Source of the DNA: Marinospirillum perlucidum
GTDB taxonomy: Bacteria; Pseudomonadota; Gammaproteobacteria; Pseudomonadales; Halomonadaceae
Length of the DNA: 64,000 bases
Direction: 5' to 3'
NCBI RefSeq assembly: GCF_003336805.1
Contig: NZ_QFWJ01000006.1
Span: 62,001 to 126,000 of the forward strand
A program made the translations under genes and the position numbers. Below are positions 1 to 64,000 of this stretch, one piece after another; position 1 is the stretch's first letter, and each line of letters starts with the position of its first letter. Below the pieces are notes generated by a model, which ran no database searches, was not told the DNA's origin, and saw only the letters and a list, made by a program, of their open reading frames with translations.

Positions 1-608
1 CTTTGATCGTGGGTCACAAAAACCACGGTCAAACCCAGCTGCTCGTGAAGATGCTTGATTTCCAACTGCATCTGTTCCCGCAGCTGCTTATCCAACGCCC
101 CCAGGGGCTCATCCATCAGCACCAGGCGGGGTTCAAAAACCAGAGCCCGGGCCAGAGCTACCCGCTGCTGCTGCCCACCGGAAAGTTGCTGGGGACGGCG
201 TTTGGCAAATTCACCCAGTTGGATGGTCTCAAGAATTTTCTTAACCCGGGCATCGGCTTCAGGTTTGGGAACCTTGCGGGCATTGAGTGGAAAGCGCAGA
301 TTGTCTTCCACGGTCATGTGCGGGAAGAGAGCGTAATTCTGAAACACCATGCCCAGATTACGTTTATGCGGCGGCAGACTGTTCAGCCTTTCTTCGCCCA
401 GATAGATATCCCCGGCTGTGGGCGTCTCGAACCCGGCCAGCATCATCAGGCAGGTCGTCTTGCCTGAGCCGGAAGGCCCCAGCAGGGTGACAAACTCACC
501 TTCAGCGATGTTCAGGTTAAGATCTTTGACCACCAGGCTTTCACCATCAAAGGTCTTTTGCACACCGCTAAATCTGACCAAGGGTGTCTTTTCAGCACCT
601 GCCTGCAT
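1..608 (-). CDS. ABC transporter ATP-binding protein, PotA-like (partial, runs off the left edge)
   Basis: ATP-hydrolysing subunit of an ABC importer, cytoplasmic face of the inner membrane. About 202 N-terminal residues are visible from an ATG at 608 and the frame is still open at base 1. Walker A (GPSGSGKT), the Q-loop segment FQNYALFPHMTV, the signature LSGGQQQR, Walker B (LVLMDEP) and the switch histidine (VTHDQ, at the very edge) are all intact, so the nucleotide-binding domain looks functional. This motif spelling is typical of spermidine/putrescine ATPases (PotA/PotG), but iron(III) and sulfate ATPases are close relatives and the substrate-specific C-terminal region is outside the window. 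The divergent PuuR-like regulator at 864 supports a polyamine role by inference. Confidence 0.9.
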   Translation of the reverse strand, partial: MQAGAEKTPLVRFSGVQKTFDGESLVVKDLNLNIAEGEFVTLLGPSGSGKTTCLMMLAGFETPTAGDIYLGEERLNSLPPHKRNLGMVFQNYALFPHMTVEDNLRFPLNARKVPKPEADARVKKILETIQLGEFAKRRPQQLSGGQQQRVALARALVFEPRLVLMDEPLGALDKQLREQMQLEIKHLHEQLGLTVVFVTHDQ

Positions 609-863
609 CGCTTGTCCTCCCTATCAGAATCACCGGATGCGTTAAATATATTTGACACTCGTAATACCAAGGCCCACTTCTTGCTTAAGAAAACAGATAA
701 AAGCCTCAGTAATTTAATCTATTTATAAGCATAAATTAGGCCAACTTGGAAAAAAGCGGTTACCAGGGCCTGTCAAGCGTTAATTTAATTAACCATCTGC
801 CCATTACTGCACCCCAAGTAATCATAAAAAATCTCCAGGCTTCAAAAGAGTGCATTTATCATC

Positions 864-1430
864 ATGAATCGGGATGTTTCCTCCAACACACTGAATCTCG
901 GACACCAGCTAAAAAGGCTGCGCCAGGAAAGAGGGCTGTCACAAAGAGAGCTGGCCCGACGGGCCGGTGTCACCCACGCCAGCATCTCCCTGATTGAATC
1001 CAACCAGTCCAGCCCTTCGGTGGCTTCCCTGAAAAAGGTACTGGATGGCCTTCCCATCAGTCTGGCGGATTTCTTTGCTCTGCCTTCTCCGCAGGAGGAT
1101 CAGGTGTTTTTTCGTGCCGAAGAGCTCCTGCCGCTGACGCGGGGGGCCATCAGTTTTCGTCAGGTGGGTAACATGCAGCATCACCAGCTGCAGCTTTTGC
1201 ATGAGCACTATGCGCCCGGAGCGGATACCGGCAGCAGTATGCTCCAGCATGAGGCGGAAGAAGCGGGTCTGGTCATCCAGGGAGAAATCGAACTGACAGT
1301 TGGCGAGCAGAAACGGGTTCTTAAAGCGGGAGATGCCTATCTTTTTGATAGCCGCCTGCCGCACCGCTTTCGCAATAAAAGCCAAGAGGAGTGCATTCTT
1401 GTCAGTGCTTGCACGCCGCCCTATCTGTAA
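864..1430 (+). CDS. XRE-family regulator with C-terminal cupin domain, PuuR-like
   Basis: 188-residue transcription factor. Residues about 12-66 form an XRE helix-turn-helix (GLSQRELARRAGVTHASIS). Residues about 105-186 form a small cupin barrel with the usual HEAEEAGLVIQGE stretch and a final PHRFRN segment, the effector-binding half. HTH plus cupin at this length is the architecture of PuuR, the putrescine-utilisation repressor, and of other small-molecule sensors. It is divergent from the PotA-like ATPase across 255 bp (609-863), which must hold both promoters; I see no clear operator there. Control of the neighbouring transporter is inferred from position. The ATG start has only a weak upstream AAGAG. 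Confidence 0.85.
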   Translation: MNRDVSSNTLNLGHQLKRLRQERGLSQRELARRAGVTHASISLIESNQSSPSVASLKKVLDGLPISLADFFALPSPQEDQVFFRAEELLPLTRGAISFRQVGNMQHHQLQLLHEHYAPGADTGSSMLQHEAEEAGLVIQGEIELTVGEQKRVLKAGDAYLFDSRLPHRFRNKSQEECILVSACTPPYL

Positions 1431-1461
1431 CCTCTCTTCCCGAAGCTGTTACCTCTAGCAA

Positions 1462-1524
1462 CGAGCCAAGGTAACAGCGCTTAGCTGCCAGCAGGTGTTT
1501 CTGCTATCCTTGGCTCGCTTTTTT
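1462..1524 (+). terminator. Likely terminator after the PuuR-like gene
   Basis: CGAGCCAAGG at 1462-1471 pairs perfectly with CCTTGGCTCG at 1508-1517, followed directly by a run of six T. The 36-nt loop is long but contains further self-complementary pieces (GCAG...CTGC). It lies 31 bp after the stop of the regulator and just before the GTG of the next gene, so it could instead fold in that gene's leader. Confidence 0.6.
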
Positions 1525-1548
1525 ATCTTTCTCCGACCCGGATGACCT

Positions 1549-2565
1549 GTGTCTCGGACGCTTCTGCTTAGACTGATCACAACTCTGGCGGTGGGTTTCC
1601 TGGGAGGCTGGCTCTTCAGCTTTCTGCAAATACCCCTGGCCTGGATGCTAGGCCCGCTTTTGGCCAACCTGCTGGTTTCTCTGGCAGGTATGCCTGTGGG
1701 CATCAAACCGGGGTTTCGGGCGGTTTTTCTGGGCAGTCTGGGGGTCATTCTCGGCGGTCAGGCCAGTCAGGATACGCTGCAACAAGCCAGTAACTGGCCA
1801 GGCAGCCTGGCTCTGCTGACTCTAGGGGTCATTCTGATTATTCTCGGGGTCAGCATCTACTTTCGCCGAATGGCGGGTTTTGACCAGGCTTCAGCGTGGT
1901 TTTCCGCTGTACCCGGTGCCATGACTTCAATGATTCTCATGGGCGGACAGGCTGGCGGCGATGAGCGCAAAATTACGCTGGCTCATGCTCTGCGCCTGAC
2001 TTTTGTCGTTCTGCTGGTTCCTTCTCTTTTCTGGGTGTTTTACACCCCGCCTCCGACCAGTGAAAACCCGCTTTTCCAGGAAGCTCAGAATCTCTGGCTG
2101 CTGGCAGGCATTCTCCCAGCCTGGTGGCTGGGCAAGCGTCTGCGCCTGCCCACTCCGGAATTTACCGCGCCCTTGTTCATGAGCGTAACCGCTGCAGTGA
2201 ATGGCTATGCCTTTACCGGAACTCAAACGCTGGTGGCAGCGACTTTTCTGGTGTTGGGAGCTTCGATCGGTGCCCGCTTTTATGGCACCCGCCCGGGAGA
2301 ACTACTCTGGTTGGGCAAACATGCTTTGGGTGCAACCCTGGTTGCCTTGAGCCTGGCAGCCTTTTCTGCCTGGATGATGCACTGGTTACTGGGGTTACCT
2401 TTTGCGACGGCTATGCTGACCATGACCCCGGGGGGGATAGGAGAAATGGCCATGGTCGCCCTGGCTCTAGGGGTAGACCCGGTGTTTATCGCCGTCCATC
2501 ATTTATTCAGGATTCTTGCTCTCATGCTGATCATCCCCTTCCTGGTTCGCTTCTGGCGCAACTGA
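1549..2565 (+). CDS. AbrB-family membrane protein
   Basis: 338-residue integral inner-membrane protein of the AbrB family (duplicated membrane domain, PF05145 type). Two homologous halves of about five hydrophobic helices each are recognisable. The first opens with GGWLFSFLQIPLAWMLGP; the second contains MLTMTPGGIGEMAMVALALG, which mirrors the FSAVPGAMTSMILMG stretch of the first half. Some members are named after a link to ammonia monooxygenase, but their transported substrate is not established. The start is a GTG at 1549; no in-frame ATG lies nearby. The 3' end overlaps the convergent cyclic-nucleotide-binding gene by 63 bp. Confidence 0.85.
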   Translation: MSRTLLLRLITTLAVGFLGGWLFSFLQIPLAWMLGPLLANLLVSLAGMPVGIKPGFRAVFLGSLGVILGGQASQDTLQQASNWPGSLALLTLGVILIILGVSIYFRRMAGFDQASAWFSAVPGAMTSMILMGGQAGGDERKITLAHALRLTFVVLLVPSLFWVFYTPPPTSENPLFQEAQNLWLLAGILPAWWLGKRLRLPTPEFTAPLFMSVTAAVNGYAFTGTQTLVAATFLVLGASIGARFYGTRPGELLWLGKHALGATLVALSLAAFSAWMMHWLLGLPFATAMLTMTPGGIGEMAMVALALGVDPVFIAVHHLFRILALMLIIPFLVRFWRN

Positions 2566-3066
2566 GGGTTTTTCCTTTTCTTTCCTCGGGGGAGCCTTGA
2601 TGCCACCCTGGTTACCCAGCTCCATATTCTTCTGTTGCAAGCGCTCAATCAACTTGAGAATGATCTGATCCTTGATCTTTTCACGTGCTGAAGGAGCCAT
2701 GCTTTTCAGAGCCACGCGACTGCAACGGAAAAGCACTGTCTGACGGGTGGCCACAACACTGGCGGTGCGCGGGCTGTCAGTCAGAAAAGCCACTTCACCC
2801 ACGGTTTCACCGGGAGGAATGGAGGCAATGCGGACTTCCTTACCCGCTTCATTAGTGACCCGCACATCCAGTTCACCACTCAAGGGAATATAAAGCGTGG
2901 GATCAACACTCCCCTGCTTGATAACATATTCGCCTTCCTCGGCCAGCACGATCATTCCCTTGCCTTCAACCAGCAGCTGCTTATCCGTTTCAGGAAAATC
3001 CTTGAAGAACTCCAGCCGGGACAGCAGCTGCATGATTTTATGTCGGAGCGTATTGATCTGTTTCAT
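2503..3066 (-). CDS. Stand-alone cyclic-nucleotide-binding-domain protein
   Basis: 187 residues. Residues about 15-135 form a cNMP-binding beta-barrel (EGEYVIKQGS, the PGETVGEVAFLTDSPRTASV phosphate-binding cassette, then a short hinge). The phosphate-binding cassette has G-E and R-T/A in the expected places, so ligand binding is plausible. Unlike CRP/FNR there is no C-terminal helix-turn-helix. The tail (about 150-187) is a charged, probably disordered Lys/Glu/Pro-rich segment. Such proteins usually act as regulatory subunits through a partner; none is visible. It lies 132 bp downstream of the EncFtn gene on the same strand. The last 63 bp overlap the end of the AbrB gene. Confidence 0.85.
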   Translation of the reverse strand: MKQINTLRHKIMQLLSRLEFFKDFPETDKQLLVEGKGMIVLAEEGEYVIKQGSVDPTLYIPLSGELDVRVTNEAGKEVRIASIPPGETVGEVAFLTDSPRTASVVATRQTVLFRCSRVALKSMAPSAREKIKDQIILKLIERLQQKNMELGNQGGIKAPPRKEKEKPSVAPEANQEGDDQHESKNPE

Positions 3067-3168
3067 TGCCTGCCTTTTCCGTTCCTGTCGTTATTTGCTG
3101 CCAAGGATAGCAGAGGAATCCGGGTAAAAAACCTGACCCAGTTAAAGTTTTTTGGAAATTTGCGCCCA

Positions 3169-3189
3169 GGCCTGCCCGGCAGGCAGGCC
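3169..3189 (-). other. GC-rich hairpin just after the EncFtn gene
   Basis: GGCCTGCC (3169-3176) and GGCAGGCC (3182-3189) form a perfect 8-bp stem with a 5-nt loop, 9 bp beyond the EncFtn stop. No T-tract follows on the minus strand, so it may stabilise the messenger or be a weak terminator rather than a classical one. Confidence 0.5.
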
Positions 3190-3198
3190 CCAAGCTGA

Positions 3199-3489
3199 TC
3201 AGTCGTGATGACCCAAGGGCTTGTCGGTAAACATGAATTCCTTCAGGTACTTGTCGAATACGGCATTGTTGCGGCGAATCCACTCCAGTGCCATGGCCGC
3301 ATGTTCAATTTCTTCATCACGGTTGTGGGCCAGGATCGCTGCCAATTCCTTGTCTTTACAGGCATCGACACGCTGGTTGTACCAGTCGACAGCTTCCAGT
3401 TCTTCCATCAGGGAAACGATCGCGCGATGAAAATCACGCGTTTCATCGGTCAACTCGGAAACCGGTTCATGATAGCCTTCATTTGACAT
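3199..3489 (-). CDS. Encapsulin-type ferritin (EncFtn), free-standing short form
   Basis: 96-residue ferritin-like protein matching the EncFtn family, which assembles into rings of dimers and oxidises Fe(II) at a centre formed between subunits. Shared segments include HRAIVSLMEELEAVDWY and AILAHNRDEE. By alignment from memory with the Rhodospirillum rubrum protein, ferroxidase ligands E32/E62/H65 fall on E30, E60 and H63, and W38/Y39 on W36/Y37. The known protein continues with a tail ending in an encapsulin-targeting peptide. Here the chain stops at residue 96 (KPLGHHD) with no such tail, and no encapsulin shell gene is in the window. Strong ribosome-binding site AGAAGGAG before the ATG. Confidence 0.88.
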   Translation of the reverse strand: MSNEGYHEPVSELTDETRDFHRAIVSLMEELEAVDWYNQRVDACKDKELAAILAHNRDEEIEHAAMALEWIRRNNAVFDKYLKEFMFTDKPLGHHD

Positions 3490-3550
3490 GGGCTTCTCCT
3501 TCTTTGCTAGATTATAAGAAATTCACAAATCAAGACGAATTTAGCAAACC

Positions 3551-4021
3551 TTGGATCAATCACCAAAAAAATCCCGTTTAACCCTGACCTTCAGCAAACT
3601 TCTGGCTACAGTCACCGGCCTGCTTCTGGTCGCAGTTTTGGGTGCCTGGCTGGTTTGGCAAAGCCCCTGGTTCTATCAACCACCGCCTGCCAATCAACCC
3701 GCCTTGAATACACCCCAGCAGGTTTTTGTCTATGGCACCCTGACCTGGGATTGGTTGCGCTTTTTGATTCTGCGAGGGCCCAGCACTGCCCGGGATGCCC
3801 AGTTGCCCGGCTACCAAAAAAAAGGCCTGGATCTGGAACCCGAACCCGGCTCTCGGGTTCAGGGCCAGGTATTGACGGTTTCGCCACAGGAACTGGCTCG
3901 CCTGGATCGCTATGAACGTCTGGGCATCAAGTATCAGCGCCAGCTGAAAACCCTGGCCGATGGCAGCCAGGCCTGGGTTTACCAGCTACTGTCTCCACCC
4001 GCTGAAGAAGAGCAACCCTGA
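3551..4021 (+). CDS. Gamma-glutamylcyclotransferase-fold protein with N-terminal membrane anchor
   Basis: 156 residues. One hydrophobic helix at about 15-36 is followed by a GGCT/AIG2-fold domain from about 55. The substrate-binding YGTL motif is at 61-64, preceded by VFV, and the acidic stretch LDRYERLG near residue 118 holds the expected catalytic glutamate. Family members cleave gamma-glutamyl amides to 5-oxoproline; membrane anchoring is unusual and the substrate here is unknown. The start is a TTG at 3551 with no good Shine-Dalgarno; no upstream in-frame ATG was found. Followed 14 bp later by an unknown membrane-anchored protein, likely co-transcribed. Confidence 0.7.
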   Translation: MDQSPKKSRLTLTFSKLLATVTGLLLVAVLGAWLVWQSPWFYQPPPANQPALNTPQQVFVYGTLTWDWLRFLILRGPSTARDAQLPGYQKKGLDLEPEPGSRVQGQVLTVSPQELARLDRYERLGIKYQRQLKTLADGSQAWVYQLLSPPAEEEQP

Positions 4022-4035
4022 ACAGGGGCCCCATC

Positions 4036-4689
4036 ATGGAGTGGATTACCGCGTTAAGCAGTGCCGTCATGGCCCTGGTCTGGGTCGTCTATTTCCAGCT
4101 TTTTTTCCAGCAGTACCGACGTGGCAATCGTCCCTATCTGGTGATCCATCATGCCCAGCATGAGCAGCTGGATGCTCTTTGTCTTTTGGTCAACATGAGC
4201 GAAGAAGCTGTTCATATCCAATGCGTGCAGTTGGAAGTCTATCTGCAATCGGGAGCTTCGCGCATTTTTACAATTACCGAATACGCCCGGGTCAATCCCG
4301 ATGACCAGAATCTGCAGCGTATCCTTCGCCAGGGTCCGCTCCAGGCCGGGGGCTATCTGGTACTGGGTTCGTTTCGCAATCTTTTGCTGGGGCGTAAAAG
4401 CCAGCACCAGCAAGCCAGCCACCTACTTGAAGAAATTCGTGAGTTGGAAATCAGAACAGCGGTCATTCACGGACCCAGTAAGCATCCGGTCGGAGCCAGG
4501 CGACGCTTTTATCTGCGTCATGACGGCAAGCAGTCACAAATCTACCCGCAGAATATCCATACCCAACAGTTGCTCCGCCGCCGTGATCAGAAGAAGGTTC
4601 GCCAATGGCTAGAGTACGAGCTCAAACCGCGCAATACCGGTAGCCGCCCCTCGGATCATTCCGGCCAGGGGCAGGAGATCTCAGGATGA
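4036..4689 (+). CDS. Unknown membrane-anchored protein
   Basis: 217 residues, family not recognised. One N-terminal transmembrane helix (about 5-25) is followed by a basic patch (YRRGNRPYL) and a predominantly beta-rich soluble domain (about 35-130) with the look of an immunoglobulin-like fold. The last 80 residues are strongly basic (RRRDQKK, RRRFYLRHD) and probably cytoplasmic. AGGGG lies 7 nt before the ATG. It follows the GGCT-like gene by 14 bp, and its last 9 bp overlap the end of the convergent PAS-GGDEF-EAL gene. No function proposed. Confidence 0.75.
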   Translation: MEWITALSSAVMALVWVVYFQLFFQQYRRGNRPYLVIHHAQHEQLDALCLLVNMSEEAVHIQCVQLEVYLQSGASRIFTITEYARVNPDDQNLQRILRQGPLQAGGYLVLGSFRNLLLGRKSQHQQASHLLEEIRELEIRTAVIHGPSKHPVGARRRFYLRHDGKQSQIYPQNIHTQQLLRRRDQKKVRQWLEYELKPRNTGSRPSDHSGQGQEISG

Positions 4690-6408
4690 GGGGCAAACAC
4701 CCGAATCCTGATCGCGCGGCTCTTCATGCGGATTGATCAGGCGAGCAAATTCGGCTTCGGGTAAAGGCCGATAGAAATAAAAACCCTGCACCTTGATATC
4801 GCCCAGTTCACTCAGCAGCTCAATCTGATGCTCTTCTTCCACGCCTTCAACCACGACCTGCAGGTCCAGGGTCTGGGCCAAGACAACGATAGAGCGAAGC
4901 AATTTAAGCGAACGCATGTCCTGATCGATGCGCTGCAAGAAGCTACGATCAATTTTCAATTCATTCAGGGGCAGGCTATCCAAGTAGGAAAGGCTGGAAT
5001 AGCCGGTACCAAAATCATCCAAAGAGATTTGAAAGCCACGTGACTGGAGTTCACCCAACAGACAGGTCGCCGCTTCACCGTTGCGAATCATCGCCCCTTC
5101 GGTGATTTCCAGCTGGATCACATTCGGCTGCAGACCTTCACGACGCACCTCTGCGGCGAGCCAGTCGGCAAAATCATCCTGATCCAATTGATGCGCAGAC
5201 AGATTAACTGCTAGGGTCGGCACTTCATATCCAGCTTGCAGCCATTCTCGAATGTGCATCAGAGCCTGGCGGATCACCCAGCGATCCAGGCGCACACAAA
5301 GCCTTGTCTGCTCGGCAATGGGGATAAATTCACCCGGAGAGATCCAGCCCAGCAGGGGGTGGTTCCAGCGCAAAAGAGCTTCAGCGCCGCATAGGCACCT
5401 TTTACTCAGACAGATTTTAGGCTGAAAATAGAGTTCCAGCCCTGGCTGCTTATAGCCATTGAACAACTCGGTCAGTTCCTGTTCGATAATCATCTGGCGC
5501 TGTTGCTGTTGATGCTGACCATGGTCAAAGAACTGAAAACCCTGGCGACCGGACTTTTTGGCTTGGACATGAGCATGCTCGGCAGCCTGAATCAGCGTCT
5601 CCTTATTCATGGCATCCTGAGGAAACAAGGCAATACCGACGCTGGGACGCATCAACAGGGATTTATCCTTGAGCGTGATCCCCCGACTCAACTCTCGCAC
5701 GATTTGTTCGGCCAGATGCGACATGGCGGAGACTTGCGCATCACTGTGACGCAAAACAGCAAAAGTATCTCCCTGCAAACGCACCAGAGTATCGGACGAA
5801 TCCACCAACAGATGCAGCCGTTCGGCTTGAGTGCAAATCACCTGGTCGCCAGCCACCATGCCGAAGTGATCATTAATGGGTCGCAGTCGCCCTACATCCA
5901 GAATCATCAGAGCCAAGACATCACCCCGGCGCCGGCATTCTGCCAAAGCTTGATCCAGGCGATTCATTAACAGCTGGCGATTGCCCAGACGTGTCAGGGG
6001 ATCATTGAAGGCCAGAAATTCAACCTCGGCCTCCTTGGCCCTCAATTCACTAAGATCGTGGGAGATGGCTACATAATGGGAAACCTGGTCATCTTCATCT
6101 TCAATGGCATTGATGGATAACCATTGCAGGTAGATCTCGCCTGTTTTGCGACGGTTCCAGACTTCACCGGCCCAACTGCCCTGGCGACCGATCTCGGCCC
6201 ACATGGCTTGATAAAAGCTGGGGGGATGGCGCTCGGAACGCAAAAGCGCAGGCGTCTTGCCCAAAGCCTCGGCTTCGGTATAACCGGTAATCTGGGTAAA
6301 AGCCTTGTTGACCTGCAGAATTCGACCGCGGGCATCGGTCACCAGAATGGATTCCAGGGTATTTTCCATTACCCTTTCAATCAGCTTGAAACAGTTAATA
6401 TTTTTCAT
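4681..6408 (-). CDS. PAS-GGDEF(degenerate)-EAL cyclic-di-GMP phosphodiesterase
   Basis: 575-residue cytoplasmic signalling protein. PAS sensor at about 10-122 with a following PAC motif, GGDEF-like domain at about 130-295, EAL domain at about 315-560. The cyclase signature reads QGDTF (212-216) instead of GGDEF, so synthesis of c-di-GMP is unlikely. The EAL half keeps its catalytic set: EALLRW (343 on), NLSAHQ, LEITEG, DDFGTGYSS, LKIDRSF and EGVEEE. The expected activity is therefore c-di-GMP hydrolysis to pGpG, with the PAS (possibly flavin or haem) and dead GGDEF as regulators. The ATG at 6408 has a weak ribosome-binding site; M14 is an alternative start. Confidence 0.9.
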   Translation of the reverse strand: MKNINCFKLIERVMENTLESILVTDARGRILQVNKAFTQITGYTEAEALGKTPALLRSERHPPSFYQAMWAEIGRQGSWAGEVWNRRKTGEIYLQWLSINAIEDEDDQVSHYVAISHDLSELRAKEAEVEFLAFNDPLTRLGNRQLLMNRLDQALAECRRRGDVLALMILDVGRLRPINDHFGMVAGDQVICTQAERLHLLVDSSDTLVRLQGDTFAVLRHSDAQVSAMSHLAEQIVRELSRGITLKDKSLLMRPSVGIALFPQDAMNKETLIQAAEHAHVQAKKSGRQGFQFFDHGQHQQQQRQMIIEQELTELFNGYKQPGLELYFQPKICLSKRCLCGAEALLRWNHPLLGWISPGEFIPIAEQTRLCVRLDRWVIRQALMHIREWLQAGYEVPTLAVNLSAHQLDQDDFADWLAAEVRREGLQPNVIQLEITEGAMIRNGEAATCLLGELQSRGFQISLDDFGTGYSSLSYLDSLPLNELKIDRSFLQRIDQDMRSLKLLRSIVVLAQTLDLQVVVEGVEEEHQIELLSELGDIKVQGFYFYRPLPEAEFARLINPHEEPRDQDSGVCPSS

Positions 6409-6484
6409 ATTGAATCTGCAGGTCTAAGCATTAATTAAAAGCTGTACAAAGATGCTACAAAAATAACATCTAAGCCTTCCACCA

Positions 6485-7525
6485 TCAACGGGCAATCACC
6501 CGGTAAACCGGCCTTAAAGCCGGTATCTGGGATAATACCACCTGGATCACCGTCATCAGGGGAACCGCCAGAAAAAAGCCCACCGGCCCCCAGAGCCAGC
6601 CCCAGAAGAAAATGGAAAAGAACACCACGATAGGATTCACAGCCATTCTGAAACCGTGGATATAGGGTTCGAAGAAAGTTCCCACCAGCGCTGTCAGGGT
6701 GAGGTAGGCAAGCGGCACCAGAAGAATTGCCCAGAGGGCGTCCAGACTGGTTGCCGCCACCATAGAGAGTAACCCCAGTGCCGTGGTAACCCCCAGGTAG
6801 GGAATAAAACGTGCTGCACCCCCGATCAGCCCCCAGAAGACAGGGTTAGGCAGCCCCACCGCCCAGCAAATCAAGGCTGTAATCAGCCCTACCCCCAGGT
6901 TGGTCAGGGTAAAAACGCCCAGAAAACCGGCCACTTGCTTTTGGCTGCTACGAACAATCCCCAGAAAGATATGCCGGCGTCCGGTGGGAAGTTGACGCGC
7001 CAGATTGCGGATCAGATGGTCACCACTGACCAGAAAGAAATAGGTCAGAATGATTGCCAGCACCAACCCCACCACGACTTCCTGCACCTGGTCGGCCAAT
7101 TGGCTCCGCCAGGAATCCGTCGACAGGAGCACCGTCTGCACCTGGTCACCGGACAAGGCGCCAACAGATTCTTCCAGCTGTTCGGCCGAACGCGACAGGC
7201 GATTCAACTGTGAATGCAGCTGAGAGTCCTGCAAAAAAAGGTTGGAGAGGATTTCAGGAGCCTTTTCGGCCCAGTCCAGGGCCGGCGTGGCAACACTGGC
7301 CACCAGCCCTCCCAGCAGGGATACCAGCAAGACCAGTAAACAGAAGGCGGTCAAGGGTTTGGGCAGATGCCAGCGGCGTCTGGCCTTGAGAACCAGGGGC
7401 GAAAGCACCAGACTGATCATGAAAGCTACCACCAGCGGCAACACCAGTTCATGAGCTATATAAAGGGTATACAAAATCCCCAGCCCCAAAAGGGCCTGAA
7501 GACTGGTGGAGGATCTGGCTTGCAT
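6485..7525 (-). CDS. AI-2E family transporter (PerM/TqsA-like)
   Basis: About 346-residue polytopic inner-membrane protein of the AI-2E family (formerly UPF0118). Hydrophobic helices cover residues 10-85. A soluble amphipathic segment follows (about 90-145), then four or more helices with the family stretches GLPNPVFWGLIGGAARFIPYLG (quoted by its ends GLPNP and IPYLG) and the C-terminal WGWLWGPVGFFLAVPLM. Members include the autoinducer-2 exporter TqsA and Na+/H+ antiporters, so the substrate cannot be told. I prefer the ATG at 7525 (AAGG 7 nt upstream) over a GTG at 7543. Confidence 0.85.
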   Translation of the reverse strand: MQARSSTSLQALLGLGILYTLYIAHELVLPLVVAFMISLVLSPLVLKARRRWHLPKPLTAFCLLVLLVSLLGGLVASVATPALDWAEKAPEILSNLFLQDSQLHSQLNRLSRSAEQLEESVGALSGDQVQTVLLSTDSWRSQLADQVQEVVVGLVLAIILTYFFLVSGDHLIRNLARQLPTGRRHIFLGIVRSSQKQVAGFLGVFTLTNLGVGLITALICWAVGLPNPVFWGLIGGAARFIPYLGVTTALGLLSMVAATSLDALWAILLVPLAYLTLTALVGTFFEPYIHGFRMAVNPIVVFFSIFFWGWLWGPVGFFLAVPLMTVIQVVLSQIPALRPVYRVIAR

Positions 7526-7612
7526 AGGCTGGCCTTGGGTCACCTCTGCTGATAGGTTGGCTTGAAGGCTCGGGCAACACTTGTTCGATAAAGCGACTAG
7601 TCATCACTATAC

Positions 7613-8509
7613 ATGAAGACTCTGATTCGACACCCCTATTATCGCTATTTCGTCCCGGCTCTTCTGCTTTTGGCCGCGATGCTGGGAGCCAGCTATCTGC
7701 TTGGTGCCCGGCTACTACCCCAGTTGGAGCAGCTCTCTACCCTGCAACTGGGCGTTCTGGCCAGTCTGATTGCCGGGCTTTTTACCGCTCTGGGTGCCCT
7801 ACCTATTTTTTTCATCCAGCAACTCAACAAAAGCCTGGAAGACAGCCTTCTGGGATTCGGTGCCGGTGTCATGTTGGCAGCCACGGCTTTTGAACTGGTT
7901 CTGCCAGCCCAGCAACAGGCAGAAGCCCTGTTTGCTTCTGATCTTGTCACCCTGGCCATGCTGGGCGGTGGACTGGCGCTGGGCGGTGGACTGCTCTATT
8001 TACTCCACCAGCACCTGCCTCATCGACATTTTATGGGCGGCCCCGATACGCCAGCTTCTGTGGAGAAAATCAAGGGGATCTGGCTGTTTGTTTTTGCCAT
8101 AGGCCTGCATAACCTGCCGGAAGGACTGGCTGTGGGTGCTGGCTTTGGTGGTGACAACCTGACGGCAGGTCTGGCACTGGCGATTGGCATCGGTTTACAG
8201 AACCTTCCGGAAGGCCTGATAGTCGCACTGGCCCTCCTGTCTCTGGGCCACAACAAGGCCGTTGCCTTTGCAGTCAGCCTGCTAACCGGGCTGGTGCAAC
8301 CTCTTGGCGGCCTCTTGGGCGCCTGGCTAGTAAGCCTGGTGGATCTACTCCTGCCCTTCGTTCTGTCACTGGCAGCGGGAGCCATGCTGTTTGTAATCAG
8401 CCACGAAATCATCCCCGAATCCCACCGTCTGGACAACAAAAGCCAAGCCACGCTTGGGGTTTTGCTTGGCTTTATTGTCATGCTCGGTATTGATATTGTG
8501 TTGGAATAA
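7613..8509 (+). CDS. ZIP-family divalent metal transporter
   Basis: 298-residue polytopic inner-membrane protein. The ZIP binuclear metal-binding motifs are clear: HNLPEGLAVG on TM4 and LQNLPEGLIVAL on TM5, where GufA-like ZIPs carry HN..PEG and QN.PEG. A His-containing loop (HQHLPHRHF) precedes TM4 and HEIIPE lies on TM6. ZIP proteins import Zn(II), Fe(II) or Mn(II). It is followed 22 bp later by the amidoligase gene and may be co-transcribed. No metal-regulator box was recognised in the short 69-bp upstream gap. Confidence 0.88.
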   Translation: MKTLIRHPYYRYFVPALLLLAAMLGASYLLGARLLPQLEQLSTLQLGVLASLIAGLFTALGALPIFFIQQLNKSLEDSLLGFGAGVMLAATAFELVLPAQQQAEALFASDLVTLAMLGGGLALGGGLLYLLHQHLPHRHFMGGPDTPASVEKIKGIWLFVFAIGLHNLPEGLAVGAGFGGDNLTAGLALAIGIGLQNLPEGLIVALALLSLGHNKAVAFAVSLLTGLVQPLGGLLGAWLVSLVDLLLPFVLSLAAGAMLFVISHEIIPESHRLDNKSQATLGVLLGFIVMLGIDIVLE

Positions 8510-8531
8510 ACCCTCCAACTAGGTGCAATCA

Positions 8532-9527
8532 ATGAATCCGAACCAGCAACTGTTGGATCCACCCTGGCAGACCAACCCCCAGGGTCAGGAACGCCATATT
8601 GGCGTGGAAATAGAAATGACCGGGCTGACGCTGGATGCTCTGGCTCAGCACACCGCTCACCAACTGGATGGACAGATCAGTACCAAGGGGCGTTATGAAC
8701 GCCAGATCACTGACTCTCACCAGAGCGAATGGCTGATTGAACTGGACTTTCATCTACTCAAGGAAATGGGTCGTGAGGAACATGTTCGTGATACCTTCAG
8801 CGGCGAAGTGGGCAAATCCGTAGAAGAAGCCCTGGCCTGGTTTGCCGAAAACCTGGTCCCTCTGGAAGTGGTCAGCCCGCCCCTGCCCCTGTCTCGCCTG
8901 CAGGAAGTCGAGCAGTTAATTGCTCGGCTTCATCAAGCCGGGGCCAAGGGCTCGTCGGACAGCCTGATCAATGCCTTCGGCCTTCAACTGAACCCGGAAA
9001 TTCCAGACACGGATGCTCGCATCCTGACCTCTTTGATCAAGGCCTTTTTGTGCCTTTATGAGTGGCTGCATGCTCGCGCAAGAATTGATCTCTCCCGTCA
9101 GGTCACCAGCTACATCAATCCCTTTCCAACCAGCTACGTTAAAAAAGTCCTCGATCAGCACTATTGGCCACCCCTGGAACAGCTGATTGATGATTACCTC
9201 TATGACAATCCTACCCGTAACCGGCCTCTGGATTGTCTGCCCCTGTTTCTGCATCTGGATGCCCCCAGGGTAAGAAAAATTACCGAAGACCCCCTGATCA
9301 AACCCCGACCGACTTTCCACTATCGCTTGCCCAGCAGCGAAATCCATCGGCCTGACTGGGGGCTGTATCAGGCCTGGAATGACTGGATTCAAGTCGAGCG
9401 CCTGGCGGCTGACACCGAGCGCTTGGACGCCTGCTGCCAGGCTTACCTGAAATATCTCAACAAACCTCTTGATCGTCTGATCGGTAACTGGACTCAGGAA
9501 CTGGAAAAACGATGGCTCGACCTGTAA
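8532..9527 (+). CDS. Putative amidoligase (glutamine-synthetase-like fold)
   Basis: 331-residue cytoplasmic protein of the putative amidoligase family (PF12224 type). It opens with the ATP/metal-site signature HIGVEIEM, the family's version of the glutamine synthetase beta-strand carrying two glutamates, and continues with SEWLIELD and a PLEVVSPPLP segment. Amidoligases of this group are thought to make peptide or isopeptide bonds between amine and carboxylate substrates; the substrate is not established. The gene overlaps the class I amidotransferase by 16 bp, a neighbourhood described for this family. I prefer ATG 8532 (AGGTG 6 nt upstream) over GTG 8523. Confidence 0.8.
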   Translation: MNPNQQLLDPPWQTNPQGQERHIGVEIEMTGLTLDALAQHTAHQLDGQISTKGRYERQITDSHQSEWLIELDFHLLKEMGREEHVRDTFSGEVGKSVEEALAWFAENLVPLEVVSPPLPLSRLQEVEQLIARLHQAGAKGSSDSLINAFGLQLNPEIPDTDARILTSLIKAFLCLYEWLHARARIDLSRQVTSYINPFPTSYVKKVLDQHYWPPLEQLIDDYLYDNPTRNRPLDCLPLFLHLDAPRVRKITEDPLIKPRPTFHYRLPSSEIHRPDWGLYQAWNDWIQVERLAADTERLDACCQAYLKYLNKPLDRLIGNWTQELEKRWLDL

Positions 9528-10192
9528 TTGCAATTACCGGCCCGCAAAGAGGGGCCCTGGGACCTCGCTGGTGTGTCGCCCTGGCTTTAAGGCTTTATGG
9601 CGCCCGCCCCCTGCAACTAAGACCCGACCAGCACCCTCAGGATTACAGCTTTGACGGGGTGGTAGTTACCGGAGGGCACGACATCGACCCCGTTCTTTAT
9701 GCCGCAGAACCCGAAGTCGTCCCCAAGTATGACCAGGCCAGAGACAAACTGGAGATGGCTGTTATCGACCAGGCGCTAAAAAGCCAGCTACCCGTCCTGG
9801 GGATCTGCCGCGGAGCCCAGTTGCTCAATGTCTACCGTGGCGGCAGCCTCTATCAGGACCTGCGCCAGCGTCGCCGCAAGACCTCCAATCGGCGCACCCT
9901 GCTGCCTCTGAAAACCCTTTGTATCCAACCGGATACCTGGCTGTACCTGTTTATGGGAAAAGACAGGACCCGAATCAACAGCCTGCACAACCAGGCCATC
10001 AATGCGACCGGGCAGGGTTTTGTCGTGGCCGGACGGGACCTTGACGGTATTATCCAGGCCATCGAGGACCCGGATCAGGAGTTCCTTCTCGGCGTACAAT
10101 GGCACCCCGAATTCCTGATTTTTATGCGCCAGCAAAGACTTCTCTTCAAGGCGCTGGTAGAAGCCAGCCGGAAAAAACTAGCCGTCTCCTGA
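9512..10192 (+). CDS. Class I glutamine amidotransferase / gamma-glutamyl hydrolase-like (peptidase C26)
   Basis: 226 residues. Nucleophile elbow GICRGAQ (Cys near residue 92), the oxyanion segment VTGGHDIDP, and the catalytic dyad partner in GVQWHPEF. These are the hallmarks of the PuuD/gamma-glutamyl-GABA hydrolase branch. Alone it would hydrolyse gamma-glutamyl bonds; paired with the upstream amidoligase it may supply ammonia or trim the product. Its ATG lies inside the end of the amidoligase gene (16-bp overlap), implying translational coupling. It lacks the extra domains of biosynthetic amidotransferases. Confidence 0.85.
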   Translation: MARPVIAITGPQRGALGPRWCVALALRLYGARPLQLRPDQHPQDYSFDGVVVTGGHDIDPVLYAAEPEVVPKYDQARDKLEMAVIDQALKSQLPVLGICRGAQLLNVYRGGSLYQDLRQRRRKTSNRRTLLPLKTLCIQPDTWLYLFMGKDRTRINSLHNQAINATGQGFVVAGRDLDGIIQAIEDPDQEFLLGVQWHPEFLIFMRQQRLLFKALVEASRKKLAVS

Positions 10193-10227
10193 GGCTTTAC
10201 AAAATTTCGCCAGGAACCTCTCATCAC

Positions 10228-10255
10228 CCAGCGCATTAGTTAATCAGAGGTTTCC
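10228..10255 (+). repeat. Dispersed intergenic motif, copy 1
   Basis: Contains GCGC, a short spacer and GTTAATCAGAGGTTTCC. The same pattern occurs at 29968-30000 and 39431-39459. At this copy an imperfect inverted counterpart (AGGAACCTCTCATCA, 10212-10226) precedes it, so the RNA could fold into a hairpin. Lies between the amidotransferase gene and the diguanylate cyclase gene. Confidence 0.5.
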
Positions 10256-10320
10256 TAGCAAAGCTCCTGCCGCTGTCTATACTGAAAATTTGCCCCTGAC
10301 TGGCTGCAGGAGCCGCAACC

Positions 10321-11946
10321 ATGGCTAAGGATTCTTTCTATCAAGAGATCATCGAGCAGGGAATTCCTTTGATCTGGGTTGCCGGCCCGGACAAGCAGCG
10401 CTTTTATTTCAATCAATCCTGGCTGAACTTCACCGGCCGCAAACTGGAAGAAGAGCAGGGTCAGGGTTGGATTGACAGCCTTCACCCCGAAGATAGTCCC
10501 ACTTGCCTGGAAGATTATTACCACGCCTTTGATCAGCGTGAAGCCTGCAGCCGGGTTTATCGCCTCCTGCGCCAGGATGGTGAGTACCGCTGGATTCAGG
10601 AAGACACCAGCCCTCGCTTCACTGCCTCAGGAGATTTTCAGGGTTATATCGGCTACTGCCTGGATATCACCCGTCACCAACGCTCGCAACTGAAAGAGCT
10701 TCACCGCCGCCAGCTGCTGCAAGCCCTGACAGCGGGTGAGGAGCTACATAGGTTGTTGCAAACTCAAGTTCATTATCTCAGCCAGGTCTACCCTCATCTG
10801 GAGGCTCGATTTAGTCTTTACGCCAACGAACCTGCTCTGCCTTGGCAACCCGGTCCCCCTCTGCGTCTCTTCTTCCAGGCAGGCAGGGATCAAGGTGGTT
10901 CTTGCTGGTCAGAGCCGCTGATTACGACCAGCGGCGAAGCCCTGGGTGCTTTGAGTGTTCATTGTCGATCGCCCAAACGCCCCGGTGAAGAAGAGCTAAA
11001 GGTTATTCAGGATGAGGCTCGCTTTGCCACCCTGATGATTGAAAAAAAACAGGCTGAAACCGCCATGCAGCTGAGTGCCCGGGTCTTTGCCCAGGCCAGT
11101 GAAGCCATCATGATTACCGATACGCGTGGGCGTATTATTCAGATCAATCAAGCCTTTACCGATACCACCGGCTTTACCGCCAGCGAGGTACTCGGCAAGA
11201 CGCCCCGATGTCTCAAGTCGGAGAAGCATCCACCCGGTTTTTATCAGCAGATCTGGGCGCAACTAGCTAGTCAGGGGTCTTGGCAAGGAGAAATCTGGAA
11301 ACGCCGCAAGGATGGTAGCCACTACCCCAGTATTTGTAATATCAGCCGGGTCCGGGGAGATCAGAAAGAACCCAGTCACTATGTTGCGCTCTTTTCCGAT
11401 ATCAGTCTGATCAAGGAACATCAACGCCATCTGGAAATCTTGGCACACTATGATGCCCTGACCCAGTTACCCAATCGCACTCTATTGACTGACCGTCTGG
11501 AATTGGCACGCGCCCAGTGTCAGCGTCGCCGGGAATCCCTGGCTGTGGGTTTTATTGATCTGGATGGTTTCAAAGCGGTCAATGACAGTCACAGCCATGC
11601 CCTGGGCGACCAGCTGTTGGTGGCCATAACCCGCCGTTTCAGTCAACTGCTCAGAGACAGCGATACTCTTGCGCGCCTGGGCGGTGATGAATTTATTCTG
11701 ATCCTGACCGATCTCAAGCAGCCCCAGGATTATCAAAGGGTTCTAGATCGCCTTCTGCAGGCCGCCGCCGAACCCCTGAATCTCAACGGACAGAAAGTTC
11801 AGATCAGCGCCAGCATCGGCGTCACCCTCTATCCGCAGGATCACGGAACAACCGATGAATTGATTCGCCATGCTGATCTGGCCATGTATACCGCCAAGCA
11901 GGCGGGTAAGAACTGTTACCGGCTTTACCAACCCGAATCAGGCTGA
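10321..11946 (+). CDS. Diguanylate cyclase PAS-GAF-PAS-GGDEF
   Basis: 541-residue cytoplasmic enzyme making c-di-GMP from two GTP. PAS at about 10-115, a GAF-like domain at about 130-240, a second PAS at about 250-365, and GGDEF at about 372-535. The active site GGDEF is intact (454-458) and a textbook inhibitory RxxD site (RDSD, 445-448) sits exactly five residues ahead of it, so product feedback is expected. The second PAS closely resembles the PAS of the PAS-GGDEF-EAL protein at 4681 (LGKTP, EKHPPGFYQ, QGSWQGEIW), suggesting shared signal or common descent. The 3' end overlaps a convergent gene by 9 bp. Confidence 0.92.
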   Translation: MAKDSFYQEIIEQGIPLIWVAGPDKQRFYFNQSWLNFTGRKLEEEQGQGWIDSLHPEDSPTCLEDYYHAFDQREACSRVYRLLRQDGEYRWIQEDTSPRFTASGDFQGYIGYCLDITRHQRSQLKELHRRQLLQALTAGEELHRLLQTQVHYLSQVYPHLEARFSLYANEPALPWQPGPPLRLFFQAGRDQGGSCWSEPLITTSGEALGALSVHCRSPKRPGEEELKVIQDEARFATLMIEKKQAETAMQLSARVFAQASEAIMITDTRGRIIQINQAFTDTTGFTASEVLGKTPRCLKSEKHPPGFYQQIWAQLASQGSWQGEIWKRRKDGSHYPSICNISRVRGDQKEPSHYVALFSDISLIKEHQRHLEILAHYDALTQLPNRTLLTDRLELARAQCQRRRESLAVGFIDLDGFKAVNDSHSHALGDQLLVAITRRFSQLLRDSDTLARLGGDEFILILTDLKQPQDYQRVLDRLLQAAAEPLNLNGQKVQISASIGVTLYPQDHGTTDELIRHADLAMYTAKQAGKNCYRLYQPESG

Positions 11947-12513
11947 AACCGCCAGGGGCAACTGAACCTCTTTCTCCCAGGCATCCAACTGCTGGTGTAA
12001 CTGCTGCAGTGTTCGCCGCGCTGCCTTGCGTGCTGCAAAGTGATCACTGCTGGAGGCACAGTAAATCTGGGCCAGGGCTTCCAACTGCTGCAAAACCCGG
12101 CTGTTTAATCCCTGCTTGCTGCAACCGGGCAGAAGCGCCCGGGTCAAACTGGCCAGATGACACAAAGCCCAGGCAGCCCCCAGAGCCTGGGGCAGACTTT
12201 CGCAGGGCAAAGCTGTTTTTTCCCGGGTAGTGAGCGCGGGTAAGGGTGCTTCCTGGCGAACCAGCTCGGCGGCCAGCGCAGGAGAAACCAGCCAGGCCAT
12301 CCAGTCAAATTCATCGGCAGTGAGGTTGTGGAAAAATGGCAGCAATTGTTTTTCCTGATGATGCAAGAGCACCAGTAGCTGCTTGATCAGGGATAGTCGA
12401 CGGTTTTCGCTCAGTTGGCTGGTGTAATCCAGCTGCATAACAGCAAGACGCTGCAGAGCTTCACGCTCCTGGCTGGTGGCCTGACGTAACTGTGGCAAGT
12501 GTATCAACTGCAT
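11938..12513 (-). CDS. Unknown helical protein
   Basis: 191 residues, not recognised. Almost wholly alpha-helical with many Leu, Gln and His. There is no signal peptide or transmembrane segment; His/Gln-rich stretches (LLHHQEKQ) and two heptad-like regions occur. A strong GAGGAG ribosome-binding site before the ATG and coding-like composition support a real gene. Convergent with the diguanylate cyclase (9-bp overlap). Confidence 0.65.
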   Translation of the reverse strand: MQLIHLPQLRQATSQEREALQRLAVMQLDYTSQLSENRRLSLIKQLLVLLHHQEKQLLPFFHNLTADEFDWMAWLVSPALAAELVRQEAPLPALTTREKTALPCESLPQALGAAWALCHLASLTRALLPGCSKQGLNSRVLQQLEALAQIYCASSSDHFAARKAARRTLQQLHQQLDAWEKEVQLPLAVSA

Positions 12514-12719
12514 TCTGGGCTCCTCGGAATCCTGCTGCGGGCTGGATAGGGGCCTTTGTCAACTCCGGCGACTTGACCCTGTAGTGAAAACAGGCGTCAT
12601 CATGAAGAGCCTGGATGACACCAACAAGACATCAGGGTGAAAGATAGATGACAGCATCCGACTGCCTTGAATAGGAGAGAAGAGCACATTAATCTTGCCC
12701 AATCGACAAGGAGCCGATC

Positions 12720-13586
12720 ATGTACAAGCATTACGGACTGGCTATCTGCCTGTTTCTGGGGCTGCTGACCCTTGAAGCCAAAGCAGAAGCACCGTCTCTT
12801 CCACCTCTGCTGCTGGACAACCTGCAGCACTTCCTGGGCAACCCGGAAGCCAGCGAAGTATTTACCCGGCAATTCACCAGCTATATCGGGGTTGCGCCGG
12901 AACATCTGGGGGTCGCCTTCTGGGATAGCCGAACCGGCGAACCCCTGGATGCAAGGGAAATTCGCGAGTTGATGGCTCCCTTTCGCCAGGATTCTGCCTA
13001 CCAGCTGCTACTCGCCGCGCAACACTTATCCGCACAACAACTCCCCCTGCAAACCGGACAATTGCAACGCCTTGTCGACGCTGCCTTTCTGGCCAGTATG
13101 CGCCAGCCACCCGAGCATATCTCGGTAGAATTTTATGACCGCCGCCAGGGACCCAGTGGCCGGGGTGGCGGCGTTTCCGGCCGGGTTCCGGACAAGAGAC
13201 GCCAAACAAACGCCGCACTTTCCCAGCCAAGCAGCAACCCGGAGCGGCCGCCTGGCTTCCCGATTTCCGAAGAAACACTCATACAAAATTTTTCTGACCG
13301 AGGCTTCACGGCCGAACCCCGGGAAGGGCTTTTGCTTTTTCCCCTGGTGGTCTGGGGTCGTACTCCGGCCCAATTGGAAGCACATTACCGGAGTCAGCTG
13401 GCCACTCTGGCCGCAGAGGGCGCGGATCTGGGTGGCTTGGCAGGACTCCCGCAAACCACTAGCGAGGGTGAATGGCAACTGCTCTATCAACTCATTTACC
13501 TACGCCCCAACCAGCAATTAACCGCAGCTGATCAAGATTACCTACAGGCTTGGCACCAGCGGCTTTTGCGTGAACTGGGTCCCTAA
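12720..13586 (+). CDS. Secreted or periplasmic protein of unknown function
   Basis: 288 residues beginning with a signal peptide (YGLAICLFLGLLTL, cleavage probably after AKAEA near residue 23). No known domain recognised. A helical N-terminal half is separated from a C-terminal domain (about 178-288) by a Gly/Arg/Ser/Pro-rich linker (about 140-175, QGPSGRGGG). AAGGAG precedes the ATG. The last 4 bp overlap the end of the convergent PilZ-HD-GYP gene. The 206 bp upstream (12514-12719) show nothing else. Confidence 0.7.
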   Translation: MYKHYGLAICLFLGLLTLEAKAEAPSLPPLLLDNLQHFLGNPEASEVFTRQFTSYIGVAPEHLGVAFWDSRTGEPLDAREIRELMAPFRQDSAYQLLLAAQHLSAQQLPLQTGQLQRLVDAAFLASMRQPPEHISVEFYDRRQGPSGRGGGVSGRVPDKRRQTNAALSQPSSNPERPPGFPISEETLIQNFSDRGFTAEPREGLLLFPLVVWGRTPAQLEAHYRSQLATLAAEGADLGGLAGLPQTTSEGEWQLLYQLIYLRPNQQLTAADQDYLQAWHQRLLRELGP

Positions 13587-15322
13587 CCCAAGGGACTCTT
13601 ATTCTCGACCAGCCCACCTAGCCGCTCCAGATCTGTTGTGGTCAATTTATCACCCGGCTGCTCTGACGAGGCTTCCGGGCTTTTCAGCACCAGGACTTCT
13701 TCAATGCGCCCACTGCTGGAAACCCCCGCAACGCAGCCCTGATGACCAGAAGCAAAGGCTACCTGACTACCAATAGGGCGCAAGCCGTGATAACCAACGA
13801 AGGTATCCAGGGCATCTCGATCAAAGCGATTTCCCTGGGCAATCACTGTCTGGTAGGCCTGCTGCCAGCTTAAGGGCGAGCTGCCATAACCCCTCACCTG
13901 GCAATCGAGTAGCTTGACCACCTCCAGAAGACGCGAAAGAGGGTCGAGCTTCCTGCCGGTCAAGCCACGCGGATAGCCGCTTCCATCCAGGCGCTCATTG
14001 GCATTAACAATCAGGGACTCACCCAAGGCCTTGGGGATCCAGTTCAGTTCTTCTGCCGAACGCAGCAGCTGCACCAACTGGCTTTTAAAACGTCGCAGCA
14101 GTTTTTTTCTCTGCTGATCGGCTGTCACCTTGAGAGGATTCAAACAGGGACGGCTGCCAATAAACAACTTACCCAGGTCATGCAATAGCAAGGCCACCAG
14201 TACCGGCAGATCATAGCTGCGATTGATGCCCAGTCTGAACACCAGAGGATAACAACGTGCCGTCACCCGCAAAGTATGCAGGATTACCGGATGAATACCC
14301 GGATGCGGCTGTTCCAGAGTCAAGAGCAATTCGGCTTCACGGTTATCCAGATGACTCAGATAGGCCTCCGCCAGGTTGCGCAAGCGGCTGGAATCCAGCG
14401 ATTTACCGGCAGCCAGCAAGAGGGCCTGCCCTGCCAACTCATCAGCATAGCCTTTCAGTTTTTCAGCCTGCTTGGCTGTCATCAGATCCCCCCGTTTTTT
14501 GCGGGCAACGGGTGCCGGTGCCGCAGAACTGGGCTGAGGACGTGGGGTGGCGGCCGGGGTAAAAAGCGTAGAAGGCTTGAGGCGGGTCTGGTCCGGATGA
14601 GACAAGCGGGCAATTTCGCGCTCAGCTTCCAGGGTATAGTGAAAAAAATTCTTTTCAGCATCCGGGTCAGAGTGTAGAAAATGACAGCCCAGTAAAGCCT
14701 GGGAAAAATCCTCGCTCGGCTGAATATAGCTGATCTCCAAGTCGACGTTAGCCTCTTCTCCCTGAGGAAAAAGCAACTGCCCCTGAAGTTTCGATGACAA
14801 GGGCTGAAGAAGATAAAGCGCTGCTTGGAAGGGTATGCCTGCCTGGCAACCACCGGCAGAGATATCCAGTAGCTGACCGGAGAGCACCCCCTGGGGCAGG
14901 CTTAAACGCAAACGAATATCCAGCTTGCCGGCAATATAAACGCGAAAGAACTCGCGATGGAAAACCTTGGTAAACGCCTGGGGAAAAGGCAGCCTTAATG
15001 ACAAACTTTCTTCGCCGGGCTGGGCGAAAACCACCTCCAGCGGAGCACTGACAAACTGCTGGTTTTGATGCTTGATATAAATACAGAAAAGATGGCGTCT
15101 GGCTATCTGCATCAACTGATGTTCACTGGCACTCAGTCGCATCTCCAGTAAACGGTCTTGCGGGCTCCAGTCGACATGCGTGACCGACCAGGGTTCGTCT
15201 GCCGCCTCTTCGGCGCTATCCAGGGGTTGCAGCTTGATCTCCCCGGCCTGCTGAGCTGCCTCGAAAGCCATACGGGCCTGAACGCCGATCAGGGTATCCC
15301 GATCATGATTCCGATTACGCAT
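13583..15322 (-). CDS. PilZ and degenerate HD-GYP domain protein
   Basis: 579-residue cytoplasmic c-di-GMP effector. A YcgR-like N-terminal region (about 45-115) is followed by a PilZ domain (about 120-235) with both ligand motifs intact: RxxxR (R123, R127) and DISAGG (153-158). A Pro/Ala linker (250-275) leads to an HD-GYP-like domain (about 340-520). H349, H381-D382 (HDLGK), D473 and the GYP at 449-451 are present. The usual HHE is ANE (441-443), and the mid-domain histidine is absent, so the metal centre is incomplete and hydrolysis doubtful. Likely a c-di-GMP-binding regulator. AGAGGG precedes the ATG. Confidence 0.85.
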   Translation of the reverse strand: MRNRNHDRDTLIGVQARMAFEAAQQAGEIKLQPLDSAEEAADEPWSVTHVDWSPQDRLLEMRLSASEHQLMQIARRHLFCIYIKHQNQQFVSAPLEVVFAQPGEESLSLRLPFPQAFTKVFHREFFRVYIAGKLDIRLRLSLPQGVLSGQLLDISAGGCQAGIPFQAALYLLQPLSSKLQGQLLFPQGEEANVDLEISYIQPSEDFSQALLGCHFLHSDPDAEKNFFHYTLEAEREIARLSHPDQTRLKPSTLFTPAATPRPQPSSAAPAPVARKKRGDLMTAKQAEKLKGYADELAGQALLLAAGKSLDSSRLRNLAEAYLSHLDNREAELLLTLEQPHPGIHPVILHTLRVTARCYPLVFRLGINRSYDLPVLVALLLHDLGKLFIGSRPCLNPLKVTADQQRKKLLRRFKSQLVQLLRSAEELNWIPKALGESLIVNANERLDGSGYPRGLTGRKLDPLSRLLEVVKLLDCQVRGYGSSPLSWQQAYQTVIAQGNRFDRDALDTFVGYHGLRPIGSQVAFASGHQGCVAGVSSSGRIEEVLVLKSPEASSEQPGDKLTTTDLERLGGLVENKSPLG

Positions 15323-15461
15323 GATCTTTCCCTCTCTGGGCGGCAGTATCCTGACAGCCTTGTTTATCGGTTCCTATTTGGAGTTTACGCAAAAAACCAA
15401 GTAGGATGCCAGAAAAACATCATTTTTATAGCATCTTTAAAGCTCAGCTCAAGCCCCGCCT

Positions 15462-17348
15462 CTAACGCCAGTCACCGCGCAAGTCTTCTACAATATCCTG
15501 CAAGCCTGCTGCAGTGACGTCTTCAGGTGCCAGGGGTTCGCCAGCGACCACCTCAACTCGTGACCAGAAGCGTCTGGGCCATTTCTTGAAAGCCCGCCCC
15601 TGAGCCCGGGAAAACCAGGAACCCCAGAGTCCCCTCAGGGCCATGGGAATAACAGGAACCGGCGAGCGCTCCAGTATCCGCTCAACTCCTTTTTTAAAAG
15701 GCTGCAACTCACCATCCCGGGTCAGGCGCCCCTCGGGAAAAATAAAAACCAGTTCGCCCGCTGCTAGGGCTTCTTCGATGCGGGCAAAGGCTTGCTGCAA
15801 ATTTTGACGATCCACCTTCTCCGAACTCACCGGCACGGTTCCCGCCAACTGTAAAAAACGTTTCAGATAAGGCAGGTCATGAATATCCTTATCGATGACA
15901 AAGCGCAGAGGTCGCTGACAAGCCCCTGCCAGAAGTAGCGCATCGACATAGCTGACATGGTTGGCTACTACCAGGGCACCGCCTTCTTCAGGGATGTTAT
16001 CCAGCCCCCGGTGGCTAACCCGGTAAAAGCTATGGGAGAGCAGATAGATCAAAAATCTCAATACCGGATCTCGGGCCAGCTTCAAAGCCAGCAGTCCGAC
16101 GATCAGGGCCGTCACCCCGTAGAGCAGGAAAAATACCGGCAGGGAAACATCCAGCACACCCAAAAGCAGCATCCCGGTCACTGCACTTAAAACCATGGCC
16201 AGGGAGTTGAGCACATTAAGCGCGGCGATGACCTGGGCTCTGACAGCCACCGGGCTGTATTTTTGCACCAGGGTATAAAGGGGCACGATGAAAAGCCCGC
16301 CACTGACCCCGGCTAAAAACAAATCCAGGGCCAGACGCAGCCCGCCGACATCACGGAACTGAGTTAAATCACGCAGGGGTTCACCGGCCGTCAAAGGCGG
16401 AAAGGCTGCAGCCTGGGCATAGAGATCCCAGGAAAAGAGCGCCATCCCCAAAGCGCCTAGAGGAACCATACCCAGTTCCAGCCGTCCCCGTGACCAATAA
16501 CCACAGAGCAGGGCACCACCCCCGACACCCAACGAAAACAGGGTCAAGAGTAGCGTACCGACACTTTCATTACCCCAGAGCACACTGCGGGTAAAATTGG
16601 GGAACTGGGTCAAGTAGCCTGAGCCCATAAACCAGAACCAACTGATGGCCAAAATGGCCAGAAACACACTGCGCTTCTTGGCACCTTCCCGCAAAACCTT
16701 GCGAGTCTGGGCGTAGATATTCCAGTTGAGAACCAAACCGGGATCACCAGCAGCGGCTTGGGGAACGGCTCGGCTGGCTAACCAGCCCAGAAGGGCAAAA
16801 ACCACCACGGTCAGACCGATGATCCAGTAGTTTTCTCCAGCCCAACGGGCCAGCAACCCTCCCAGGAGGGTGCCCAGCAGGATGGCGACGAAGGTGCCCA
16901 TTCCCACCAGGGCATTGCCCGCCACCAAGTCTTCTGCCTTTAGTTGTTGCGGCAAGAGCGCATACTTGATCGGGCCAAAGAGTGCGGACTGGGCCCCCAT
17001 GATAAAAACCAGGACAAAGAGAAGCCACCAGAGCTGCAGGGCAAAAGCCAGCAGAGCAGTCAGCATGATGGCCACTTCCAGCAATTTGATGTTACGCACC
17101 ACTGCTGATTTCTCATACTTGTCCGCCAGCTGACCGGCAATACCCGAGAAGAGAAAAAAAGGCAGGATAAAAAGCCCGGCCGCCAGGTTCATGAGGATAT
17201 TGATATCCAACTGCAGTTGGTCGGCAGCGGTAAAAGTCAGGGTAAACATCAGGGCAAAACGAAAGACGTTATCGTTAAATGCCCCCAGGGCCTGGGTCCA
17301 AAAAAAAGGGCCAAACCGACGTTTAAATATCAGTGTTATTCCACGCAT
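15462..17348 (-). CDS. MFS transporter fused to PlsC-type acyltransferase (LplT-Aas-like, lacking the ligase)
   Basis: 628 residues. Residues 1 to about 410 are a 12-helix major facilitator of the LplT type (opening RFGPFFWTQALGAFNDNVF). Residues about 425-628 are a glycerolipid acyltransferase with motif I NHVSYVD (HX4D), motif III FPEGRLTRDG and a later PVIPMAL. In known systems LplT flips lysophospholipids inward and Aas re-acylates them using an acyl-ACP synthetase domain. Here transporter and acyltransferase are one chain with no adenylating domain. Its start overlaps the upstream Cache-GGDEF-EAL gene by 26 bp, implying co-transcription. Confidence 0.85.
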   Translation of the reverse strand: MRGITLIFKRRFGPFFWTQALGAFNDNVFRFALMFTLTFTAADQLQLDINILMNLAAGLFILPFFLFSGIAGQLADKYEKSAVVRNIKLLEVAIMLTALLAFALQLWWLLFVLVFIMGAQSALFGPIKYALLPQQLKAEDLVAGNALVGMGTFVAILLGTLLGGLLARWAGENYWIIGLTVVVFALLGWLASRAVPQAAAGDPGLVLNWNIYAQTRKVLREGAKKRSVFLAILAISWFWFMGSGYLTQFPNFTRSVLWGNESVGTLLLTLFSLGVGGGALLCGYWSRGRLELGMVPLGALGMALFSWDLYAQAAAFPPLTAGEPLRDLTQFRDVGGLRLALDLFLAGVSGGLFIVPLYTLVQKYSPVAVRAQVIAALNVLNSLAMVLSAVTGMLLLGVLDVSLPVFFLLYGVTALIVGLLALKLARDPVLRFLIYLLSHSFYRVSHRGLDNIPEEGGALVVANHVSYVDALLLAGACQRPLRFVIDKDIHDLPYLKRFLQLAGTVPVSSEKVDRQNLQQAFARIEEALAAGELVFIFPEGRLTRDGELQPFKKGVERILERSPVPVIPMALRGLWGSWFSRAQGRAFKKWPRRFWSRVEVVAGEPLAPEDVTAAGLQDIVEDLRGDWR

Positions 17349-19824
17349 TCCCTTGTCTCGCTAGTTCAAAAAAGGTTTCAGAATCCAGGGGCCTGGCCTT
17401 GAGATACCCCTGCATCAAATGGCAGCCCTGGGACTTTAAAAACTCCAGTTGTTCTTCGGTTTCCACACCCTCAGCCAGGGTGGTCAAGCCCAGATGCGCC
17501 GCCATCTGGATAATCAGGCGGGCAATCACCACATCATCCTGGCGGCCCGGCAAGCCATCAACAAAGGATTTGTCAATTTTTAGCACATCCAGGGGCAGGC
17601 GACTTAGATACGTCAAACTGGAATAGCCGGTTCCAAAATCATCCAGAGCAATGCGGATGCCGGTCTTTTTCAACTGCCCTAAAATCGCAATAGCCTCATC
17701 AGTCACCTGCATTAAAAGTGTTTCCGTGACTTCCAGCTCCAGCAGTTGCGGTGAAACCTCATAGTCGGCAAGCAGGCGTTTGATTCGTCCCGGTAAATCC
17801 CGGTTCACCTGAGCAGTAGATAGATTGACAGCCAGGGTGAGATCCGGCAAGCCGGTTTTTTTCCAGGCAGCCAACTGGCTAACGGCTGTTTCCAGTATCC
17901 AGTCTCCCAGCGGCAGGATCAGCCCGGTTTCTTCAGCCAGAGGAATGAATTCTGCCGGAGAAACCCAGCCACGGGATGGATGCTGCCAGCGCACTAAAGC
18001 CTCGCAGCCCACCAGTTTTCCGGTGAAGTTATCCCATTGGGGCTGATAGTAAAGCTGTAACTGGTCTTTTATTTCCAGAGCCTGACGCAGATCATTTTCC
18101 AGTTTCAGTTGATCGGCCACTTCCAGTCCCATGGCTCGATCATAAAAACAATAGCGGTTCCGGCCTCTTGCTTTAGCCTGATACATGGCCGTATCTGCAT
18201 GACGGAACAGTGCTTCGGGACTCAGGCCCTGATCCGGGTAGATGGCGATACCGATACTGCCGGTTACCACCAGTTGGTGATAATCGACTTCCAGCGGTCG
18301 GGCAATTATCTGGATCAGCTTTTCAGCCAAAGCCTCGATTGAGTGGCGGTCATGAATTTCCGGCAGCACCAGCAGGTATTCATCTCCCCCCATGCGACTC
18401 AGCAGCATCTTTTCATCCAGCTCGTCTTTCAACCGTTGCGCCAACTGTTTAAGCAGCTTGTCGCCCAGGGAGTGTCCCAGAGAATCATTGATATTCTTGA
18501 AACGGTCGATATCGATCACGAGCAAGGCAAACTGGTGGTTTTTTTCTGCCGCTCCTTCCATGCATTCATAGATTCTTTTGACCAGCAGGCGTCGCGAAGG
18601 CAGGCCAGTCAGGGTATCAAAATTAGCCAGTCGCTCCAGCTCCTGCTGCTTGACTTCAATCCGCTCCTGGTAATCTCGGAAAAGACTGCGTAGCCAGCGC
18701 ACATACCACCAAGCCAAGAGTAGAGTAAGAAAACTGATCAAAGCCAATGGCAGATAAAGCCGTGGCAATAGCTGCCATAAATCGGTCAATGGAGAGGCTT
18801 CTTCACTAGGCCCCTTTTCTTCCAGATCATCTAGATAAATACCGGCGATCAAAATCCAATCGGTTGAGGATGCCGGTAGTATTCTGGCCAACTTGGGAAA
18901 GCGGCCTGTTTCATCCTGCTTTTGCCAGAGGTATTCGGTATAGCCACCCCCCTGCTCAGCAATCCGGAGAAAACTCTCCACCAGTTGACGGTGCTCTTGA
19001 TCTTCCAGTTGCTCCAGAGGCTTGCCTAAGGCATCCGGTGCCGATTTGGCCGTCAGGAGGCGGCCATTGGCTGCTATCACAGCGACATAGCCATCACCCG
19101 GCAGACTCACGGATTCAATCCTTTGCAGGAGTTTCTGCTGTAGATCTTCTTCCATTTGGTAGAGGTAGTCGCCACTGCCAATCAACCAGCCCAGGGGCTC
19201 AAACAAGCGGACATAGGCGATTTTTTCCGCCATCTGGCCGGGTTGATCCGGGCGATACCAGCGGTAACGCGAATAACCGGCCTGATCAGGATTAGCTACG
19301 GCATCCAAGAGGCCACGCATAATGTAGTGGCCCGTATCATCGCGATTATCCCAGAGGGAAGTTCCCTCCAGTTGCGGCTGAGTGGGCAGGAGAATGCATT
19401 GGCCCTGAAGGTCATCGATAAAATAATAACCCCGCCCTTCAAACGGGCGTTGATCACGTAAGGCTTCGATGATCAGGCTTTTGATGGTGGCTGTGTCCAA
19501 TCCCTGCGCCTGGCCTTCGGCATAGAGGCCACGAGCAGTAGCATAGGCAGCATCGACTTCTTCACGAACACGGGCTTTGAGCAGCTCTTCAGCCTGATTG
19601 AGTCGATAGCTGATAAAATCATCCAGATTTTCCAGCTCAACATCCAGGCGTTGATAGAGATTCTGCATGGCCTGGCGCTGGTTTTCTTCGTGCTGGAAGA
19701 CCAGTTGCTGCTGACTTTGCAGACCCAGGTAAGCACCCAGACCCAGAGTAATGAGCACTACCCCGCCAAAAATACCCAAAAAGAGAAAGCGCAGTAGATT
19801 TTGCGGCGTGGTAGCAAAAGGCAT
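17323..19824 (-). CDS. Cache-GGDEF-EAL transmembrane c-di-GMP enzyme
   Basis: 833-residue inner-membrane receptor. TM1 at about 11-34, a periplasmic double Cache sensor at about 40-345 (RGYYFIDDLQG, GWLIGSGDYLYQ, GDGYVAVI, DWILIAGIYLDD), TM2 at about 355-376, GGDEF at about 395-560, EAL at about 575-825. The cyclase signature is GGDEY (479-483), active in some enzymes; no RxxD inhibitory site precedes it. The EAL half is intact (EALVRW at 608, LEVTET, DDFGTGYSS, LKIDKSF, EGVETEEQ). It could be bifunctional, or a phosphodiesterase with GTP-sensing GGDEF. The ligand is probably a small organic acid or amino acid. Confidence 0.9.
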   Translation of the reverse strand: MPFATTPQNLLRFLFLGIFGGVVLITLGLGAYLGLQSQQQLVFQHEENQRQAMQNLYQRLDVELENLDDFISYRLNQAEELLKARVREEVDAAYATARGLYAEGQAQGLDTATIKSLIIEALRDQRPFEGRGYYFIDDLQGQCILLPTQPQLEGTSLWDNRDDTGHYIMRGLLDAVANPDQAGYSRYRWYRPDQPGQMAEKIAYVRLFEPLGWLIGSGDYLYQMEEDLQQKLLQRIESVSLPGDGYVAVIAANGRLLTAKSAPDALGKPLEQLEDQEHRQLVESFLRIAEQGGGYTEYLWQKQDETGRFPKLARILPASSTDWILIAGIYLDDLEEKGPSEEASPLTDLWQLLPRLYLPLALISFLTLLLAWWYVRWLRSLFRDYQERIEVKQQELERLANFDTLTGLPSRRLLVKRIYECMEGAAEKNHQFALLVIDIDRFKNINDSLGHSLGDKLLKQLAQRLKDELDEKMLLSRMGGDEYLLVLPEIHDRHSIEALAEKLIQIIARPLEVDYHQLVVTGSIGIAIYPDQGLSPEALFRHADTAMYQAKARGRNRYCFYDRAMGLEVADQLKLENDLRQALEIKDQLQLYYQPQWDNFTGKLVGCEALVRWQHPSRGWVSPAEFIPLAEETGLILPLGDWILETAVSQLAAWKKTGLPDLTLAVNLSTAQVNRDLPGRIKRLLADYEVSPQLLELEVTETLLMQVTDEAIAILGQLKKTGIRIALDDFGTGYSSLTYLSRLPLDVLKIDKSFVDGLPGRQDDVVIARLIIQMAAHLGLTTLAEGVETEEQLEFLKSQGCHLMQGYLKARPLDSETFFELARQGNAWNNTDI

Positions 19825-19838
19825 GCTTTCAGCCCCGG

Positions 19839-21236
19839 TTAGCGTTTGGTGCTGGACTCCAGCATGCGGACGAAGTCCTCCATGGCTTTATCAGGTACTG
19901 AATCCAGTTCGGCACGAGCTTCCAGTGCTGCTTCAGGCTCCAGCTGCAAACGCTCATAAACGGCCGCAGGAATCCGGGTAATCTGCTGCTCCCACTGGGG
20001 ATGCATGTATTGATGTGCCAGATACAAGAGGTTGGAATACTTGAAGTGGGACCCCGTGTAATGCGGATTGTGCTGCTGGCGAATGGCAATACACATTTCA
20101 TTGGGCAGACCCCAGGTGGTAAACAGGTAGCTGGCAATCTGTTCCCGGGTAATGCCAAACAAAAAACGCTCCAGATACATTGGCGGCACGTGAGGGTTGG
20201 CTTCCTGATTGCGGCAATAGAGGGAAAAATAGGGCGGAAAGACCTCTGCCAGCACCAGATAACCAAAGTTATGTAACAAGCCCGCCAGATAAGCCATACC
20301 GGCATAGGGGCGCGCCAGGGGAGGAATCTTCTTGACCAGCTTTTCCACCAACAGAGCCCGCATCAGGGCATCCCGCCAAAAGTGGCTATGCCCGTGAACA
20401 CCATCCTTGGGCAGACGGATTTGGCGGGACATGGCCAACCCCAAGGCCAGATTCATAGTCAGATCAAAACCCAGAACCCGAATAACAGCATCCTGAATCG
20501 AGCGGATACTCCCGGGTGCGCCGTAGTAGGGCGAATTGGCCCAGCTGATCACCTGAGAAGCCAGACTGGGATCCATTTCGATCACCCGGGCCAGCTCGGT
20601 GCCACTAACATCCTCCTTGGTTTGCAGGGTCAGCAAACGCTGGGAGCTTAAAGGCAAGGGCGCAATTTCAATAGACTCACTCAAACGTGCCCGAACTCGT
20701 TGCTGAGTAATCGCCTCAACAGCTGAGCGGATTTCGGTTTCATCCCGTTGAGGATAATCCAGATTGGGGCGAGCCTCGGTCAGGGGAACGGAAAAGTCTT
20801 CTTCTTCAGTATCCGAATCCGCCACTAGTTGAACAAACTCATCGCGGGTAAAGCGCAGCAGGTATTCCGGATCACCGGATTCTACAAACACCCAGTCTGT
20901 TTCCAGATAACGCAGATCCACACACAGGGGCATAGGCAGCACCCCAGGCAGGGCTGGCAAGGATTTCACCTTGAGATCACGCAAGAGGCTCTGGCGATAA
21001 TCCGGTGAACGGGCCCGCCAATCGGTACCGCCAGCATTGAGCTTCTGCAAGTCCAGAAGGCAATGGGCTGGATAAGCAGCCTGCAGACTGAAACCATCTA
21101 CGGCCTGAAGTAGTGTACTGCGCAGTAGTTGGTTGGGGCTGGCATGGCTGCGGGGAACGCGCCTTTGGGCAAGGGGTTCATTGTTCAAATCGGTAATGGA
21201 ATAAGTTGGCTTAATAGTCATGGCACCCTGCTTCAT
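19839..21236 (-). CDS. YbaK-like domain plus HDOD domain regulator
   Basis: 465 residues. The N-terminal 40-145 resemble a YbaK/aminoacyl-tRNA deacylase fold (VDGFSLQAAYPAHCLLD, a central LPGVLPMPLCVD, then DWVFVESGDPEYLLRF). The HDOD domain spans about 190-410 with APLPLSSQRLLTL, SLASQVISWANSPYYG and AGLLHNFGYLVLAE. HDOD domains are signalling relatives of HD phosphohydrolases that usually lack catalysis. The combination is known in pseudomonads, but its role is not settled. Good ribosome-binding site (AAGGAG). It precedes the Cache-GGDEF-EAL gene by 14 bp and is likely its operon partner. Confidence 0.82.
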   Translation of the reverse strand: MKQGAMTIKPTYSITDLNNEPLAQRRVPRSHASPNQLLRSTLLQAVDGFSLQAAYPAHCLLDLQKLNAGGTDWRARSPDYRQSLLRDLKVKSLPALPGVLPMPLCVDLRYLETDWVFVESGDPEYLLRFTRDEFVQLVADSDTEEEDFSVPLTEARPNLDYPQRDETEIRSAVEAITQQRVRARLSESIEIAPLPLSSQRLLTLQTKEDVSGTELARVIEMDPSLASQVISWANSPYYGAPGSIRSIQDAVIRVLGFDLTMNLALGLAMSRQIRLPKDGVHGHSHFWRDALMRALLVEKLVKKIPPLARPYAGMAYLAGLLHNFGYLVLAEVFPPYFSLYCRNQEANPHVPPMYLERFLFGITREQIASYLFTTWGLPNEMCIAIRQQHNPHYTGSHFKYSNLLYLAHQYMHPQWEQQITRIPAAVYERLQLEPEAALEARAELDSVPDKAMEDFVRMLESSTKR

Positions 21237-21378
21237 TGGCTGCTCCTTCAGATGGATCAGTAGAAAGGTAAAGATCCAAAAAATCTTGGGTAATCCAGTC
21301 TGTAGGTTAAGCCCTGACAGCCAGAAAGTCGAGTTAAGGCTGGCAAAAGCCAGTCATTATAACCGCTATAACTGAGAG

Positions 21379-23484
21379 TTAAACCTGGGAAAAACGCAGA
21401 CTATCCCCCCGCCAACGAGCCAGGAGTTGCCGGGCCAAAAGTGGTTGCTCCTCAAGCAGACGCTCTCCCAAAGGCCTGAGGCCTTCGAGCAAATGGGCAT
21501 CTCTTTTCAGGTTGGCCAGACGCAGCTCGATCTCACCGGTCTGACGCGTCCCCAGCAGCTCACCCGGCCCGCGGATTTCCAGATCCTTCTGGGCAATATA
21601 AAAACCATCACTGCTTTCGCGCATGGCCTGGAGTCTCTCGCGTCCCTGACTGGATAGAGGAGGATGATAAATCAGGGTGCAAAAACTGGCGGTGGAACCC
21701 CGCCCTACCCGGCCCCGCAACTGATGTAATTGCGCTAATCCCAGGCGTTCGGCATTATCAATAATCATCAGGCTGGCATTGGGTACATCCACCCCCACTT
21801 CGATGACCGTAGTGGCTACCAGAAGCTGATATTCGCCTTCCTTGAAAGCCTGCATGATACGGCCCTTGTCAGCCGGTTTCATCCGCCCATGCACCAGCGC
21901 CACCTTCAACTCTGGCAAGGCCTCCTGTAATTCCTGGCAGGTTACTTCAGCAGCCTGGCATTCCAGCACTTCCGATTCTTCAATCAGGGGACAGACCCAA
22001 TAAGCCTGACGCCCCTCCTGACAGGCATGGCGTAAGCGGGCAATCACTTCCGGACGGCGGCTATCGGGAAGTGCCAGGGTGGTCACGGGTTTGCGCCCAG
22101 GCGGCAACTCATCAATGACGGACACATCCAGATCGGCATAAGCACTCATGGCCAGGGTTCGCGGGATGGGTGTTGCCGTCATCACCAACTGATGGGGCAG
22201 CAGTCCCTCGCTCCCGCCTTTGTTTCTCAGTGCCAGTCGCTGATGCACGCCAAAACGGTGCTGTTCATCGATGATCACCAGAGCCAGCCGTGAAAAAACC
22301 ACCTCTTCCTGAAAAAGTGCGTGGGTTCCCACCAGCAACTGGGTTTCTCCCAAGGCCAACTGCTCCAGAGCCGTCTGGCGCTGCTTGCCTTTCATTTTGC
22401 CCGCCAGCCAGTCCACCTGGATACCCAAAGGCTGCAACCAGGCCGTGAGGTTGTGGTAATGCTGTTCAGCCAGTAGTTCCGTCGGAGCCATCAAAGCGGC
22501 CTGATAGCCATTGGCCAAAGCCTTCAGGGCCGCCAGGGCTGCCACCAGGGTTTTTCCCGATCCCACATCCCCCTGAACCAACCGCAACATGGGATGAGGA
22601 TCAGTTAAATCCCGATTGATTTCAGCCAATACCCTTTCCTGAGCTCCTGTTAACGCAAAGGGCAGTCCTTCACGTAGCTGCTGTTCCAGCAGCCCTGCTG
22701 ATTTTGTTAGCGGCGGCGCACTTTCTTCCCGCGTTTTCTGCCGCAATAACAGCATCCCCAATTGCTGGGCCAACAACTCTTCCAGCGCCAGCCGTTTCTG
22801 CGCCGGATGCTGACCCGCAGCCAAAGCTTCCAGATCGGCCTGGCAATCGGGGTAATGCAAGTAGCGTAAAGCCTGATTAACCGACCAGCTCCGCAATCCC
22901 TGTAGATGCGTCTGGTCCAGAAGCGAAGCCGGCAGCAGTTCATCCAGGGGGCGCTGCTCCAGAAAGTCCAGCGCCTGGGCCACCAGTTGGCGCAGGCGTT
23001 TTTGCTGCAGACCTTCGGTCACCGGGTAAACCGGTGTGAGTTGTTGTTCCAGTGGAGGCGGCGGCAGGTCATCCCGCAAGACCTGAAATTCGGGGTGGTA
23101 AAACTCCAGGCCACTGGCACCTGGGCGAGCCTCACCATAGCAACGTAGACGTAAGCCTGGTTGCAACTGCTGCTTCATGGAAGCAGAAAAGTGGAAAAAA
23201 CGCAGACCCACTGAGCCGGTGGCATCTCGCAATCGGACCAGAAGACTGCGCCTTCTTCCCTGACCCAGATGACTATTCACCACCTCGCCTTCAATAACGG
23301 CTGTACTGCCGACTCTCAGGCTGCCCAAAGGACTGATACGGGTACGATCTTCGTAGCGTAGAGGTAAATGCAGGAGAAGATCCTGCAGATGATGAATCCC
23401 CAGGCGAGCCAGACGATCAGCCAGGGCCTGGCCCACTCCCTTAAGCTGGGTGACCGTTACTTCCTGTAGCGGTAGGGCCGCCAT
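21379..23484 (-). CDS. recG: ATP-dependent DNA helicase RecG
   Basis: 701-residue replication-fork-remodelling helicase. N-terminal wedge/OB domain at about 60-170 (LLHLPLRYEDRT), helicase core from about 265: Walker A VQGDVGSGKTLVA, DEQH box in VIIDEQHRFG, MTATPIPRTLA, and C-terminal motifs VHGRMKPADK, TTVIEVGVDVPNA and QLRGRVGRG. The TRG tail region is present (LRFSQV end). The frame stays open 80 codons upstream inside oxyR, but the ATG at 23484, one base after the oxyR stop, matches the family start (MAALPLQEV). It forms an operon with oxyR, as in many gammaproteobacteria. Confidence 0.97.
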   Translation of the reverse strand: MAALPLQEVTVTQLKGVGQALADRLARLGIHHLQDLLLHLPLRYEDRTRISPLGSLRVGSTAVIEGEVVNSHLGQGRRRSLLVRLRDATGSVGLRFFHFSASMKQQLQPGLRLRCYGEARPGASGLEFYHPEFQVLRDDLPPPPLEQQLTPVYPVTEGLQQKRLRQLVAQALDFLEQRPLDELLPASLLDQTHLQGLRSWSVNQALRYLHYPDCQADLEALAAGQHPAQKRLALEELLAQQLGMLLLRQKTREESAPPLTKSAGLLEQQLREGLPFALTGAQERVLAEINRDLTDPHPMLRLVQGDVGSGKTLVAALAALKALANGYQAALMAPTELLAEQHYHNLTAWLQPLGIQVDWLAGKMKGKQRQTALEQLALGETQLLVGTHALFQEEVVFSRLALVIIDEQHRFGVHQRLALRNKGGSEGLLPHQLVMTATPIPRTLAMSAYADLDVSVIDELPPGRKPVTTLALPDSRRPEVIARLRHACQEGRQAYWVCPLIEESEVLECQAAEVTCQELQEALPELKVALVHGRMKPADKGRIMQAFKEGEYQLLVATTVIEVGVDVPNASLMIIDNAERLGLAQLHQLRGRVGRGSTASFCTLIYHPPLSSQGRERLQAMRESSDGFYIAQKDLEIRGPGELLGTRQTGEIELRLANLKRDAHLLEGLRPLGERLLEEQPLLARQLLARWRGDSLRFSQV

Positions 23485-23485
23485 T

Positions 23486-24391
23486 TCAGGCCTGCTTGAA
23501 TTGCCCGACAGCCTGAACCAGCGCTTCGATGGCCTTGGGACGAGGGAAACTGGTACGCCAGGCAACGGCAACCGTCCGTGAAGGCACCGGATCTTCAAAA
23601 GGCCGGGTGACCAGAACATCCGGTGCATAATGGCTGGTACCGATGGCCGAATGTGGCAAAACCGTGATTCCCAAACCGGAGGCCACCATGTGACGTATGG
23701 TTTCCAGAGAACCACCTTCGGCAACCAGGGTTTGCTCGGGATTTTTCAGGTTGGCTTCTAGAGCCGGACAGGCTTCGATGACCTGGTCCCTAAAGCAATG
23801 ACCCTCACCCAGCATCAACAGTTTTTCCCGGGTCAAATCCTCGATAGGCACCCGGGGGCGACTGGCCCAGGCGTGCTTTTGTGGCAGAAGGACTTCAAAA
23901 GGTTCATCGTAGAGTGAACGGGTGACCACATCGGCTTCAGTGAAAGGCAGGGCAATGATGATGGCGTCCAGCTCACCGGCTCTCAGTTTACGTCTTAAAA
24001 CAGCAGTGAAGTTTTCTTCGATATAGAGCGGCATCTTGGGAGCCTGCTCACGCAGAGCAGGAACCAGATGCGGAAACAGATAAGGACCGATGGTGTAGAT
24101 AGCCCCGAGGCGCAGAGGAGAAGTGAGCTGATCCCGACCCAATTGCGCCATTTCCTTGATGGAAGCAGCCTGTTCCAGCACCTTGCGAGCCTGGGCCACG
24201 ATTTTTTCCCCGGTGGGCGTTAACTGAACAGCACTTTTACTGCGCTCAAAGAGAGCAACACCCAGCTCGTCTTCCAGTTTTTTTACCGCTACACTCAGGG
24301 TGGGCTGACTGACAAAACAGCGTTCGGCGGCATGCCCGAAGTGCTTTTCCTGAGCCAGGGTTACGATGTACTTCAACTCGGTCAGTGTCAT
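23486..24391 (-). CDS. oxyR: LysR-type peroxide sensor OxyR
   Basis: 301-residue redox-sensing transcription activator. Winged HTH at 1-60 (HFGHAAERCFVSQPTLSVAV), LysR effector domain at about 90-300. The two redox cysteines fall exactly at C199 (GEGHCFRDQ) and C208, the positions that form the regulatory disulfide in E. coli OxyR. GSLETIRHMVASGLGIT is the usual C-terminal segment. Expected targets are catalase, peroxiredoxin and iron-homeostasis genes elsewhere. It is followed by recG with one base between stop and start. The 135-bp gap upstream holds divergent promoters; I did not find a convincing four-tetrad OxyR box there. Confidence 0.96.
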   Translation of the reverse strand: MTLTELKYIVTLAQEKHFGHAAERCFVSQPTLSVAVKKLEDELGVALFERSKSAVQLTPTGEKIVAQARKVLEQAASIKEMAQLGRDQLTSPLRLGAIYTIGPYLFPHLVPALREQAPKMPLYIEENFTAVLRRKLRAGELDAIIIALPFTEADVVTRSLYDEPFEVLLPQKHAWASRPRVPIEDLTREKLLMLGEGHCFRDQVIEACPALEANLKNPEQTLVAEGGSLETIRHMVASGLGITVLPHSAIGTSHYAPDVLVTRPFEDPVPSRTVAVAWRTSFPRPKAIEALVQAVGQFKQA

Positions 24392-24526
24392 GGTATATCG
24401 ACATCCTCTTCGGGCCGGTCAACTGAGAAGCACCCGGGTCACGTGAAAACCTGAAATTAAGTATGCATCATAAATTTAAATAATCAAGCTAACAGAAAGT
24501 TATCCTATATAGCTATGGAGCAGGTA

Positions 24527-25384
24527 ATGCAGTGTTTGATTCTGGGGTGTGGTGACCTGGGAAGTCGAGTGGGCCGCTTGCTGGTTGAAGAGGGGCATCA
24601 GGTCTGGGCAGCCAGACGCTCACTCCACCGCCTGGATGCCGATTTTCGCCCGCTGGCCTGGACCCTGCCCCAGGCAGCGCCTCAACTTCCCCAGGTGGAT
24701 TATCTGGTTTATGCCCTCTCGGCGGATGACTCCTCTCCGGCAGCCTATCGGCAAGCCTACCTGGAGGGTGTTCAGGCGATGATCACCAGTCTGATCCGAC
24801 AGAAAATCTCGCCCAAACGCATCTTTTTTATTTCTTCCAGCGGCGTCTATGGCCAGACCCAGGGGGAAGAGGTGGATGAAGCCAGCCCCACCTGCCCGGA
24901 AGCCTACACCGGGCAACTGTTATTACAGGGGGAAGAACTCTTGTATCAGAGTCCCTGGCCGGTGACCTGCCTGCGCTTTTCAGGCATTTATGGGCCAGGA
25001 CGGGAAAGATTGATTCGTCAGGTACGTGAAGGCCGTTTTCCACCCCAGGAACCCCTCAAGTATTCCAACCGCATTCATATCGAAGATGGTGCCCGTGCCG
25101 TTTGCCATCTAATGCAGCAGGATGCGGCAGATCAGGCTATCGAGGAAACCTATGTGGTGACCGACTGTGAACCGGCCCCGCTGCAGGAAGTGACCCACTG
25201 GCTCGCCCATCAGCTGGGGATACTGCCCCGCCCCGGTGACCGGCTACCCAGCCGTGGCGGCAACAAAAAGCTGAGCAATCGCCAGCTTCGCGCCAGCGGT
25301 TTTCATTTCCGCTACCCCAGTTATCGTGAAGGCTATGCGCCTCTACTGGCTAACAGGACGAGTCGGGAAAGCGCTGACGGATAG
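24527..25384 (+). CDS. NAD-dependent epimerase/SDR family protein, YeeZ-like
   Basis: 285-residue extended short-chain dehydrogenase. Dinucleotide-binding [13 protein letters not shown] at the N-terminus, [11 protein letters not shown] around the active-site Ser/Tyr region, and [15 protein letters not shown]. This is the YeeZ group of unknown substrate. I choose ATG 24527 because GGAG lies 6 nt upstream, whereas the ATG at 24515 has no ribosome-binding site. The 3' end overlaps the convergent dxs gene by 35 bp. Confidence 0.82.
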
Positions 25385-27248
25385 CGGCCAGAATACCGGC
25401 TTCATCCAACCCGCAGGAGGCCAGAAGCTCGGCGGGAGTTCCCTGATCGACCCAGAGATCGGGAATCCCCAGGTTGAGAATTGCAGGCTGTAATCCCTGG
25501 TCGGCAAAAAACTCATTGATGGCGCTACCCACCCCACCCATGATCGCGTTTTCTTCCAGGGTCACCAGCGCATCATGACTGGCAGCCATTTCCAGCAGCA
25601 GGTCTTTATCCAACGGCTTCACAAAGCGCAGGTTAACCAGGGTGGCATCCAATTGCTCGGCCACTTTTTCTGCCGTAGGCACCAGGCTACCCAAAGCCAG
25701 CAGGGCCAGCTTCTTGCCCTGACGCCTGACCTCACCCTTGCCCAGCGGTAGGGGCGTTAAGGCCCGATCCGGCTCTACACCAGGACCGGTACCGCGTGGA
25801 TAACGCACTGCTGCCGGGCCGGAATAGAGATAGCCCGTCGTCAGCAACTGGCGGCATTCCTGCTCATCGGCCGGTGCCATCACCACCATTTCCGGCACAC
25901 AGCGCAGGTAGGAGACATCCAGCGTACCGTGATGGGTGGGGCCGTCTTCACCGACTACCCCGGCACGATCTATGGCAAAGAGTACATCCAGCTTTTGTAC
26001 CGCCACATCATGAATCAACTGATCGTAGGCTCTTTGCAGAAAAGTGGAATAGATGGCCACGACCGGCTTCATGCCTTCACAGGCCATGCCCGCAGCCAGG
26101 GTCACAGCATGCTGCTCGGCAATGGCCACATCAAAGTAGCGTTCAGGAAAACGCCGGGAAAATTCAACCAGATCCGAGCCTTCACGCATGGCCGGAGTAA
26201 TCCCCAGCAGGCGTTCATCTTCAGCCGCCATATCACACAGCCATTGCCCAAAAATATTGGAATACTTGGGCTTCTTCTTGACCGGTTGCGGCGGGGGCGT
26301 TTCCAGTGGTTTGACGGGTTTTTCCAGCTTGGTCAAAGCATGGTAGCCAATGGGATCAGCTTCAGCAGGAATAAAGCCCTTGCCCTTCTTGGTGACCACA
26401 TGCAGAAAATGCGGGCCGCTAAGATGTTTGAGTTTTTTTAGTGTACTCAAGAGTTCGGGCAGATTGTGGCCATCGATTGGCCCCAGGTAATTAAAACCCA
26501 GCTCTTCAAAAAGGGTGCCGGGCGTCACCAGTGACTTGACCTGTTCTTCGGTCTTGCGCGCCAGCTCCCAGGCCAGGGGCAGTTTGGATAAAACCCTGCG
26601 ACTGTTTTCACGCAGATGGTTATAGGGCTCACTGACCAGCAGACGGGATAAGTAGGTAGCCAGGCCGCCCACGTTCTCGGAAATGGACATCTCGTTATCA
26701 TTGAGAATGACCAAGAGATTGGCCTGCACGTGACCGGCATGGGTCAAGGCTTCAAAGGCCATGCCTGCGGTCAGGGCACCATCACCGATCACAGCAATAC
26801 TGCGACGCTTACTGCCCTGGTTGCGAGCTGCAATCGCCATACCCAAAGCAGCACTAATCGAAGTGCTGGAGTGGCCCACGCCAAAGGCATCGTATTCCGA
26901 TTCACTGCGTTTGGGAAAAGCCGCCAGGCCATCTTTTTGGCGGATGGTCAAAAGCTCTTCCTTGCGACCGGTCAGTATCTTATGAGGATAGGCCTGGTGG
27001 CCCACATCCCAGACCAGGCGATCTTCCGGCGTATCAAATACACTATGCAGCGCCAGTGTCAGCTCAACAACGCCCAGACCGGCACCAAAATGACCACCTG
27101 TCTGGCTAACACTCCAGAGCAACCAGGAGCGAACTTCCCGCACCAGACTGGTCAACTGGCGTTCAGAGAGTTTTTTCAAATCCGCCGGACTCTGAATCTG
27201 ATCCAGCAAAGGAGTTTCCGGACGCTCAGCAGGCAGGGCATCAAACAT
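25350..27248 (-). CDS. dxs: 1-deoxy-D-xylulose-5-phosphate synthase
   Basis: 632 residues, normal family length. First committed step of the MEP isoprenoid pathway: pyruvate plus glyceraldehyde 3-phosphate to DXP, with thiamine diphosphate and Mg. ThDP motif [14 protein letters not shown]...NDNEMSIS at about 155-190. The transketolase pyrimidine domain at about 320-480 carries [14 protein letters not shown] and the catalytic E in [12 protein letters not shown]-terminal transketolase domain from about 500. Lies 25 bp downstream of ispA in an xseB-ispA-dxs operon, the classical gammaproteobacterial order. Confidence 0.97.
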
Positions 27249-27273
27249 GAAAGGTCAGCTCTAATTAAATAAG

Positions 27274-28146
27274 TTAGTGGTCACGCTCAATACACCAATC
27301 AGCCAGCTCCAACAGGAAGGTCCAATCGCCCTCCAGCGGTTCCAGACTGGCCTTGGCTTCCCGGATCAGATCCTGGGCTTTTTGCTCGGCTCCGGTCAAC
27401 CCCAGCAAGCCTGGATAGGTTGCCTTGTGATGCAGGGCATCGGCCCCGGTATTCTTGCCCAGGGTAGCGGCATCCCCTTTAACATCCAGAAGGTCATCCT
27501 GAACCTGGAAAGCCAGCCCCAGAGCAGAGGCATAGGCATCCAGGCGATCCAGTGTGGCCTGATCAGCTCCGGCGGCCAGACCACCCAGGCGTACGGCACA
27601 GCGGATCAAGGCACCGGTTTTGTGTCGGTGCAGGGTCTCCAATTGCGGCAAGGTTAGTGCCTGGCCTTCTGCCTGTAAATCCAACATTTGGCCACCCACC
27701 ATACCTTGAGGGCCACTGGCTTGGGCCAGAGAAGCCAGCATGTCCAAAGCGGCGGGATGCTGACTGCCAGCCAGCACCTGAAAGGCCAGAGTCTGGAGAG
27801 CATCACCGGCAAGAATGGCCGTGGCTTCATCAAAGGCTTTATGACAGGTCGGTCGACCGCGACGCAGGTCATCATCATCCATGGCAGGCAGATCGTCATG
27901 GACCAGAGAATAGGCATGGATCAACTCGACCGCCATGGCCGGGGCATCGCCTACTTCAGCGTCAGCCCCCAGCGCCTGGGCCGTCGCATAAACCAGTAGG
28001 GGACGTAGGCGTTTACCACCATTAAGCAGACTGTAACTCAGCGCCTCCTGCAGGCGTGCATCCGGCCCCGCCTGTTGCAGCAAGGATTCCAGGCCAGAAT
28101 CAACCCTTTGACGGCTGCTGGCCGCCAGATTATTCAAAAGCTTCAT
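27274..28146 (-). CDS. ispA: Farnesyl diphosphate synthase / short-chain polyprenyl synthase
   Basis: 290 residues. Condenses IPP with DMAPP and GPP to farnesyl diphosphate. First Asp-rich motif DDLPAMDDDDLRRG, second QVQDDLLDVKGD, plus GGKRLRP for IPP binding near residue 40 and HAYSLVHDDLP. The ATG overlaps the xseB stop by 4 bp, so the two are translationally coupled, and dxs follows. Confidence 0.96.
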   Translation of the reverse strand: MKLLNNLAASSRQRVDSGLESLLQQAGPDARLQEALSYSLLNGGKRLRPLLVYATAQALGADAEVGDAPAMAVELIHAYSLVHDDLPAMDDDDLRRGRPTCHKAFDEATAILAGDALQTLAFQVLAGSQHPAALDMLASLAQASGPQGMVGGQMLDLQAEGQALTLPQLETLHRHKTGALIRCAVRLGGLAAGADQATLDRLDAYASALGLAFQVQDDLLDVKGDAATLGKNTGADALHHKATYPGLLGLTGAEQKAQDLIREAKASLEPLEGDWTFLLELADWCIERDH

Positions 28147-28382
28147 GCGTCCTGCGATCCCTGAATGTCCAGAGGTTCAAAACTCACATCTCCCTGAGCC
28201 TCCTGCAAGCGGCTGACTCTTTGCTCGGCTGCATTCAACAACTGCTGACAGGAGCGCGTAAGCTGCACCCCCCGCTCAAAAGCCTGCAAGGAAGCCTCTA
28301 GCGAAAGATCGCCAGCTTCCATACGGGTCACCAGTTGTTCCAGCTCCTGCAATTGCTGCTCAAAGTCCTGCTCGCCTGCCAT
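28143..28382 (-). CDS. xseB: Exodeoxyribonuclease VII small subunit
   Basis: 79 residues, typical size. Two-helix protein (DFEQQLQELEQLVTRMEAGD, LEASLQAFERGVQL) that binds XseA to form the ssDNA-degrading ExoVII. I choose the ATG at 28382, preceded by GAGGG; an in-frame GTG at 28400 would add six residues. First gene of the xseB-ispA-dxs operon, overlapping ispA by 4 bp. Confidence 0.95.
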   Translation of the reverse strand: MAGEQDFEQQLQELEQLVTRMEAGDLSLEASLQAFERGVQLTRSCQQLLNAAEQRVSRLQEAQGDVSFEPLDIQGSQDA

Positions 28383-28419
28383 GCTCGCGCCCTCATTCAC
28401 GCTGTCTTTTCCTGCCCTA

Positions 28420-29817
28420 TTACTTGAGATCCAGCACCTTACCGGGGTTCATAATATTGTCAGGATCAAACACCTGCTTGATGGCTTTCATATAAGCCAA
28501 CTCCTGCTGGCTGCGGGTGAAATGCAGGAAATCCTTCTTGACCATACCCACACCATGTTCAGCCGAGACACTGCCACCATACTGCTGGGTAATGGCAAAG
28601 ACCTTGTCACTGACGTGGTGGCACTTATCAAAGAAGGCATCCTTGTCCATATCCGCAGGCTTGAGGATATTCAGGTGCAGGTTGCCATCCCCGATATGAC
28701 CGAACCAGACCACCTCAAAGTCCGGATAGGTTTCCTGGACAAAATCATCCACTTCCTTGAGGAATTCGGGAACCCGGGAGATAACTACGGAGAGGTCATT
28801 CTTGTAGGGGGTTTCATGGCTGATGGTTTCGGAAATAAATTCGCGCAGACTCCACAGACTCTGAGCCTGGGCTTCGCTCTGGCTGATAGCACCATCTTCC
28901 ACCCAGCCTTCTTCCATGCATTTTTCAAAAACCTGCATGGCAGTATCCATCACGGCTTCGTTTTCCGCTTCAAATTCCAGCAGGGCATAGTAGTCAGTGC
29001 TGGAATCAAAAGGACGCTGCAGCTGATGATGGCGAGTGACTTTTTCCAGGGCATTTTCGGAGAAGAATTCAAAAGCGGTCAGATCCACTTCAGCCTGGAA
29101 GGCTTTGAGCACCTGCATGACATCCTGCATGCTGGGGGTTCCCAGAACCATGACGGTCAGATCCCGAGGTGGACGGGTCAGCTTGATGGTCGCCTCGGTG
29201 ATAATTCCCAGCGTGCCTTCGGCACCGATAAACAGGTGACGCAGGTCATAGCCGGTGTTGTTCTTGATCAGGCCCTTGTTCAGCTCCAGCACTTCGCCTT
29301 CGCCGGTCACTACCTTGAGACCCAGCACCCAGTCACGGGTCATGCCGTATTTGATAACCTTGATCCCCCCGGCATTGGTGGAGATGTTGCCACCAATCTG
29401 GCTGGAGCCTGCAGACGCAAAATCCACCGGGTAGTAGAGCTCCTGTTCTTCAGCAAACTGTTGCAACTGCTCGGTGATCATGCCCGCTTGAACCGTCACA
29501 CTGCGATCCACTGCATTAAAGTCAACGACCTTGTTCATATAATCCATAACGATGACCAGTTCGTCATTGGCCGCCACCGCACCAGCGGAAAGACCGGTAC
29601 GCCCACCGGAGGGCACCAGGGCGATCTGGTTTTCACGGGCAAACTTGACCAGGGCCTGAACATCTTCAGTCGAGCGTGGAAAAGCAATGGCACGTGGACG
29701 CGGGGCATGTATCTTGGTCCAGTCACGCCCGTAGACTTCCAGGGCTTCACCGTCCAGGCGTACCTTATCGGCACCGATCTGCTCTTCGATTGCTTGTTTG
29801 ATTTGCTCAGGTGTCAT
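28420..29817 (-). CDS. FAD-linked D-2-hydroxyglutarate dehydrogenase-like oxidoreductase
   Basis: 465 residues. FAD_binding_4 domain at about 40-215 (LVPSGGRTGLSAGAV, VDFASAGSSQIGGNISTNAGG, GAEGTLGIITEATIKL) and the FAD-oxidase C domain to the end (FGHIGDGNLHLNI, VSAEHGVGMVKK, with metal/substrate His). It belongs to the glycolate-oxidase-D / D-lactate / D-2-hydroxyglutarate dehydrogenase family. Divergence from serA is the arrangement known in Pseudomonas, where SerA makes D-2-hydroxyglutarate and this enzyme recycles it to 2-oxoglutarate, passing electrons to the respiratory chain. Substrate assignment rests on that context. Confidence 0.87.
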   Translation of the reverse strand: MTPEQIKQAIEEQIGADKVRLDGEALEVYGRDWTKIHAPRPRAIAFPRSTEDVQALVKFARENQIALVPSGGRTGLSAGAVAANDELVIVMDYMNKVVDFNAVDRSVTVQAGMITEQLQQFAEEQELYYPVDFASAGSSQIGGNISTNAGGIKVIKYGMTRDWVLGLKVVTGEGEVLELNKGLIKNNTGYDLRHLFIGAEGTLGIITEATIKLTRPPRDLTVMVLGTPSMQDVMQVLKAFQAEVDLTAFEFFSENALEKVTRHHQLQRPFDSSTDYYALLEFEAENEAVMDTAMQVFEKCMEEGWVEDGAISQSEAQAQSLWSLREFISETISHETPYKNDLSVVISRVPEFLKEVDDFVQETYPDFEVVWFGHIGDGNLHLNILKPADMDKDAFFDKCHHVSDKVFAITQQYGGSVSAEHGVGMVKKDFLHFTRSQQELAYMKAIKQVFDPDNIMNPGKVLDLK

Positions 29818-29967
29818 TATCTTCTCCGCTGTAAAGCCTTGCCTGCCCGACCAGCTATGAAACCTCAGATTAACTATTGCGCTTGATTATACTGTGTTGA
29901 AATTGACCTCTAAATGCTCATTTACCCGCTGTAAACTCCGCTTTTTCGTTCAATTCCGCCTTGTCTA

Positions 29968-30000
29968 ACCGGCGCTCATCACGTTAATCAGAGGCTTCCT
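29968..30000 (+). repeat. Dispersed intergenic motif, copy 2
   Basis: AACCGGCGC, a spacer, then GTTAATCAGAGGCTTCC. It matches copies at 10228 and 39431 in the GTTRATCAGAGGYTTC core and the preceding ACC-GCGC block; the spacer length differs. No inverted partner is seen at this copy. Confidence 0.5.
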
Positions 30001-30077
30001 ATCTATGTCATAATGAATAAAATACAGGTTAAAATTTAGCCATTTTCAGCTTAATACAGGCTAATTCTCTGGCCGGT

Positions 30078-30089
30078 TATGTTAACATA
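30078..30089. promoter_or_regulatory. Perfect 12-bp palindrome upstream of serA
   Basis: TATGTTAACATA, 73 bp before the serA start. It could be a dimeric-regulator operator or overlap a promoter -10 element; no regulator is assigned. Confidence 0.35.
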
Positions 30090-30162
30090 GCTTCTTTAAA
30101 GCTGGCTTGCTTGGTGCAAGTTTTTCCATCTGTCAGTCACCCCTATCACGGACTCTCGCTTC

Positions 30163-31395
30163 ATGGCTAAAACCACTTCTCTGGATAAAAGCAAGATCAA
30201 GATCCTGCTGCTTGAAGGCGTTCACCAAACCGCAGTGGACAACTTCAAAGCCAATGGTTACACCAACATTGAATATCATCCCAAATCCCTGTCCGAGGCC
30301 GATCTGCTCAAGGCCGTGGAAGATGCTCACTTTATCGGCATCCGTTCGCGCACCCAGCTGACTGAAGAAGTCTTTGCTGCGGCCAAGAAGCTGGTCGCTG
30401 TTGGCTGCTTCTGCATCGGCACCAATCAGGTAGAGCTCTATTCAGCCCTGATTCGTGGCATCCCTGTTTTCAATGCGCCCTATTCCAATACCCGCTCCGT
30501 GGCGGAACTGGTTCTGGGTGAGATGATCATGCTGATGCGCGGCATTCCCCACAAGAGTGCTTCCTGCCACGAAGGTGGCTGGCTGAAATCAGCCGAGGGT
30601 AGCTATGAGCTGCGCGGCAAGAAGCTGGGTATTGTCGGCTACGGCAACATTGGCTCCCAGCTGTCTGTGCTGGCCGAAGGCCTGGGCATGGAAGTCTACT
30701 ATTATGACGTGGTCACCAAGCTGGCTATGGGTAATGCCCACCAAGTGGAAACCCTGGATGAACTCCTGGGCATGTCCGATATCGTTTCTCTGCATGTTCC
30801 CGAACTGGAATCCACCCGCTGGATGATCACCGGTGAACAACTGCGCAAGATGAAACCCGGCGCTCACCTGATCAATGCTTCACGCGGCTCGGTCGTGGTG
30901 ATCGAGGATCTGGCCGATGTTCTCAAGTCCAAGCATCTGGCCGGTGCTGCGATCGATGTCTTCCCGGTTGAGCCTCGCGGTAATGATGATGAGTTTGTCA
31001 GCCCTCTGCGCGGTCTCGACAATGTCATCCTGACACCGCATATCGGCGGCTCCACCCTGGAAGCCCAGGCCAATATCGGTAAGGAAGTCTCCGAGAAGTT
31101 GATTCGCTACAGTGATAACGGCACGACCACCTTTGCCGTCAACTTCCCGGAAGTCGCCCTGCCATCGCACCCCGGCAAGCATCGTCTGCTGCATATTCAC
31201 GAGAATATTCCCGGCGTGCTTTCCGAAATCAACCGCGTGCTTTCCGAAAACGGCATCAACATCTGCAGCCAATACCTGCAGACCAATGAAAAAGTCGGCT
31301 ACGTTGTTGTCGATGTCGATGTGGAATACAGCCAGCAGGCGCTGGAAGCGCTGAAGGATGTAAAAGGCACCATTCGCAGTCGCGTTCTCTTCTGA
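30163..31395 (+). CDS. serA: D-3-phosphoglycerate dehydrogenase
   Basis: 410 residues. First step of serine synthesis: 3-phosphoglycerate to 3-phosphohydroxypyruvate with NAD, and a side activity reducing 2-oxoglutarate to D-2-hydroxyglutarate. NAD-binding VGYGNIGSQ near residue 160, catalytic Arg in NASRGSVVV, the Glu in VFPVEP, the His in LTPHIGGST, and a C-terminal ACT domain (about 338-410, HENIPGVLSEINRVLSENG) for serine feedback. The length and single ACT domain match the E. coli type. Confidence 0.97.
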   Translation: MAKTTSLDKSKIKILLLEGVHQTAVDNFKANGYTNIEYHPKSLSEADLLKAVEDAHFIGIRSRTQLTEEVFAAAKKLVAVGCFCIGTNQVELYSALIRGIPVFNAPYSNTRSVAELVLGEMIMLMRGIPHKSASCHEGGWLKSAEGSYELRGKKLGIVGYGNIGSQLSVLAEGLGMEVYYYDVVTKLAMGNAHQVETLDELLGMSDIVSLHVPELESTRWMITGEQLRKMKPGAHLINASRGSVVVIEDLADVLKSKHLAGAAIDVFPVEPRGNDDEFVSPLRGLDNVILTPHIGGSTLEAQANIGKEVSEKLIRYSDNGTTTFAVNFPEVALPSHPGKHRLLHIHENIPGVLSEINRVLSENGINICSQYLQTNEKVGYVVVDVDVEYSQQALEALKDVKGTIRSRVLF

Positions 31396-31435
31396 TCAGA
31401 AGCTGCTATCTTGGAAGGTGCCAGGGAGGGTGCCT

Positions 31436-31609
31436 TTAGTTGACCTGCTGATCCAGGCGATCAGTGGCAGAACGATGATCTCTCTGCAAGCGGTCACTTC
31501 TTTCCTGCTGGGCTCTAGCTGCATCCTCTGCAGTCTGTTCAATACTGGAAGCACAACCAGTCAGGGCCAGAGCCGCCAAAACCAGACCCGCCATCAAATA
31601 CTTTTTCAT
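31436..31609 (-). CDS. Small lipoprotein, OprI/Lpp-like in size
   Basis: 57 residues. Signal peptide MKKYLMAGLVLAALALTGC with a perfect lipobox (LTGC, lipidated Cys at 19), followed by a short charged helix (TAEDAARAQQERSDRL) and ending in QQVN. GGAG lies 6 nt upstream of the ATG. In size and composition it recalls outer-membrane lipoproteins such as OprI or Lpp, but it is shorter and lacks the terminal Lys that Lpp uses for peptidoglycan linkage, so structural equivalence is doubtful. Lies between serA (convergent) and the hydrolase gene on its own strand. Confidence 0.75.
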   Translation of the reverse strand: MKKYLMAGLVLAALALTGCASSIEQTAEDAARAQQERSDRLQRDHRSATDRLDQQVN

Positions 31610-31641
31610 TGCTTATCTCCACACGAGTAAAAGGGCCATTG

Positions 31642-32613
31642 CTAAAAGGCTCTAGTATTTACATTTTCCAGCCAGAGGTCTAGGTGTTTAAACACTGCCT
31701 GGCGTCTTTTCTCTTCTTCATTCAACAACTGATGACCGGTATCGGGTAAGAGCACCACCTGGGCTTCGGGCAACAGCCTGTTCAAAACGCTCAGATTATA
31801 CGACCAATCCACGGTGGTATCCCCCTCACCCTGGATAATCATGACTACCTCTCCACAGGGGGGGCTCTTTTCAATTCTTGGAATCCAGCGGGCCAGCGCC
31901 TTGACCCAGGTTAGTGAAAGACGCTGGGATTGCATGGGGTCCTTCTCCTTCACCAGCTGCAGGAATTCCTCATTATGGCAATTGGCCCGGTACTTACGTG
32001 GCAACTCCTTGAACAGAAGGCTCACCCAGGGCAGCCAGCGTCTTATACCCACCCAGCCCAGGGGATGAATCAGGGGCGCCAGCAGGGCCACAGCATCAAA
32101 ACGCGGACGTGTCAGCAACTGCTCCAGGGCGATGGCACCCCCGGTGGAAAAACCCGTCACCAACCAGGGACGTGGGAAATCGCCCTGTTCCAATTCTTCA
32201 AGCAAGGCGGCCAGCAGCTGCTGATACAGGTTAAAATTCCGGATACTGGCCCGAGCACCGCTGGATAAGCCATGGCCGGGCAAATCCACCGCCAGATAGT
32301 GCAAACCCTTTTGCAGGGCCCACTGCTGCAAGCTGGGATAGAGCGCACCATGGTCATAGTAACCATGCAGATGCAAAAGCGTACCCGCTTGCGAAGTCTC
32401 AGTCTGTGGCCGGTAAGCCTGCAACCAGCAACGCAGGCCTTCGACTTCCACCCAACCTGCCTTGGCCTCTTTCACCGTGGGGGCCTCGGGTGTGGCCATT
32501 TTATAAAAATGCAGATACTCCAGCAGGTCTGCCGGCAGTTCTTTCTGCCACTGACGGTTAGCAAAAGAATCCGGCCATAAACGCAGTTGTACATGAAAAA
32601 CAGGGGGCTGCAT
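31642..32613 (-). CDS. Alpha/beta-hydrolase, lysophospholipase-like
   Basis: About 323 residues with the serine-hydrolase fold: oxyanion LHLHGYYDHGA, nucleophile elbow VTGFSTGGA (Ser in GFSTG), an acid near IIQGEGDTTVDW, and the catalytic His in LLPDTGHQLLNE. Closest in style to monoacylglycerol lipase / PldB-type enzymes; the substrate is not determinable. No signal peptide, so cytoplasmic. I prefer the ATG at 32613 (GAAGAAG upstream) to a TTG at 32685 in the same frame. Confidence 0.8.
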   Translation of the reverse strand: MQPPVFHVQLRLWPDSFANRQWQKELPADLLEYLHFYKMATPEAPTVKEAKAGWVEVEGLRCWLQAYRPQTETSQAGTLLHLHGYYDHGALYPSLQQWALQKGLHYLAVDLPGHGLSSGARASIRNFNLYQQLLAALLEELEQGDFPRPWLVTGFSTGGAIALEQLLTRPRFDAVALLAPLIHPLGWVGIRRWLPWVSLLFKELPRKYRANCHNEEFLQLVKEKDPMQSQRLSLTWVKALARWIPRIEKSPPCGEVVMIIQGEGDTTVDWSYNLSVLNRLLPEAQVVLLPDTGHQLLNEEEKRRQAVFKHLDLWLENVNTRAF

Positions 32614-32796
32614 TCGGCTTCTTCTCTGTTCGTCTAAAGGCGGGTGTTTTTCCCGTTGAAATCCTGTATCTTCTTGCTTCAACAACTTGTAAGTTCCTGA
32701 AAATTTACTACAAAACTCGCCGTAATAGCGGTCAGTTTACAACAAATTCCTTCAGGTTACGTTATTGATCAACCCCCAAAAAAGAGGCGATTTTCC

Positions 32797-34965
32797 ATGA
32801 CCGATCGCGTTCAAGCAGGTGACTTACAGGTCGCCAAAGAACTTTACGACTTTGTTAATGAGAAAGCCATCCCAGGTAGTGGAGTTACAAGCGAAGCTTT
32901 CTGGTCCGGGCTGGATAAGCTGGTACACGAACTGGCACCCAAAAATCGCGAGCTTTTACAAAAGCGCGATGACCTGCAAAGCAAAATTGACACCTGGCAC
33001 AAGCAGAATAAATTTGATTTTGCTGCCTATAAAGACTTCCTGAAAGAAATCGGCTACCTGCTGCCGGAAGGCGAAGCCTTCCAGGCCACCACGACCCAAG
33101 TCGATGATGAAATTGCCCGCCAGGCCGGCCCTCAGCTAGTGGTTCCTGTTACCAACGCTCGCTTTGCTCTGAATGCCGCCAATGCACGCTGGGGCAGCCT
33201 CTATGATGCTCTCTATGGCACCGATGCCCTGCCTGAAGACGGCGGCGCTGAAAAGGGCCCCGGTTACAACCCCGTGCGCGGTGAAAAGGTTATTGCTTTT
33301 GCACGCGATTTTCTGGACCAGAGCGCACCCCTGGCCCAGGGCAGCCACAAGGACTCCACTGGTTACCAACTGGTGGACGGTCAACTGCAGGTCAGCCTGA
33401 AAGACGGTAGCACCACCGGTCTGAAAGACGCTGACCAGCTGCTCGGTTATACCGGCGATGCCTCAGCACCCAGCGGCATCCTCTTCCAGCATCACGGCCT
33501 GCACTTTGAACTGCAGATTGATCCCAGTCACCACATCGGTCAAACCGACCCTGCCGGCGTCAAGGATCTGCTGATGGAAGCGGCCTTGACCGCCATCATG
33601 GACTGCGAGGATTCCGTTGCTGCCGTTGATGCCGAAGACAAGGTACTGGCTTACAGCAACTGGCTGGGCCTGATGCAGGGCAACCTGGAAGAAGACGTCA
33701 GCAAGGGCGGCAAGACCTTTACCCGCACCATGAATGCCGACCGCGAATACACGGGTGTCGATGGTCAGCCGGTGAAGCTGCATGGCCGCTCCCTGATGTT
33801 TGTACGTAACGTCGGCCACCTGATGACCAACCCAGCGGTTCTGCTCAAGGACGGTTCGGAAATCCCCGAGGGTATTCTTGACTGTGCCGTAACCAGTCTG
33901 GCGGCCAAGCATGATCTGCTCGGCAACAGCCGTCTGAACAACTCGCGCACCGGCAGTGTTTATATTGTTAAGCCCAAGATGCACGGCCCTGAAGAAGTGG
34001 CCTTCTCCAACGAGCTGTTCGCCAAGGTCGAAGACCTCCTGGGCCTGGAGCGCTTTACCCTGAAAATGGGCATCATGGATGAAGAGCGCCGCACAACCAT
34101 TAACCTGAAAGAATGCATTCGCGCCGCCAAGGAAAGGGTCGTCTTCATCAACACCGGCTTCCTGGATCGCACTGGTGACGAGATGCACACCTCCATGGAA
34201 GCAGGCCCCATGATTCGCAAGGGCGACATGAAGACCTCTGCCTGGATTCAAGCCTATGAACAGTGGAACGTGGACATCGGACTGGAATGCGGACTCAAGG
34301 GCCGTGCCCAGATCGGTAAAGGCATGTGGCCCATGCCCGATCTGATGGGTGAAATGCTCAAACAGAAAATCGGTCACGCCAAATCCGGCGCCAACACCGC
34401 CTGGGTTCCTTCGCCCACGGCAGCAACCCTCCACTCCCTGCATTACCACCAGGTCAATGTTGCTGAAGTTCAGGAGAAACTGAAGTCGCGGACCCGTGCC
34501 AATCTGGATGCTATTCTGACCATTCCGGTCGCGGAAAATCCCAGCTGGTCTGCTGAAGAAATCCAGCAGGAACTGGACAACAATGCCCAGGGTATTCTCG
34601 GCTATGTGGTTCGCTGGATCGACCAGGGCGTGGGCTGCTCCAAGGTGCCCGACATCAACAACGTCGGCTTGATGGAAGACCGCGCCACTCTGCGTATCTC
34701 CAGCCAACACATTGCCAACTGGCTGCATCACGGTATCTGCAGTGAAGAGCAGGTTATCGAAACGCTGCAGCGCATGGCCAAGGTAGTGGACGAGCAGAAT
34801 GCCGGTGATCCTGCCTACCAGCCCATGCACGGCAACTTTGATCAGTCCATCGCCTTCCAGGCGGCCAAGGAACTGGTGATTGAAGGCTGCGCCCAGCCCA
34901 GTGGTTACACTGAGCCGGTTCTGCACCGCCGCCGTCTGGAGTTGAAAGCCCAGGCAGCTCAGTAA
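32797..34965 (+). CDS. glcB: Malate synthase G
   Basis: 722 residues, the usual length of the monomeric G isoform. Condenses glyoxylate with acetyl-CoA to malate in the glyoxylate bypass and glycolate use. Recognisable segments: [20 protein letters not shown], the Mg/glyoxylate region [22 protein letters not shown] (the GIMDEERRT loop), [19 protein letters not shown] and the catalytic Asp region near [12 protein letters not shown]-like [17 protein letters not shown] precedes the ATG and a strong terminator follows. No glycolate oxidase genes are adjacent. Confidence 0.97.
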
Positions 34966-34979
34966 GTAGTTTGCAAACC

Positions 34980-35008
34980 AAACCGGGCCTTCAGGGCCCG
35001 GTTTTTTT
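34980..35008 (+). terminator. Rho-independent terminator of glcB
   Basis: AAACCGGGC pairs with GCCCGGTTT around a short loop, followed by seven T in total, 14 bp after the glcB stop. Confidence 0.9.
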
Positions 35009-35053
35009 ATCTGGTAAGAGCGTTAGGCAGCCCCGGAAGTCATCACCTGGCTT

Positions 35054-35446
35054 CTAGGCTAGAGCACGAAGACCATTAAAGGTCCAAACCCCGGCAAACG
35101 TCATGATCAGACTGCCGAGCAGATGCAAGGCTGTGGCCGAGAAAGCCCAACCCCAGCGCCCTTCCTGCAACAGGTAAACAACTTCTGCAGAAAAAGTGGA
35201 GAAGGTGGTCAGCCCTCCAAGCAGGCCGGTGACCAGAAGCAGCCGCCATTCCGGTGATAGCTGGGGATGCTGAGCAAAAAAGGCCAGGGCCAGACCAATC
35301 AAATAGCCCCCGGCAAGATTGGCCAGAAGAGTGCCCAGCGGGAGAGTCGCCAGGCTGGCATTGAATTTGAGCGCCAGCCACCAGCGCACCAACGCACCCA
35401 TACCGGCACCCGTCGCTACAGCAAAAGCCGAAAGGGGTAAATTCAT
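35054..35446 (-). CDS. crcB: Fluoride channel CrcB/Fluc
   Basis: 130-residue four-helix membrane protein; dual-topology dimers export fluoride. Signature segments [23 protein letters not shown] and [16 protein letters not shown] (the Phe-box and Na-site region) are intact. The ATG at 35446 gives the usual length; a TTG at 35473 would extend it by nine residues. I found no fluoride riboswitch signature in the upstream bases on the minus strand. Confidence 0.93.
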
Positions 35447-35658
35447 AAGCAGATTCGCATCCCGATTCAACAACTAAAAAATCATTATGACGCCAACCTC
35501 AGCTAAGATAAACTCAGTTCATGTGGATACCGATGAATCTCAGCGGGTTATAAGTTGGTGAGATAACAAGAACTGAACTAGCCTTGCAACAACCAACAAC
35601 TCCTTTGAACACCCATCATCCCGAGCCAGTTATTCGATCAGCCGGTTAAAAGTTTTGT

Positions 35659-37749
35659 ATGCATAAATGGACCCTGCTAACCCGCATGAATGAAGGCACC
35701 CAGTTTTCCCGCCTTCTGCTACCACTATTGATTTTCTGCTGGTTGCTGTCCAGCTTGCTCCTGCTGCATACCTATCGCACGTCTGTTGAAGGTTATAAAG
35801 AAGAAGCCATCAATCGCAGCGAACAACACACCCAGGCCCTACTGGAACTGCAAAAATCCCTGGTCGTGGCCAAATTGCAGGAAATGCAGAGAGTCCTGCT
35901 GGCAATAGAGCAGGTCATTAACACCACCCAGCTAACCGACGACCAACTCAAGAAAGCCATGCTAGCCCGCAAGGCGCCCAGCCCCGAAATCCTGGCCTTG
36001 ATCTGGCTGGATGCCGAAGGCCAGACTCGAGTTTTCAGCCGCCCCAATGAAAACCCGGACCTATCGGATCGACGCTATTTCACCTGGCATCAGCAACACC
36101 ACGAATCCAATCGCATTTTTCTATCCAAACCGCTGGTTTCGCGCAGCAATGAACAGTTGCCTTTTGTAGCCCTGAGCAAACCTTTGCATACGCCTGAGGG
36201 TGAATTTGATGGTGTCCTGGCTTTGGCCATCGATCTTGAAGCCCTGGCCAGTGACCTACGTGGACTGGTCAACCGTGAAGGCGCTCATGCGACAGTTATG
36301 GCCCACCTGGATGGAGAGATCTATTTTCGCTTGCCTTGGCTGGCCTCGGCACCGACTCAAAATTCTCCCGTTTTGGCTCAGCATCAGGGGCCGGTTGAAG
36401 CCAACCATTTAACCCGCATCACCTCACCCTTCGATCAGAAGGTGCGGCAACTGGCTTACGGACGAGTTAACGGCTGGCCGCTGGTGGTGTTTATCTCCGA
36501 AAACCTGGAACCGACCCTGGCGGATATTGCTCTCTACCGGGAGCAGGAAGCCTGGCGCTGGGGAGCGGCTTTTATTCTTGCCAGCTTCTTGTTTCTCGGT
36601 CTTTCCCGGGTTATTCATCAGCGCCACAAGACCCTGGTCACCCTGATTGAAAAGGAAGAGCGCTACCGCCTGGCCAAGGAAGCCGCCGGTATTGGTGTCT
36701 GGGATCTGCGCGTGGATAGCGGCGAGCTAACCTGGGATCAACAAACCTGGCAACAACTGGGCTATGCAGTGGATGCCTTTGCCCTCAATGATCAGGCCTG
36801 GTATGCCTTGGTTCACCCCGAAGACCTGCCCGGAGTGATGCAAACCACCAGAGAGCGCATCCGCAACAACCAGCCTTTTGAAGTGGAATACCGCGCCCTG
36901 ACCGCAAGCGGCCAGTGGCAATGGCAACAGGCACGGGGACAGGTGGTGGATTACACCCACGAAGGGCGCCCTCAGAGAATTCTGGGTACCAGCCTGACCA
37001 TTCAGAAGCGCAAGGATGCTGAACAGCAACTCCAGAATCAGGCTGCAGCTCTTCAGGCCTCGAACGAAGAACTGGAACAGTTTGCTTATGTGGCTTCGCA
37101 CGACCTGCGCCAACCCCTGCGTATGATTCGCAGCTATACTGACCTGGTCAACAAGCGGCTGGAACAGCATCTGGACAAGGATACTCGTCTGTTTATGCAT
37201 TTTATCCGGGATGGTGCCCAACGTATGGACATGATGCTGGTATCCCTGCTGGAGTACTCCCGTGTCGGACGCAAAGGCGAACCCCTGGCCGAAGTCGATA
37301 TCCGCCAACTGGCCGAAGAAGCCCTCAACTATCTGAGCCCCAGCATTCGTGATAGCGGTGCAGCTATCCACTTCCGGGGGCACTGGCCCGAACAGCTACT
37401 GGCTAGCGGCAATGAAATCGTTCGCCTCTTCCAGAACCTGGTCAGCAATGCCCTCAAGTACCAGCCCGCTGATCAGCAGCCCGAAATAGAGATCTCTGCT
37501 GATGAGCGCGAAGACACCTGGTTCTTTCGTGTCCGGGATAATGGCATCGGCATCTCTGAAGACCAGTCACAACGCCTGTTCAAGGTATTCCAACGCCTGC
37601 ACAGCCGGGATGAATATGAAGGCACAGGGGTTGGCCTGGCCATTTGCCGCAAGATCGTGGAGCGCCATGGCGGCAAGATCTGGATCGAATCAGAAGGAAA
37701 TGGCCAGGGCAGCGTTTTCTGCTTCACCCTGGCCAAGACTCCCGCTTAA
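35659..37749 (+). CDS. Membrane sensor histidine kinase, Cache-PAS-HisKA-HATPase
   Basis: 696 residues. TM1 at about 20-37, a periplasmic Cache-like domain at about 45-285 ([41 protein letters not shown]), TM2 at about 295-315, a PAS fold (PAS_3 type) at about 335-455, then HisKA with the phospho-acceptor in [12 protein letters not shown] (near residue 481), and HATPase_c with [17 protein letters not shown] and [18 protein letters not shown]. No receiver domain is attached and no response regulator is adjacent, so it is an orphan kinase. Convergent with the chemoreceptor gene (4-bp overlap). Confidence 0.92.
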
Positions 37750-39374
37750 ACGCGGAAGCGTTTGACGCTTTCCTGCAGTGTCAGCGCCAGCGATGACAGA
37801 GCCTGGCTGGCTGTGACTGTCTGCTGCATGCCACTGGCAGCTTCTTCAGAAGCAGCGGTGATACTGCTGAAATTACGATTAATTTCTTCAGCCACGGCCG
37901 ACTGCTCTTCTGTAGCACTGGCAATCTGGGTATTCATGTCGTTAATTGCCGAGACGGAATTTTCAATCACACCCAGAGAATCTCCAGCACGACGTGCCTG
38001 CGCAACACTTTCAGCAGCTTTCTGGCGTCCCTGCTCCATTACTTCTACGGCGCCCTGAGCGCTAGTCTGCATCCGCTCAATTCGCTGCTGAATATCCCGT
38101 GTGGAGTCCTGGGTCCGGCTGGCAAGGGCTCTGACCTCATCCGCCACCACAGCAAATCCACGTCCATGCTCACCGGCGCGCGCCGCTTCAATGGCCGCAT
38201 TCAGCGCCAGCAGGTTGGTCTGCTCGGCAATATTCTCAATCACTTCCATTACCGTGCCGATTTCCGTACTGTCAGCTGATAGCTGGTCGATGACCTCACC
38301 GGCTTTTTCCACCTGGGCAGCCAGTTCATTGATACTGGCCAGGGTCTGCTTGACCTCTTCACCCCCGGACAGGGTTTCACGGGTTGCTGTACGAGCCAAC
38401 TGGGCGGCTTCTGCTGTGTGACCGGCCACTTCCTGAACCGTGGCTGACATCTGATTGATGGCTGCAGCCCCCTGTTCAGTCTGTTCACGCTGACTTTCCG
38501 TCAATTCTTGGTTACGCCCGGCGGTAGCTTGCAGCTGTTCAGCTGATGCGGCCAGTTTGTTGGCTGTCTGGGTCACGCCCTGGATAATGCCGGCCAGTTG
38601 CTGACTCATACTGGCGACGGCACCCATGATGCTATCCGGATAACGACTGGGAATCTGCTGGGTGAGATCGCCTTCTGCCACCTGGCGGATAATCCGTGCG
38701 GCTACTTCCGGCTCTCCCCCGATCATGCGGGTCAAACGGGAAACCAGACGATGACTGACCAGCACCCCGATGACCAGAGCCACTGCAGCCACGATTAGCA
38801 TCAGAGTCTGAAAACCACCGGTTTCTTCGCGCACATAGCTGACATCTTCCTGAATCTGCTCTTCCTGATAGTCGATAAAGGCATTGACGGCTGCCAACCA
38901 GGCTGTATAGGCGGGGGAAACTTCATCCAGCACAAAGTCACGAGCCTGCTGCTGACGCCCCTCGGCAAGAAGATCACGAGTGTTTTGGGTCAAGGCCTGG
39001 GTCCTGGTCTCGATGACCTCGATTTGTGCCAGTAGGTCTTTTTCTTTCTGGGTTACCTTGGCAGAGCGGGAAAAAAGCCGCTCCATACCCTGGGCTGCCT
39101 CCTGGTAGTAGGCATCCAGTTCGTCGATCTGCTGCCAGAATTGCTGCTGTTGCTGCGGCCTGGTTACCAGAACGGCATCACGAATGGCGATGGCGCGATC
39201 ATGGACACTACCGCGAAAATTGATCGCAAATCTTTGTTTGCGAGTATCCACGTCATTCACCTGGGTCAAGGTCGAATCGACCACGCTGACCTTGAAGACC
39301 CCGACCAGAGTGATAACAATAATCATTAACATTATCAGGCCGAAGCCCAGATATAGTCTTTGTGCAATGGTCAT
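37746..39374 (-). CDS. Methyl-accepting chemotaxis protein
   Basis: 542 residues. TM1 at about 8-28, a four-helix-bundle ligand domain (4HB_MCP) at about 30-185, TM2 at about 188-208, HAMP at about 209-262, then the signalling coiled coil with the conserved hairpin tip [20 protein letters not shown]...[15 protein letters not shown]. Heptad symmetry fits the 36H class of E. coli Tar/Tsr. There is no C-terminal CheR-binding pentapeptide; the protein ends VKRFRV. The ligand is unknown. Confidence 0.93.
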
Positions 39375-39430
39375 AGGTACACCTAATTAGGGTTAGGGAG
39401 CTGCTGATTTACCTTATGAGCGCAGAATCA

Positions 39431-39459
39431 ACCAGCGCAAGGGGTTGATCAGAGGTTTC
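39431..39459 (+). repeat. Dispersed intergenic motif, copy 3
   Basis: ACCAGCGCAAGGGGTTGATC followed by AGAGGTTTC; shares the block ACC-GCGC and the core GTTRATCAGAGGYTTC with the copies at 10228 and 29968. Located in the 214-bp gap between the chemoreceptor start and the acuI-like stop. Confidence 0.5.
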
Positions 39460-39588
39460 AAAGGAATCAATTTGAAATCAATAATTAGGATAACCTATCC
39501 ATAAAAAATAAGTAGCAAAAAATATCTATCAATAGATTAAGCTTTGCCTATCAACCTCAAGCCCTCCCTGGCTTGGGTCTGCAATACA

Positions 39589-40569
39589 TTAATCCAGCTT
39601 GACCACCACCCGGCCACGGACCTGACCGGCCAGCAGATCTGAAGCTGTATCCACGGCTTCTTCCAGGCTGATACTGCGAGTGATGGCATCCAACTGCTCT
39701 GGCTTGAGCAGTTCACCCAAACGCTGCCAGGCTTCAATCCGGTCAGCCTTGGGTCGCATCACGCTATCAATACCAGCCAGGGTAACGCCGCGCAGAATGA
39801 AGGGAGCCACGCTCGCAGGCAGATCCATCCCCTGGGCCAGACCACAGGCTGCCACGGTGCCACCGTAGCGAGTGGAGGCCAGAACATTAGCCAGGGTATG
39901 ACTGCCAACGGAATCCACAGCACCCGCCCAGCGTTCTTTGCCCAGAGGACGACCCGGTTCGGAAAGCTCCTTGCGATCAATAATGTCCTGAGCACCCAGC
40001 TCGCGCAGGTAATCAGCTTCCTCGGGACGCCCCGTGGAAGCCACCACGCGATAGCCCAGCTGGCTCAATAGAGCGATGGCATAGCTACCGACACCGCCAT
40101 TGGCACCTGTAACCAGAATATCACCCTGATCAGGGGTTACACCCTGACGCTCAAGCGCCAAGACACAGAGCATGGCCGTGTAACCGGCCGTCCCGATAGC
40201 CATACACTGTTCAGCGGTAAAAGCTTCGGGTTTGGGAATCAGCCAATCAGCATCCAGGCGAGCTTTTTCAGCCAGGCCACCCCAGTGCTTTTCACCCACA
40301 CCCCAGCCATTCAGGAGCACCGCATCACCCTTTTTAAATTCATCACTGGTGGATTCTTCCACCTCGCCGACCAGATCAATGCCCGGCACCATGGGGAAGC
40401 TGCGCACGACCGGACCCTTGCCGGTAATCGCCAGACCATCCTTGTAGTTCAGCGTACTGGCCTGAACCCTTAGGGTGACATTGCCCTCAGGCAACTGGGA
40501 TTCTTCCAGCGTCTGCACACTGGCTTTCTGCCCGTCTTCGGTTTTTTCAATCAGAATACCTTTAAACAT
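39589..40569 (-). CDS. acuI: Acryloyl-CoA reductase AcuI/YhdH family
   Basis: 326-residue MDR-superfamily, zinc-free, NADPH-dependent reductase. YhdH/AcuI hallmarks: [16 protein letters not shown] near residue 40, the nucleotide-binding [16 protein letters not shown] near 150, and [14 protein letters not shown]. AcuI reduces toxic acryloyl-CoA, formed for example from DMSP breakdown, to propionyl-CoA. It is preceded by a TetR-type gene on the same strand, and a 15-bp operator lies 18 bp before its ATG. No DMSP lyase gene is in the window, so the physiological source of acrylate is unknown. Confidence 0.87.
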
Positions 40570-40587
40570 CTGTTGTCTCCTCTATTT

Positions 40588-40602
40588 TAGACCGATCGTC
40601 TA
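40588..40602. promoter_or_regulatory. TetR-type operator upstream of acuI
   Basis: TAGACCGATCGTCTA, inverted arms TAGAC/GTCTA. It differs by one base from the element at 41265-41279. Position just ahead of acuI suggests repression by the adjacent regulator. Confidence 0.75.
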
Positions 40603-40620
40603 GTAAATAACCGCAAAAAA

Positions 40621-41253
40621 CTATCGGGGCAGCCCCTGCAGATAAGCGGTCAAAAAAGTAGTGAGTGGCCGGGGCGAAGCTTCCAGCCGCGCCCGCATGA
40701 CTGCGCCTTCCCAGCCAATCCAGAAAGCCTCTGCCAGCAGGCGAGTATCAGCCCCTTCGGCCAAGTCTCCTTTAACCTTAGCGGCTTCCAGACAGGCTGC
40801 CAGTTTTTTTTGCCAGGACTCCAGAATAGCCGTCAGCAGACTGCGATAGTCCTCGGGCAAGAGACTGACTTCCTGCCCCAGATTGCCCACCAGGCAACCA
40901 CGGCGATAATCATGGCGCTGCATGCCAGCGGCCGCATCCTCGACAAAATCCTGGATACGCTCCAAGGGCGGACGGGCGTCATTGAGCAGATGACGATCCA
41001 GCTTGCGGGCGAAATAGGCACCATAGTGCTCCAGTACCGCTCGGCCAAAGGCATCCTTACTGGCAAAGTAATAATAGAAAGATCCCTTGGGAACCCCTAC
41101 CCGGCGTAGGATGGCATCCAGCCCCGAGGCAAAGAAACCCTGTTCCGTGAGCAACTCTGTTCCACTGCGGATCAGCGCTGCACGGGTATCTTCATCACTA
41201 GCGGGCTGTTTTCTGGGACGCCCGCGCCGGGGTTGGGAAGCTGAATTTTGCAT
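40621..41253 (-). CDS. TetR/AcrR-family regulator, likely AcuR-like
   Basis: 210 residues. N-terminal basic arm (RRGRPRK), TetR HTH at about 20-70 (GFFASGLDAILRRVGVPKGSFYYYF), C-terminal ligand/dimerisation domain with YRRGCLVGNLGQE, typical of the TetR_C subgroup controlling oxidoreductases. I place the start at ATG 41253: an in-frame TTG at 41289 would put the operator at 41265-41279 inside the coding region. Matching operators before this gene and before acuI predict autoregulation and control of acuI, probably relieved by acrylate or a similar electrophile. Confidence 0.85.
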   Translation of the reverse strand: MQNSASQPRRGRPRKQPASDEDTRAALIRSGTELLTEQGFFASGLDAILRRVGVPKGSFYYYFASKDAFGRAVLEHYGAYFARKLDRHLLNDARPPLERIQDFVEDAAAGMQRHDYRRGCLVGNLGQEVSLLPEDYRSLLTAILESWQKKLAACLEAAKVKGDLAEGADTRLLAEAFWIGWEGAVMRARLEASPRPLTTFLTAYLQGLPR

Positions 41254-41264
41254 AACGACGAATA

Positions 41265-41279
41265 TAGACCGGTCGTCTA
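41265..41279. promoter_or_regulatory. TetR-type operator upstream of the regulator gene
   Basis: TAGACCGGTCGTCTA, flanked by A and T that extend the arms to ATAGAC/GTCTAT. It is 11 bp ahead of the ATG and one mismatch from the acuI operator. Confidence 0.75.
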
Positions 41280-41317
41280 TAAAATGCAAACCGCAGAACA
41301 GGCACTTTTTGCAGCCA

Positions 41318-41342
41318 TAAAAAAAGCCTGCTAAAGCAGGCT
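41318..41342 (-). terminator. Minus-strand terminator, probably the original ssb terminator
   Basis: AGCCTGC (41325-41331), loop TAAA, GCAGGCT (41336-41342), with a seven-A run on the plus strand that reads as a T-tract on the minus strand. No gene on that strand ends here now; the nearest upstream feature is the left island end. Its structure and its distance to AGAAGGG equal those of the ssb terminator at 55847-55870. Confidence 0.75.
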
Positions 41343-41373
41343 CTTAGAGCATTATCTTTACATGACACTCTCA

Positions 41374-41390
41374 GGTGCATTTCAGAAGGG
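41374..41390 (-). other. Left attachment-site remnant of the island
   Basis: GGTGCATTTCAGAAGGG. On the minus strand its end reads CCC TTC TGA, the last two codons of SSB (Pro-Phe) plus a stop. It pairs with the sequence at the true ssb end (55903-55919, 13 of 17 identical, AGAAGGG exact). Confidence 0.6.
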
Positions 41391-41463
41391 TTAGGTTTAC
41401 CTGGTATCTTTCTAAAATCATGTAGGCACCTTCTTTTCTAGTCATTTGTCTTACAACTAATAA

Positions 41464-41736
41464 TTTAGTAAAGAATTTAGTAAAGATCAAGGATCTTTTA
41501 CCTTTTTTTTCTTAACACCATTAGAACATGCTTTCCTAGAGCTGCGATTTCACCGTGACACAAATGCAGTGGACTGCTTGAATCCCGATTGTGACATAGG
41601 TAACGATCTCAATCGTTGGATTTTCCATTACCTAAGTGACACCCAGCTAAACCAAATCAAGGCAAGTGTCAGGCAGCGTCGCAACAGAGAAAGACATCCC
41701 GACAAAATCAGGTATCGATTCCAGGCTGGTTTCTGA
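41464..41736 (+). pseudogene. 3'-terminal fragment of a lost gene inside repeat copy A
   Basis: Start-less open frame ending in the peptide NDLNRWIFHYLSD...RYRFQAGF and a TGA at 41734-41736. The second copy (45614 on) encodes the same peptide and also ends GF-stop. Of the differences inside the shared frame, three are synonymous (AGA/AGG, GGT/GGC, TTC/TTT) and one changes Thr to Ile, which suggests the segment was once under protein-level selection. The family is not recognised; residues before about 41590 may not belong to the original gene. Confidence 0.4.
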
Positions 41737-41752
41737 TTAATCTGGTCAGTAG
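41601..41752 (+). repeat. Direct repeat copy A (about 150 bp) left of the NTPase/phosphoesterase cassette
   Basis: Bases 41601-41729 match 45614-45742 with two mismatches; similarity continues to about 41752. It is bordered on the left by GTGACATAGGTAACG (41591-41605), which forms an imperfect inverted repeat with CATTACCTAAGTGAC (41626-41640). Confidence 0.92.
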
Positions 41753-41799
41753 TTCCAACCCAAATGCATGCTTTACAAAAACTTTTTACTGGATAACTG

Positions 41800-44004
41800 A
41801 TGACTACAATTTTGGATACTGACCGTGCACTTGAAGACAAAGAAAAAGACCAATTCGGCTTCGTTGGTATGGCTAAAAAGCTTGCCCCTTCAATCGTTCA
41901 AGCATCTAAAGGTGATGGCATAGTCATTGGGCTAGAAGGCCCCTGGGGCTCAGGAAAAACGTCACTTTTAAACTTTCTTCGTGCTGAGCTTGCTGCTAAC
42001 GATGGTGAAAATGTTCATACAATTACAATTGCTCCATGGTTGAACGGAGATTCTTCACCGCTGGTTTCAGCTTTACTAGACCCGATGGCAGCAATATTAG
42101 ATAGCCAAATCGCTGCCAATAGTTGCAGCACTGCGGGCAGATTGAAAGAAAGTGTGACTACAGCCAGCCAACTGATACGCACCTATGGTTCTAAAACAGC
42201 CCGCAGCATCTCTTCCCTTGCTGCAATTGCTGGATACTTTGCTCCTGGAGCCCAAGCAGTTAAAGGTGTTTCAGATGCAGTCGCCAACGCAGCAGATCAA
42301 TTATCAACTCCAGTACCCGCCCTTCCCGAGTTAAAGCATGAAATAGCAGAAAAAATTAAAGACCTCGATATTGGGTTTGTTGTCATTCTTGACGATCTTG
42401 ACCGCCTTGAACCTGAGCAAGCGGTTGAGGTTGTTCGACTTGTTCGCTCTGTTGCTGATTTCCCAAGAGTCGCTTACCTGATGTGCTATGACCGTGAAGT
42501 TTTGGCTCAAGCACTTGAGAGCGGCCTTAAAGTCTCAGACGGCGATCTTTACCTTCAGAAAATAGTGCAACTCACTTTCAACCTTCCTCTTCCTGAGCCA
42601 TTCGATCTTCGCTCTAATTTTCTGGATGAAGCTATAGCTATCTACGGTGAAATAACGGGTAAGCATATAGAGGGAAAACTACTCAACGACTTAAGATCGG
42701 CTGTTGACAGAGTGGGCATGGGATTATCAACGCCTCGTGAAGTTAAGCTTGCCTTGAATAGCATTCGTTTCGTATATCCACAGGTCACAGATGATGTATA
42801 TTTCCCTGATTTTTGCCGATTGCACTTGATAAAAACCACAAACTACAAGTTATATCAGTGGCTTGAGAGTTACCTTTCGTTACGCTCTGTTTTGGTCACG
42901 GGGGATGCGAAAATTTCAAATGATGAAAGGGAAGAAATAGGGAAAGAGTTAAAAATACTATTACCTTCAGAAAGCATAGATTCAGGCAATTCTATTTGGA
43001 ACTTAAAACGTTTCATTCCTGGTCTCGAAAATTCGGATGAAGACGACAAACGAGTATTCGCCTCTACCAATCCTTCCAGCATTAAAGATGCTATAGAGCT
43101 AAAGCGCCTTGGCAGTCCGCTACATTATCGGTTTTATTTTGCGCTGACCGGCCCAAAAACTGTAATGCCAGACAATGAATTTGACGGCCTATTAGAGCTG
43201 GCTCGCTCAGACCCTGCTCATTTAACCGCCTGTCTTGACGAACTAGCTATGGAGCGCCGAACAACTGGCAGAACATGGTTTGAACATGTACTAAATCGGC
43301 TAGATGACCAGCTTTTATCAGATCTTGACGAGAAGCAGCTGCTTGGCATCGTCCAAGCACTGTCTGACATGATGGATGTAGCAATAAAAGAAGATGGCGG
43401 ACACCGTGCATTTGCTATTTCACTTAGTGGCATTGCCATTCAAGTTGCAGAAAAATGCTTAAAGCAGTTGAGCGAATTGAATCCGAGCAGTCCGCTTGAG
43501 GCTATTGAATATATGGCAAGTGAAGGAAAAGCCATCAATTGGTTAGTTGGAGAGTTCTTCAGGTTTCAGCTTATCGCTCATGGAAAAATAGGAAAGGAAG
43601 CCCAAAGACCAGAACAGTGGGCAATCTCCAACGCCATCCTGGATAAAGCAATCACTATCCTGAAAGAACGTCTCAATTCGCAAGATACAAAAGAGCAAAT
43701 ACCCTGTTTGCCCGACATTTCTGCCTATTTGTATGGCTGGATGAACATAACCAATGATGACCAAGCTGTTGTAGCCTGGACTAGAGAATACAGCCAGAAT
43801 GACGAAGGCTTTCTTCGTATCCTAAATCACCTGAGAGGCTGGGTAATGAGCGACAAGGTTTACTACCCTCTTGCTAAAAGCAATGTTATTCGTTTTTTTG
43901 ATTGGGATGATGCAATTACCCGATTAGAACACATGAAAGATGGCGAGTTCGCTGATGAAGCCAAAGACCTTTTAACGGCGATTGAACAGTCCCGAGATTT
44001 TTAG
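41800..44004 (+). CDS. KAP-family P-loop NTPase (candidate anti-phage protein)
   Basis: 734 residues. Walker A GPWGSGKT at 47-54 and Walker B VVILDDLDR at about 194-202, followed by the KAP-type segment AYLMCYDREVLAQALE. The Walker A-B interval holds the expected insert (about 120-165), here only mildly hydrophobic, so membrane insertion is uncertain. The C-terminal 400 residues are helical without a known domain. KAP NTPases include PifA, which excludes phage T7, and are common in defence islands. Converges with the metallophosphoesterase gene, 25 bp between stops. AT-rich codon use contrasts with the core genome. Role in defence is inferred. Confidence 0.88.
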   Translation: MTTILDTDRALEDKEKDQFGFVGMAKKLAPSIVQASKGDGIVIGLEGPWGSGKTSLLNFLRAELAANDGENVHTITIAPWLNGDSSPLVSALLDPMAAILDSQIAANSCSTAGRLKESVTTASQLIRTYGSKTARSISSLAAIAGYFAPGAQAVKGVSDAVANAADQLSTPVPALPELKHEIAEKIKDLDIGFVVILDDLDRLEPEQAVEVVRLVRSVADFPRVAYLMCYDREVLAQALESGLKVSDGDLYLQKIVQLTFNLPLPEPFDLRSNFLDEAIAIYGEITGKHIEGKLLNDLRSAVDRVGMGLSTPREVKLALNSIRFVYPQVTDDVYFPDFCRLHLIKTTNYKLYQWLESYLSLRSVLVTGDAKISNDEREEIGKELKILLPSESIDSGNSIWNLKRFIPGLENSDEDDKRVFASTNPSSIKDAIELKRLGSPLHYRFYFALTGPKTVMPDNEFDGLLELARSDPAHLTACLDELAMERRTTGRTWFEHVLNRLDDQLLSDLDEKQLLGIVQALSDMMDVAIKEDGGHRAFAISLSGIAIQVAEKCLKQLSELNPSSPLEAIEYMASEGKAINWLVGEFFRFQLIAHGKIGKEAQRPEQWAISNAILDKAITILKERLNSQDTKEQIPCLPDISAYLYGWMNITNDDQAVVAWTREYSQNDEGFLRILNHLRGWVMSDKVYYPLAKSNVIRFFDWDDAITRLEHMKDGEFADEAKDLLTAIEQSRDF

Positions 44005-44029
44005 TGGTCAATCAACTAAGCGCCTCGCC

Positions 44030-45535
44030 TTAGCCAAGCTCATTTGGAGCGTATTTTTCAGCATAAAAAACAAACAAGCCGTCAGGATTACTACTCAAAC
44101 CATCCGGCACTGGTTGCATCTTACTGGCGCTAGAATCAACAGATGGAAACCAGCCAGCCCGGATGCCTCTCTCAGGCAAACCTTCGATCCAGGAAGAAAA
44201 ACGCTCATCAAAAACGGTGTGCTTTCCATATATTATCAGGGGTGCCAGACTGGCGACCTTTTCGACCATCCAACGGTCTTTTTCTCGTGAAAAATTAAGG
44301 GAATCACTACTGGTCAAAATTCTTCTCTCTTCAAAACCCGCTTGCTTCGCACGCAGATACCATGGCTGACTAAAAGCAGTCGTCTTTCGTGAAATCGATA
44401 ACACTTTAAACCCTGCATCTTTCGCATAATAAGGTACAGCCGAGTCAGGGCTATTTTTATGGCTCTCACTGACGAGTTGACACTCAAAATCTTGCTCACT
44501 GCTGAGTACACGCAACTCCCAACCAGGTTTGAATGGTTGTTTTTGAGCTTGATTTAAAAGGTCACGAATTCGAGGCAGATCGCTATCGTTATCCTGTCGA
44601 AAGAAAAGGGCTTCATAAGATCCGGTGCGCATCTTGACTCGTACACCACCGGGCAGGCTTACATCGCCGGATAAGTCCAGCATTTTTGTACCGCCACCTG
44701 GCAGGTCAACTGGATAAGAAAAGCCAGTCATGCATACCCTGTTTTGGGCTAACACATCATTTTCAGCTCTAGGGTAAAGCGGAAGATTTTTAATTTTCCC
44801 AAGCTCCACCAGCATCAGCTCAGCGGGCACAAAACTCGCATCGATATACACTCGATTTTCAAAACGATGAAAAGCGCCCAGAGCAGTCATCCGGGTCGCT
44901 GGTGTATGGCCAAATAAAGCGTAGTCCACGCCTCCTATCCTATGGCTCAGGGTGTCAGTGGATACAAGTGCGGCTTTGTAAATGGCCCAGGTCATCCAAC
45001 TGCGTTCATGCTCCTTCTTTTCCGGGTCAGCAAGCAAGGAAGCCGCCTGGCTATAGTCAGTTTGTGCAAGCCGATGCCCCCCAGGCAAGTCCGCATGAGC
45101 AATCACAAAGCGCTGTCCTTGGTGAGTGACTTCAATAATCCAGGGAAGCTGCCTCAATCGGTCACGCAGCCTATAAAGTTCTTTTTCGGGTGCCTTGCGT
45201 ACCCAATAGCCTCCTGCCCCCTGAATGTAGTCCTTCGCTTCTTGCGTACTCGGATTCTCGTCTTCTGCTAGATCGACAAACCCAGAAAAACCATCTAAAA
45301 ACAATTGCTCATGGTTACCCCGAACCGAGAAAAACCAGGGCTCCTCAAGGAGGGCACCAAGAGCAAGAGAGTCTGGCCCACGATCAATGAAGTCACCACA
45401 ACTAATGACACGGTCTCGGCTCGGATCGAAATCAACTAGGCGTAAGGCTTCCTGAAACTCACTGAACCGCCCATGAAGGTCACCGACAGCAAAGTCTCGG
45501 CCTTTGCAGTTTTCGGGCAACTTTAGAAAACTCAT
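44030..45535 (-). CDS. Metallophosphoesterase with unknown C-terminal domain
   Basis: 501 residues. Residues about 12-235 are a calcineurin-like phosphoesterase of the PrpA/lambda-phosphatase type: GDLHG (18-22), GDFIDRG (47-53), GNHE (73-76), His in VIAHADLPGGH (147) and GHTP (210). All dinuclear-metal ligands are present, so phosphatase or nucleotidase activity is likely. Residues about 245-501 form a beta-rich region I do not recognise, ending with ISRKTTAFSQPWYLRAKQ and later segments. It shares a repeat-bounded cassette with the KAP NTPase but is oppositely oriented, so it has its own promoter in 45536-45600 or in repeat B. Confidence 0.85.
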   Translation of the reverse strand: MSFLKLPENCKGRDFAVGDLHGRFSEFQEALRLVDFDPSRDRVISCGDFIDRGPDSLALGALLEEPWFFSVRGNHEQLFLDGFSGFVDLAEDENPSTQEAKDYIQGAGGYWVRKAPEKELYRLRDRLRQLPWIIEVTHQGQRFVIAHADLPGGHRLAQTDYSQAASLLADPEKKEHERSWMTWAIYKAALVSTDTLSHRIGGVDYALFGHTPATRMTALGAFHRFENRVYIDASFVPAELMLVELGKIKNLPLYPRAENDVLAQNRVCMTGFSYPVDLPGGGTKMLDLSGDVSLPGGVRVKMRTGSYEALFFRQDNDSDLPRIRDLLNQAQKQPFKPGWELRVLSSEQDFECQLVSESHKNSPDSAVPYYAKDAGFKVLSISRKTTAFSQPWYLRAKQAGFEERRILTSSDSLNFSREKDRWMVEKVASLAPLIIYGKHTVFDERFSSWIEGLPERGIRAGWFPSVDSSASKMQPVPDGLSSNPDGLFVFYAEKYAPNELG

Positions 45536-45613
45536 CTAAACAAACCCCTTTGACCAATTTATTTAGCGCTTTGATAAGCTCAGCCAATAGGAGCCTCTTA
45601 ATCGCGACCTATG

Positions 45614-45765
45614 TAACGATCTCAATCGTTGGATTTTCCATTACCTAAGTGACATCCAGCTAAACCAAATCAAGGCAAGTGTCAGGCAGCGTCGCAACAG
45701 GGAAAGACATCCCGACAAAATCAGGTATCGATTCCAGGCTGGCTTTTGATAAATCGGGTCGGTAA
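45614..45765 (+). repeat. Direct repeat copy B (about 150 bp) right of the NTPase/phosphoesterase cassette
   Basis: Near-identical to 41601-41752 (two mismatches in the first 129 bp). Encodes the same C-terminal peptide ending RYRFQAGF, with stop at 45747-45749. Preceded by GCGACCTATGTAACGA, a variant of the border of copy A and 15 of 16 identical to 50511-50526. Confidence 0.92.
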
Positions 45766-45961
45766 GCGGCTTTTGTTGTTCCCTTGGCTCTTGGGTTCTT
45801 GGCTCTCTCCAAGCTTTTCTTGCGCACCCCTTCCCTTTCTTCCACTCATCTACAACTTAGCAAATTAACGAGATGTATTTTATTGTCGGGTACACCTAGG
45901 TAGGCAAAGCTGTACTGGCTAAGCGCCTTAAGTTCAGGCAAGTTACTGTGATACGAGTAGC

Positions 45962-45993
45962 GGCTTAACCCACAATTTCGTTGGGTTAAAGCC
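45962..45993. terminator. Hairpin at the end of the res gene
   Basis: GGCTTAACCCA (45962-45972) and TGGGTTAAAGCC (45982-45993) form a stem with one bulged base, directly after the res stop codon. A T-run follows on the plus strand only, so direction of termination is ambiguous. Confidence 0.45.
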
Positions 45994-45994
45994 C

Positions 45995-48649
45995 CTAGTT
46001 TTTTAAACCATCAACCACCTGTGTTTTCACTTCCTTTGGATCTCCTTTTTCCATTGTCACCATAACAAATACGGCTTTGCCATTTGAAGCCTTAGCCCAC
46101 TGTTGGCCGATCAGTTCTTTTTCACGGCTATCCCGGCTTTCTTCTGGTGTTCGGTCTTTGCCTTTGTACTCAACTACTAGCAAGCGTCCGTCTTCCATTA
46201 AAGCCACAAAATCAGGATAGAATTTGTCCGTTGAGGTCGGCAATGAAAAGGAGTTTTTATGCCTGCTGACATTTCGTGTCCAGTATTTCAGTCCCGGCAA
46301 GCTATCTAATGCAAAGGCGCATTTCACTTCCTCACCGCCATCCTTGCTGTCAAAAGTTGGCACTTCATCTGACCCCATAAAATGGCGTTTAAACTTATAC
46401 ATGCCACGGTACTTGGGTACATCAAAGTACATTTCATCAAAAAACCGGATACCGTCACTGAAAGAAACTTCAATACGTGCAGTTGAACCAAAAAGGTTCG
46501 CCTGGTAAACCTTGTTACGCTCTGCCTGGCGAAAGGCTTTGATTTTTTCGTTTAGCTTGCGTGCCAGTATAAATTTACAGCGCATCAGTTGGGCTAGCGG
46601 TATCTCTCTATCTCTGACTAGATGTGTTATAACATCGTTAAGCCAGGCTAGGAGTTCAGTTTGGCTGATCCAGGGATCTCGTACTTTCCCATCAAGCCAC
46701 CTTACCAGTGCGCCTTGTGTCCAGTCTTCCACCTCTATATTGAGGGCAAGTTGCTCACTGCTATCTGCAGCCGCAATTGAAAGGCGGTTTCCATCCAGGT
46801 CAATCTCAAAAGTATTGGTGGTTTCGACTATATCAAACTCGGTTTTGGTTAACCTTACAGGGTGGTCGCTCAATGACCAATCGTGGTACTCCATCAGAAT
46901 ATCGGTTTCACCAAAGACCAGTTCGTCCTGCACATACGCCATTAGGCGCGGAATCGTGAATTCTTCACCTTTATGGGCCGGTGGTATCTGGTATTCGTGC
47001 TTTGTGTTATGCGCCTCAATATCTGCTTTAATTCTCTCTTTCAGTCGCTCTGGCGTACGCTTTATCACCTCTTCAGCTTCTGCGGGTTTTAGAAACCCTT
47101 CAATCTCTAAAACAGTTTTACCCGCTTCTTTTGATCGCAATTTGATTTTGCTGGGCATGGCCGCTGCAATGTTTTTCGCTTCGTCTTCGCTAGCGTCAAT
47201 CTCCATCTCCATTGTTGGGCGTGGGCGTGTTTGGTGCCCAAAGAGTCCGTCATCTAGCCCTAGCTGTTCAGGTTCGATATTGCTTTCTGCTTCGCTCTCT
47301 TCAAAGCCCATATCAATCAGCTTGTCACGCAGTGCCATAGCTGCCTCTGAAAAGCTCTTTGATACCAGCTTGGCATAGGATTTATTAAGTGCTGGTTCTT
47401 TGCGTTTTTTTGCATAGGGCATCCGTAATACACGGCCAAGCAGTTGCTCGGCATCCGTTGCACTGCTGATATTCGCTAAAGAACAGAATACATAAGCAAA
47501 AGAACAGTCCCAGCCTTCTTTTAGCGCCTCTATGGTGATGACATACTCAATCGGGCAATCAGGTTTAAAAAGGTCGATTCCGTCTAAATCACGCTGTGCG
47601 CCGGTTGCTACTGCAATCTTTTCTGGATCGATATTTTCATTGTCGATCAAATGGCTGCGAAGCACCTCCACCGTCACCTCTCCACCTTTTTTCTGTGCTT
47701 GGAATAGCACGATAGGTCGAATATAACCTTCACGGTCTCGGTCAGCATGTTCTTGTAACTCTGCGCGCTTAAGAATCGCCGAGTTCACCGCACCCTGCCA
47801 GGTTTCTGCTTCATCCAGCACTACTGGCATTTTGATCATTTCTTCATCTTTCAGCTCTTGTGCTGTTACGGTGTGAAGAATGTTATTAAACCCCTTGGGC
47901 GTGGCGGTGAACTCGATCAAGGCGCTTGGGTTGATGCGTTCATAGACATCTTGGCTAAGCTTGGTTCCTGCTTTATGAGCCTCATCCATAATCACCAATG
48001 GCCGATGCAGGTGCATCAAATTAGCAAAACTGAACTTGATTCTACCCTTGCTCGGCTCTTCTTCATTTCTCTCTAGCCCCTGTGTATTAGGTGGTACAGT
48101 GCTGAAATGCCCTTCTAACATTTCATGGTGGGCATAAACCCTACGCCCATCCGTGTTGCTAACTCTCAAGGTTTGGATGGTGCCAACCACAACGCAAAGA
48201 TTCGAGCGTAAATCGTGCGGCATTATCTGTGTGAAATCGCCTATATCGAACACACGAACGCGGCCCTCAAAAGCTTCATCCAGTGCCTTTCGATAGGGGT
48301 GACGGGGGTTTTTTAATGCTTCTGCGGTTTGCCGGCGTATCGTGTTCGTAGGAACTAGCCACAATACCAGCGGAAAGTCTTTTTCCACCCAGGCATCCTT
48401 GGCTACTGCAATTGAGTGTGCAGCAAGTATTGTTTTACCGCCCCCTGTTGGCAGGCGCAAACAAACATAAGGCACGCTAGGCAATGCTTTGATAGGCTCG
48501 TATTTACCACTATAACCCTTGAGTCGCTGAGCTATTTCGGGCTTTTTTGTGACCGCTTCATAGGCTGCTTTAGGTTCACTGGTACGGGCCTTTTCCAGAA
48601 AGTCTTTTAGCGTATTGAGTGAGCTTTTCTGGTATTCCTTCAGCTTCAT
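45995..48649 (-). CDS. Type III restriction enzyme, Res subunit
   Basis: 884-residue ATP-dependent DNA translocase and endonuclease. Helicase motif I LPTGGGKT (66-73), motif II DEAH in VIMDEAHKAG, motif III FTATPKG, motif VI in EQLLGRVLRMPYA. The C-terminal nuclease core carries YPDFVAL...LLVVEYKGKD, a PD-(D/E)xK arrangement. Works with the Mod subunit to cut when two unmodified sites are in head-to-head orientation. Its ATG overlaps the mod stop (ATGA). Length and motif set appear complete. Confidence 0.93.
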   Translation of the reverse strand: MKLKEYQKSSLNTLKDFLEKARTSEPKAAYEAVTKKPEIAQRLKGYSGKYEPIKALPSVPYVCLRLPTGGGKTILAAHSIAVAKDAWVEKDFPLVLWLVPTNTIRRQTAEALKNPRHPYRKALDEAFEGRVRVFDIGDFTQIMPHDLRSNLCVVVGTIQTLRVSNTDGRRVYAHHEMLEGHFSTVPPNTQGLERNEEEPSKGRIKFSFANLMHLHRPLVIMDEAHKAGTKLSQDVYERINPSALIEFTATPKGFNNILHTVTAQELKDEEMIKMPVVLDEAETWQGAVNSAILKRAELQEHADRDREGYIRPIVLFQAQKKGGEVTVEVLRSHLIDNENIDPEKIAVATGAQRDLDGIDLFKPDCPIEYVITIEALKEGWDCSFAYVFCSLANISSATDAEQLLGRVLRMPYAKKRKEPALNKSYAKLVSKSFSEAAMALRDKLIDMGFEESEAESNIEPEQLGLDDGLFGHQTRPRPTMEMEIDASEDEAKNIAAAMPSKIKLRSKEAGKTVLEIEGFLKPAEAEEVIKRTPERLKERIKADIEAHNTKHEYQIPPAHKGEEFTIPRLMAYVQDELVFGETDILMEYHDWSLSDHPVRLTKTEFDIVETTNTFEIDLDGNRLSIAAADSSEQLALNIEVEDWTQGALVRWLDGKVRDPWISQTELLAWLNDVITHLVRDREIPLAQLMRCKFILARKLNEKIKAFRQAERNKVYQANLFGSTARIEVSFSDGIRFFDEMYFDVPKYRGMYKFKRHFMGSDEVPTFDSKDGGEEVKCAFALDSLPGLKYWTRNVSRHKNSFSLPTSTDKFYPDFVALMEDGRLLVVEYKGKDRTPEESRDSREKELIGQQWAKASNGKAVFVMVTMEKGDPKEVKTQVVDGLKN

Positions 48650-50280
48650 TTCCGTGCCTTCACATCGTAGGGGGTTTGTTTGAACTCAATCTGTTCCGCC
48701 TTCAAGGTTGGCTCAGTAAGTGCGGTGCGTTCACCGTAAACAGTTAGTGGGCCAGTAAAATCACCCTGGGCGGCTCGGATCACGGCCAGCGTTTTACGGG
48801 TCAAGACATTACCGCCAGAGGCTGACTTATCACCAAGGATTCCGTTATAAAGCAGCGCATAGCCTTTGCCCTCATGCGCCCCAAGAAACGGGGTCAGGGG
48901 CTGGGGTTCCGTCCACGGGCTGCCGGTTTCCGCGAACCAGATATGAGCGGCAAACACGGGGAAGCGGATATCGGGCTGGATCTGGCCGTCCTCGGTAAAG
49001 ACCGGCGGGCCGAGGCGGTAAAAGCGGAACCCGCCACCGCCTTGCCACTTCACTGCTTTTGAAATGCCCCCGTTTTCGCCTTCGATAACTTTCTGAAGGC
49101 GCGGGGCGCAATGCGTCACGGCATGATCACCACGTTCGATGCCAATCCATCGACGATTCATCTTATGAGCTACGGCTGCCGTTGTTCCAGAGCCGAGAAA
49201 GCTATCCAGCACTATATCGCCCGGTTTGGAGAACAGCTCGAAGACGCGCTTCACGAGCGCTTCGGGCTTCTTGCTCTTAGGGAACTTTACTTGCCCTTCA
49301 TTGTGCAGGTTGTTCGACCGGAGGTCGTCCCAAAGGTTGGTCAAAGGCTCGCCAGCGACAAGTTGCCCGTCTATTTCCTTGAGCTTACTACGATAAAACA
49401 ACCAACGCTTCCCGTTTTGAAGATAGATGTCTGGGTGGTTCTCCCGTTCTTGAAGAAAGAGGCGCCCCGGCTCTTGAAGCGATAGGTCGATCATATCCCG
49501 CGTTTCCTGACCGACGGCGTTGTAGTCAGGCGAAACAGGTTGAACAACTCGGTGCGAATTCTCGATGACAAAGTCGTTCAGCGCATTCTCGTATTCGTCG
49601 CCTAGCGATTTCTTATGCTCAGTAACCTTCATGTCTGCACTGGTCGCAAAAGCCCTAGTAAGGGGGATCAGCTTCCAGACCTGATAGGGTTCGTCATAGT
49701 TCTGGATAAACGATGAGTATCGCTTGTCCCGTTCCCGGCCTGTAAAGACACGATAGGGGGCCCATGCCTCAGACTTGTCCTTCGCATACATCAGAACATA
49801 GTTTGTTACGGTCACGAGGCCGGGGTTAATCGACTTATGCCCCACTGCCGCTCCTTGCACGAAGGTCGCAAGGTTCACCCTATTCGAGCGCCCAAAAATT
49901 TCGTCCATGATCACGATGAAGTAGGCGAGTTCCTCATCATCAAGATGGACAGCAACCGTTCCCCCTGGAGCTAAGAGCTCATGGATGAGCTGCATCCGGG
50001 GAACCATCATTCCGAGCCAAATTGAGTGCTCCAGATTATCGTCGTAGTGCTCAAATGCCTGGCCGGTGTTAAAAGGCGGGTCGATATAGATGCATTTCAC
50101 TTGCCCAGCGTAGTAGGGCAGCAGCGCCTTCAAGGCATCCAGGTTGTCGCCTTGAATCAGCATATTGCCTGCTTCCTGGTCGCCATAGCCTAATTCAGGA
50201 ACTTCTTCTAAAAGACGATAAGGCACCTTCTCAGCTGCCCTTATATCTTCTTCTCGTGTTAACCATTGTAAAATAGGCAC
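48646..50280 (-). CDS. Type III DNA methyltransferase, Mod subunit
   Basis: 544-residue adenine-N6 methyltransferase of the beta class: catalytic DPPF in YIDPPFNTGQAF near residue 85 comes before the AdoMet motif DSFLGSGTTAAVA near 365. A target-recognition region of about 200 residues lies between them. It modifies and recognises the asymmetric site for the Type III complex. GTG start at 50280 (MPILQWLTREEDIRAAEKV). Its middle and 3' parts look clearly richer in G+C than res and the recombinase genes, hinting at separate ancestry of the recognition region. Overlaps res by 4 bp. Confidence 0.93.
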   Translation of the reverse strand: MPILQWLTREEDIRAAEKVPYRLLEEVPELGYGDQEAGNMLIQGDNLDALKALLPYYAGQVKCIYIDPPFNTGQAFEHYDDNLEHSIWLGMMVPRMQLIHELLAPGGTVAVHLDDEELAYFIVIMDEIFGRSNRVNLATFVQGAAVGHKSINPGLVTVTNYVLMYAKDKSEAWAPYRVFTGRERDKRYSSFIQNYDEPYQVWKLIPLTRAFATSADMKVTEHKKSLGDEYENALNDFVIENSHRVVQPVSPDYNAVGQETRDMIDLSLQEPGRLFLQERENHPDIYLQNGKRWLFYRSKLKEIDGQLVAGEPLTNLWDDLRSNNLHNEGQVKFPKSKKPEALVKRVFELFSKPGDIVLDSFLGSGTTAAVAHKMNRRWIGIERGDHAVTHCAPRLQKVIEGENGGISKAVKWQGGGGFRFYRLGPPVFTEDGQIQPDIRFPVFAAHIWFAETGSPWTEPQPLTPFLGAHEGKGYALLYNGILGDKSASGGNVLTRKTLAVIRAAQGDFTGPLTVYGERTALTEPTLKAEQIEFKQTPYDVKARK

Positions 50281-50357
50281 TTGCTAAGTCTTTCCTTTAT
50301 CCGTCTATACTCTAGATCATTCGCTCAAACAGCTGGCCTGATCGACACTGCAGCATA

Positions 50358-50486
50358 CTACTGCTTATAAAAAGACTCCGTCTTGAAATACTGAACCATC
50401 AGGTTTTCAAAGCTAGTACCCTTGTCACGCTCGCTGAGTGTTCTTTTACGGAATTGCTGAAGTAGATGCTGAAGAGGAGTTTCCAT
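50358..50486 (-). pseudogene. N-terminal stump of a helicase/nuclease (Type ISP-like) gene
   Basis: 42 codons from an ATG at 50486 with a good AAGGGA ribosome-binding site, then a stop. The peptide segment TLSERDKGTSFENLMVQYF resembles the N-terminal opening of large DEAD/DEAH helicase-nuclease proteins of the Type ISP restriction class (typical T-E-R-x-K-G-x-x-F-E-x-L). Those run to well over 1000 residues, so all but the start has been lost. Sits between the mod gene and the recombinase module. Confidence 0.55.
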
Positions 50487-50510
50487 TACAAATCCCTTAA
50501 AATATTGCTT

Positions 50511-50526
50511 GTGACCTATGTAACGA
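50511..50526 (+). repeat. Short third copy of the cassette-border element
   Basis: GTGACCTATGTAACGA, 15 of 16 identical to 45604-45619 and 14 of 16 to 41591-41606. Lies between the stump and the last gene of the recombinase module; the longer 150-bp repeat does not follow here. Confidence 0.6.
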
Positions 50527-50559
50527 CAAAGAGGTGAATGATCATTACTGTATTCTACA

Positions 50560-50988
50560 TTAACGCATCTCACCATCGGTTCTGTCGCGGTCAATCAGTG
50601 GTAGGCGCTCATTCAAATCTTGCTCCGTCAAGCCGCGCTTGTAAGCATTGTATTGCCAGATCGCAAACATTTGCTTGTACTTCGCATTGATATCTTTGAG
50701 CATTTGGACTTCACGCTCAAGCCTGGCTATGCGCTCACCAGCAACCTTCAAACTTGATGGGCGTTTTTCTCCTTGAACCTTCTGCTTATGGCCTTTTTTA
50801 ACTGACTGATAAGCTGACTTAATTTGCTCATGTGCATTCAGAGCTTGCCTGGTTGGCTGCCATCCAATTATAGGAGCAATTGCTTCAGCAATCGCATCCC
50901 AGGTGAGTTTTCCGCTATCAGCTTCCGACCAGCCTAAGATCAAGCTGACAATAGCCTCTATGTCTTTTCTTGTCAGTCGCTTAGCCAA
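50560..50988 (-). CDS. Small helical protein of the recombinase module (TnpC/GmtX-like by position)
   Basis: 142 residues. N-terminal HTH-like half (LTRKDIEAIVSLILGW, LTWDAIAEAIAPIIGW) and a C-terminal coiled coil (about 80-112, RIARLEREVQMLKDINAKY). TTG start at 50988 preceded by AGGAGG at ideal spacing; overlaps the upstream recombinase by 8 bp. In Tn554 the third gene, tnpC, is a small protein that modulates transposition, and Gamma-Mobile-Trio modules also carry one small partner. Homology was not tested; the assignment is by position and size. Confidence 0.7.
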   Translation of the reverse strand: MAKRLTRKDIEAIVSLILGWSEADSGKLTWDAIAEAIAPIIGWQPTRQALNAHEQIKSAYQSVKKGHKQKVQGEKRPSSLKVAGERIARLEREVQMLKDINAKYKQMFAIWQYNAYKRGLTEQDLNERLPLIDRDRTDGEMR

Positions 50989-52975
50989 GGCCGCCTCCTA
51001 GCAATTTCGTTGCTTCTGCGAGCATTTCAGGCTGCTCACTATCATTCCCAAGAGTCTCTGGAGACTTTTTATTGATCACTCTTTTCAACTGACTGAAATC
51101 ATTGCCGCGCAGTTTGACCTGGGCTCCATCAGCAACACTTGGATCTTCAAGAATAGAGGCAAGCTCACGTAGACGGTGAAGCGTTTTCTCATGGTATTGA
51201 TACCACCGATCAGCACCCATTTCACCATCATTCACCGACTGGGTTGCCACCTCAAAAAGTCGCTCGACTTTTGCTAAACGGGCTTTGATTCGCTCAAGAT
51301 TTTCTGTATTGCCTTTGATGCATACCTGCTCAGTACAGTTAACGCAGTCTCGGTACTTCTCACATGGACTGATCGTGTAGTCATGAACACAGTAGCCATA
51401 CTCGGTCACATGAGCAGCTGCCTGCGTCAACGCATTAAACTCTAAGGTTGAAACAGGCAGGTTTGCAGGGGCTTCACCGATCGGGCCAAACAGTTCTTTT
51501 GAAGGGTCAAAGCTTTCAGCCAAACTCACCAACTCATATTCGCTCATGTGGTTATACGTGCGATTCTGCTTAACATCCGCACGTCCTGACCACTTGGCAA
51601 TCTCCAGGTTGGACAGCCCACCACGCTGGGCAATGGTGTTCAGCAGATGTCTTGCTTGGTGAGATGTCATTTTGAGGCGGCGGCCATCTGCATCACTATA
51701 ACCGTGCCTATCGAAAATGCTTTTGTGCTTTTCACCTAACGTCTCTCTAGGGGTTAGGTCGTTATTGAAGAAGTTGTGACTTGGTTTGTGTAATTCGACC
51801 GGTATAGTAGGGCGATTACCGTGGAACTGATTTATGTTGAGTGCAAATAATGCATCTTTGTATTTAATTCCTATTTTTTTATCGAACCAGGGAAAATCAG
51901 AAGGCAAGTGCTCTAGCGCATGCGCCCATAGGCTATTTAGGGTATGAGCACCATCCTTGGGGGCAAGACCACGGTTCTGAAATGTCTTAAAACCGAGTGC
52001 CTGCTGAACCTGCTTCAGTGTCAGCGGCTCGTCGTCAGCAACCTCTGGACAGCTTTCATGCCGGTAAAATTTTTCAGGATGGTCTTCGATCCATGCAGCC
52101 AAGGCACGTGCATTAGCTGATAACTTTTTCAGTCGGCTAACGGCTTCTTTGGCGACTGAAACCATCTCTGAAGGAATCCATTTAATATCACCCTCAAAGC
52201 CTTTTCCAGAAAAGAATCGCCATCCATATCGCTCAACACCATCACGATCCACTTCAGTAATTTCACAATCGACTGGCAGAGCAAGAACCTCAGTAATGCG
52301 AGAAGGTGCTGACATCAACATTGCAAATACAGAGGTTGTAAAAATGTCACGCTCATCTGTTGGATTATTGGCAAATATTTCAGCGAGTGCTTCTAAAGCC
52401 AAATCATTAGGTAAGCGCTTGTCTCTCTGCTCGTTTCCCTGCTTCCCTGTTTTATTTCTATCATCTGGTCGCCGAATGGGTGACTGCCAGCCCAGGACAG
52501 GGCTAGGGACTAGCTTGTTATCGGAAACAAACTCACTCAGCCGCTGCAGCTCTCGGCCAGCATGGTAGCCACCACCTGCACCATAATGCTGTAAAACTAA
52601 CTGAGCAGCCTCATCCAGCACACTATAGGAAAGTCCTTTGAGCGCAGCGGAGCCTGTCACCTGAAGCAACGCAGCTTCAAGTGCCCTGAGGGCTTTACCC
52701 TCATTTTTTGTACCTGTTGGCTTATGTCCTTGCTGATACCGAAAATAAGCCTTAGCAAACTCAATAAACTCGGCGTCCATGACTTCATCATCTTTCGGCT
52801 TGCGAGTTGTCACCCCGAGTTTTGCAAAAGTAGCAATTTTTGGCCAAGTGGCGAGATACCAAGGCAGATCTACACCAAAAACTGTGAGGTCATCCCGGCA
52901 CTTCCTAATAAATTCTTCCAAGTTCTTTTCAGCGGTGAGTTCATCGCGTGGCTTGAATAAGAACACATTGCTCAT
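50981..52975 (-). CDS. Large tyrosine-recombinase-like protein (TnpB/GmtZ-like by position)
   Basis: 664 residues. A DNA-breaking-rejoining domain lies at about 210-490: Arg I in SAPSRITEVLALP, HxxR in TSHQARHLLNT, Trp in IAKWSGR, and nucleophile Tyr in NRTYNHM, so the catalytic set looks complete. A downstream Cys cluster (GYCVHDYTISPCEKYRDC then CVNC-type spacing, about 520-550) could bind zinc. The N-terminal 200 residues are a core-binding-like helical region. ATG overlaps the previous stop (ATGA) with AGGAGC upstream. Confidence 0.82.
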   Translation of the reverse strand: MSNVFLFKPRDELTAEKNLEEFIRKCRDDLTVFGVDLPWYLATWPKIATFAKLGVTTRKPKDDEVMDAEFIEFAKAYFRYQQGHKPTGTKNEGKALRALEAALLQVTGSAALKGLSYSVLDEAAQLVLQHYGAGGGYHAGRELQRLSEFVSDNKLVPSPVLGWQSPIRRPDDRNKTGKQGNEQRDKRLPNDLALEALAEIFANNPTDERDIFTTSVFAMLMSAPSRITEVLALPVDCEITEVDRDGVERYGWRFFSGKGFEGDIKWIPSEMVSVAKEAVSRLKKLSANARALAAWIEDHPEKFYRHESCPEVADDEPLTLKQVQQALGFKTFQNRGLAPKDGAHTLNSLWAHALEHLPSDFPWFDKKIGIKYKDALFALNINQFHGNRPTIPVELHKPSHNFFNNDLTPRETLGEKHKSIFDRHGYSDADGRRLKMTSHQARHLLNTIAQRGGLSNLEIAKWSGRADVKQNRTYNHMSEYELVSLAESFDPSKELFGPIGEAPANLPVSTLEFNALTQAAAHVTEYGYCVHDYTISPCEKYRDCVNCTEQVCIKGNTENLERIKARLAKVERLFEVATQSVNDGEMGADRWYQYHEKTLHRLRELASILEDPSVADGAQVKLRGNDFSQLKRVINKKSPETLGNDSEQPEMLAEATKLLGGGLG

Positions 52976-54534
52976 TGAAGTGCTCCTTGCTCTTGCATAA
53001 GCTCAACCCGCCGACTTTCACAGCGCTGGATAACGTCAGCAACAGCAGTAATGCTTCGGTCAAGCGTTGCTGCAACCTGGAGGTCGCCTGTAATCTCAAT
53101 CAACCTCTCACGCTCCCCTAAGAGGTGCTTATAGACTTCTTCATGCGGCCCATCAAGCCAAGGCTGGAAATGCATGCAGGTATAGCAGGGAATAGGAACA
53201 TTGGCTCCGCAAAAACCATGTTCTCCGCACGTTCCAATTCCGCAGCCCTCTTCTGTCCTGACGCGACTTGTAGCGTCTTCACCTCTCTTGGCATCCTTTT
53301 CCGAGTCAACTAAAACACCCGCAAATGCCTGAGCATAAGGAGCCAACTGGAACCCAACAGCCTCATCTAGGCGTTTTACATGCTCTGGAATGTTTTTGAT
53401 GTACACGCCTGCATTTTGAGTGTCTGAGTGATCTAGCAACTCCGCAATCACCAGCTCACCAAAACCCTCTCTGGCAGCGCGTGTTCCGGTTGTGTAGCGA
53501 AAACGGCGTGCATTTATAGCTAAGGGCTCACCAGTTCTCTCCGAGAAAATATCTGCTGCTGAAACTGCTTCCTGTATGACTTTAGTTATTCCCCTCGATA
53601 CGATGTGGAGCTTATCTGTTTTAACTAGCTCTCTATATTCATCGATAAAGCTCAACTCTTGTAGTGCATCTTCGTTTGGAAACATTGGCAATTGCAGTTT
53701 TTCTTTTTCTGTCAGCGCAAACCCCAAGCTTTCTTCTGCTTTCTTAATAACAGACTGGACATGAGTGTTCACAACGACCCACAACTCTTCAGTCATCGCA
53801 AAAGCCTTAAAGCTATTTCTAAAACCGTCTCCCTGTTTGCCTCTTGGCACATTCAGAATGTAGTAGGGTTCGCCCTTGGTATTTGAGCCACAAATCAGAT
53901 CAGCAACTCGCATGTGTGATATCTGAATGGGTCGACGTCCAGTGCTACTTGTAATTAAACAAATTGCAAGATCTGACAGAGTGATCAGATCTTGCTCGTA
54001 GGCCATGACAACACCCTCATTAAAAGATTGAAGTTCAGCATCCGATAGTGGCCCTTCTATTGGGTCCATCCTTTTTACTGCATCCCCTTTTATGCATCCT
54101 TTGATTCGCCATCCCTTTAGAAGCGTGATCACATCGTCGTTAATACCGGGATACCCAAGTTCGTGCCATTTTTTCAGAAAGGTACGTATTGTACCTAAGT
54201 GCCACTCATTTTTTTTAGTGAGCGAAGCGCGATAGTTAATAAGAGTGTCAGAATCGATTTGCTGCGCGCCGGTAGCTCTCATCATTGATAGACATTGCCT
54301 GCAAGCAATACTTGCGGAAACCGCCGAAAAATTCTCAGCATAGAAAGCCAGTGCCTGAATGAAGCCCTCACATGTTTCGTCATCTAAAAGCATTAATACT
54401 GGCTCTAGATTTATTTTTATATCTTTACTTAGAGTCCATATTTTATCATTTAAGCTGAAATCATACCCTTTATTAAACCCTTTCCTAGTTTTACTGGCAC
54501 TGTCGCTTATGCCCGTATTTTCAGCCTTCACCAT
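52972..54534 (-). CDS. Tyrosine-recombinase-like protein (second of trio, GmtY-like by position)
   Basis: 520 residues from ATG 54534, chosen because AGGAGG lies 8 nt upstream; the frame could extend nine codons further. Recombinase fold: Arg I in SSTGRRPIQISH, HxxR position reads RRFRYTTGTR (His replaced by Arg), later His in LLDHSD and Tyr in NAGVYIKN. A Cys-rich block (GCGIGTCGEHGFC then PCYTC) follows about 50 residues after the Tyr, reminiscent of TnpB-type proteins. Overlaps the upstream recombinase by 14 bp and the next gene by 4 bp. Confidence 0.8.
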   Translation of the reverse strand: MVKAENTGISDSASKTRKGFNKGYDFSLNDKIWTLSKDIKINLEPVLMLLDDETCEGFIQALAFYAENFSAVSASIACRQCLSMMRATGAQQIDSDTLINYRASLTKKNEWHLGTIRTFLKKWHELGYPGINDDVITLLKGWRIKGCIKGDAVKRMDPIEGPLSDAELQSFNEGVVMAYEQDLITLSDLAICLITSSTGRRPIQISHMRVADLICGSNTKGEPYYILNVPRGKQGDGFRNSFKAFAMTEELWVVVNTHVQSVIKKAEESLGFALTEKEKLQLPMFPNEDALQELSFIDEYRELVKTDKLHIVSRGITKVIQEAVSAADIFSERTGEPLAINARRFRYTTGTRAAREGFGELVIAELLDHSDTQNAGVYIKNIPEHVKRLDEAVGFQLAPYAQAFAGVLVDSEKDAKRGEDATSRVRTEEGCGIGTCGEHGFCGANVPIPCYTCMHFQPWLDGPHEEVYKHLLGERERLIEITGDLQVAATLDRSITAVADVIQRCESRRVELMQEQGALQ

Positions 54535-55756
54535 GATCAGCCTCCTTTGGGGCCCTGACACCTGAGCGTTCTTGCATTGCTAGTGATGCTTTATGCCCTG
54601 CTTGTTCAACAAACCGTCTGTTATACGTTGCTGCTGTTCCTGATCCCTGCTTCCAGCCCATCAGAAATGATCTTACCTGTTCTTGCTTTTCATGCGATGG
54701 TGAATCAGTCATTGCATCTAGCTTTTCCGAAAAATTTCTGTTCCACGTGTGGCGCAGCATGTGTCCGGTAATTTCACTTAATTCGGGAAACTGGCTTCTC
54801 AGGTCAGATACAACCTTCTGATAACCGCTGATTGATAGCGGCATACCACTGCTCGGGCCTTCTTTATGGGTCACCATCAAGTAGTCATGTTTACGTGCCC
54901 CAGGCACACTACGTCGATCTTTTGTGATGTAGCCATGCAGATCTTTCATCAGCAAGTCTGACAAGGGCAGGCGCCTACTTTGAGTTTTGGCATTGGGTGA
55001 CTGAACTCGAACATCATCTTTGTCATCCGCACGGCGAACAATGGCCAATTGATTGCTATTAAAGTCAACATCCTGGATGCGTATGTTTAGTAGTTCACCT
55101 CGGCGAATGCCTAGATGTAGCAAAAGGAGAATAATCAGCTTGTTTCTGGCCTGCACCTTGCTACCAAATGGGTTTAGCTCTGAGCCTGGCCTGATCACCT
55201 CAAGCAAAGCCTCAATTTGACCATCATTGATTGACCGGTCTTTAGGGTTTCTGTTCTTCTTTTTCGGCCTACGCGCTCTAACCTGCTCAACCATACGCTT
55301 CAGGTTTGCTTGGAAGCTGTCAGAAGGGCTCGTGACCAATACGAGTGGAAGCCATTTCAGGTAATTTGCGATAGATGTTAAACGTGCGTACTGGGTTCCC
55401 AAGCAAACCCCTTCAGTTTTTTTTCGGAAGCTAGAAATACTAACAACCGTGGAGTCAGCATGATTCTTGCTGAGGTTTTTCTGGCAAAAGTCACGCAAAT
55501 GATCAATTTCTTGAACGCTAAGACATTCCTGATTTCTCAGCCTGCTTTCCAGGTCAATCTCTTGTCTCTTGCAAAATGAGTAGAGTCCAACAAGGTGTGC
55601 AGCTTCGGCAGCCAAGGTTGAAGATGAAACGCTTCTGTTTCTTAACTGTGTCATCAGGTAGAGGTTCGGATAATATACTGGCAAGCCACTTTCCTTGGAC
55701 ACCATCAAGCTGTAGCGCTCACCGGTATCAAAAACAAAACTTGAGACGTGGAACAT
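54521..55756 (-). CDS. Tyrosine site-specific recombinase/integrase (first of trio)
   Basis: 411 residues, the most canonical integrase of the module. SAM-like core-binding domain at about 90-170; catalytic domain at about 185-395 with Arg I in LGIRRGELLNIRI, Lys region, HMLRHTW (HxxR), a Trp in MGWKQG and the nucleophile Tyr in TAATYNRRF. It resembles TnpA of Tn554-like elements. Nearest of the four genes to the ssb junction (154 bp), as expected for an integrase next to its attachment site. ATG start at 55756. Confidence 0.87.
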   Translation of the reverse strand: MFHVSSFVFDTGERYSLMVSKESGLPVYYPNLYLMTQLRNRSVSSSTLAAEAAHLVGLYSFCKRQEIDLESRLRNQECLSVQEIDHLRDFCQKNLSKNHADSTVVSISSFRKKTEGVCLGTQYARLTSIANYLKWLPLVLVTSPSDSFQANLKRMVEQVRARRPKKKNRNPKDRSINDGQIEALLEVIRPGSELNPFGSKVQARNKLIILLLLHLGIRRGELLNIRIQDVDFNSNQLAIVRRADDKDDVRVQSPNAKTQSRRLPLSDLLMKDLHGYITKDRRSVPGARKHDYLMVTHKEGPSSGMPLSISGYQKVVSDLRSQFPELSEITGHMLRHTWNRNFSEKLDAMTDSPSHEKQEQVRSFLMGWKQGSGTAATYNRRFVEQAGHKASLAMQERSGVRAPKEADHGEG

Positions 55757-55846
55757 AAATTGCCAACACCTTTTTTACACTTTTACATAGTATCCATAAC
55801 CTCTTAAGCCCCAGCAACCTCTTCTTTACATTAATTCCAATACAAT

Positions 55847-55870
55847 AAAAAAAAGCCTGTTAATACAGGC
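55847..55870 (-). terminator. Terminator now serving ssb (island-borne)
   Basis: GCCTGT, loop TAAT, ACAGGC with an eight-A run on the plus strand, i.e. a T-tract for minus-strand transcripts, 41 bp beyond the ssb stop. Confidence 0.85.
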
Positions 55871-55902
55871 CTTTAAGATAGATTTTTACTCTTTATATCT
55901 AT

Positions 55903-55919
55903 GGTACATCCTAGAAGGG
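55903..55919 (-). other. Right attachment site overlapping the ssb stop
   Basis: GGTACATCCTAGAAGGG, covering the last codons and the TAG of ssb. AGAAGGG is repeated exactly at 41384-41390. Confidence 0.6.
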
Positions 55920-56576
55920 AATATCATCATCCATGTCATTAAAGCTGGGGGCACCGGGCGCTGGCTGCTGAGGCGGCTGACTTTGAGGCTGGCCACCCTG
56001 CTGGGGATAACCACCCGGCTGTTGATAGTTGGGCTGAGGTTGAGCCGGTGCCTGGTGCTGTGGAGGCTGTTGTGGCGCCGGTTGCTGCGGCGCGGCCTGA
56101 GGCATGGGCTGCTGTTGTGGAGCCGGCTGGCTATAGCCGCCCTGAGGCTGAGAGTAACCCTGTTGATTCTGTGGAGGAGCCTGGTTGTAATCCATGGGCG
56201 CAGCACGCCCGGCATTACCGTAAGCCTGGCCACCACCACCGGCTGAATCCAGCATCTGCATTTCGTTGGCGACAATTTCCGTGGTGTACTGGTCTACACC
56301 CTGTTGGTTCTGCCATTTCCGCGTTTGCAGCTTGCCTTCGATATAGACTTTACTGCCTTTTTTCAGATACTGACCAACGATCTCAGCCAGGCGGCCGAAA
56401 AAGACGACCCGGTGCCATTCGGTTCTTTCCTGCTGCTGACCAGTATTCTGGTCTTTCCATTGTTCGCTGGTGGCCACACTGACGTTAGCCACCTGTTTCT
56501 GGTTCTGGGTAAAACGTACGTCAGGGTCCTGCCCCAGATTACCGATCAAGATGACCTTATTGATGCCCCTTGCCAT
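55911..56576 (-). CDS. ssb: Single-stranded DNA-binding protein
   Basis: 221 residues. OB fold at about 1-110 ([51 protein letters not shown]), then a long Gln/Pro/Gly linker (about 118-208) and the conserved acidic tip DMDDDIPF that recruits repair proteins. Tetrameric, coats ssDNA in replication and repair. The linker is longer than in E. coli SSB. The island integrates exactly at its 3' end but the reading frame and terminator are restored. Confidence 0.97.
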
Positions 56577-56628
56577 GGTGTGCTCCCCGGTTTTAAACCT
56601 GATTGTCTAAATAATGAATAACGAATAA

Positions 56629-57987
56629 TTACTGGTTGGCCAACAAGCTGTCGAGCTCGTCTTCATCCAGTTTTTGCCGATCCAGCTTTAAATAGCCTGT
56701 GGCTTCTTCAGCCAGAAAAACCACTTCTTCAACACCTTCCAGCTGTTCCAGCCGCGCCTGGAAGGCCTGCAATTCTTCGCCGCTGACGACCGGCAGATGA
56801 AAAATTCTGCTGGAAAGATGACGCGGCTGCTGAAAACCCAGCAAACCCAAAAGCCATAGCAAACAAGCCAGGGCCGCTGCTGCCAGCAGGTAGTTGGCTC
56901 CCCAGGTATCCAGCACCCAACCCCCGGCCAGCCCCCCTACAAAGGCCCCCAAAAATTGGGAGGTGGAGTAAACCCCCATGGCAGTTCCCTTGGCCACGAC
57001 CGGCGCCTGCTTACTGATCAGTGAAGGCAAGCTGGCTTCCAGCAGGTTAAACCCGATAAAAAAGACCCAGAGACCGGCCAGTAGCAACCAGCCACCCAGC
57101 AACAAGATTAGCAAGCCGGCAGCCAGAAGGACAAACCCGGTCAGGAGTAGCAACTTCATTTTATGCTGCTTCTCCCCGATCACGATCAGGGGGACCATGG
57201 CGACAAAACCCAGCAACATCGATACCAGGTAGATGATACCGTGCTCAGTCAGGGTCCAGCCCGCTTCCTGCAACAAGCCGGGCACGGCTACAAAAATAGC
57301 CGTCAATAAAAGATGCAGCAGGAAAATACTCAAGTCCAGACGCAACAATTGCGGTTGAGTCACCACAGCTTTTAATTGGCCCGGATCGATTCCGGCATCC
57401 AGGTGACGGCGGAGTTTAACCGGCGAAGGCACCCAGCGCCAGAGCACCAGCATACCCAAGAGGCTCAGCACGGCTGTCAGCCAGAAAAGACCCGAGAGAC
57501 CAAACCAGCCAGCCAGCCAAGGGCCCAGCGCCATGGCAGCAATAAAAGCCAGACCGATACTTATGCCCACACTGGCCATGGCTTGAGTACGCTTTTCATC
57601 CCGAGTCAAATCAGCCAGTAGCGCCATGATCACACTAGCGATGGCTCCCATCCCCTGCAGCGCCCGCCCCAGAATAACCCAGCCCAGACTCTCGGCCTGG
57701 GCTGCCACCAGACTACCCAGAATAAAGAGAAGTAGCCCGAGATAAATCATGGGCTTGCGCCCGAAACGATCGGATAGCCAGCCAAAAGGCAACTGCAACA
57801 GGGCCTGGGTGAAGCCATAGATCCCGACTGCCAGGCCGATGGCCAGGGGGGTCGCCCCTTCGAAATCCACCAACAACAGAGGCATGACGGGCAGAACCAT
57901 AAACAGCCCCAGCATGCGCAGTCCATAAAGACCGGCCAGGCCGCTTACTGCCCTGATTTCCAGGGATGACAGGGTATTGCTGGACAT
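56629..57987 (-). CDS. MFS transporter with C-terminal YAM domain, YajR-like
   Basis: 452 residues. Twelve-helix major facilitator with motif A GWLSDRFGRKPMI after TM2, plus a soluble ferredoxin-like C-terminal domain at about 385-452 (LQAFQARLEQLEGVEEVVFL), the YAM domain that defines YajR. The substrate is unknown; a drug/proton antiport role is usually assumed. In pseudomonads this gene also lies between uvrA and ssb. Divergent from uvrA. Confidence 0.88.
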   Translation of the reverse strand: MSSNTLSSLEIRAVSGLAGLYGLRMLGLFMVLPVMPLLLVDFEGATPLAIGLAVGIYGFTQALLQLPFGWLSDRFGRKPMIYLGLLLFILGSLVAAQAESLGWVILGRALQGMGAIASVIMALLADLTRDEKRTQAMASVGISIGLAFIAAMALGPWLAGWFGLSGLFWLTAVLSLLGMLVLWRWVPSPVKLRRHLDAGIDPGQLKAVVTQPQLLRLDLSIFLLHLLLTAIFVAVPGLLQEAGWTLTEHGIIYLVSMLLGFVAMVPLIVIGEKQHKMKLLLLTGFVLLAAGLLILLLGGWLLLAGLWVFFIGFNLLEASLPSLISKQAPVVAKGTAMGVYSTSQFLGAFVGGLAGGWVLDTWGANYLLAAAALACLLWLLGLLGFQQPRHLSSRIFHLPVVSGEELQAFQARLEQLEGVEEVVFLAEEATGYLKLDRQKLDEDELDSLLANQ

Positions 57988-58069
57988 AGTGCTTCCGTTT
58001 GCAGAAAACCCGCTATTCTACCCTTCTGCAAGACGACTCACCAGCACCCCAACCTTTCTGATCCGGCTA

Positions 58070-58099
58070 CAGACACAGACCTGTATAAAAACCTATAAT
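58070..58099 (+). promoter_or_regulatory. Probable sigma-70 promoter of uvrA
   Basis: TATAAT at 58094-58099 with CAGACA at 58070-58075, 18 bp apart, and GAGGAGG before the GTG start. A CTG half-site at 58081 suggests but does not establish a LexA box. Confidence 0.5.
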
Positions 58100-58129
58100 A
58101 GTCGGTCGCATTAACGAGGAGGTGGCAAG

Positions 58130-60955
58130 GTGGCTCTGGACCGAATAAGTGTACGTGGGGCAAGAACCCACAACCTGAAGAATGTCTCCCTGGAGATTCC
58201 GCGCGACCAGTTGGTAGTGATTACCGGCTTATCCGGCTCGGGCAAATCCTCACTGGCTTTTGATACTCTCTATGCTGAAGGCCAGCGGCGCTACGTTGAA
58301 TCCCTGTCGGCCTATGCCCGCCAGTTTTTATCCATGATGGAAAAGCCGGATGTTGACCACATCGAAGGGCTGTCCCCGGCCATCTCCATTGAACAGAAAT
58401 CCACCTCCCATAACCCCCGCTCCACTGTGGGCACGATTACCGAAATCTATGATTACCTGCGCCTGCTGTATGCGCGCACCGGGATTCCCCGCTGTCCTGA
58501 ACACCAGCAACCGCTGGTGGCCAAGACTGTCTCGGAAATGGTGGATGAAGTTCTTAATCTGCCCGAGGAGTCGCGCATTCTGATCCTCGCCCCGGTGATT
58601 CAGGATCGCAAGGGTGAACACCTGAACCTCTTGGCTGACCTCAAAGCCCAGGGCTTTATTCGCGCCCGTATTGATGGTGAAGTCGTCGAGCTGGATGAAG
58701 CTCCTGCGCTGGATAAAAAACGCAAGCACAGCATCGAAGTCGTGGTGGATCGCCTCAAGGTGCGTGAAGACCAGCAGCTACGTCTGGCTGAGTCTTTTGA
58801 AACCGCCCTGGCCCTTTCCGATGGACTGGCGGTGGTCAGCTTCATGCGTGGCGAGCAGGAGGATCTGCTCTTTTCCGCCAACTATGCCTGCTCGCATTGT
58901 GGCTATGCCCTGCCCGAACTGGAACCACGGATTTTCTCCTTCAACAATCCGGCCGGTGCCTGCCCTACCTGTGATGGCCTGGGCCACAAGGCTTTTTTTG
59001 ATGAACAAAAACTGATCGTGTCGCCGGAACTATCATTGGCCGAGGGCGTGATCAAGGGGTGGGACAGACGCAACATCTATTATTTCGGGCTGCTAAAACA
59101 CCTGGCCCAGCACTATGATTTTGCCCTGGAAACCCCCTGGAAGGAGCTGCCACGTAAAATCCAGAAGATATTGCTGGAAGGCAGCGGCAAGGAAGAGATC
59201 GATTTCAGTTACACCAGTGACCGCGGACGCAAGGTGGTCAAGGCGCATCCTTTCGAGGGTGTCCTGCCCAATCTGGAAAGGCGCTATCGGGAAACGGAAT
59301 CCCAGAACCTGCGCGAAGAACTGGCCAAGCTACTGACCACCCATGCCTGCCCCAGCTGTCATGGCAGCCGTCTGCGTGAAGCCTCACGCAATGTGTTTGT
59401 GGGGGACGTCAATCTGCCCGAGGTCGTCAGAATGCCCCTGGGCGAAGCCAGTGATTACTTCGGCAACCTGAAGCTGGAGGGTCAACGCGGTGAGATTGCC
59501 GGGCGCATCCTCGTGGAAATCGTTGAGCGGCTGAATTTTCTGGTCAATGTCGGCCTGGATTACCTTTCCCTGGAGCGCAGTGCCGAAACCCTGTCCGGCG
59601 GGGAAGCGCAACGCATTCGTCTAGCCAGTCAGATCGGTGCGGGTCTGGTTGGTGTCATGTACATTCTTGACGAACCCTCCATCGGTCTGCATCAGCGTGA
59701 CAACGAGCGACTTCTCAATACACTCACGCGGCTGAGAGACCTGGGCAATACCGTCCTGGTGGTGGAACATGATGAAGATGCCATCCGTCAGGCCGATCAT
59801 CTAATCGATATCGGTCCCGGCGCTGGTGTCCATGGTGGGCAGATCGTGGCCCAGGGTACGCCGCAGGAGGTCATGCAGGCAGAAGGCTCGATAACCGCTG
59901 ATTACCTGACCGGGCGCAAGAAAATTGAAGTACCCCAGGTACGCCATCTTCCCGAGGAAGGCCAGTCCTTGCGAATCCAGGGAGCTGCAGGCAACAATCT
60001 GAAGGACCTGGATGTCAGCATCCCTTTGGGCATTATGACCTGCGTAACCGGGGTCTCCGGCTCGGGTAAATCCACCCTGATCAATGCCACCCTCTATCCT
60101 CACGCAGCCCATGAACTCAATGGCAACAAAAGCCTGAGTCCCCACCCATTCAAGGCAATTCAGGGGATGGATCTTCTGGATAAGGTGATCGATATCGATC
60201 AAAGCCCCATCGGTCGCACACCAAGATCCAATCCGGCTACCTACACCGGCATCTTTACACCCATCCGCGAGCTTTTTGCCGGAACCCAGGAGGCCCGCTC
60301 ACGCGGTTACAAGCCGGGACGCTTCAGCTTTAACGTCAAGGGTGGGCGCTGCGAAGCCTGCCAGGGCGATGGCCTGATCAAGGTGGAGATGCACTTCCTG
60401 CCCGATATCTATGTCCCCTGCGATGTCTGCAAGGGCAAGCGCTATAACCGGGAAACCCTGGAAATACGCTATAAGGGCAAAAGCATCCATGAAGTACTGG
60501 AAATGACCATCGAAGAAGCCCGAGAGTTCTTCACGGCCATTCCGGCAGTCGCGCGGCGTCTACAAACCCTGATGGATGTCGGGCTATCCTACATACGCCT
60601 GGGACAGAGTGCGACCACTCTTTCAGGTGGTGAAGCACAGCGCGTTAAACTGGCAAGAGAGCTGGCAAGGCGCGATACCGGCAAAACGCTTTATATCCTC
60701 GATGAACCCACGACCGGCCTGCATTTTGAAGACATCAAACAGCTCTTGGCTGTGCTCCATCGCCTGCGTGACCAAGGCAATACCCTGGTGGTTATTGAAC
60801 ATAATCTGGATGTCATCAAGACAGCAGACTGGATTATCGATATGGGACCGGAAGGCGGCAAAGGCGGCGGTCAGGTGATTGCCGAGGGAACCCCGGAGCA
60901 AGTGGCTAGCATTGAGGCTTCGCATACGGGGCGCTTTCTGGCGAGGATGCTGTAA
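58130..60955 (+). CDS. uvrA: Excinuclease ABC subunit A
   Basis: 941 residues, standard length. Damage-recognition ATPase of nucleotide excision repair. Two ABC modules: Walker [14 protein letters not shown] near residue 32 and [13 protein letters not shown] near 645, signatures [12 protein letters not shown] and [12 protein letters not shown], Walker [12 protein letters not shown] and [11 protein letters not shown]. Two zinc modules ([10 protein letters not shown]...CPTC, and CEACQGDG...CDVC). GTG start at 58130 with a strong GAGGAGG. Confidence 0.98.
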
Positions 60956-60973
60956 AGCCGAAAAGCAGGCATA

Positions 60974-61003
60974 AAAAAACCGGCCAACAGGCCGGTTTTT
61001 TTT
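60974..61003. terminator. Bidirectional terminator between uvrA and rplQ
   Basis: AACCGGCC, loop AACA, GGCCGGTT, with A-run before and T-run after, so it serves the converging uvrA and ribosomal-protein transcripts. Confidence 0.92.
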
Positions 61004-61018
61004 ATACTGGAAAGTTGC

Positions 61019-61399
61019 TTATTCAGCATCTTCCTCAGCAACAGGACGGTCAACCAGTTCCACATAGGCCATGGGAGCCTGGTCGCCTGTACGCATGCCA
61101 CACTTGAGGATGCGTACATAACCGCCTGGACGTTCAGCATAACGCTTGCCCAGTTCAGAGAAAAGCTTACCAACGGCAGCTTTAGAACCGGTACGAGCCA
61201 TTGCCAAACGACGGTTAGCGACGTTATCTACCTTAGCCAGGGTAATCAGAGGCTCAACGACACGGCGCAGCTCTTTTGCCTTGGGCAGGGTAGTTTTGAT
61301 GACTTCATGTTCAACCAACGAAACGCTCATGTTTTTAAACATGGACTTACGGTGGCTGCTGTTTCTGTTGAGTTTACGACCACTCTTACGATGACGCAT
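61019..61399 (-). CDS. rplQ: 50S ribosomal protein L17
   Basis: 126 residues. [20 protein letters not shown] opening, [21 protein letters not shown] and [15 protein letters not shown] are diagnostic. Last gene of the alpha operon, 43 bp after rpoA. Confidence 0.98.
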
Positions 61400-61441
61400 T
61401 GTCGTTTATCCTTTCCAAACCTTGAGACTTGAAATGACGTT

Positions 61442-62443
61442 TTAGGCGCTGGCCTTATCGTCGTTCTTCAAACTGGCGGGTGGCCAGTTTTCTAACCGCA
61501 TACCCAGAGACAAGGCTCGGGCGGCGAGAACGTCCTTGATTTCGGTCAGGGACTTTTTACCCAGATTAGGTGTCTTGAGCAGCTCGACTTCAGTGCGCTG
61601 GATCAGATCACCAATGTAGTAAATGTTCTCGGCCTTGAGGCAGTTGGCAGAACGCACAGTCAGTTCAAGGTCGTCTACCGGGCGAAGAAGTACTGGATCG
61701 ATTTGATCTTCCTCTTCTTCGGGCTCTTGTTGCTTGTCTGTTTCCAGATCAACGAAGGCAGCCAGCTGCTCCTGGAGAATAGTCGCTGAACGACGAATGG
61801 ACTCTTCAGGGTCCAGAGTGCCGTCAGTTTCCAGTTCAAGAACCAGCTTATCAAGGTCAGTACGCTGTTCAACACGTGCTGCTTCAACAGCATAGGCAAC
61901 ACGAAGAACGGGGCTGAAAGTGGCATCCAGAGCCAGACGACCGATGGGGCGGCTTTCATCATCATCCGCGACCCGGGCATCTGCTGGAACATAACCGCGT
62001 CCTTTTTGAACACGCAGTTGCATTTTCAGTTCAGCCCCTTCGTTGACGTGGGCGATAACCAAATCAGGATTAACGATCTCGAGATCGTGATCACCCTGGA
62101 TATCACCCGCCGTTACAGGACCAGGACCTTGTTTTGTCAGCGTCAATACAGCTTCGTCACGGTTAAAGAGCTTAACCGCTACCTGTTTCAGGTTGAGCAG
62201 GATCTCGATTACATCTTCCTGCACACCTTCCAGGGCGCTGTACTCATGCTCGACGCCTTCGATCTCCGCTTCGACTATGGCACAGCCGGGCATGGAGGAA
62301 AGCAGGATACGACGCAGAGCATTCCCCAGGGTATGGCCGAAACCACGCTCGAAAGGTTCGAGAATGATTTTTGCTCGGGTCGGACTCAGGGTCTCGACTT
62401 TGATATCTCTTGGGCGAAGAAACTCTGTCACTGAACGCTGCAT
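61442..62443 (-). CDS. rpoA: RNA polymerase alpha subunit
   Basis: 333 residues. N-terminal assembly domain ([20 protein letters not shown]) and C-terminal DNA/activator-binding domain ([33 protein letters not shown]), joined by a Glu-rich linker (QEPEEEEDQ). Transcribed with rpsD and rplQ; the ATG is preceded by AGGTG. Confidence 0.99.
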
Positions 62444-62481
62444 ATGAACACCTGTTTGGCTGCCAGACGGTTACCCCAAGA

Positions 62482-63102
62482 TTACTTGGAGTAAAGCTCG
62501 ACGATGAGGTTTTCGTTGATTTCAGCTGAAAGGTCGGTGCGCTCAGGCACAGACTTATAAGTTGCTTCCAGCTTGTTGCCATCAACCTCGACCCAGGAAA
62601 CGTCAGAGCGCTGAGAAGCCAGTTGCAGAGCGTTCTTGATACGCAGCTGCTGTTTGGCCTTTTCACGCACGGCAACGACATCACCGGGCTGAACCTGGTA
62701 AGACGCAACATTAACGGTCTTACCATTAACTGTCAGGGCCTTGTGGCTGACCAGCTGGCGTGCTTCTGCACGAGTGGAGCCAAAGCCCATGCGGTAAACC
62801 ACGTTATCCAGACGTGATTCCAGCAGCTGCAGCAGGTTTTCACCTGTTGCGCCCTTCATGCGGGCAGCTGCTTTGTAATAATTACGGAATTGCTTTTCCA
62901 GAACACCGTACATACGACGGACTTTCTGTTTCTCGCGAAGTTGCAGACCATAGTCTGAAAGGCGCGAACGACGCTGACCGTGCTGACCGGGAACTGCTTC
63001 TGATTTACACTTCTTCTCAAAAGGAGTTACACCGCTCTTCAGCAGCAGATCAGTACCCTCACGGCGTGAGAGCTTACACTTGGGACCTAAGTAACGTGCC
63101 AT
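62482..63102 (-). CDS. rpsD: 30S ribosomal protein S4
   Basis: 206 residues. [15 protein letters not shown] opening, the S4 RNA-binding domain ([15 protein letters not shown]) and C-terminal NLIVELYSK. In E. coli S4 represses the alpha operon translationally; the leader for that would be upstream of rpsM, at or beyond the window edge. Confidence 0.99.
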
Positions 63103-63114
63103 GAATCTGCCTCC

Positions 63115-63498
63115 TTATACGCGGCGTTTCTTCGGTGGACGACAACCGTTGTGTGGAATCGGGGTCACATCGGTAATGTTGGTGACCTTGAAACCAGCAG
63201 CGTTCAGGGCGCGAACGGCAGATTCACGGCCAGGACCAGGGCCCTTAACCATAACGTCGACGTTCTTCAGACCATACTCGGCTGCCGCTGTAGCGGCACG
63301 TTCACTCGCGACTTGCGCTGCGAACGGGGTGCTCTTGCGAGAACCACGAAAACCCGAACCACCGGCAGTAGCCCAGGAAAGGGTATTGCCCTGGCGGTCA
63401 GTTATCGTAATGATGGTGTTGTTAAAAGAGGCATGGATATGGGCAACGCCATCCACCACCGTCTTTTTAACTTTTTTACGAGTACGCGGGTTAGCCAT
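63115..63498 (-). CDS. rpsK: 30S ribosomal protein S11
   Basis: 127 residues. [21 protein letters not shown] and the universally conserved C-terminal [16 protein letters not shown]. 12 bp before rpsD in the same operon. Confidence 0.99.
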
Positions 63499-63553
63499 AG
63501 TATCTTAATTTCCTGATTTTCGCGGGACCACACCCTAACGGTGTGGTGCCAGC

Positions 63554-63910
63554 TTATTTGCGAATAGGTTTACGCGGTCCTTTACGGGTACGCGCATTGG
63601 TTTTAGTGCGCTGACCACGAACCGGCAGGTTGCGGCGGTGGCGAATACCACGGTTACAACCCAGATCCATCAGACGCTTGATGTTCAGCGTAGTTTCACG
63701 ACGCAGGTCACCTTCAACAGTGAAAGTACCCACGGCAGTACGCAGTTTGTCCAACTCGTCAGTCGACAGGTCGGCAATTTTACGATTAGGTTCAATACCG
63801 GACTCAGCACAGATCTTCTGGGCACGGGTTTTACCGATACCGAAGATGTAGGTCAGGGAGATGACCGTATGTTTGTTGTCCGGAATGTTGACACCAGCAA
63901 TACGTGCCAT
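63554..63910 (-). CDS. rpsM: 30S ribosomal protein S13
   Basis: 118 residues. [20 protein letters not shown] opening, helix-two-turn-helix [15 protein letters not shown]-terminal basic tail [14 protein letters not shown]. First visible gene of the alpha operon. The 90 bp beyond it to the window edge hold no gene but include a short ACAGGC/GCCTGT hairpin (63931-63946). Confidence 0.99.
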
Positions 63911-64000
63911 TCACTTTACTCCGATTCCAAACAGGCAAAAGCCTGTTACAGTTTTTATGTCCATAAAGGGCGCAAAAGCTTACCCCCTGATAAAAAAAAT

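Follow-up and report, generated by a model that had tools for sequence, protein, structure and literature searches.

The window analysed here, 64,000 nucleotides of contig NZ_QFWJ01000006.1 of Marinospirillum perlucidum, contains ssb and an adjoining ginA-B-C-D operon, with cargo genes (41800-50280), among them type III restriction-modification and PifA-like defence genes, beyond ginD and an AT-rich far end (Table 1). Over 41-56 kb the G+C content falls from about 55% to 44-53%; the AT fraction is 0.615 over 41391-41790 versus 0.534 for the island. The ginC product gave no match in Pfam. Its residues R226, H439, R442 and Y474 were invariant among four GinC proteins and were taken by eye as catalytic positions; GinC is described in passages of PMC5385486 as missing some catalytic residues. 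No match to GinB was found with peptide patterns in viral contigs or by tblastn against phage records. A search of the 64-kb window for tRNA genes gave none, and attachment of the island to a tRNA gene was rejected on this ground.

Table 1 Features at the ssb locus (positions in the window)
Feature	Position	Strand	Evidence or remarks
ssb, target gene	55911-56576	-	PF00436 1.1e-40; protein ends ...MDDDIPF, stop TAG
6-bp overlap CCCTTC (Pro-Phe codons), ssb junction	55914-55919	-	register via P1, F, IncN and IncC empty/filled pairs
6-bp overlap CCCTTC, distal junction	41385-41390	-	sequence; empty/filled pairs
Island left-end module	55839-55913	-	TAG stop; GTAAA-containing site-like stretch; hairpin (55855-55870) with T-tract
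Displaced TGA stop and terminator, probably those of ssb formerly	41311-41384	-	hairpin 41326-41341; scores as older GInt left end
Whole island (GInt)	41391-55913	.	14,523 bp, overlaps not counted; register from empty/filled pairs of relatives
ginA, tyrosine recombinase, 411 aa	54521-55756	-	PF00589 9.8e-16; 50% identity to E. coli plasmid relative
ginB, tyrosine recombinase, 529 aa	52972-54561	-	NF041502 3e-200; 62.5% identity to relative
ginC, large recombinase-like protein, 664 aa	50981-52975	-	66% identity to relative
ginD, small protein, 142 aa	50560-50988	-	53.5% identity to relative
Cargo: type III methyltransferase (Mod)	48646-50280	-	PADLOC 3.5e-132
Cargo: type III restriction enzyme (Res)	45995-48649	-	PADLOC 8.4e-181
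Cargo: calcineurin-like phosphoesterase	44030-45535	-	PF00149 6.8e-14; PADLOC without match
Cargo: PifA-like KAP P-loop NTPase	41800-44004	+	PADLOC PifA 1.8e-263; PF07693 8e-42
AT-rich right end	41391-41799	.	CAGGTAAACCTAA adjoining overlap; GTAAAG or complement at 41468, 41480, 41771
acuR and acuI, outside the present island	39589-41289	-	AcuR 1.8e-94; synteny

By its layout and target, compared with the published description and with P. aeruginosa, Pseudomonas sp. and Stutzerimonas relatives, 41391-55913 was assigned with high confidence as a GInt that has inserted into the ssb 3' end. Homologues of all four gin genes were found in unchanged order in L110 and L111, and the right ends of relatives read ATCAGGTTATGTGAA or ATCAGGTAATTAGAA. 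The passages of Bardaji et al. 2017 (PMC5385486) on Tn6571-type GInts describe the same operon layout, tripartite structure and imperfect direct repeats of 10-17 nt, as well as site-specific insertion at the ssb end with the product unaltered, at a target common to unrelated GInts. The ssb end had originally been regarded as an unusual attB; GInts at ssb ends are already reported in that source, and the island is a further case of this published type. Several recombinase genes are also carried by other trio elements (SE, RIT or Tn554-like), and the passages of PMC10214605 attribute to SEs four recombination genes including one for a small fourth protein, a 6-bp footprint and no known transfer genes. 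Nevertheless, such an element is very improbable here: an ordinary recombinase, a second recombinase, a large recombinase-like protein and a small protein, together with the ssb-end target, correspond to the GInt description, whereas the SE order given there is IntA, Tfp, IntB, Srap and the large recombinase-like gene of the window lies third, directly before the small gene. The protein clusters differ likewise, and 'ssb' does not occur in the text of PMC10214605.

The crossover point was located with pairs of empty and filled sites from P1-like, F and IncN relatives (61-63% GinB identity) and from one distant GInt (IncC). In P1 (L112) versus a filled P1-like plasmid (L110), as well as in the F, IncN and IncC pairs, the junctions lay at CCNTTY. 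This comparison of relatives shows that recombination takes place across a 6-bp overlap, CCNTTY, which encodes Pro-Phe in the conserved SSB tip. By the same comparison, at the ssb junction the host overlap is kept and followed by the island's stop codon, site-like sequence, a predicted intrinsic terminator and ginABCD; at the far junction, the island right end is followed by the overlap copy of the island and then by the DNA that once lay downstream in the host. Upon insertion, the host TGA (P1) or TAA (F) is exchanged for the island TAG. In IncC and IncN the SSB frames extend beyond the tip, and the island TGA closes them at DDIPF. The original prediction that the 3' end of ssb holds an island which supplies the gene end and changes TGA to TAG is supported. 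Since CCCTTC is identical at both junctions, the window alone cannot tell the host copy from the island copy.

The repeat of AGAAGGG noticed earlier was confirmed at 41384-41390 and 55913-55919. This 7-mer alone is weak evidence, because it occurs at four plus-strand and four minus-strand positions of the window; the flanks of the island are imperfect direct repeats, in which these 7 exact bases are part of a longer imperfect repeat. The equal register of the hairpins was borne out as well, with GCCTG...CAGGC and a T-tract in each case beginning exactly 49 nt away from where CCCTTC starts. The likeness of the two copies held, while the count given for it (29/55) was reduced to 27/55 after CCCTTCT. 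That two independent terminators resemble each other by chance, as GC-rich hairpins may, is scarcely credible: short hairpins with T-tracts are common and only 27 bases match, but this value was reached in just 4 of 20,000 mononucleotide shuffles and the spacing is equal at both modules. Moreover, a CM trained on seven GInt left ends, six from outside and the window's own (55838-55913), matched the displaced copy with 42.4 bits (E 1.1e-5), and an HMM of the six outside left ends, which leaves this genome out, did so with an E of 6.5e-5. In a scan of 3.07 Mb of this genome the two best CM matches were exactly these two modules, and the third had an E of 0.55. The left-end module of the window itself scored 60.2 bits (CM R1), being part of the training set, and was not listed by the six-end HMM at E up to 10. 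Because a CM built from GInt left ends matches the displaced copy, the repeat unit is longer than the terminator. Rfam gave sub-threshold matches only; the best of them, Trp_leader at 55847-55935 (27.7 bits versus a gathering score of 41), was taken as the hairpin.

The state before the insertion was derived from a single genome of the same genus, G003, in which the contig stops 1.7 kb past ssb. As foreseen, ssb of G003 ends in TGA and is followed by a sequence like 41318-41390 (63/82 aligned positions). The left hairpin was probably the ssb terminator before the present insertion, as originally proposed, since in G003 it stands immediately behind ssb. A plainly native origin is improbable: the displaced module probably is a relic of an earlier GInt, because it matches the left ends of GInts. 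No clear right-end motif belonging to this older left end was found at 39360-39600; in the window and the stretches of seven relatives, the motif without mismatch occurred at the true right end only. AcuR, expected to be the ancestral neighbour of ssb, turned out otherwise, as G001 and G004 have a homologue of the 37746-39374 gene after ssb and no acuRI in between; acuRI was apparently gained separately.

Left ends that lack gin genes are also seen in other genomes. G003, G005 and nine further genomes carry the module right after the SSB stop with no gin match nearby. A TAG-type end in a relative without the recombinase genes had been named as speaking against the island, and this was found in part: the end of G005 resembles 55847-55905 (57/77), with no gin match among the ORFs of the 16.9 kb after ssb. 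We read it as a relic left end and not as counter-evidence. In ten stretches of 19-20 kb behind solo left ends no gin match was found, and the one right-end-like match (one mismatch), in G257, lay less than 100 bases from the stretch end. Non-autonomous islands behind these other solo left ends were rejected on these results; by eye, the downstream genes looked like ordinary chromosomal ones except in G158.

These solo copies would also suit a module that is native, i.e. a conserved ssb 3' element of this order which GInts copied or captured, with the left hairpin as host terminator, and some copies within one genus seem by eye to be vertically inherited (G207, G267). We consider this unlikely. 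Among ssb flanks without a ginA match the module is a minority state, both motifs being present in 5 of 117, the first only in six and the second only in six (119 of 139 loci had passed the filters of ssb match and sufficient length, a few genomes being represented twice). It is absent from the empty P1, F, IncN and IncC sites, and by eye the ssb flanks of 11 genomes of one genus are of several types. In each of two distant gin lineages, solo copies of the lineage's own type exist, and on plasmid L403 the alignment of a solo end and a cargo gene with a complete GInt has the form of an internal deletion. With PWMs, scores of at least 10 were obtained for clade I in 4/117 ssb flanks, 2/209 control ORF ends and 1/5,950 shuffles, and for clade II in 4/117, 0/209 and 5/5,950, respectively, so that ORF ends other than ssb did not provide a clean control; in a leave-one-out PWM the window's own left end reached only 8.0 and L120 only 0.3.

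Altogether, we regard as fairly probable that GInts docking at ssb bring a portable gene end (stop, recombination sites, terminator) which outlives them. Loss of the gin genes by deletion would leave it as the host ssb terminator and later GInts would insert in front of it, so that ssb 3' flanks may form a layered record, with two layers in the window, and ssb a common dock for chromosomes, conjugative plasmids and P1-like phage-plasmids.

The terminator of the window's left-end module scored 31.5 (p 0.016, 60 shuffles) with an earlier version of the scorer, in which A-T pairs could absorb the T-tract and hairpins were missed; the counts that follow are from the corrected scorer (p up to 0.05 versus 99 shuffles). 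A significant terminator between the SSB stop and ginA was present in 89 of 98 ssb-docked GInts, rows that are not independent as several left ends are identical. Set A contributed 24/27 and the named genome loci with SSB tip 65/71; the named set comprises 80 genome loci found via a profile of this GinB lineage, five of them cut off upstream. L127 and L129 were negative in spite of a visible hairpin. L123 (tip-like DDAIQF, p 0.06) was counted in neither group, and L128 (ginA not intact), L146 (cut) and L149 (no ginA found) were left out. Without SSB tip, 5 of 15 had a terminator (1/9, 3/4 and, on plasmids, 1/2), and by eye three members of the group of four look like ssb-type left ends. The terminator is not restricted to GInts with the SSB tip.

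On plasmids, ssb or its tip lay directly upstream in 16 of the 20 GInts retrieved. A 161-nt left end was shared, with 100% identity, between plasmids and the ssb1 locus of E. coli chromosomes, and at least 80% of it was present in 365 of 5,426 E. coli genomes. Judged by sequence, related islands dock likewise at ssb of chromosomes, conjugative plasmids and P1-like phage-plasmids.

Integrases acting at the 3' ends of tRNA genes place an element where it restores the end of a conserved gene. SGI1 at the trmE 3' end is similar in this respect. Unlike at tRNA ends, what is supplied here is not tRNA sequence but a stop codon together with a terminator. The carried stop and terminator are not mentioned in main-text passages of Bardaji et al. 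2017 (PMC5385486), where the word 'terminator' is absent from the main text; solo left ends, the trimming of SSB in IncC and IncN and the docking of GInts at ssb genes of plasmids likewise go beyond those passages.

We infer that GinA-D perform the exchange. The island-borne stop and predicted terminator would preserve the SSB tip and the end of the ssb mRNA, and the terminator may also shield ginA from ssb transcription. Such insulation is not general to GInts, because for the GInt published at another target, transcription also comes from a promoter outside it (passages of PMC5385486). Conjugative plasmids and P1-like phage-plasmids carry ssb genes too, so that docking at these would lend vehicles to an element without transfer genes.

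The sharing of the ssb target by unrelated GInts is called remarkable in the passages of Bardaji et al. 2017 (PMC5385486). A possible reason for this convergence is that the DNA of the tip is conserved in chromosomes and mobile plasmids, and that an own stop and terminator would make the insertion harmless. The left-end module provides a sequence signature for detecting past and gin-less GInts, and docking at ssb may be a route by which elements without transfer genes spread defence systems.

The two copies of the 7-mer AGAAGGG (Table) enclose a region of lowered G+C; next to each copy, a GCCTG-type hairpin with a T-tract begins at a distance of 49 nt from the first base of CCCTTC. The four genes inside the island all point away from ssb, and relatives carried by E. 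coli and Citrobacter plasmids are arranged in identical order, with identities of about 50, 62, 66 and 53%. This layout matches the PMC5385486 description of GInts, mobile islands with a ginA-ginB-ginC-ginD operon; there, 6 of the 11 GInts selected for analysis lie within an ssb gene homologue with attL overlapping the gene end, and the ssb target is common to unrelated GInts. The window island and its attB are therefore of a known kind, and the original prediction of an unusual attB was not borne out. The PifA-like NTPase faces the phosphoesterase and type III restriction-modification genes, a defence-like cargo set.

Features of the island and its surroundings in the window
Feature	Position	Size	Model
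acuR-acuI	39589-41289		
Displaced left-end copy (minus strand)	41311-41384		
AGAAGGG, far end	41384-41390		
AGAAGGG, ssb side	55913-55919		
Integrase (ginA)		411 aa	PF00589
Recombinase (ginB)		529 aa	NF041502, 3e-200
Third gene product (ginC)		664 aa	
Fourth gene product (ginD)		142 aa	
Type III Mod/Res pair (cargo)			
Calcineurin-like phosphoesterase (cargo)			
PifA-like KAP P-loop NTPase (cargo)	41800-44004		PifA model, 1.8e-263

GInts about 62% identical in GinB adjoin the 3' end of plasmid ssb genes, and the exchange was worked out from four pairs of empty and filled replicons (P1, F, IncN and IncC). Phage P1 and a filled P1-like plasmid have common sequence through CCGTTT-T, and in the plasmid, host sequence returns beyond the island's far end, after CCGTTCT. 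The F and IncN pairs behaved in the same way, and so did the IncC pair, though its GInt belongs to a distant lineage (29% GinB identity). Common to all four is CCNTTY, a 6-base stretch that encodes the Pro-Phe pair in the SSB tip; at positions within it that differ between host and island (P1 T/C, IncN A/G), the ssb side carries the host base and the far side the island base. The island DNA opens with a stop codon, TAG in the P1 and F pairs (own stops TGA and TAA, respectively) and TGA in the IncN and IncC pairs. Since the empty IncN and IncC frames extend 15 and 9 codons beyond the tip, insertion trims these SSBs to the canonical tip DDIPF (L133 1501-2034 and L131 1501-2031, respectively). 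The window agrees with the four pairs, having CCCTTC and TAG at ssb and CCCTTC and TGA at the far end.

The hairpin beyond the far end had been predicted to be the original ssb terminator, such that a relative should show this sequence right after ssb. This was confirmed in the same-genus genome G003, where a match to 41384-41311 lies directly 3' of ssb (63/82); however, this sequence, like that of G005, also matches the left ends of GInts found outside the genus. An HMM of six such outside ends gave E-values of 3.9e-7 for G003, 6.5e-5 for the displaced copy and 0.0095 for G005 of the same genus, with the window's own left end missing from its match list, and a covariance model whose training included that left end gave 2.1e-8, 1.1e-5 and 1.5e-6, respectively. 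The left end of a Citrobacter plasmid GInt (L111, 60/83) resembles G003 no less than the window's own does (54/81). In the stretches read after ssb in the seven same-genus genomes, which extend 1.7 to about 17 kb, no ORF matched a window gin protein. We infer that an older GInt left the displaced copy as ssb terminator and that the present GInt then inserted at the ssb tip before it. The acuRI genes lie between the displaced terminator and a gene with a homologue following ssb in both G001 and G004; they are absent from the ssb-adjacent place in these genomes, and may or may not be cargo of the old GInt, for which a search for a right-end relic gave none.

How such a left end can come to stand alone is illustrated by a gin-less GInt remnant on the P1-like plasmid L403 (3515-5607); the history proposed for the window would be similar. 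A 161-nt left end matched 89 plasmid records, 33 of them over at least 80%, and among 60 matches listed, 35, including L403, stop at base 74, just beyond the terminator. In L403, ssb and this left end are followed by about 30 bases aligned to the ginA start and then directly by an anti-phage dGTPase gene. Both pieces align to the complete GInt L111 (18560-18789 and 34880-36303), and in L403 they abut at 4193/4194. As judged from these alignments, L403 is an internal deletion in which the gin genes were lost while the end that serves ssb was kept. In the left-end search, 52 plasmid records share its 90-95% identity band.

When 390 genomes of the order were scanned with the covariance model, the 18 best matches (E up to 0.011; a lower bound owing to strict filters) comprised 11 exactly at an SSB-type stop, the displaced window copy and 6 elsewhere. 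Within the 1.5 kb examined, only G000 and G126 of these 11 had a match to a window gin protein, and among ssb flanks without a ginA match the module was present in 5 of 117. G077 carries a left end of another gin lineage, aligning to GInt L148 from the stop through the T-tract but not beyond, with no ginA match downstream. By eye, a strong solo left end in G158 (L297 1061-4700) is followed directly by a SIR2-like gene, possibly a cargo-only island. In one genus (L308-L320, 11 genomes) the ssb 3' flanks are of several types by eye while the coding tip is conserved, perhaps marking a turnover hotspot. In L137 (G364:C13:40000-56000), a single GInt region downstream of ssb matches GinC twice and GinD twice, which may reflect GInts in tandem.

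To assess the carried terminator, a hairpin with a T-rich tract between the SSB stop and ginA was scored against 99 dinucleotide-shuffled versions of that stretch. In set A (37 loci from plasmids, genomes and the window; 2 not assessable) the terminator was significant in 24 of 26 loci with an SSB tip, or 24 of 27 with plasmid L130 (p 0.15), whose tip was recognised later. Set B comprised 80 loci (5 cut off) drawn with the profile of a single GinB lineage; an SSB tip with stop preceded ginA in 71 of 75, with an ssb match upstream in 60 of these, and 65 of the 71 had a significant terminator. Together this gives 89 of 98, counted over rows that are not independent, as L110, L118 and L119 have one left end in common, as have L374/L375 and L392/L393 and, nearly, L328/L329/L348. 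Among loci without a recognised tip, 5 of 15 had a significant terminator (1/9 in set A, 3/4 in set B, 1/2 among further plasmid cases). By eye, the left ends of the three in set B (L330, L372, L378) resemble those of relatives docked at ssb, as would be expected of a terminator that the island carries. On plasmid L116 the ssb-type left-end sites are present and the hairpin is absent. The terminator rule at the SSB tip is strong, not absolute. In P1 only 29 nt without a hairpin visible by eye separate ssb from isaA, and therefore the island adds a predicted terminator there rather than restoring one.

Among 20 plasmid GInts fetched, 16 had ssb or its tip directly upstream, the docked replicons including IncY (P1-like), F, IncN, IncC and Pseudomonas plasmids. 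One left end, identical over 161 bases, was among the matches both at chromosomal ssb1 and on plasmids, and at least 80% of it is present in 365 of 5,426 E. coli genomes. No published statement of ssb docking on mobile replicons as a route was found in the literature listings searched or in passages of PMC5385486, PMC10214605, PMC10121019 and PMC12595487. Since GInts are without known transfer genes and the 2017 study did not achieve transfer of natural GInts (PMC5385486), docking at the ssb of mobile replicons is a plausible transfer route. The window island itself is ordinary; its interest lies in the carried gene end, the probable persistence of such ends as relics and the shared dock.
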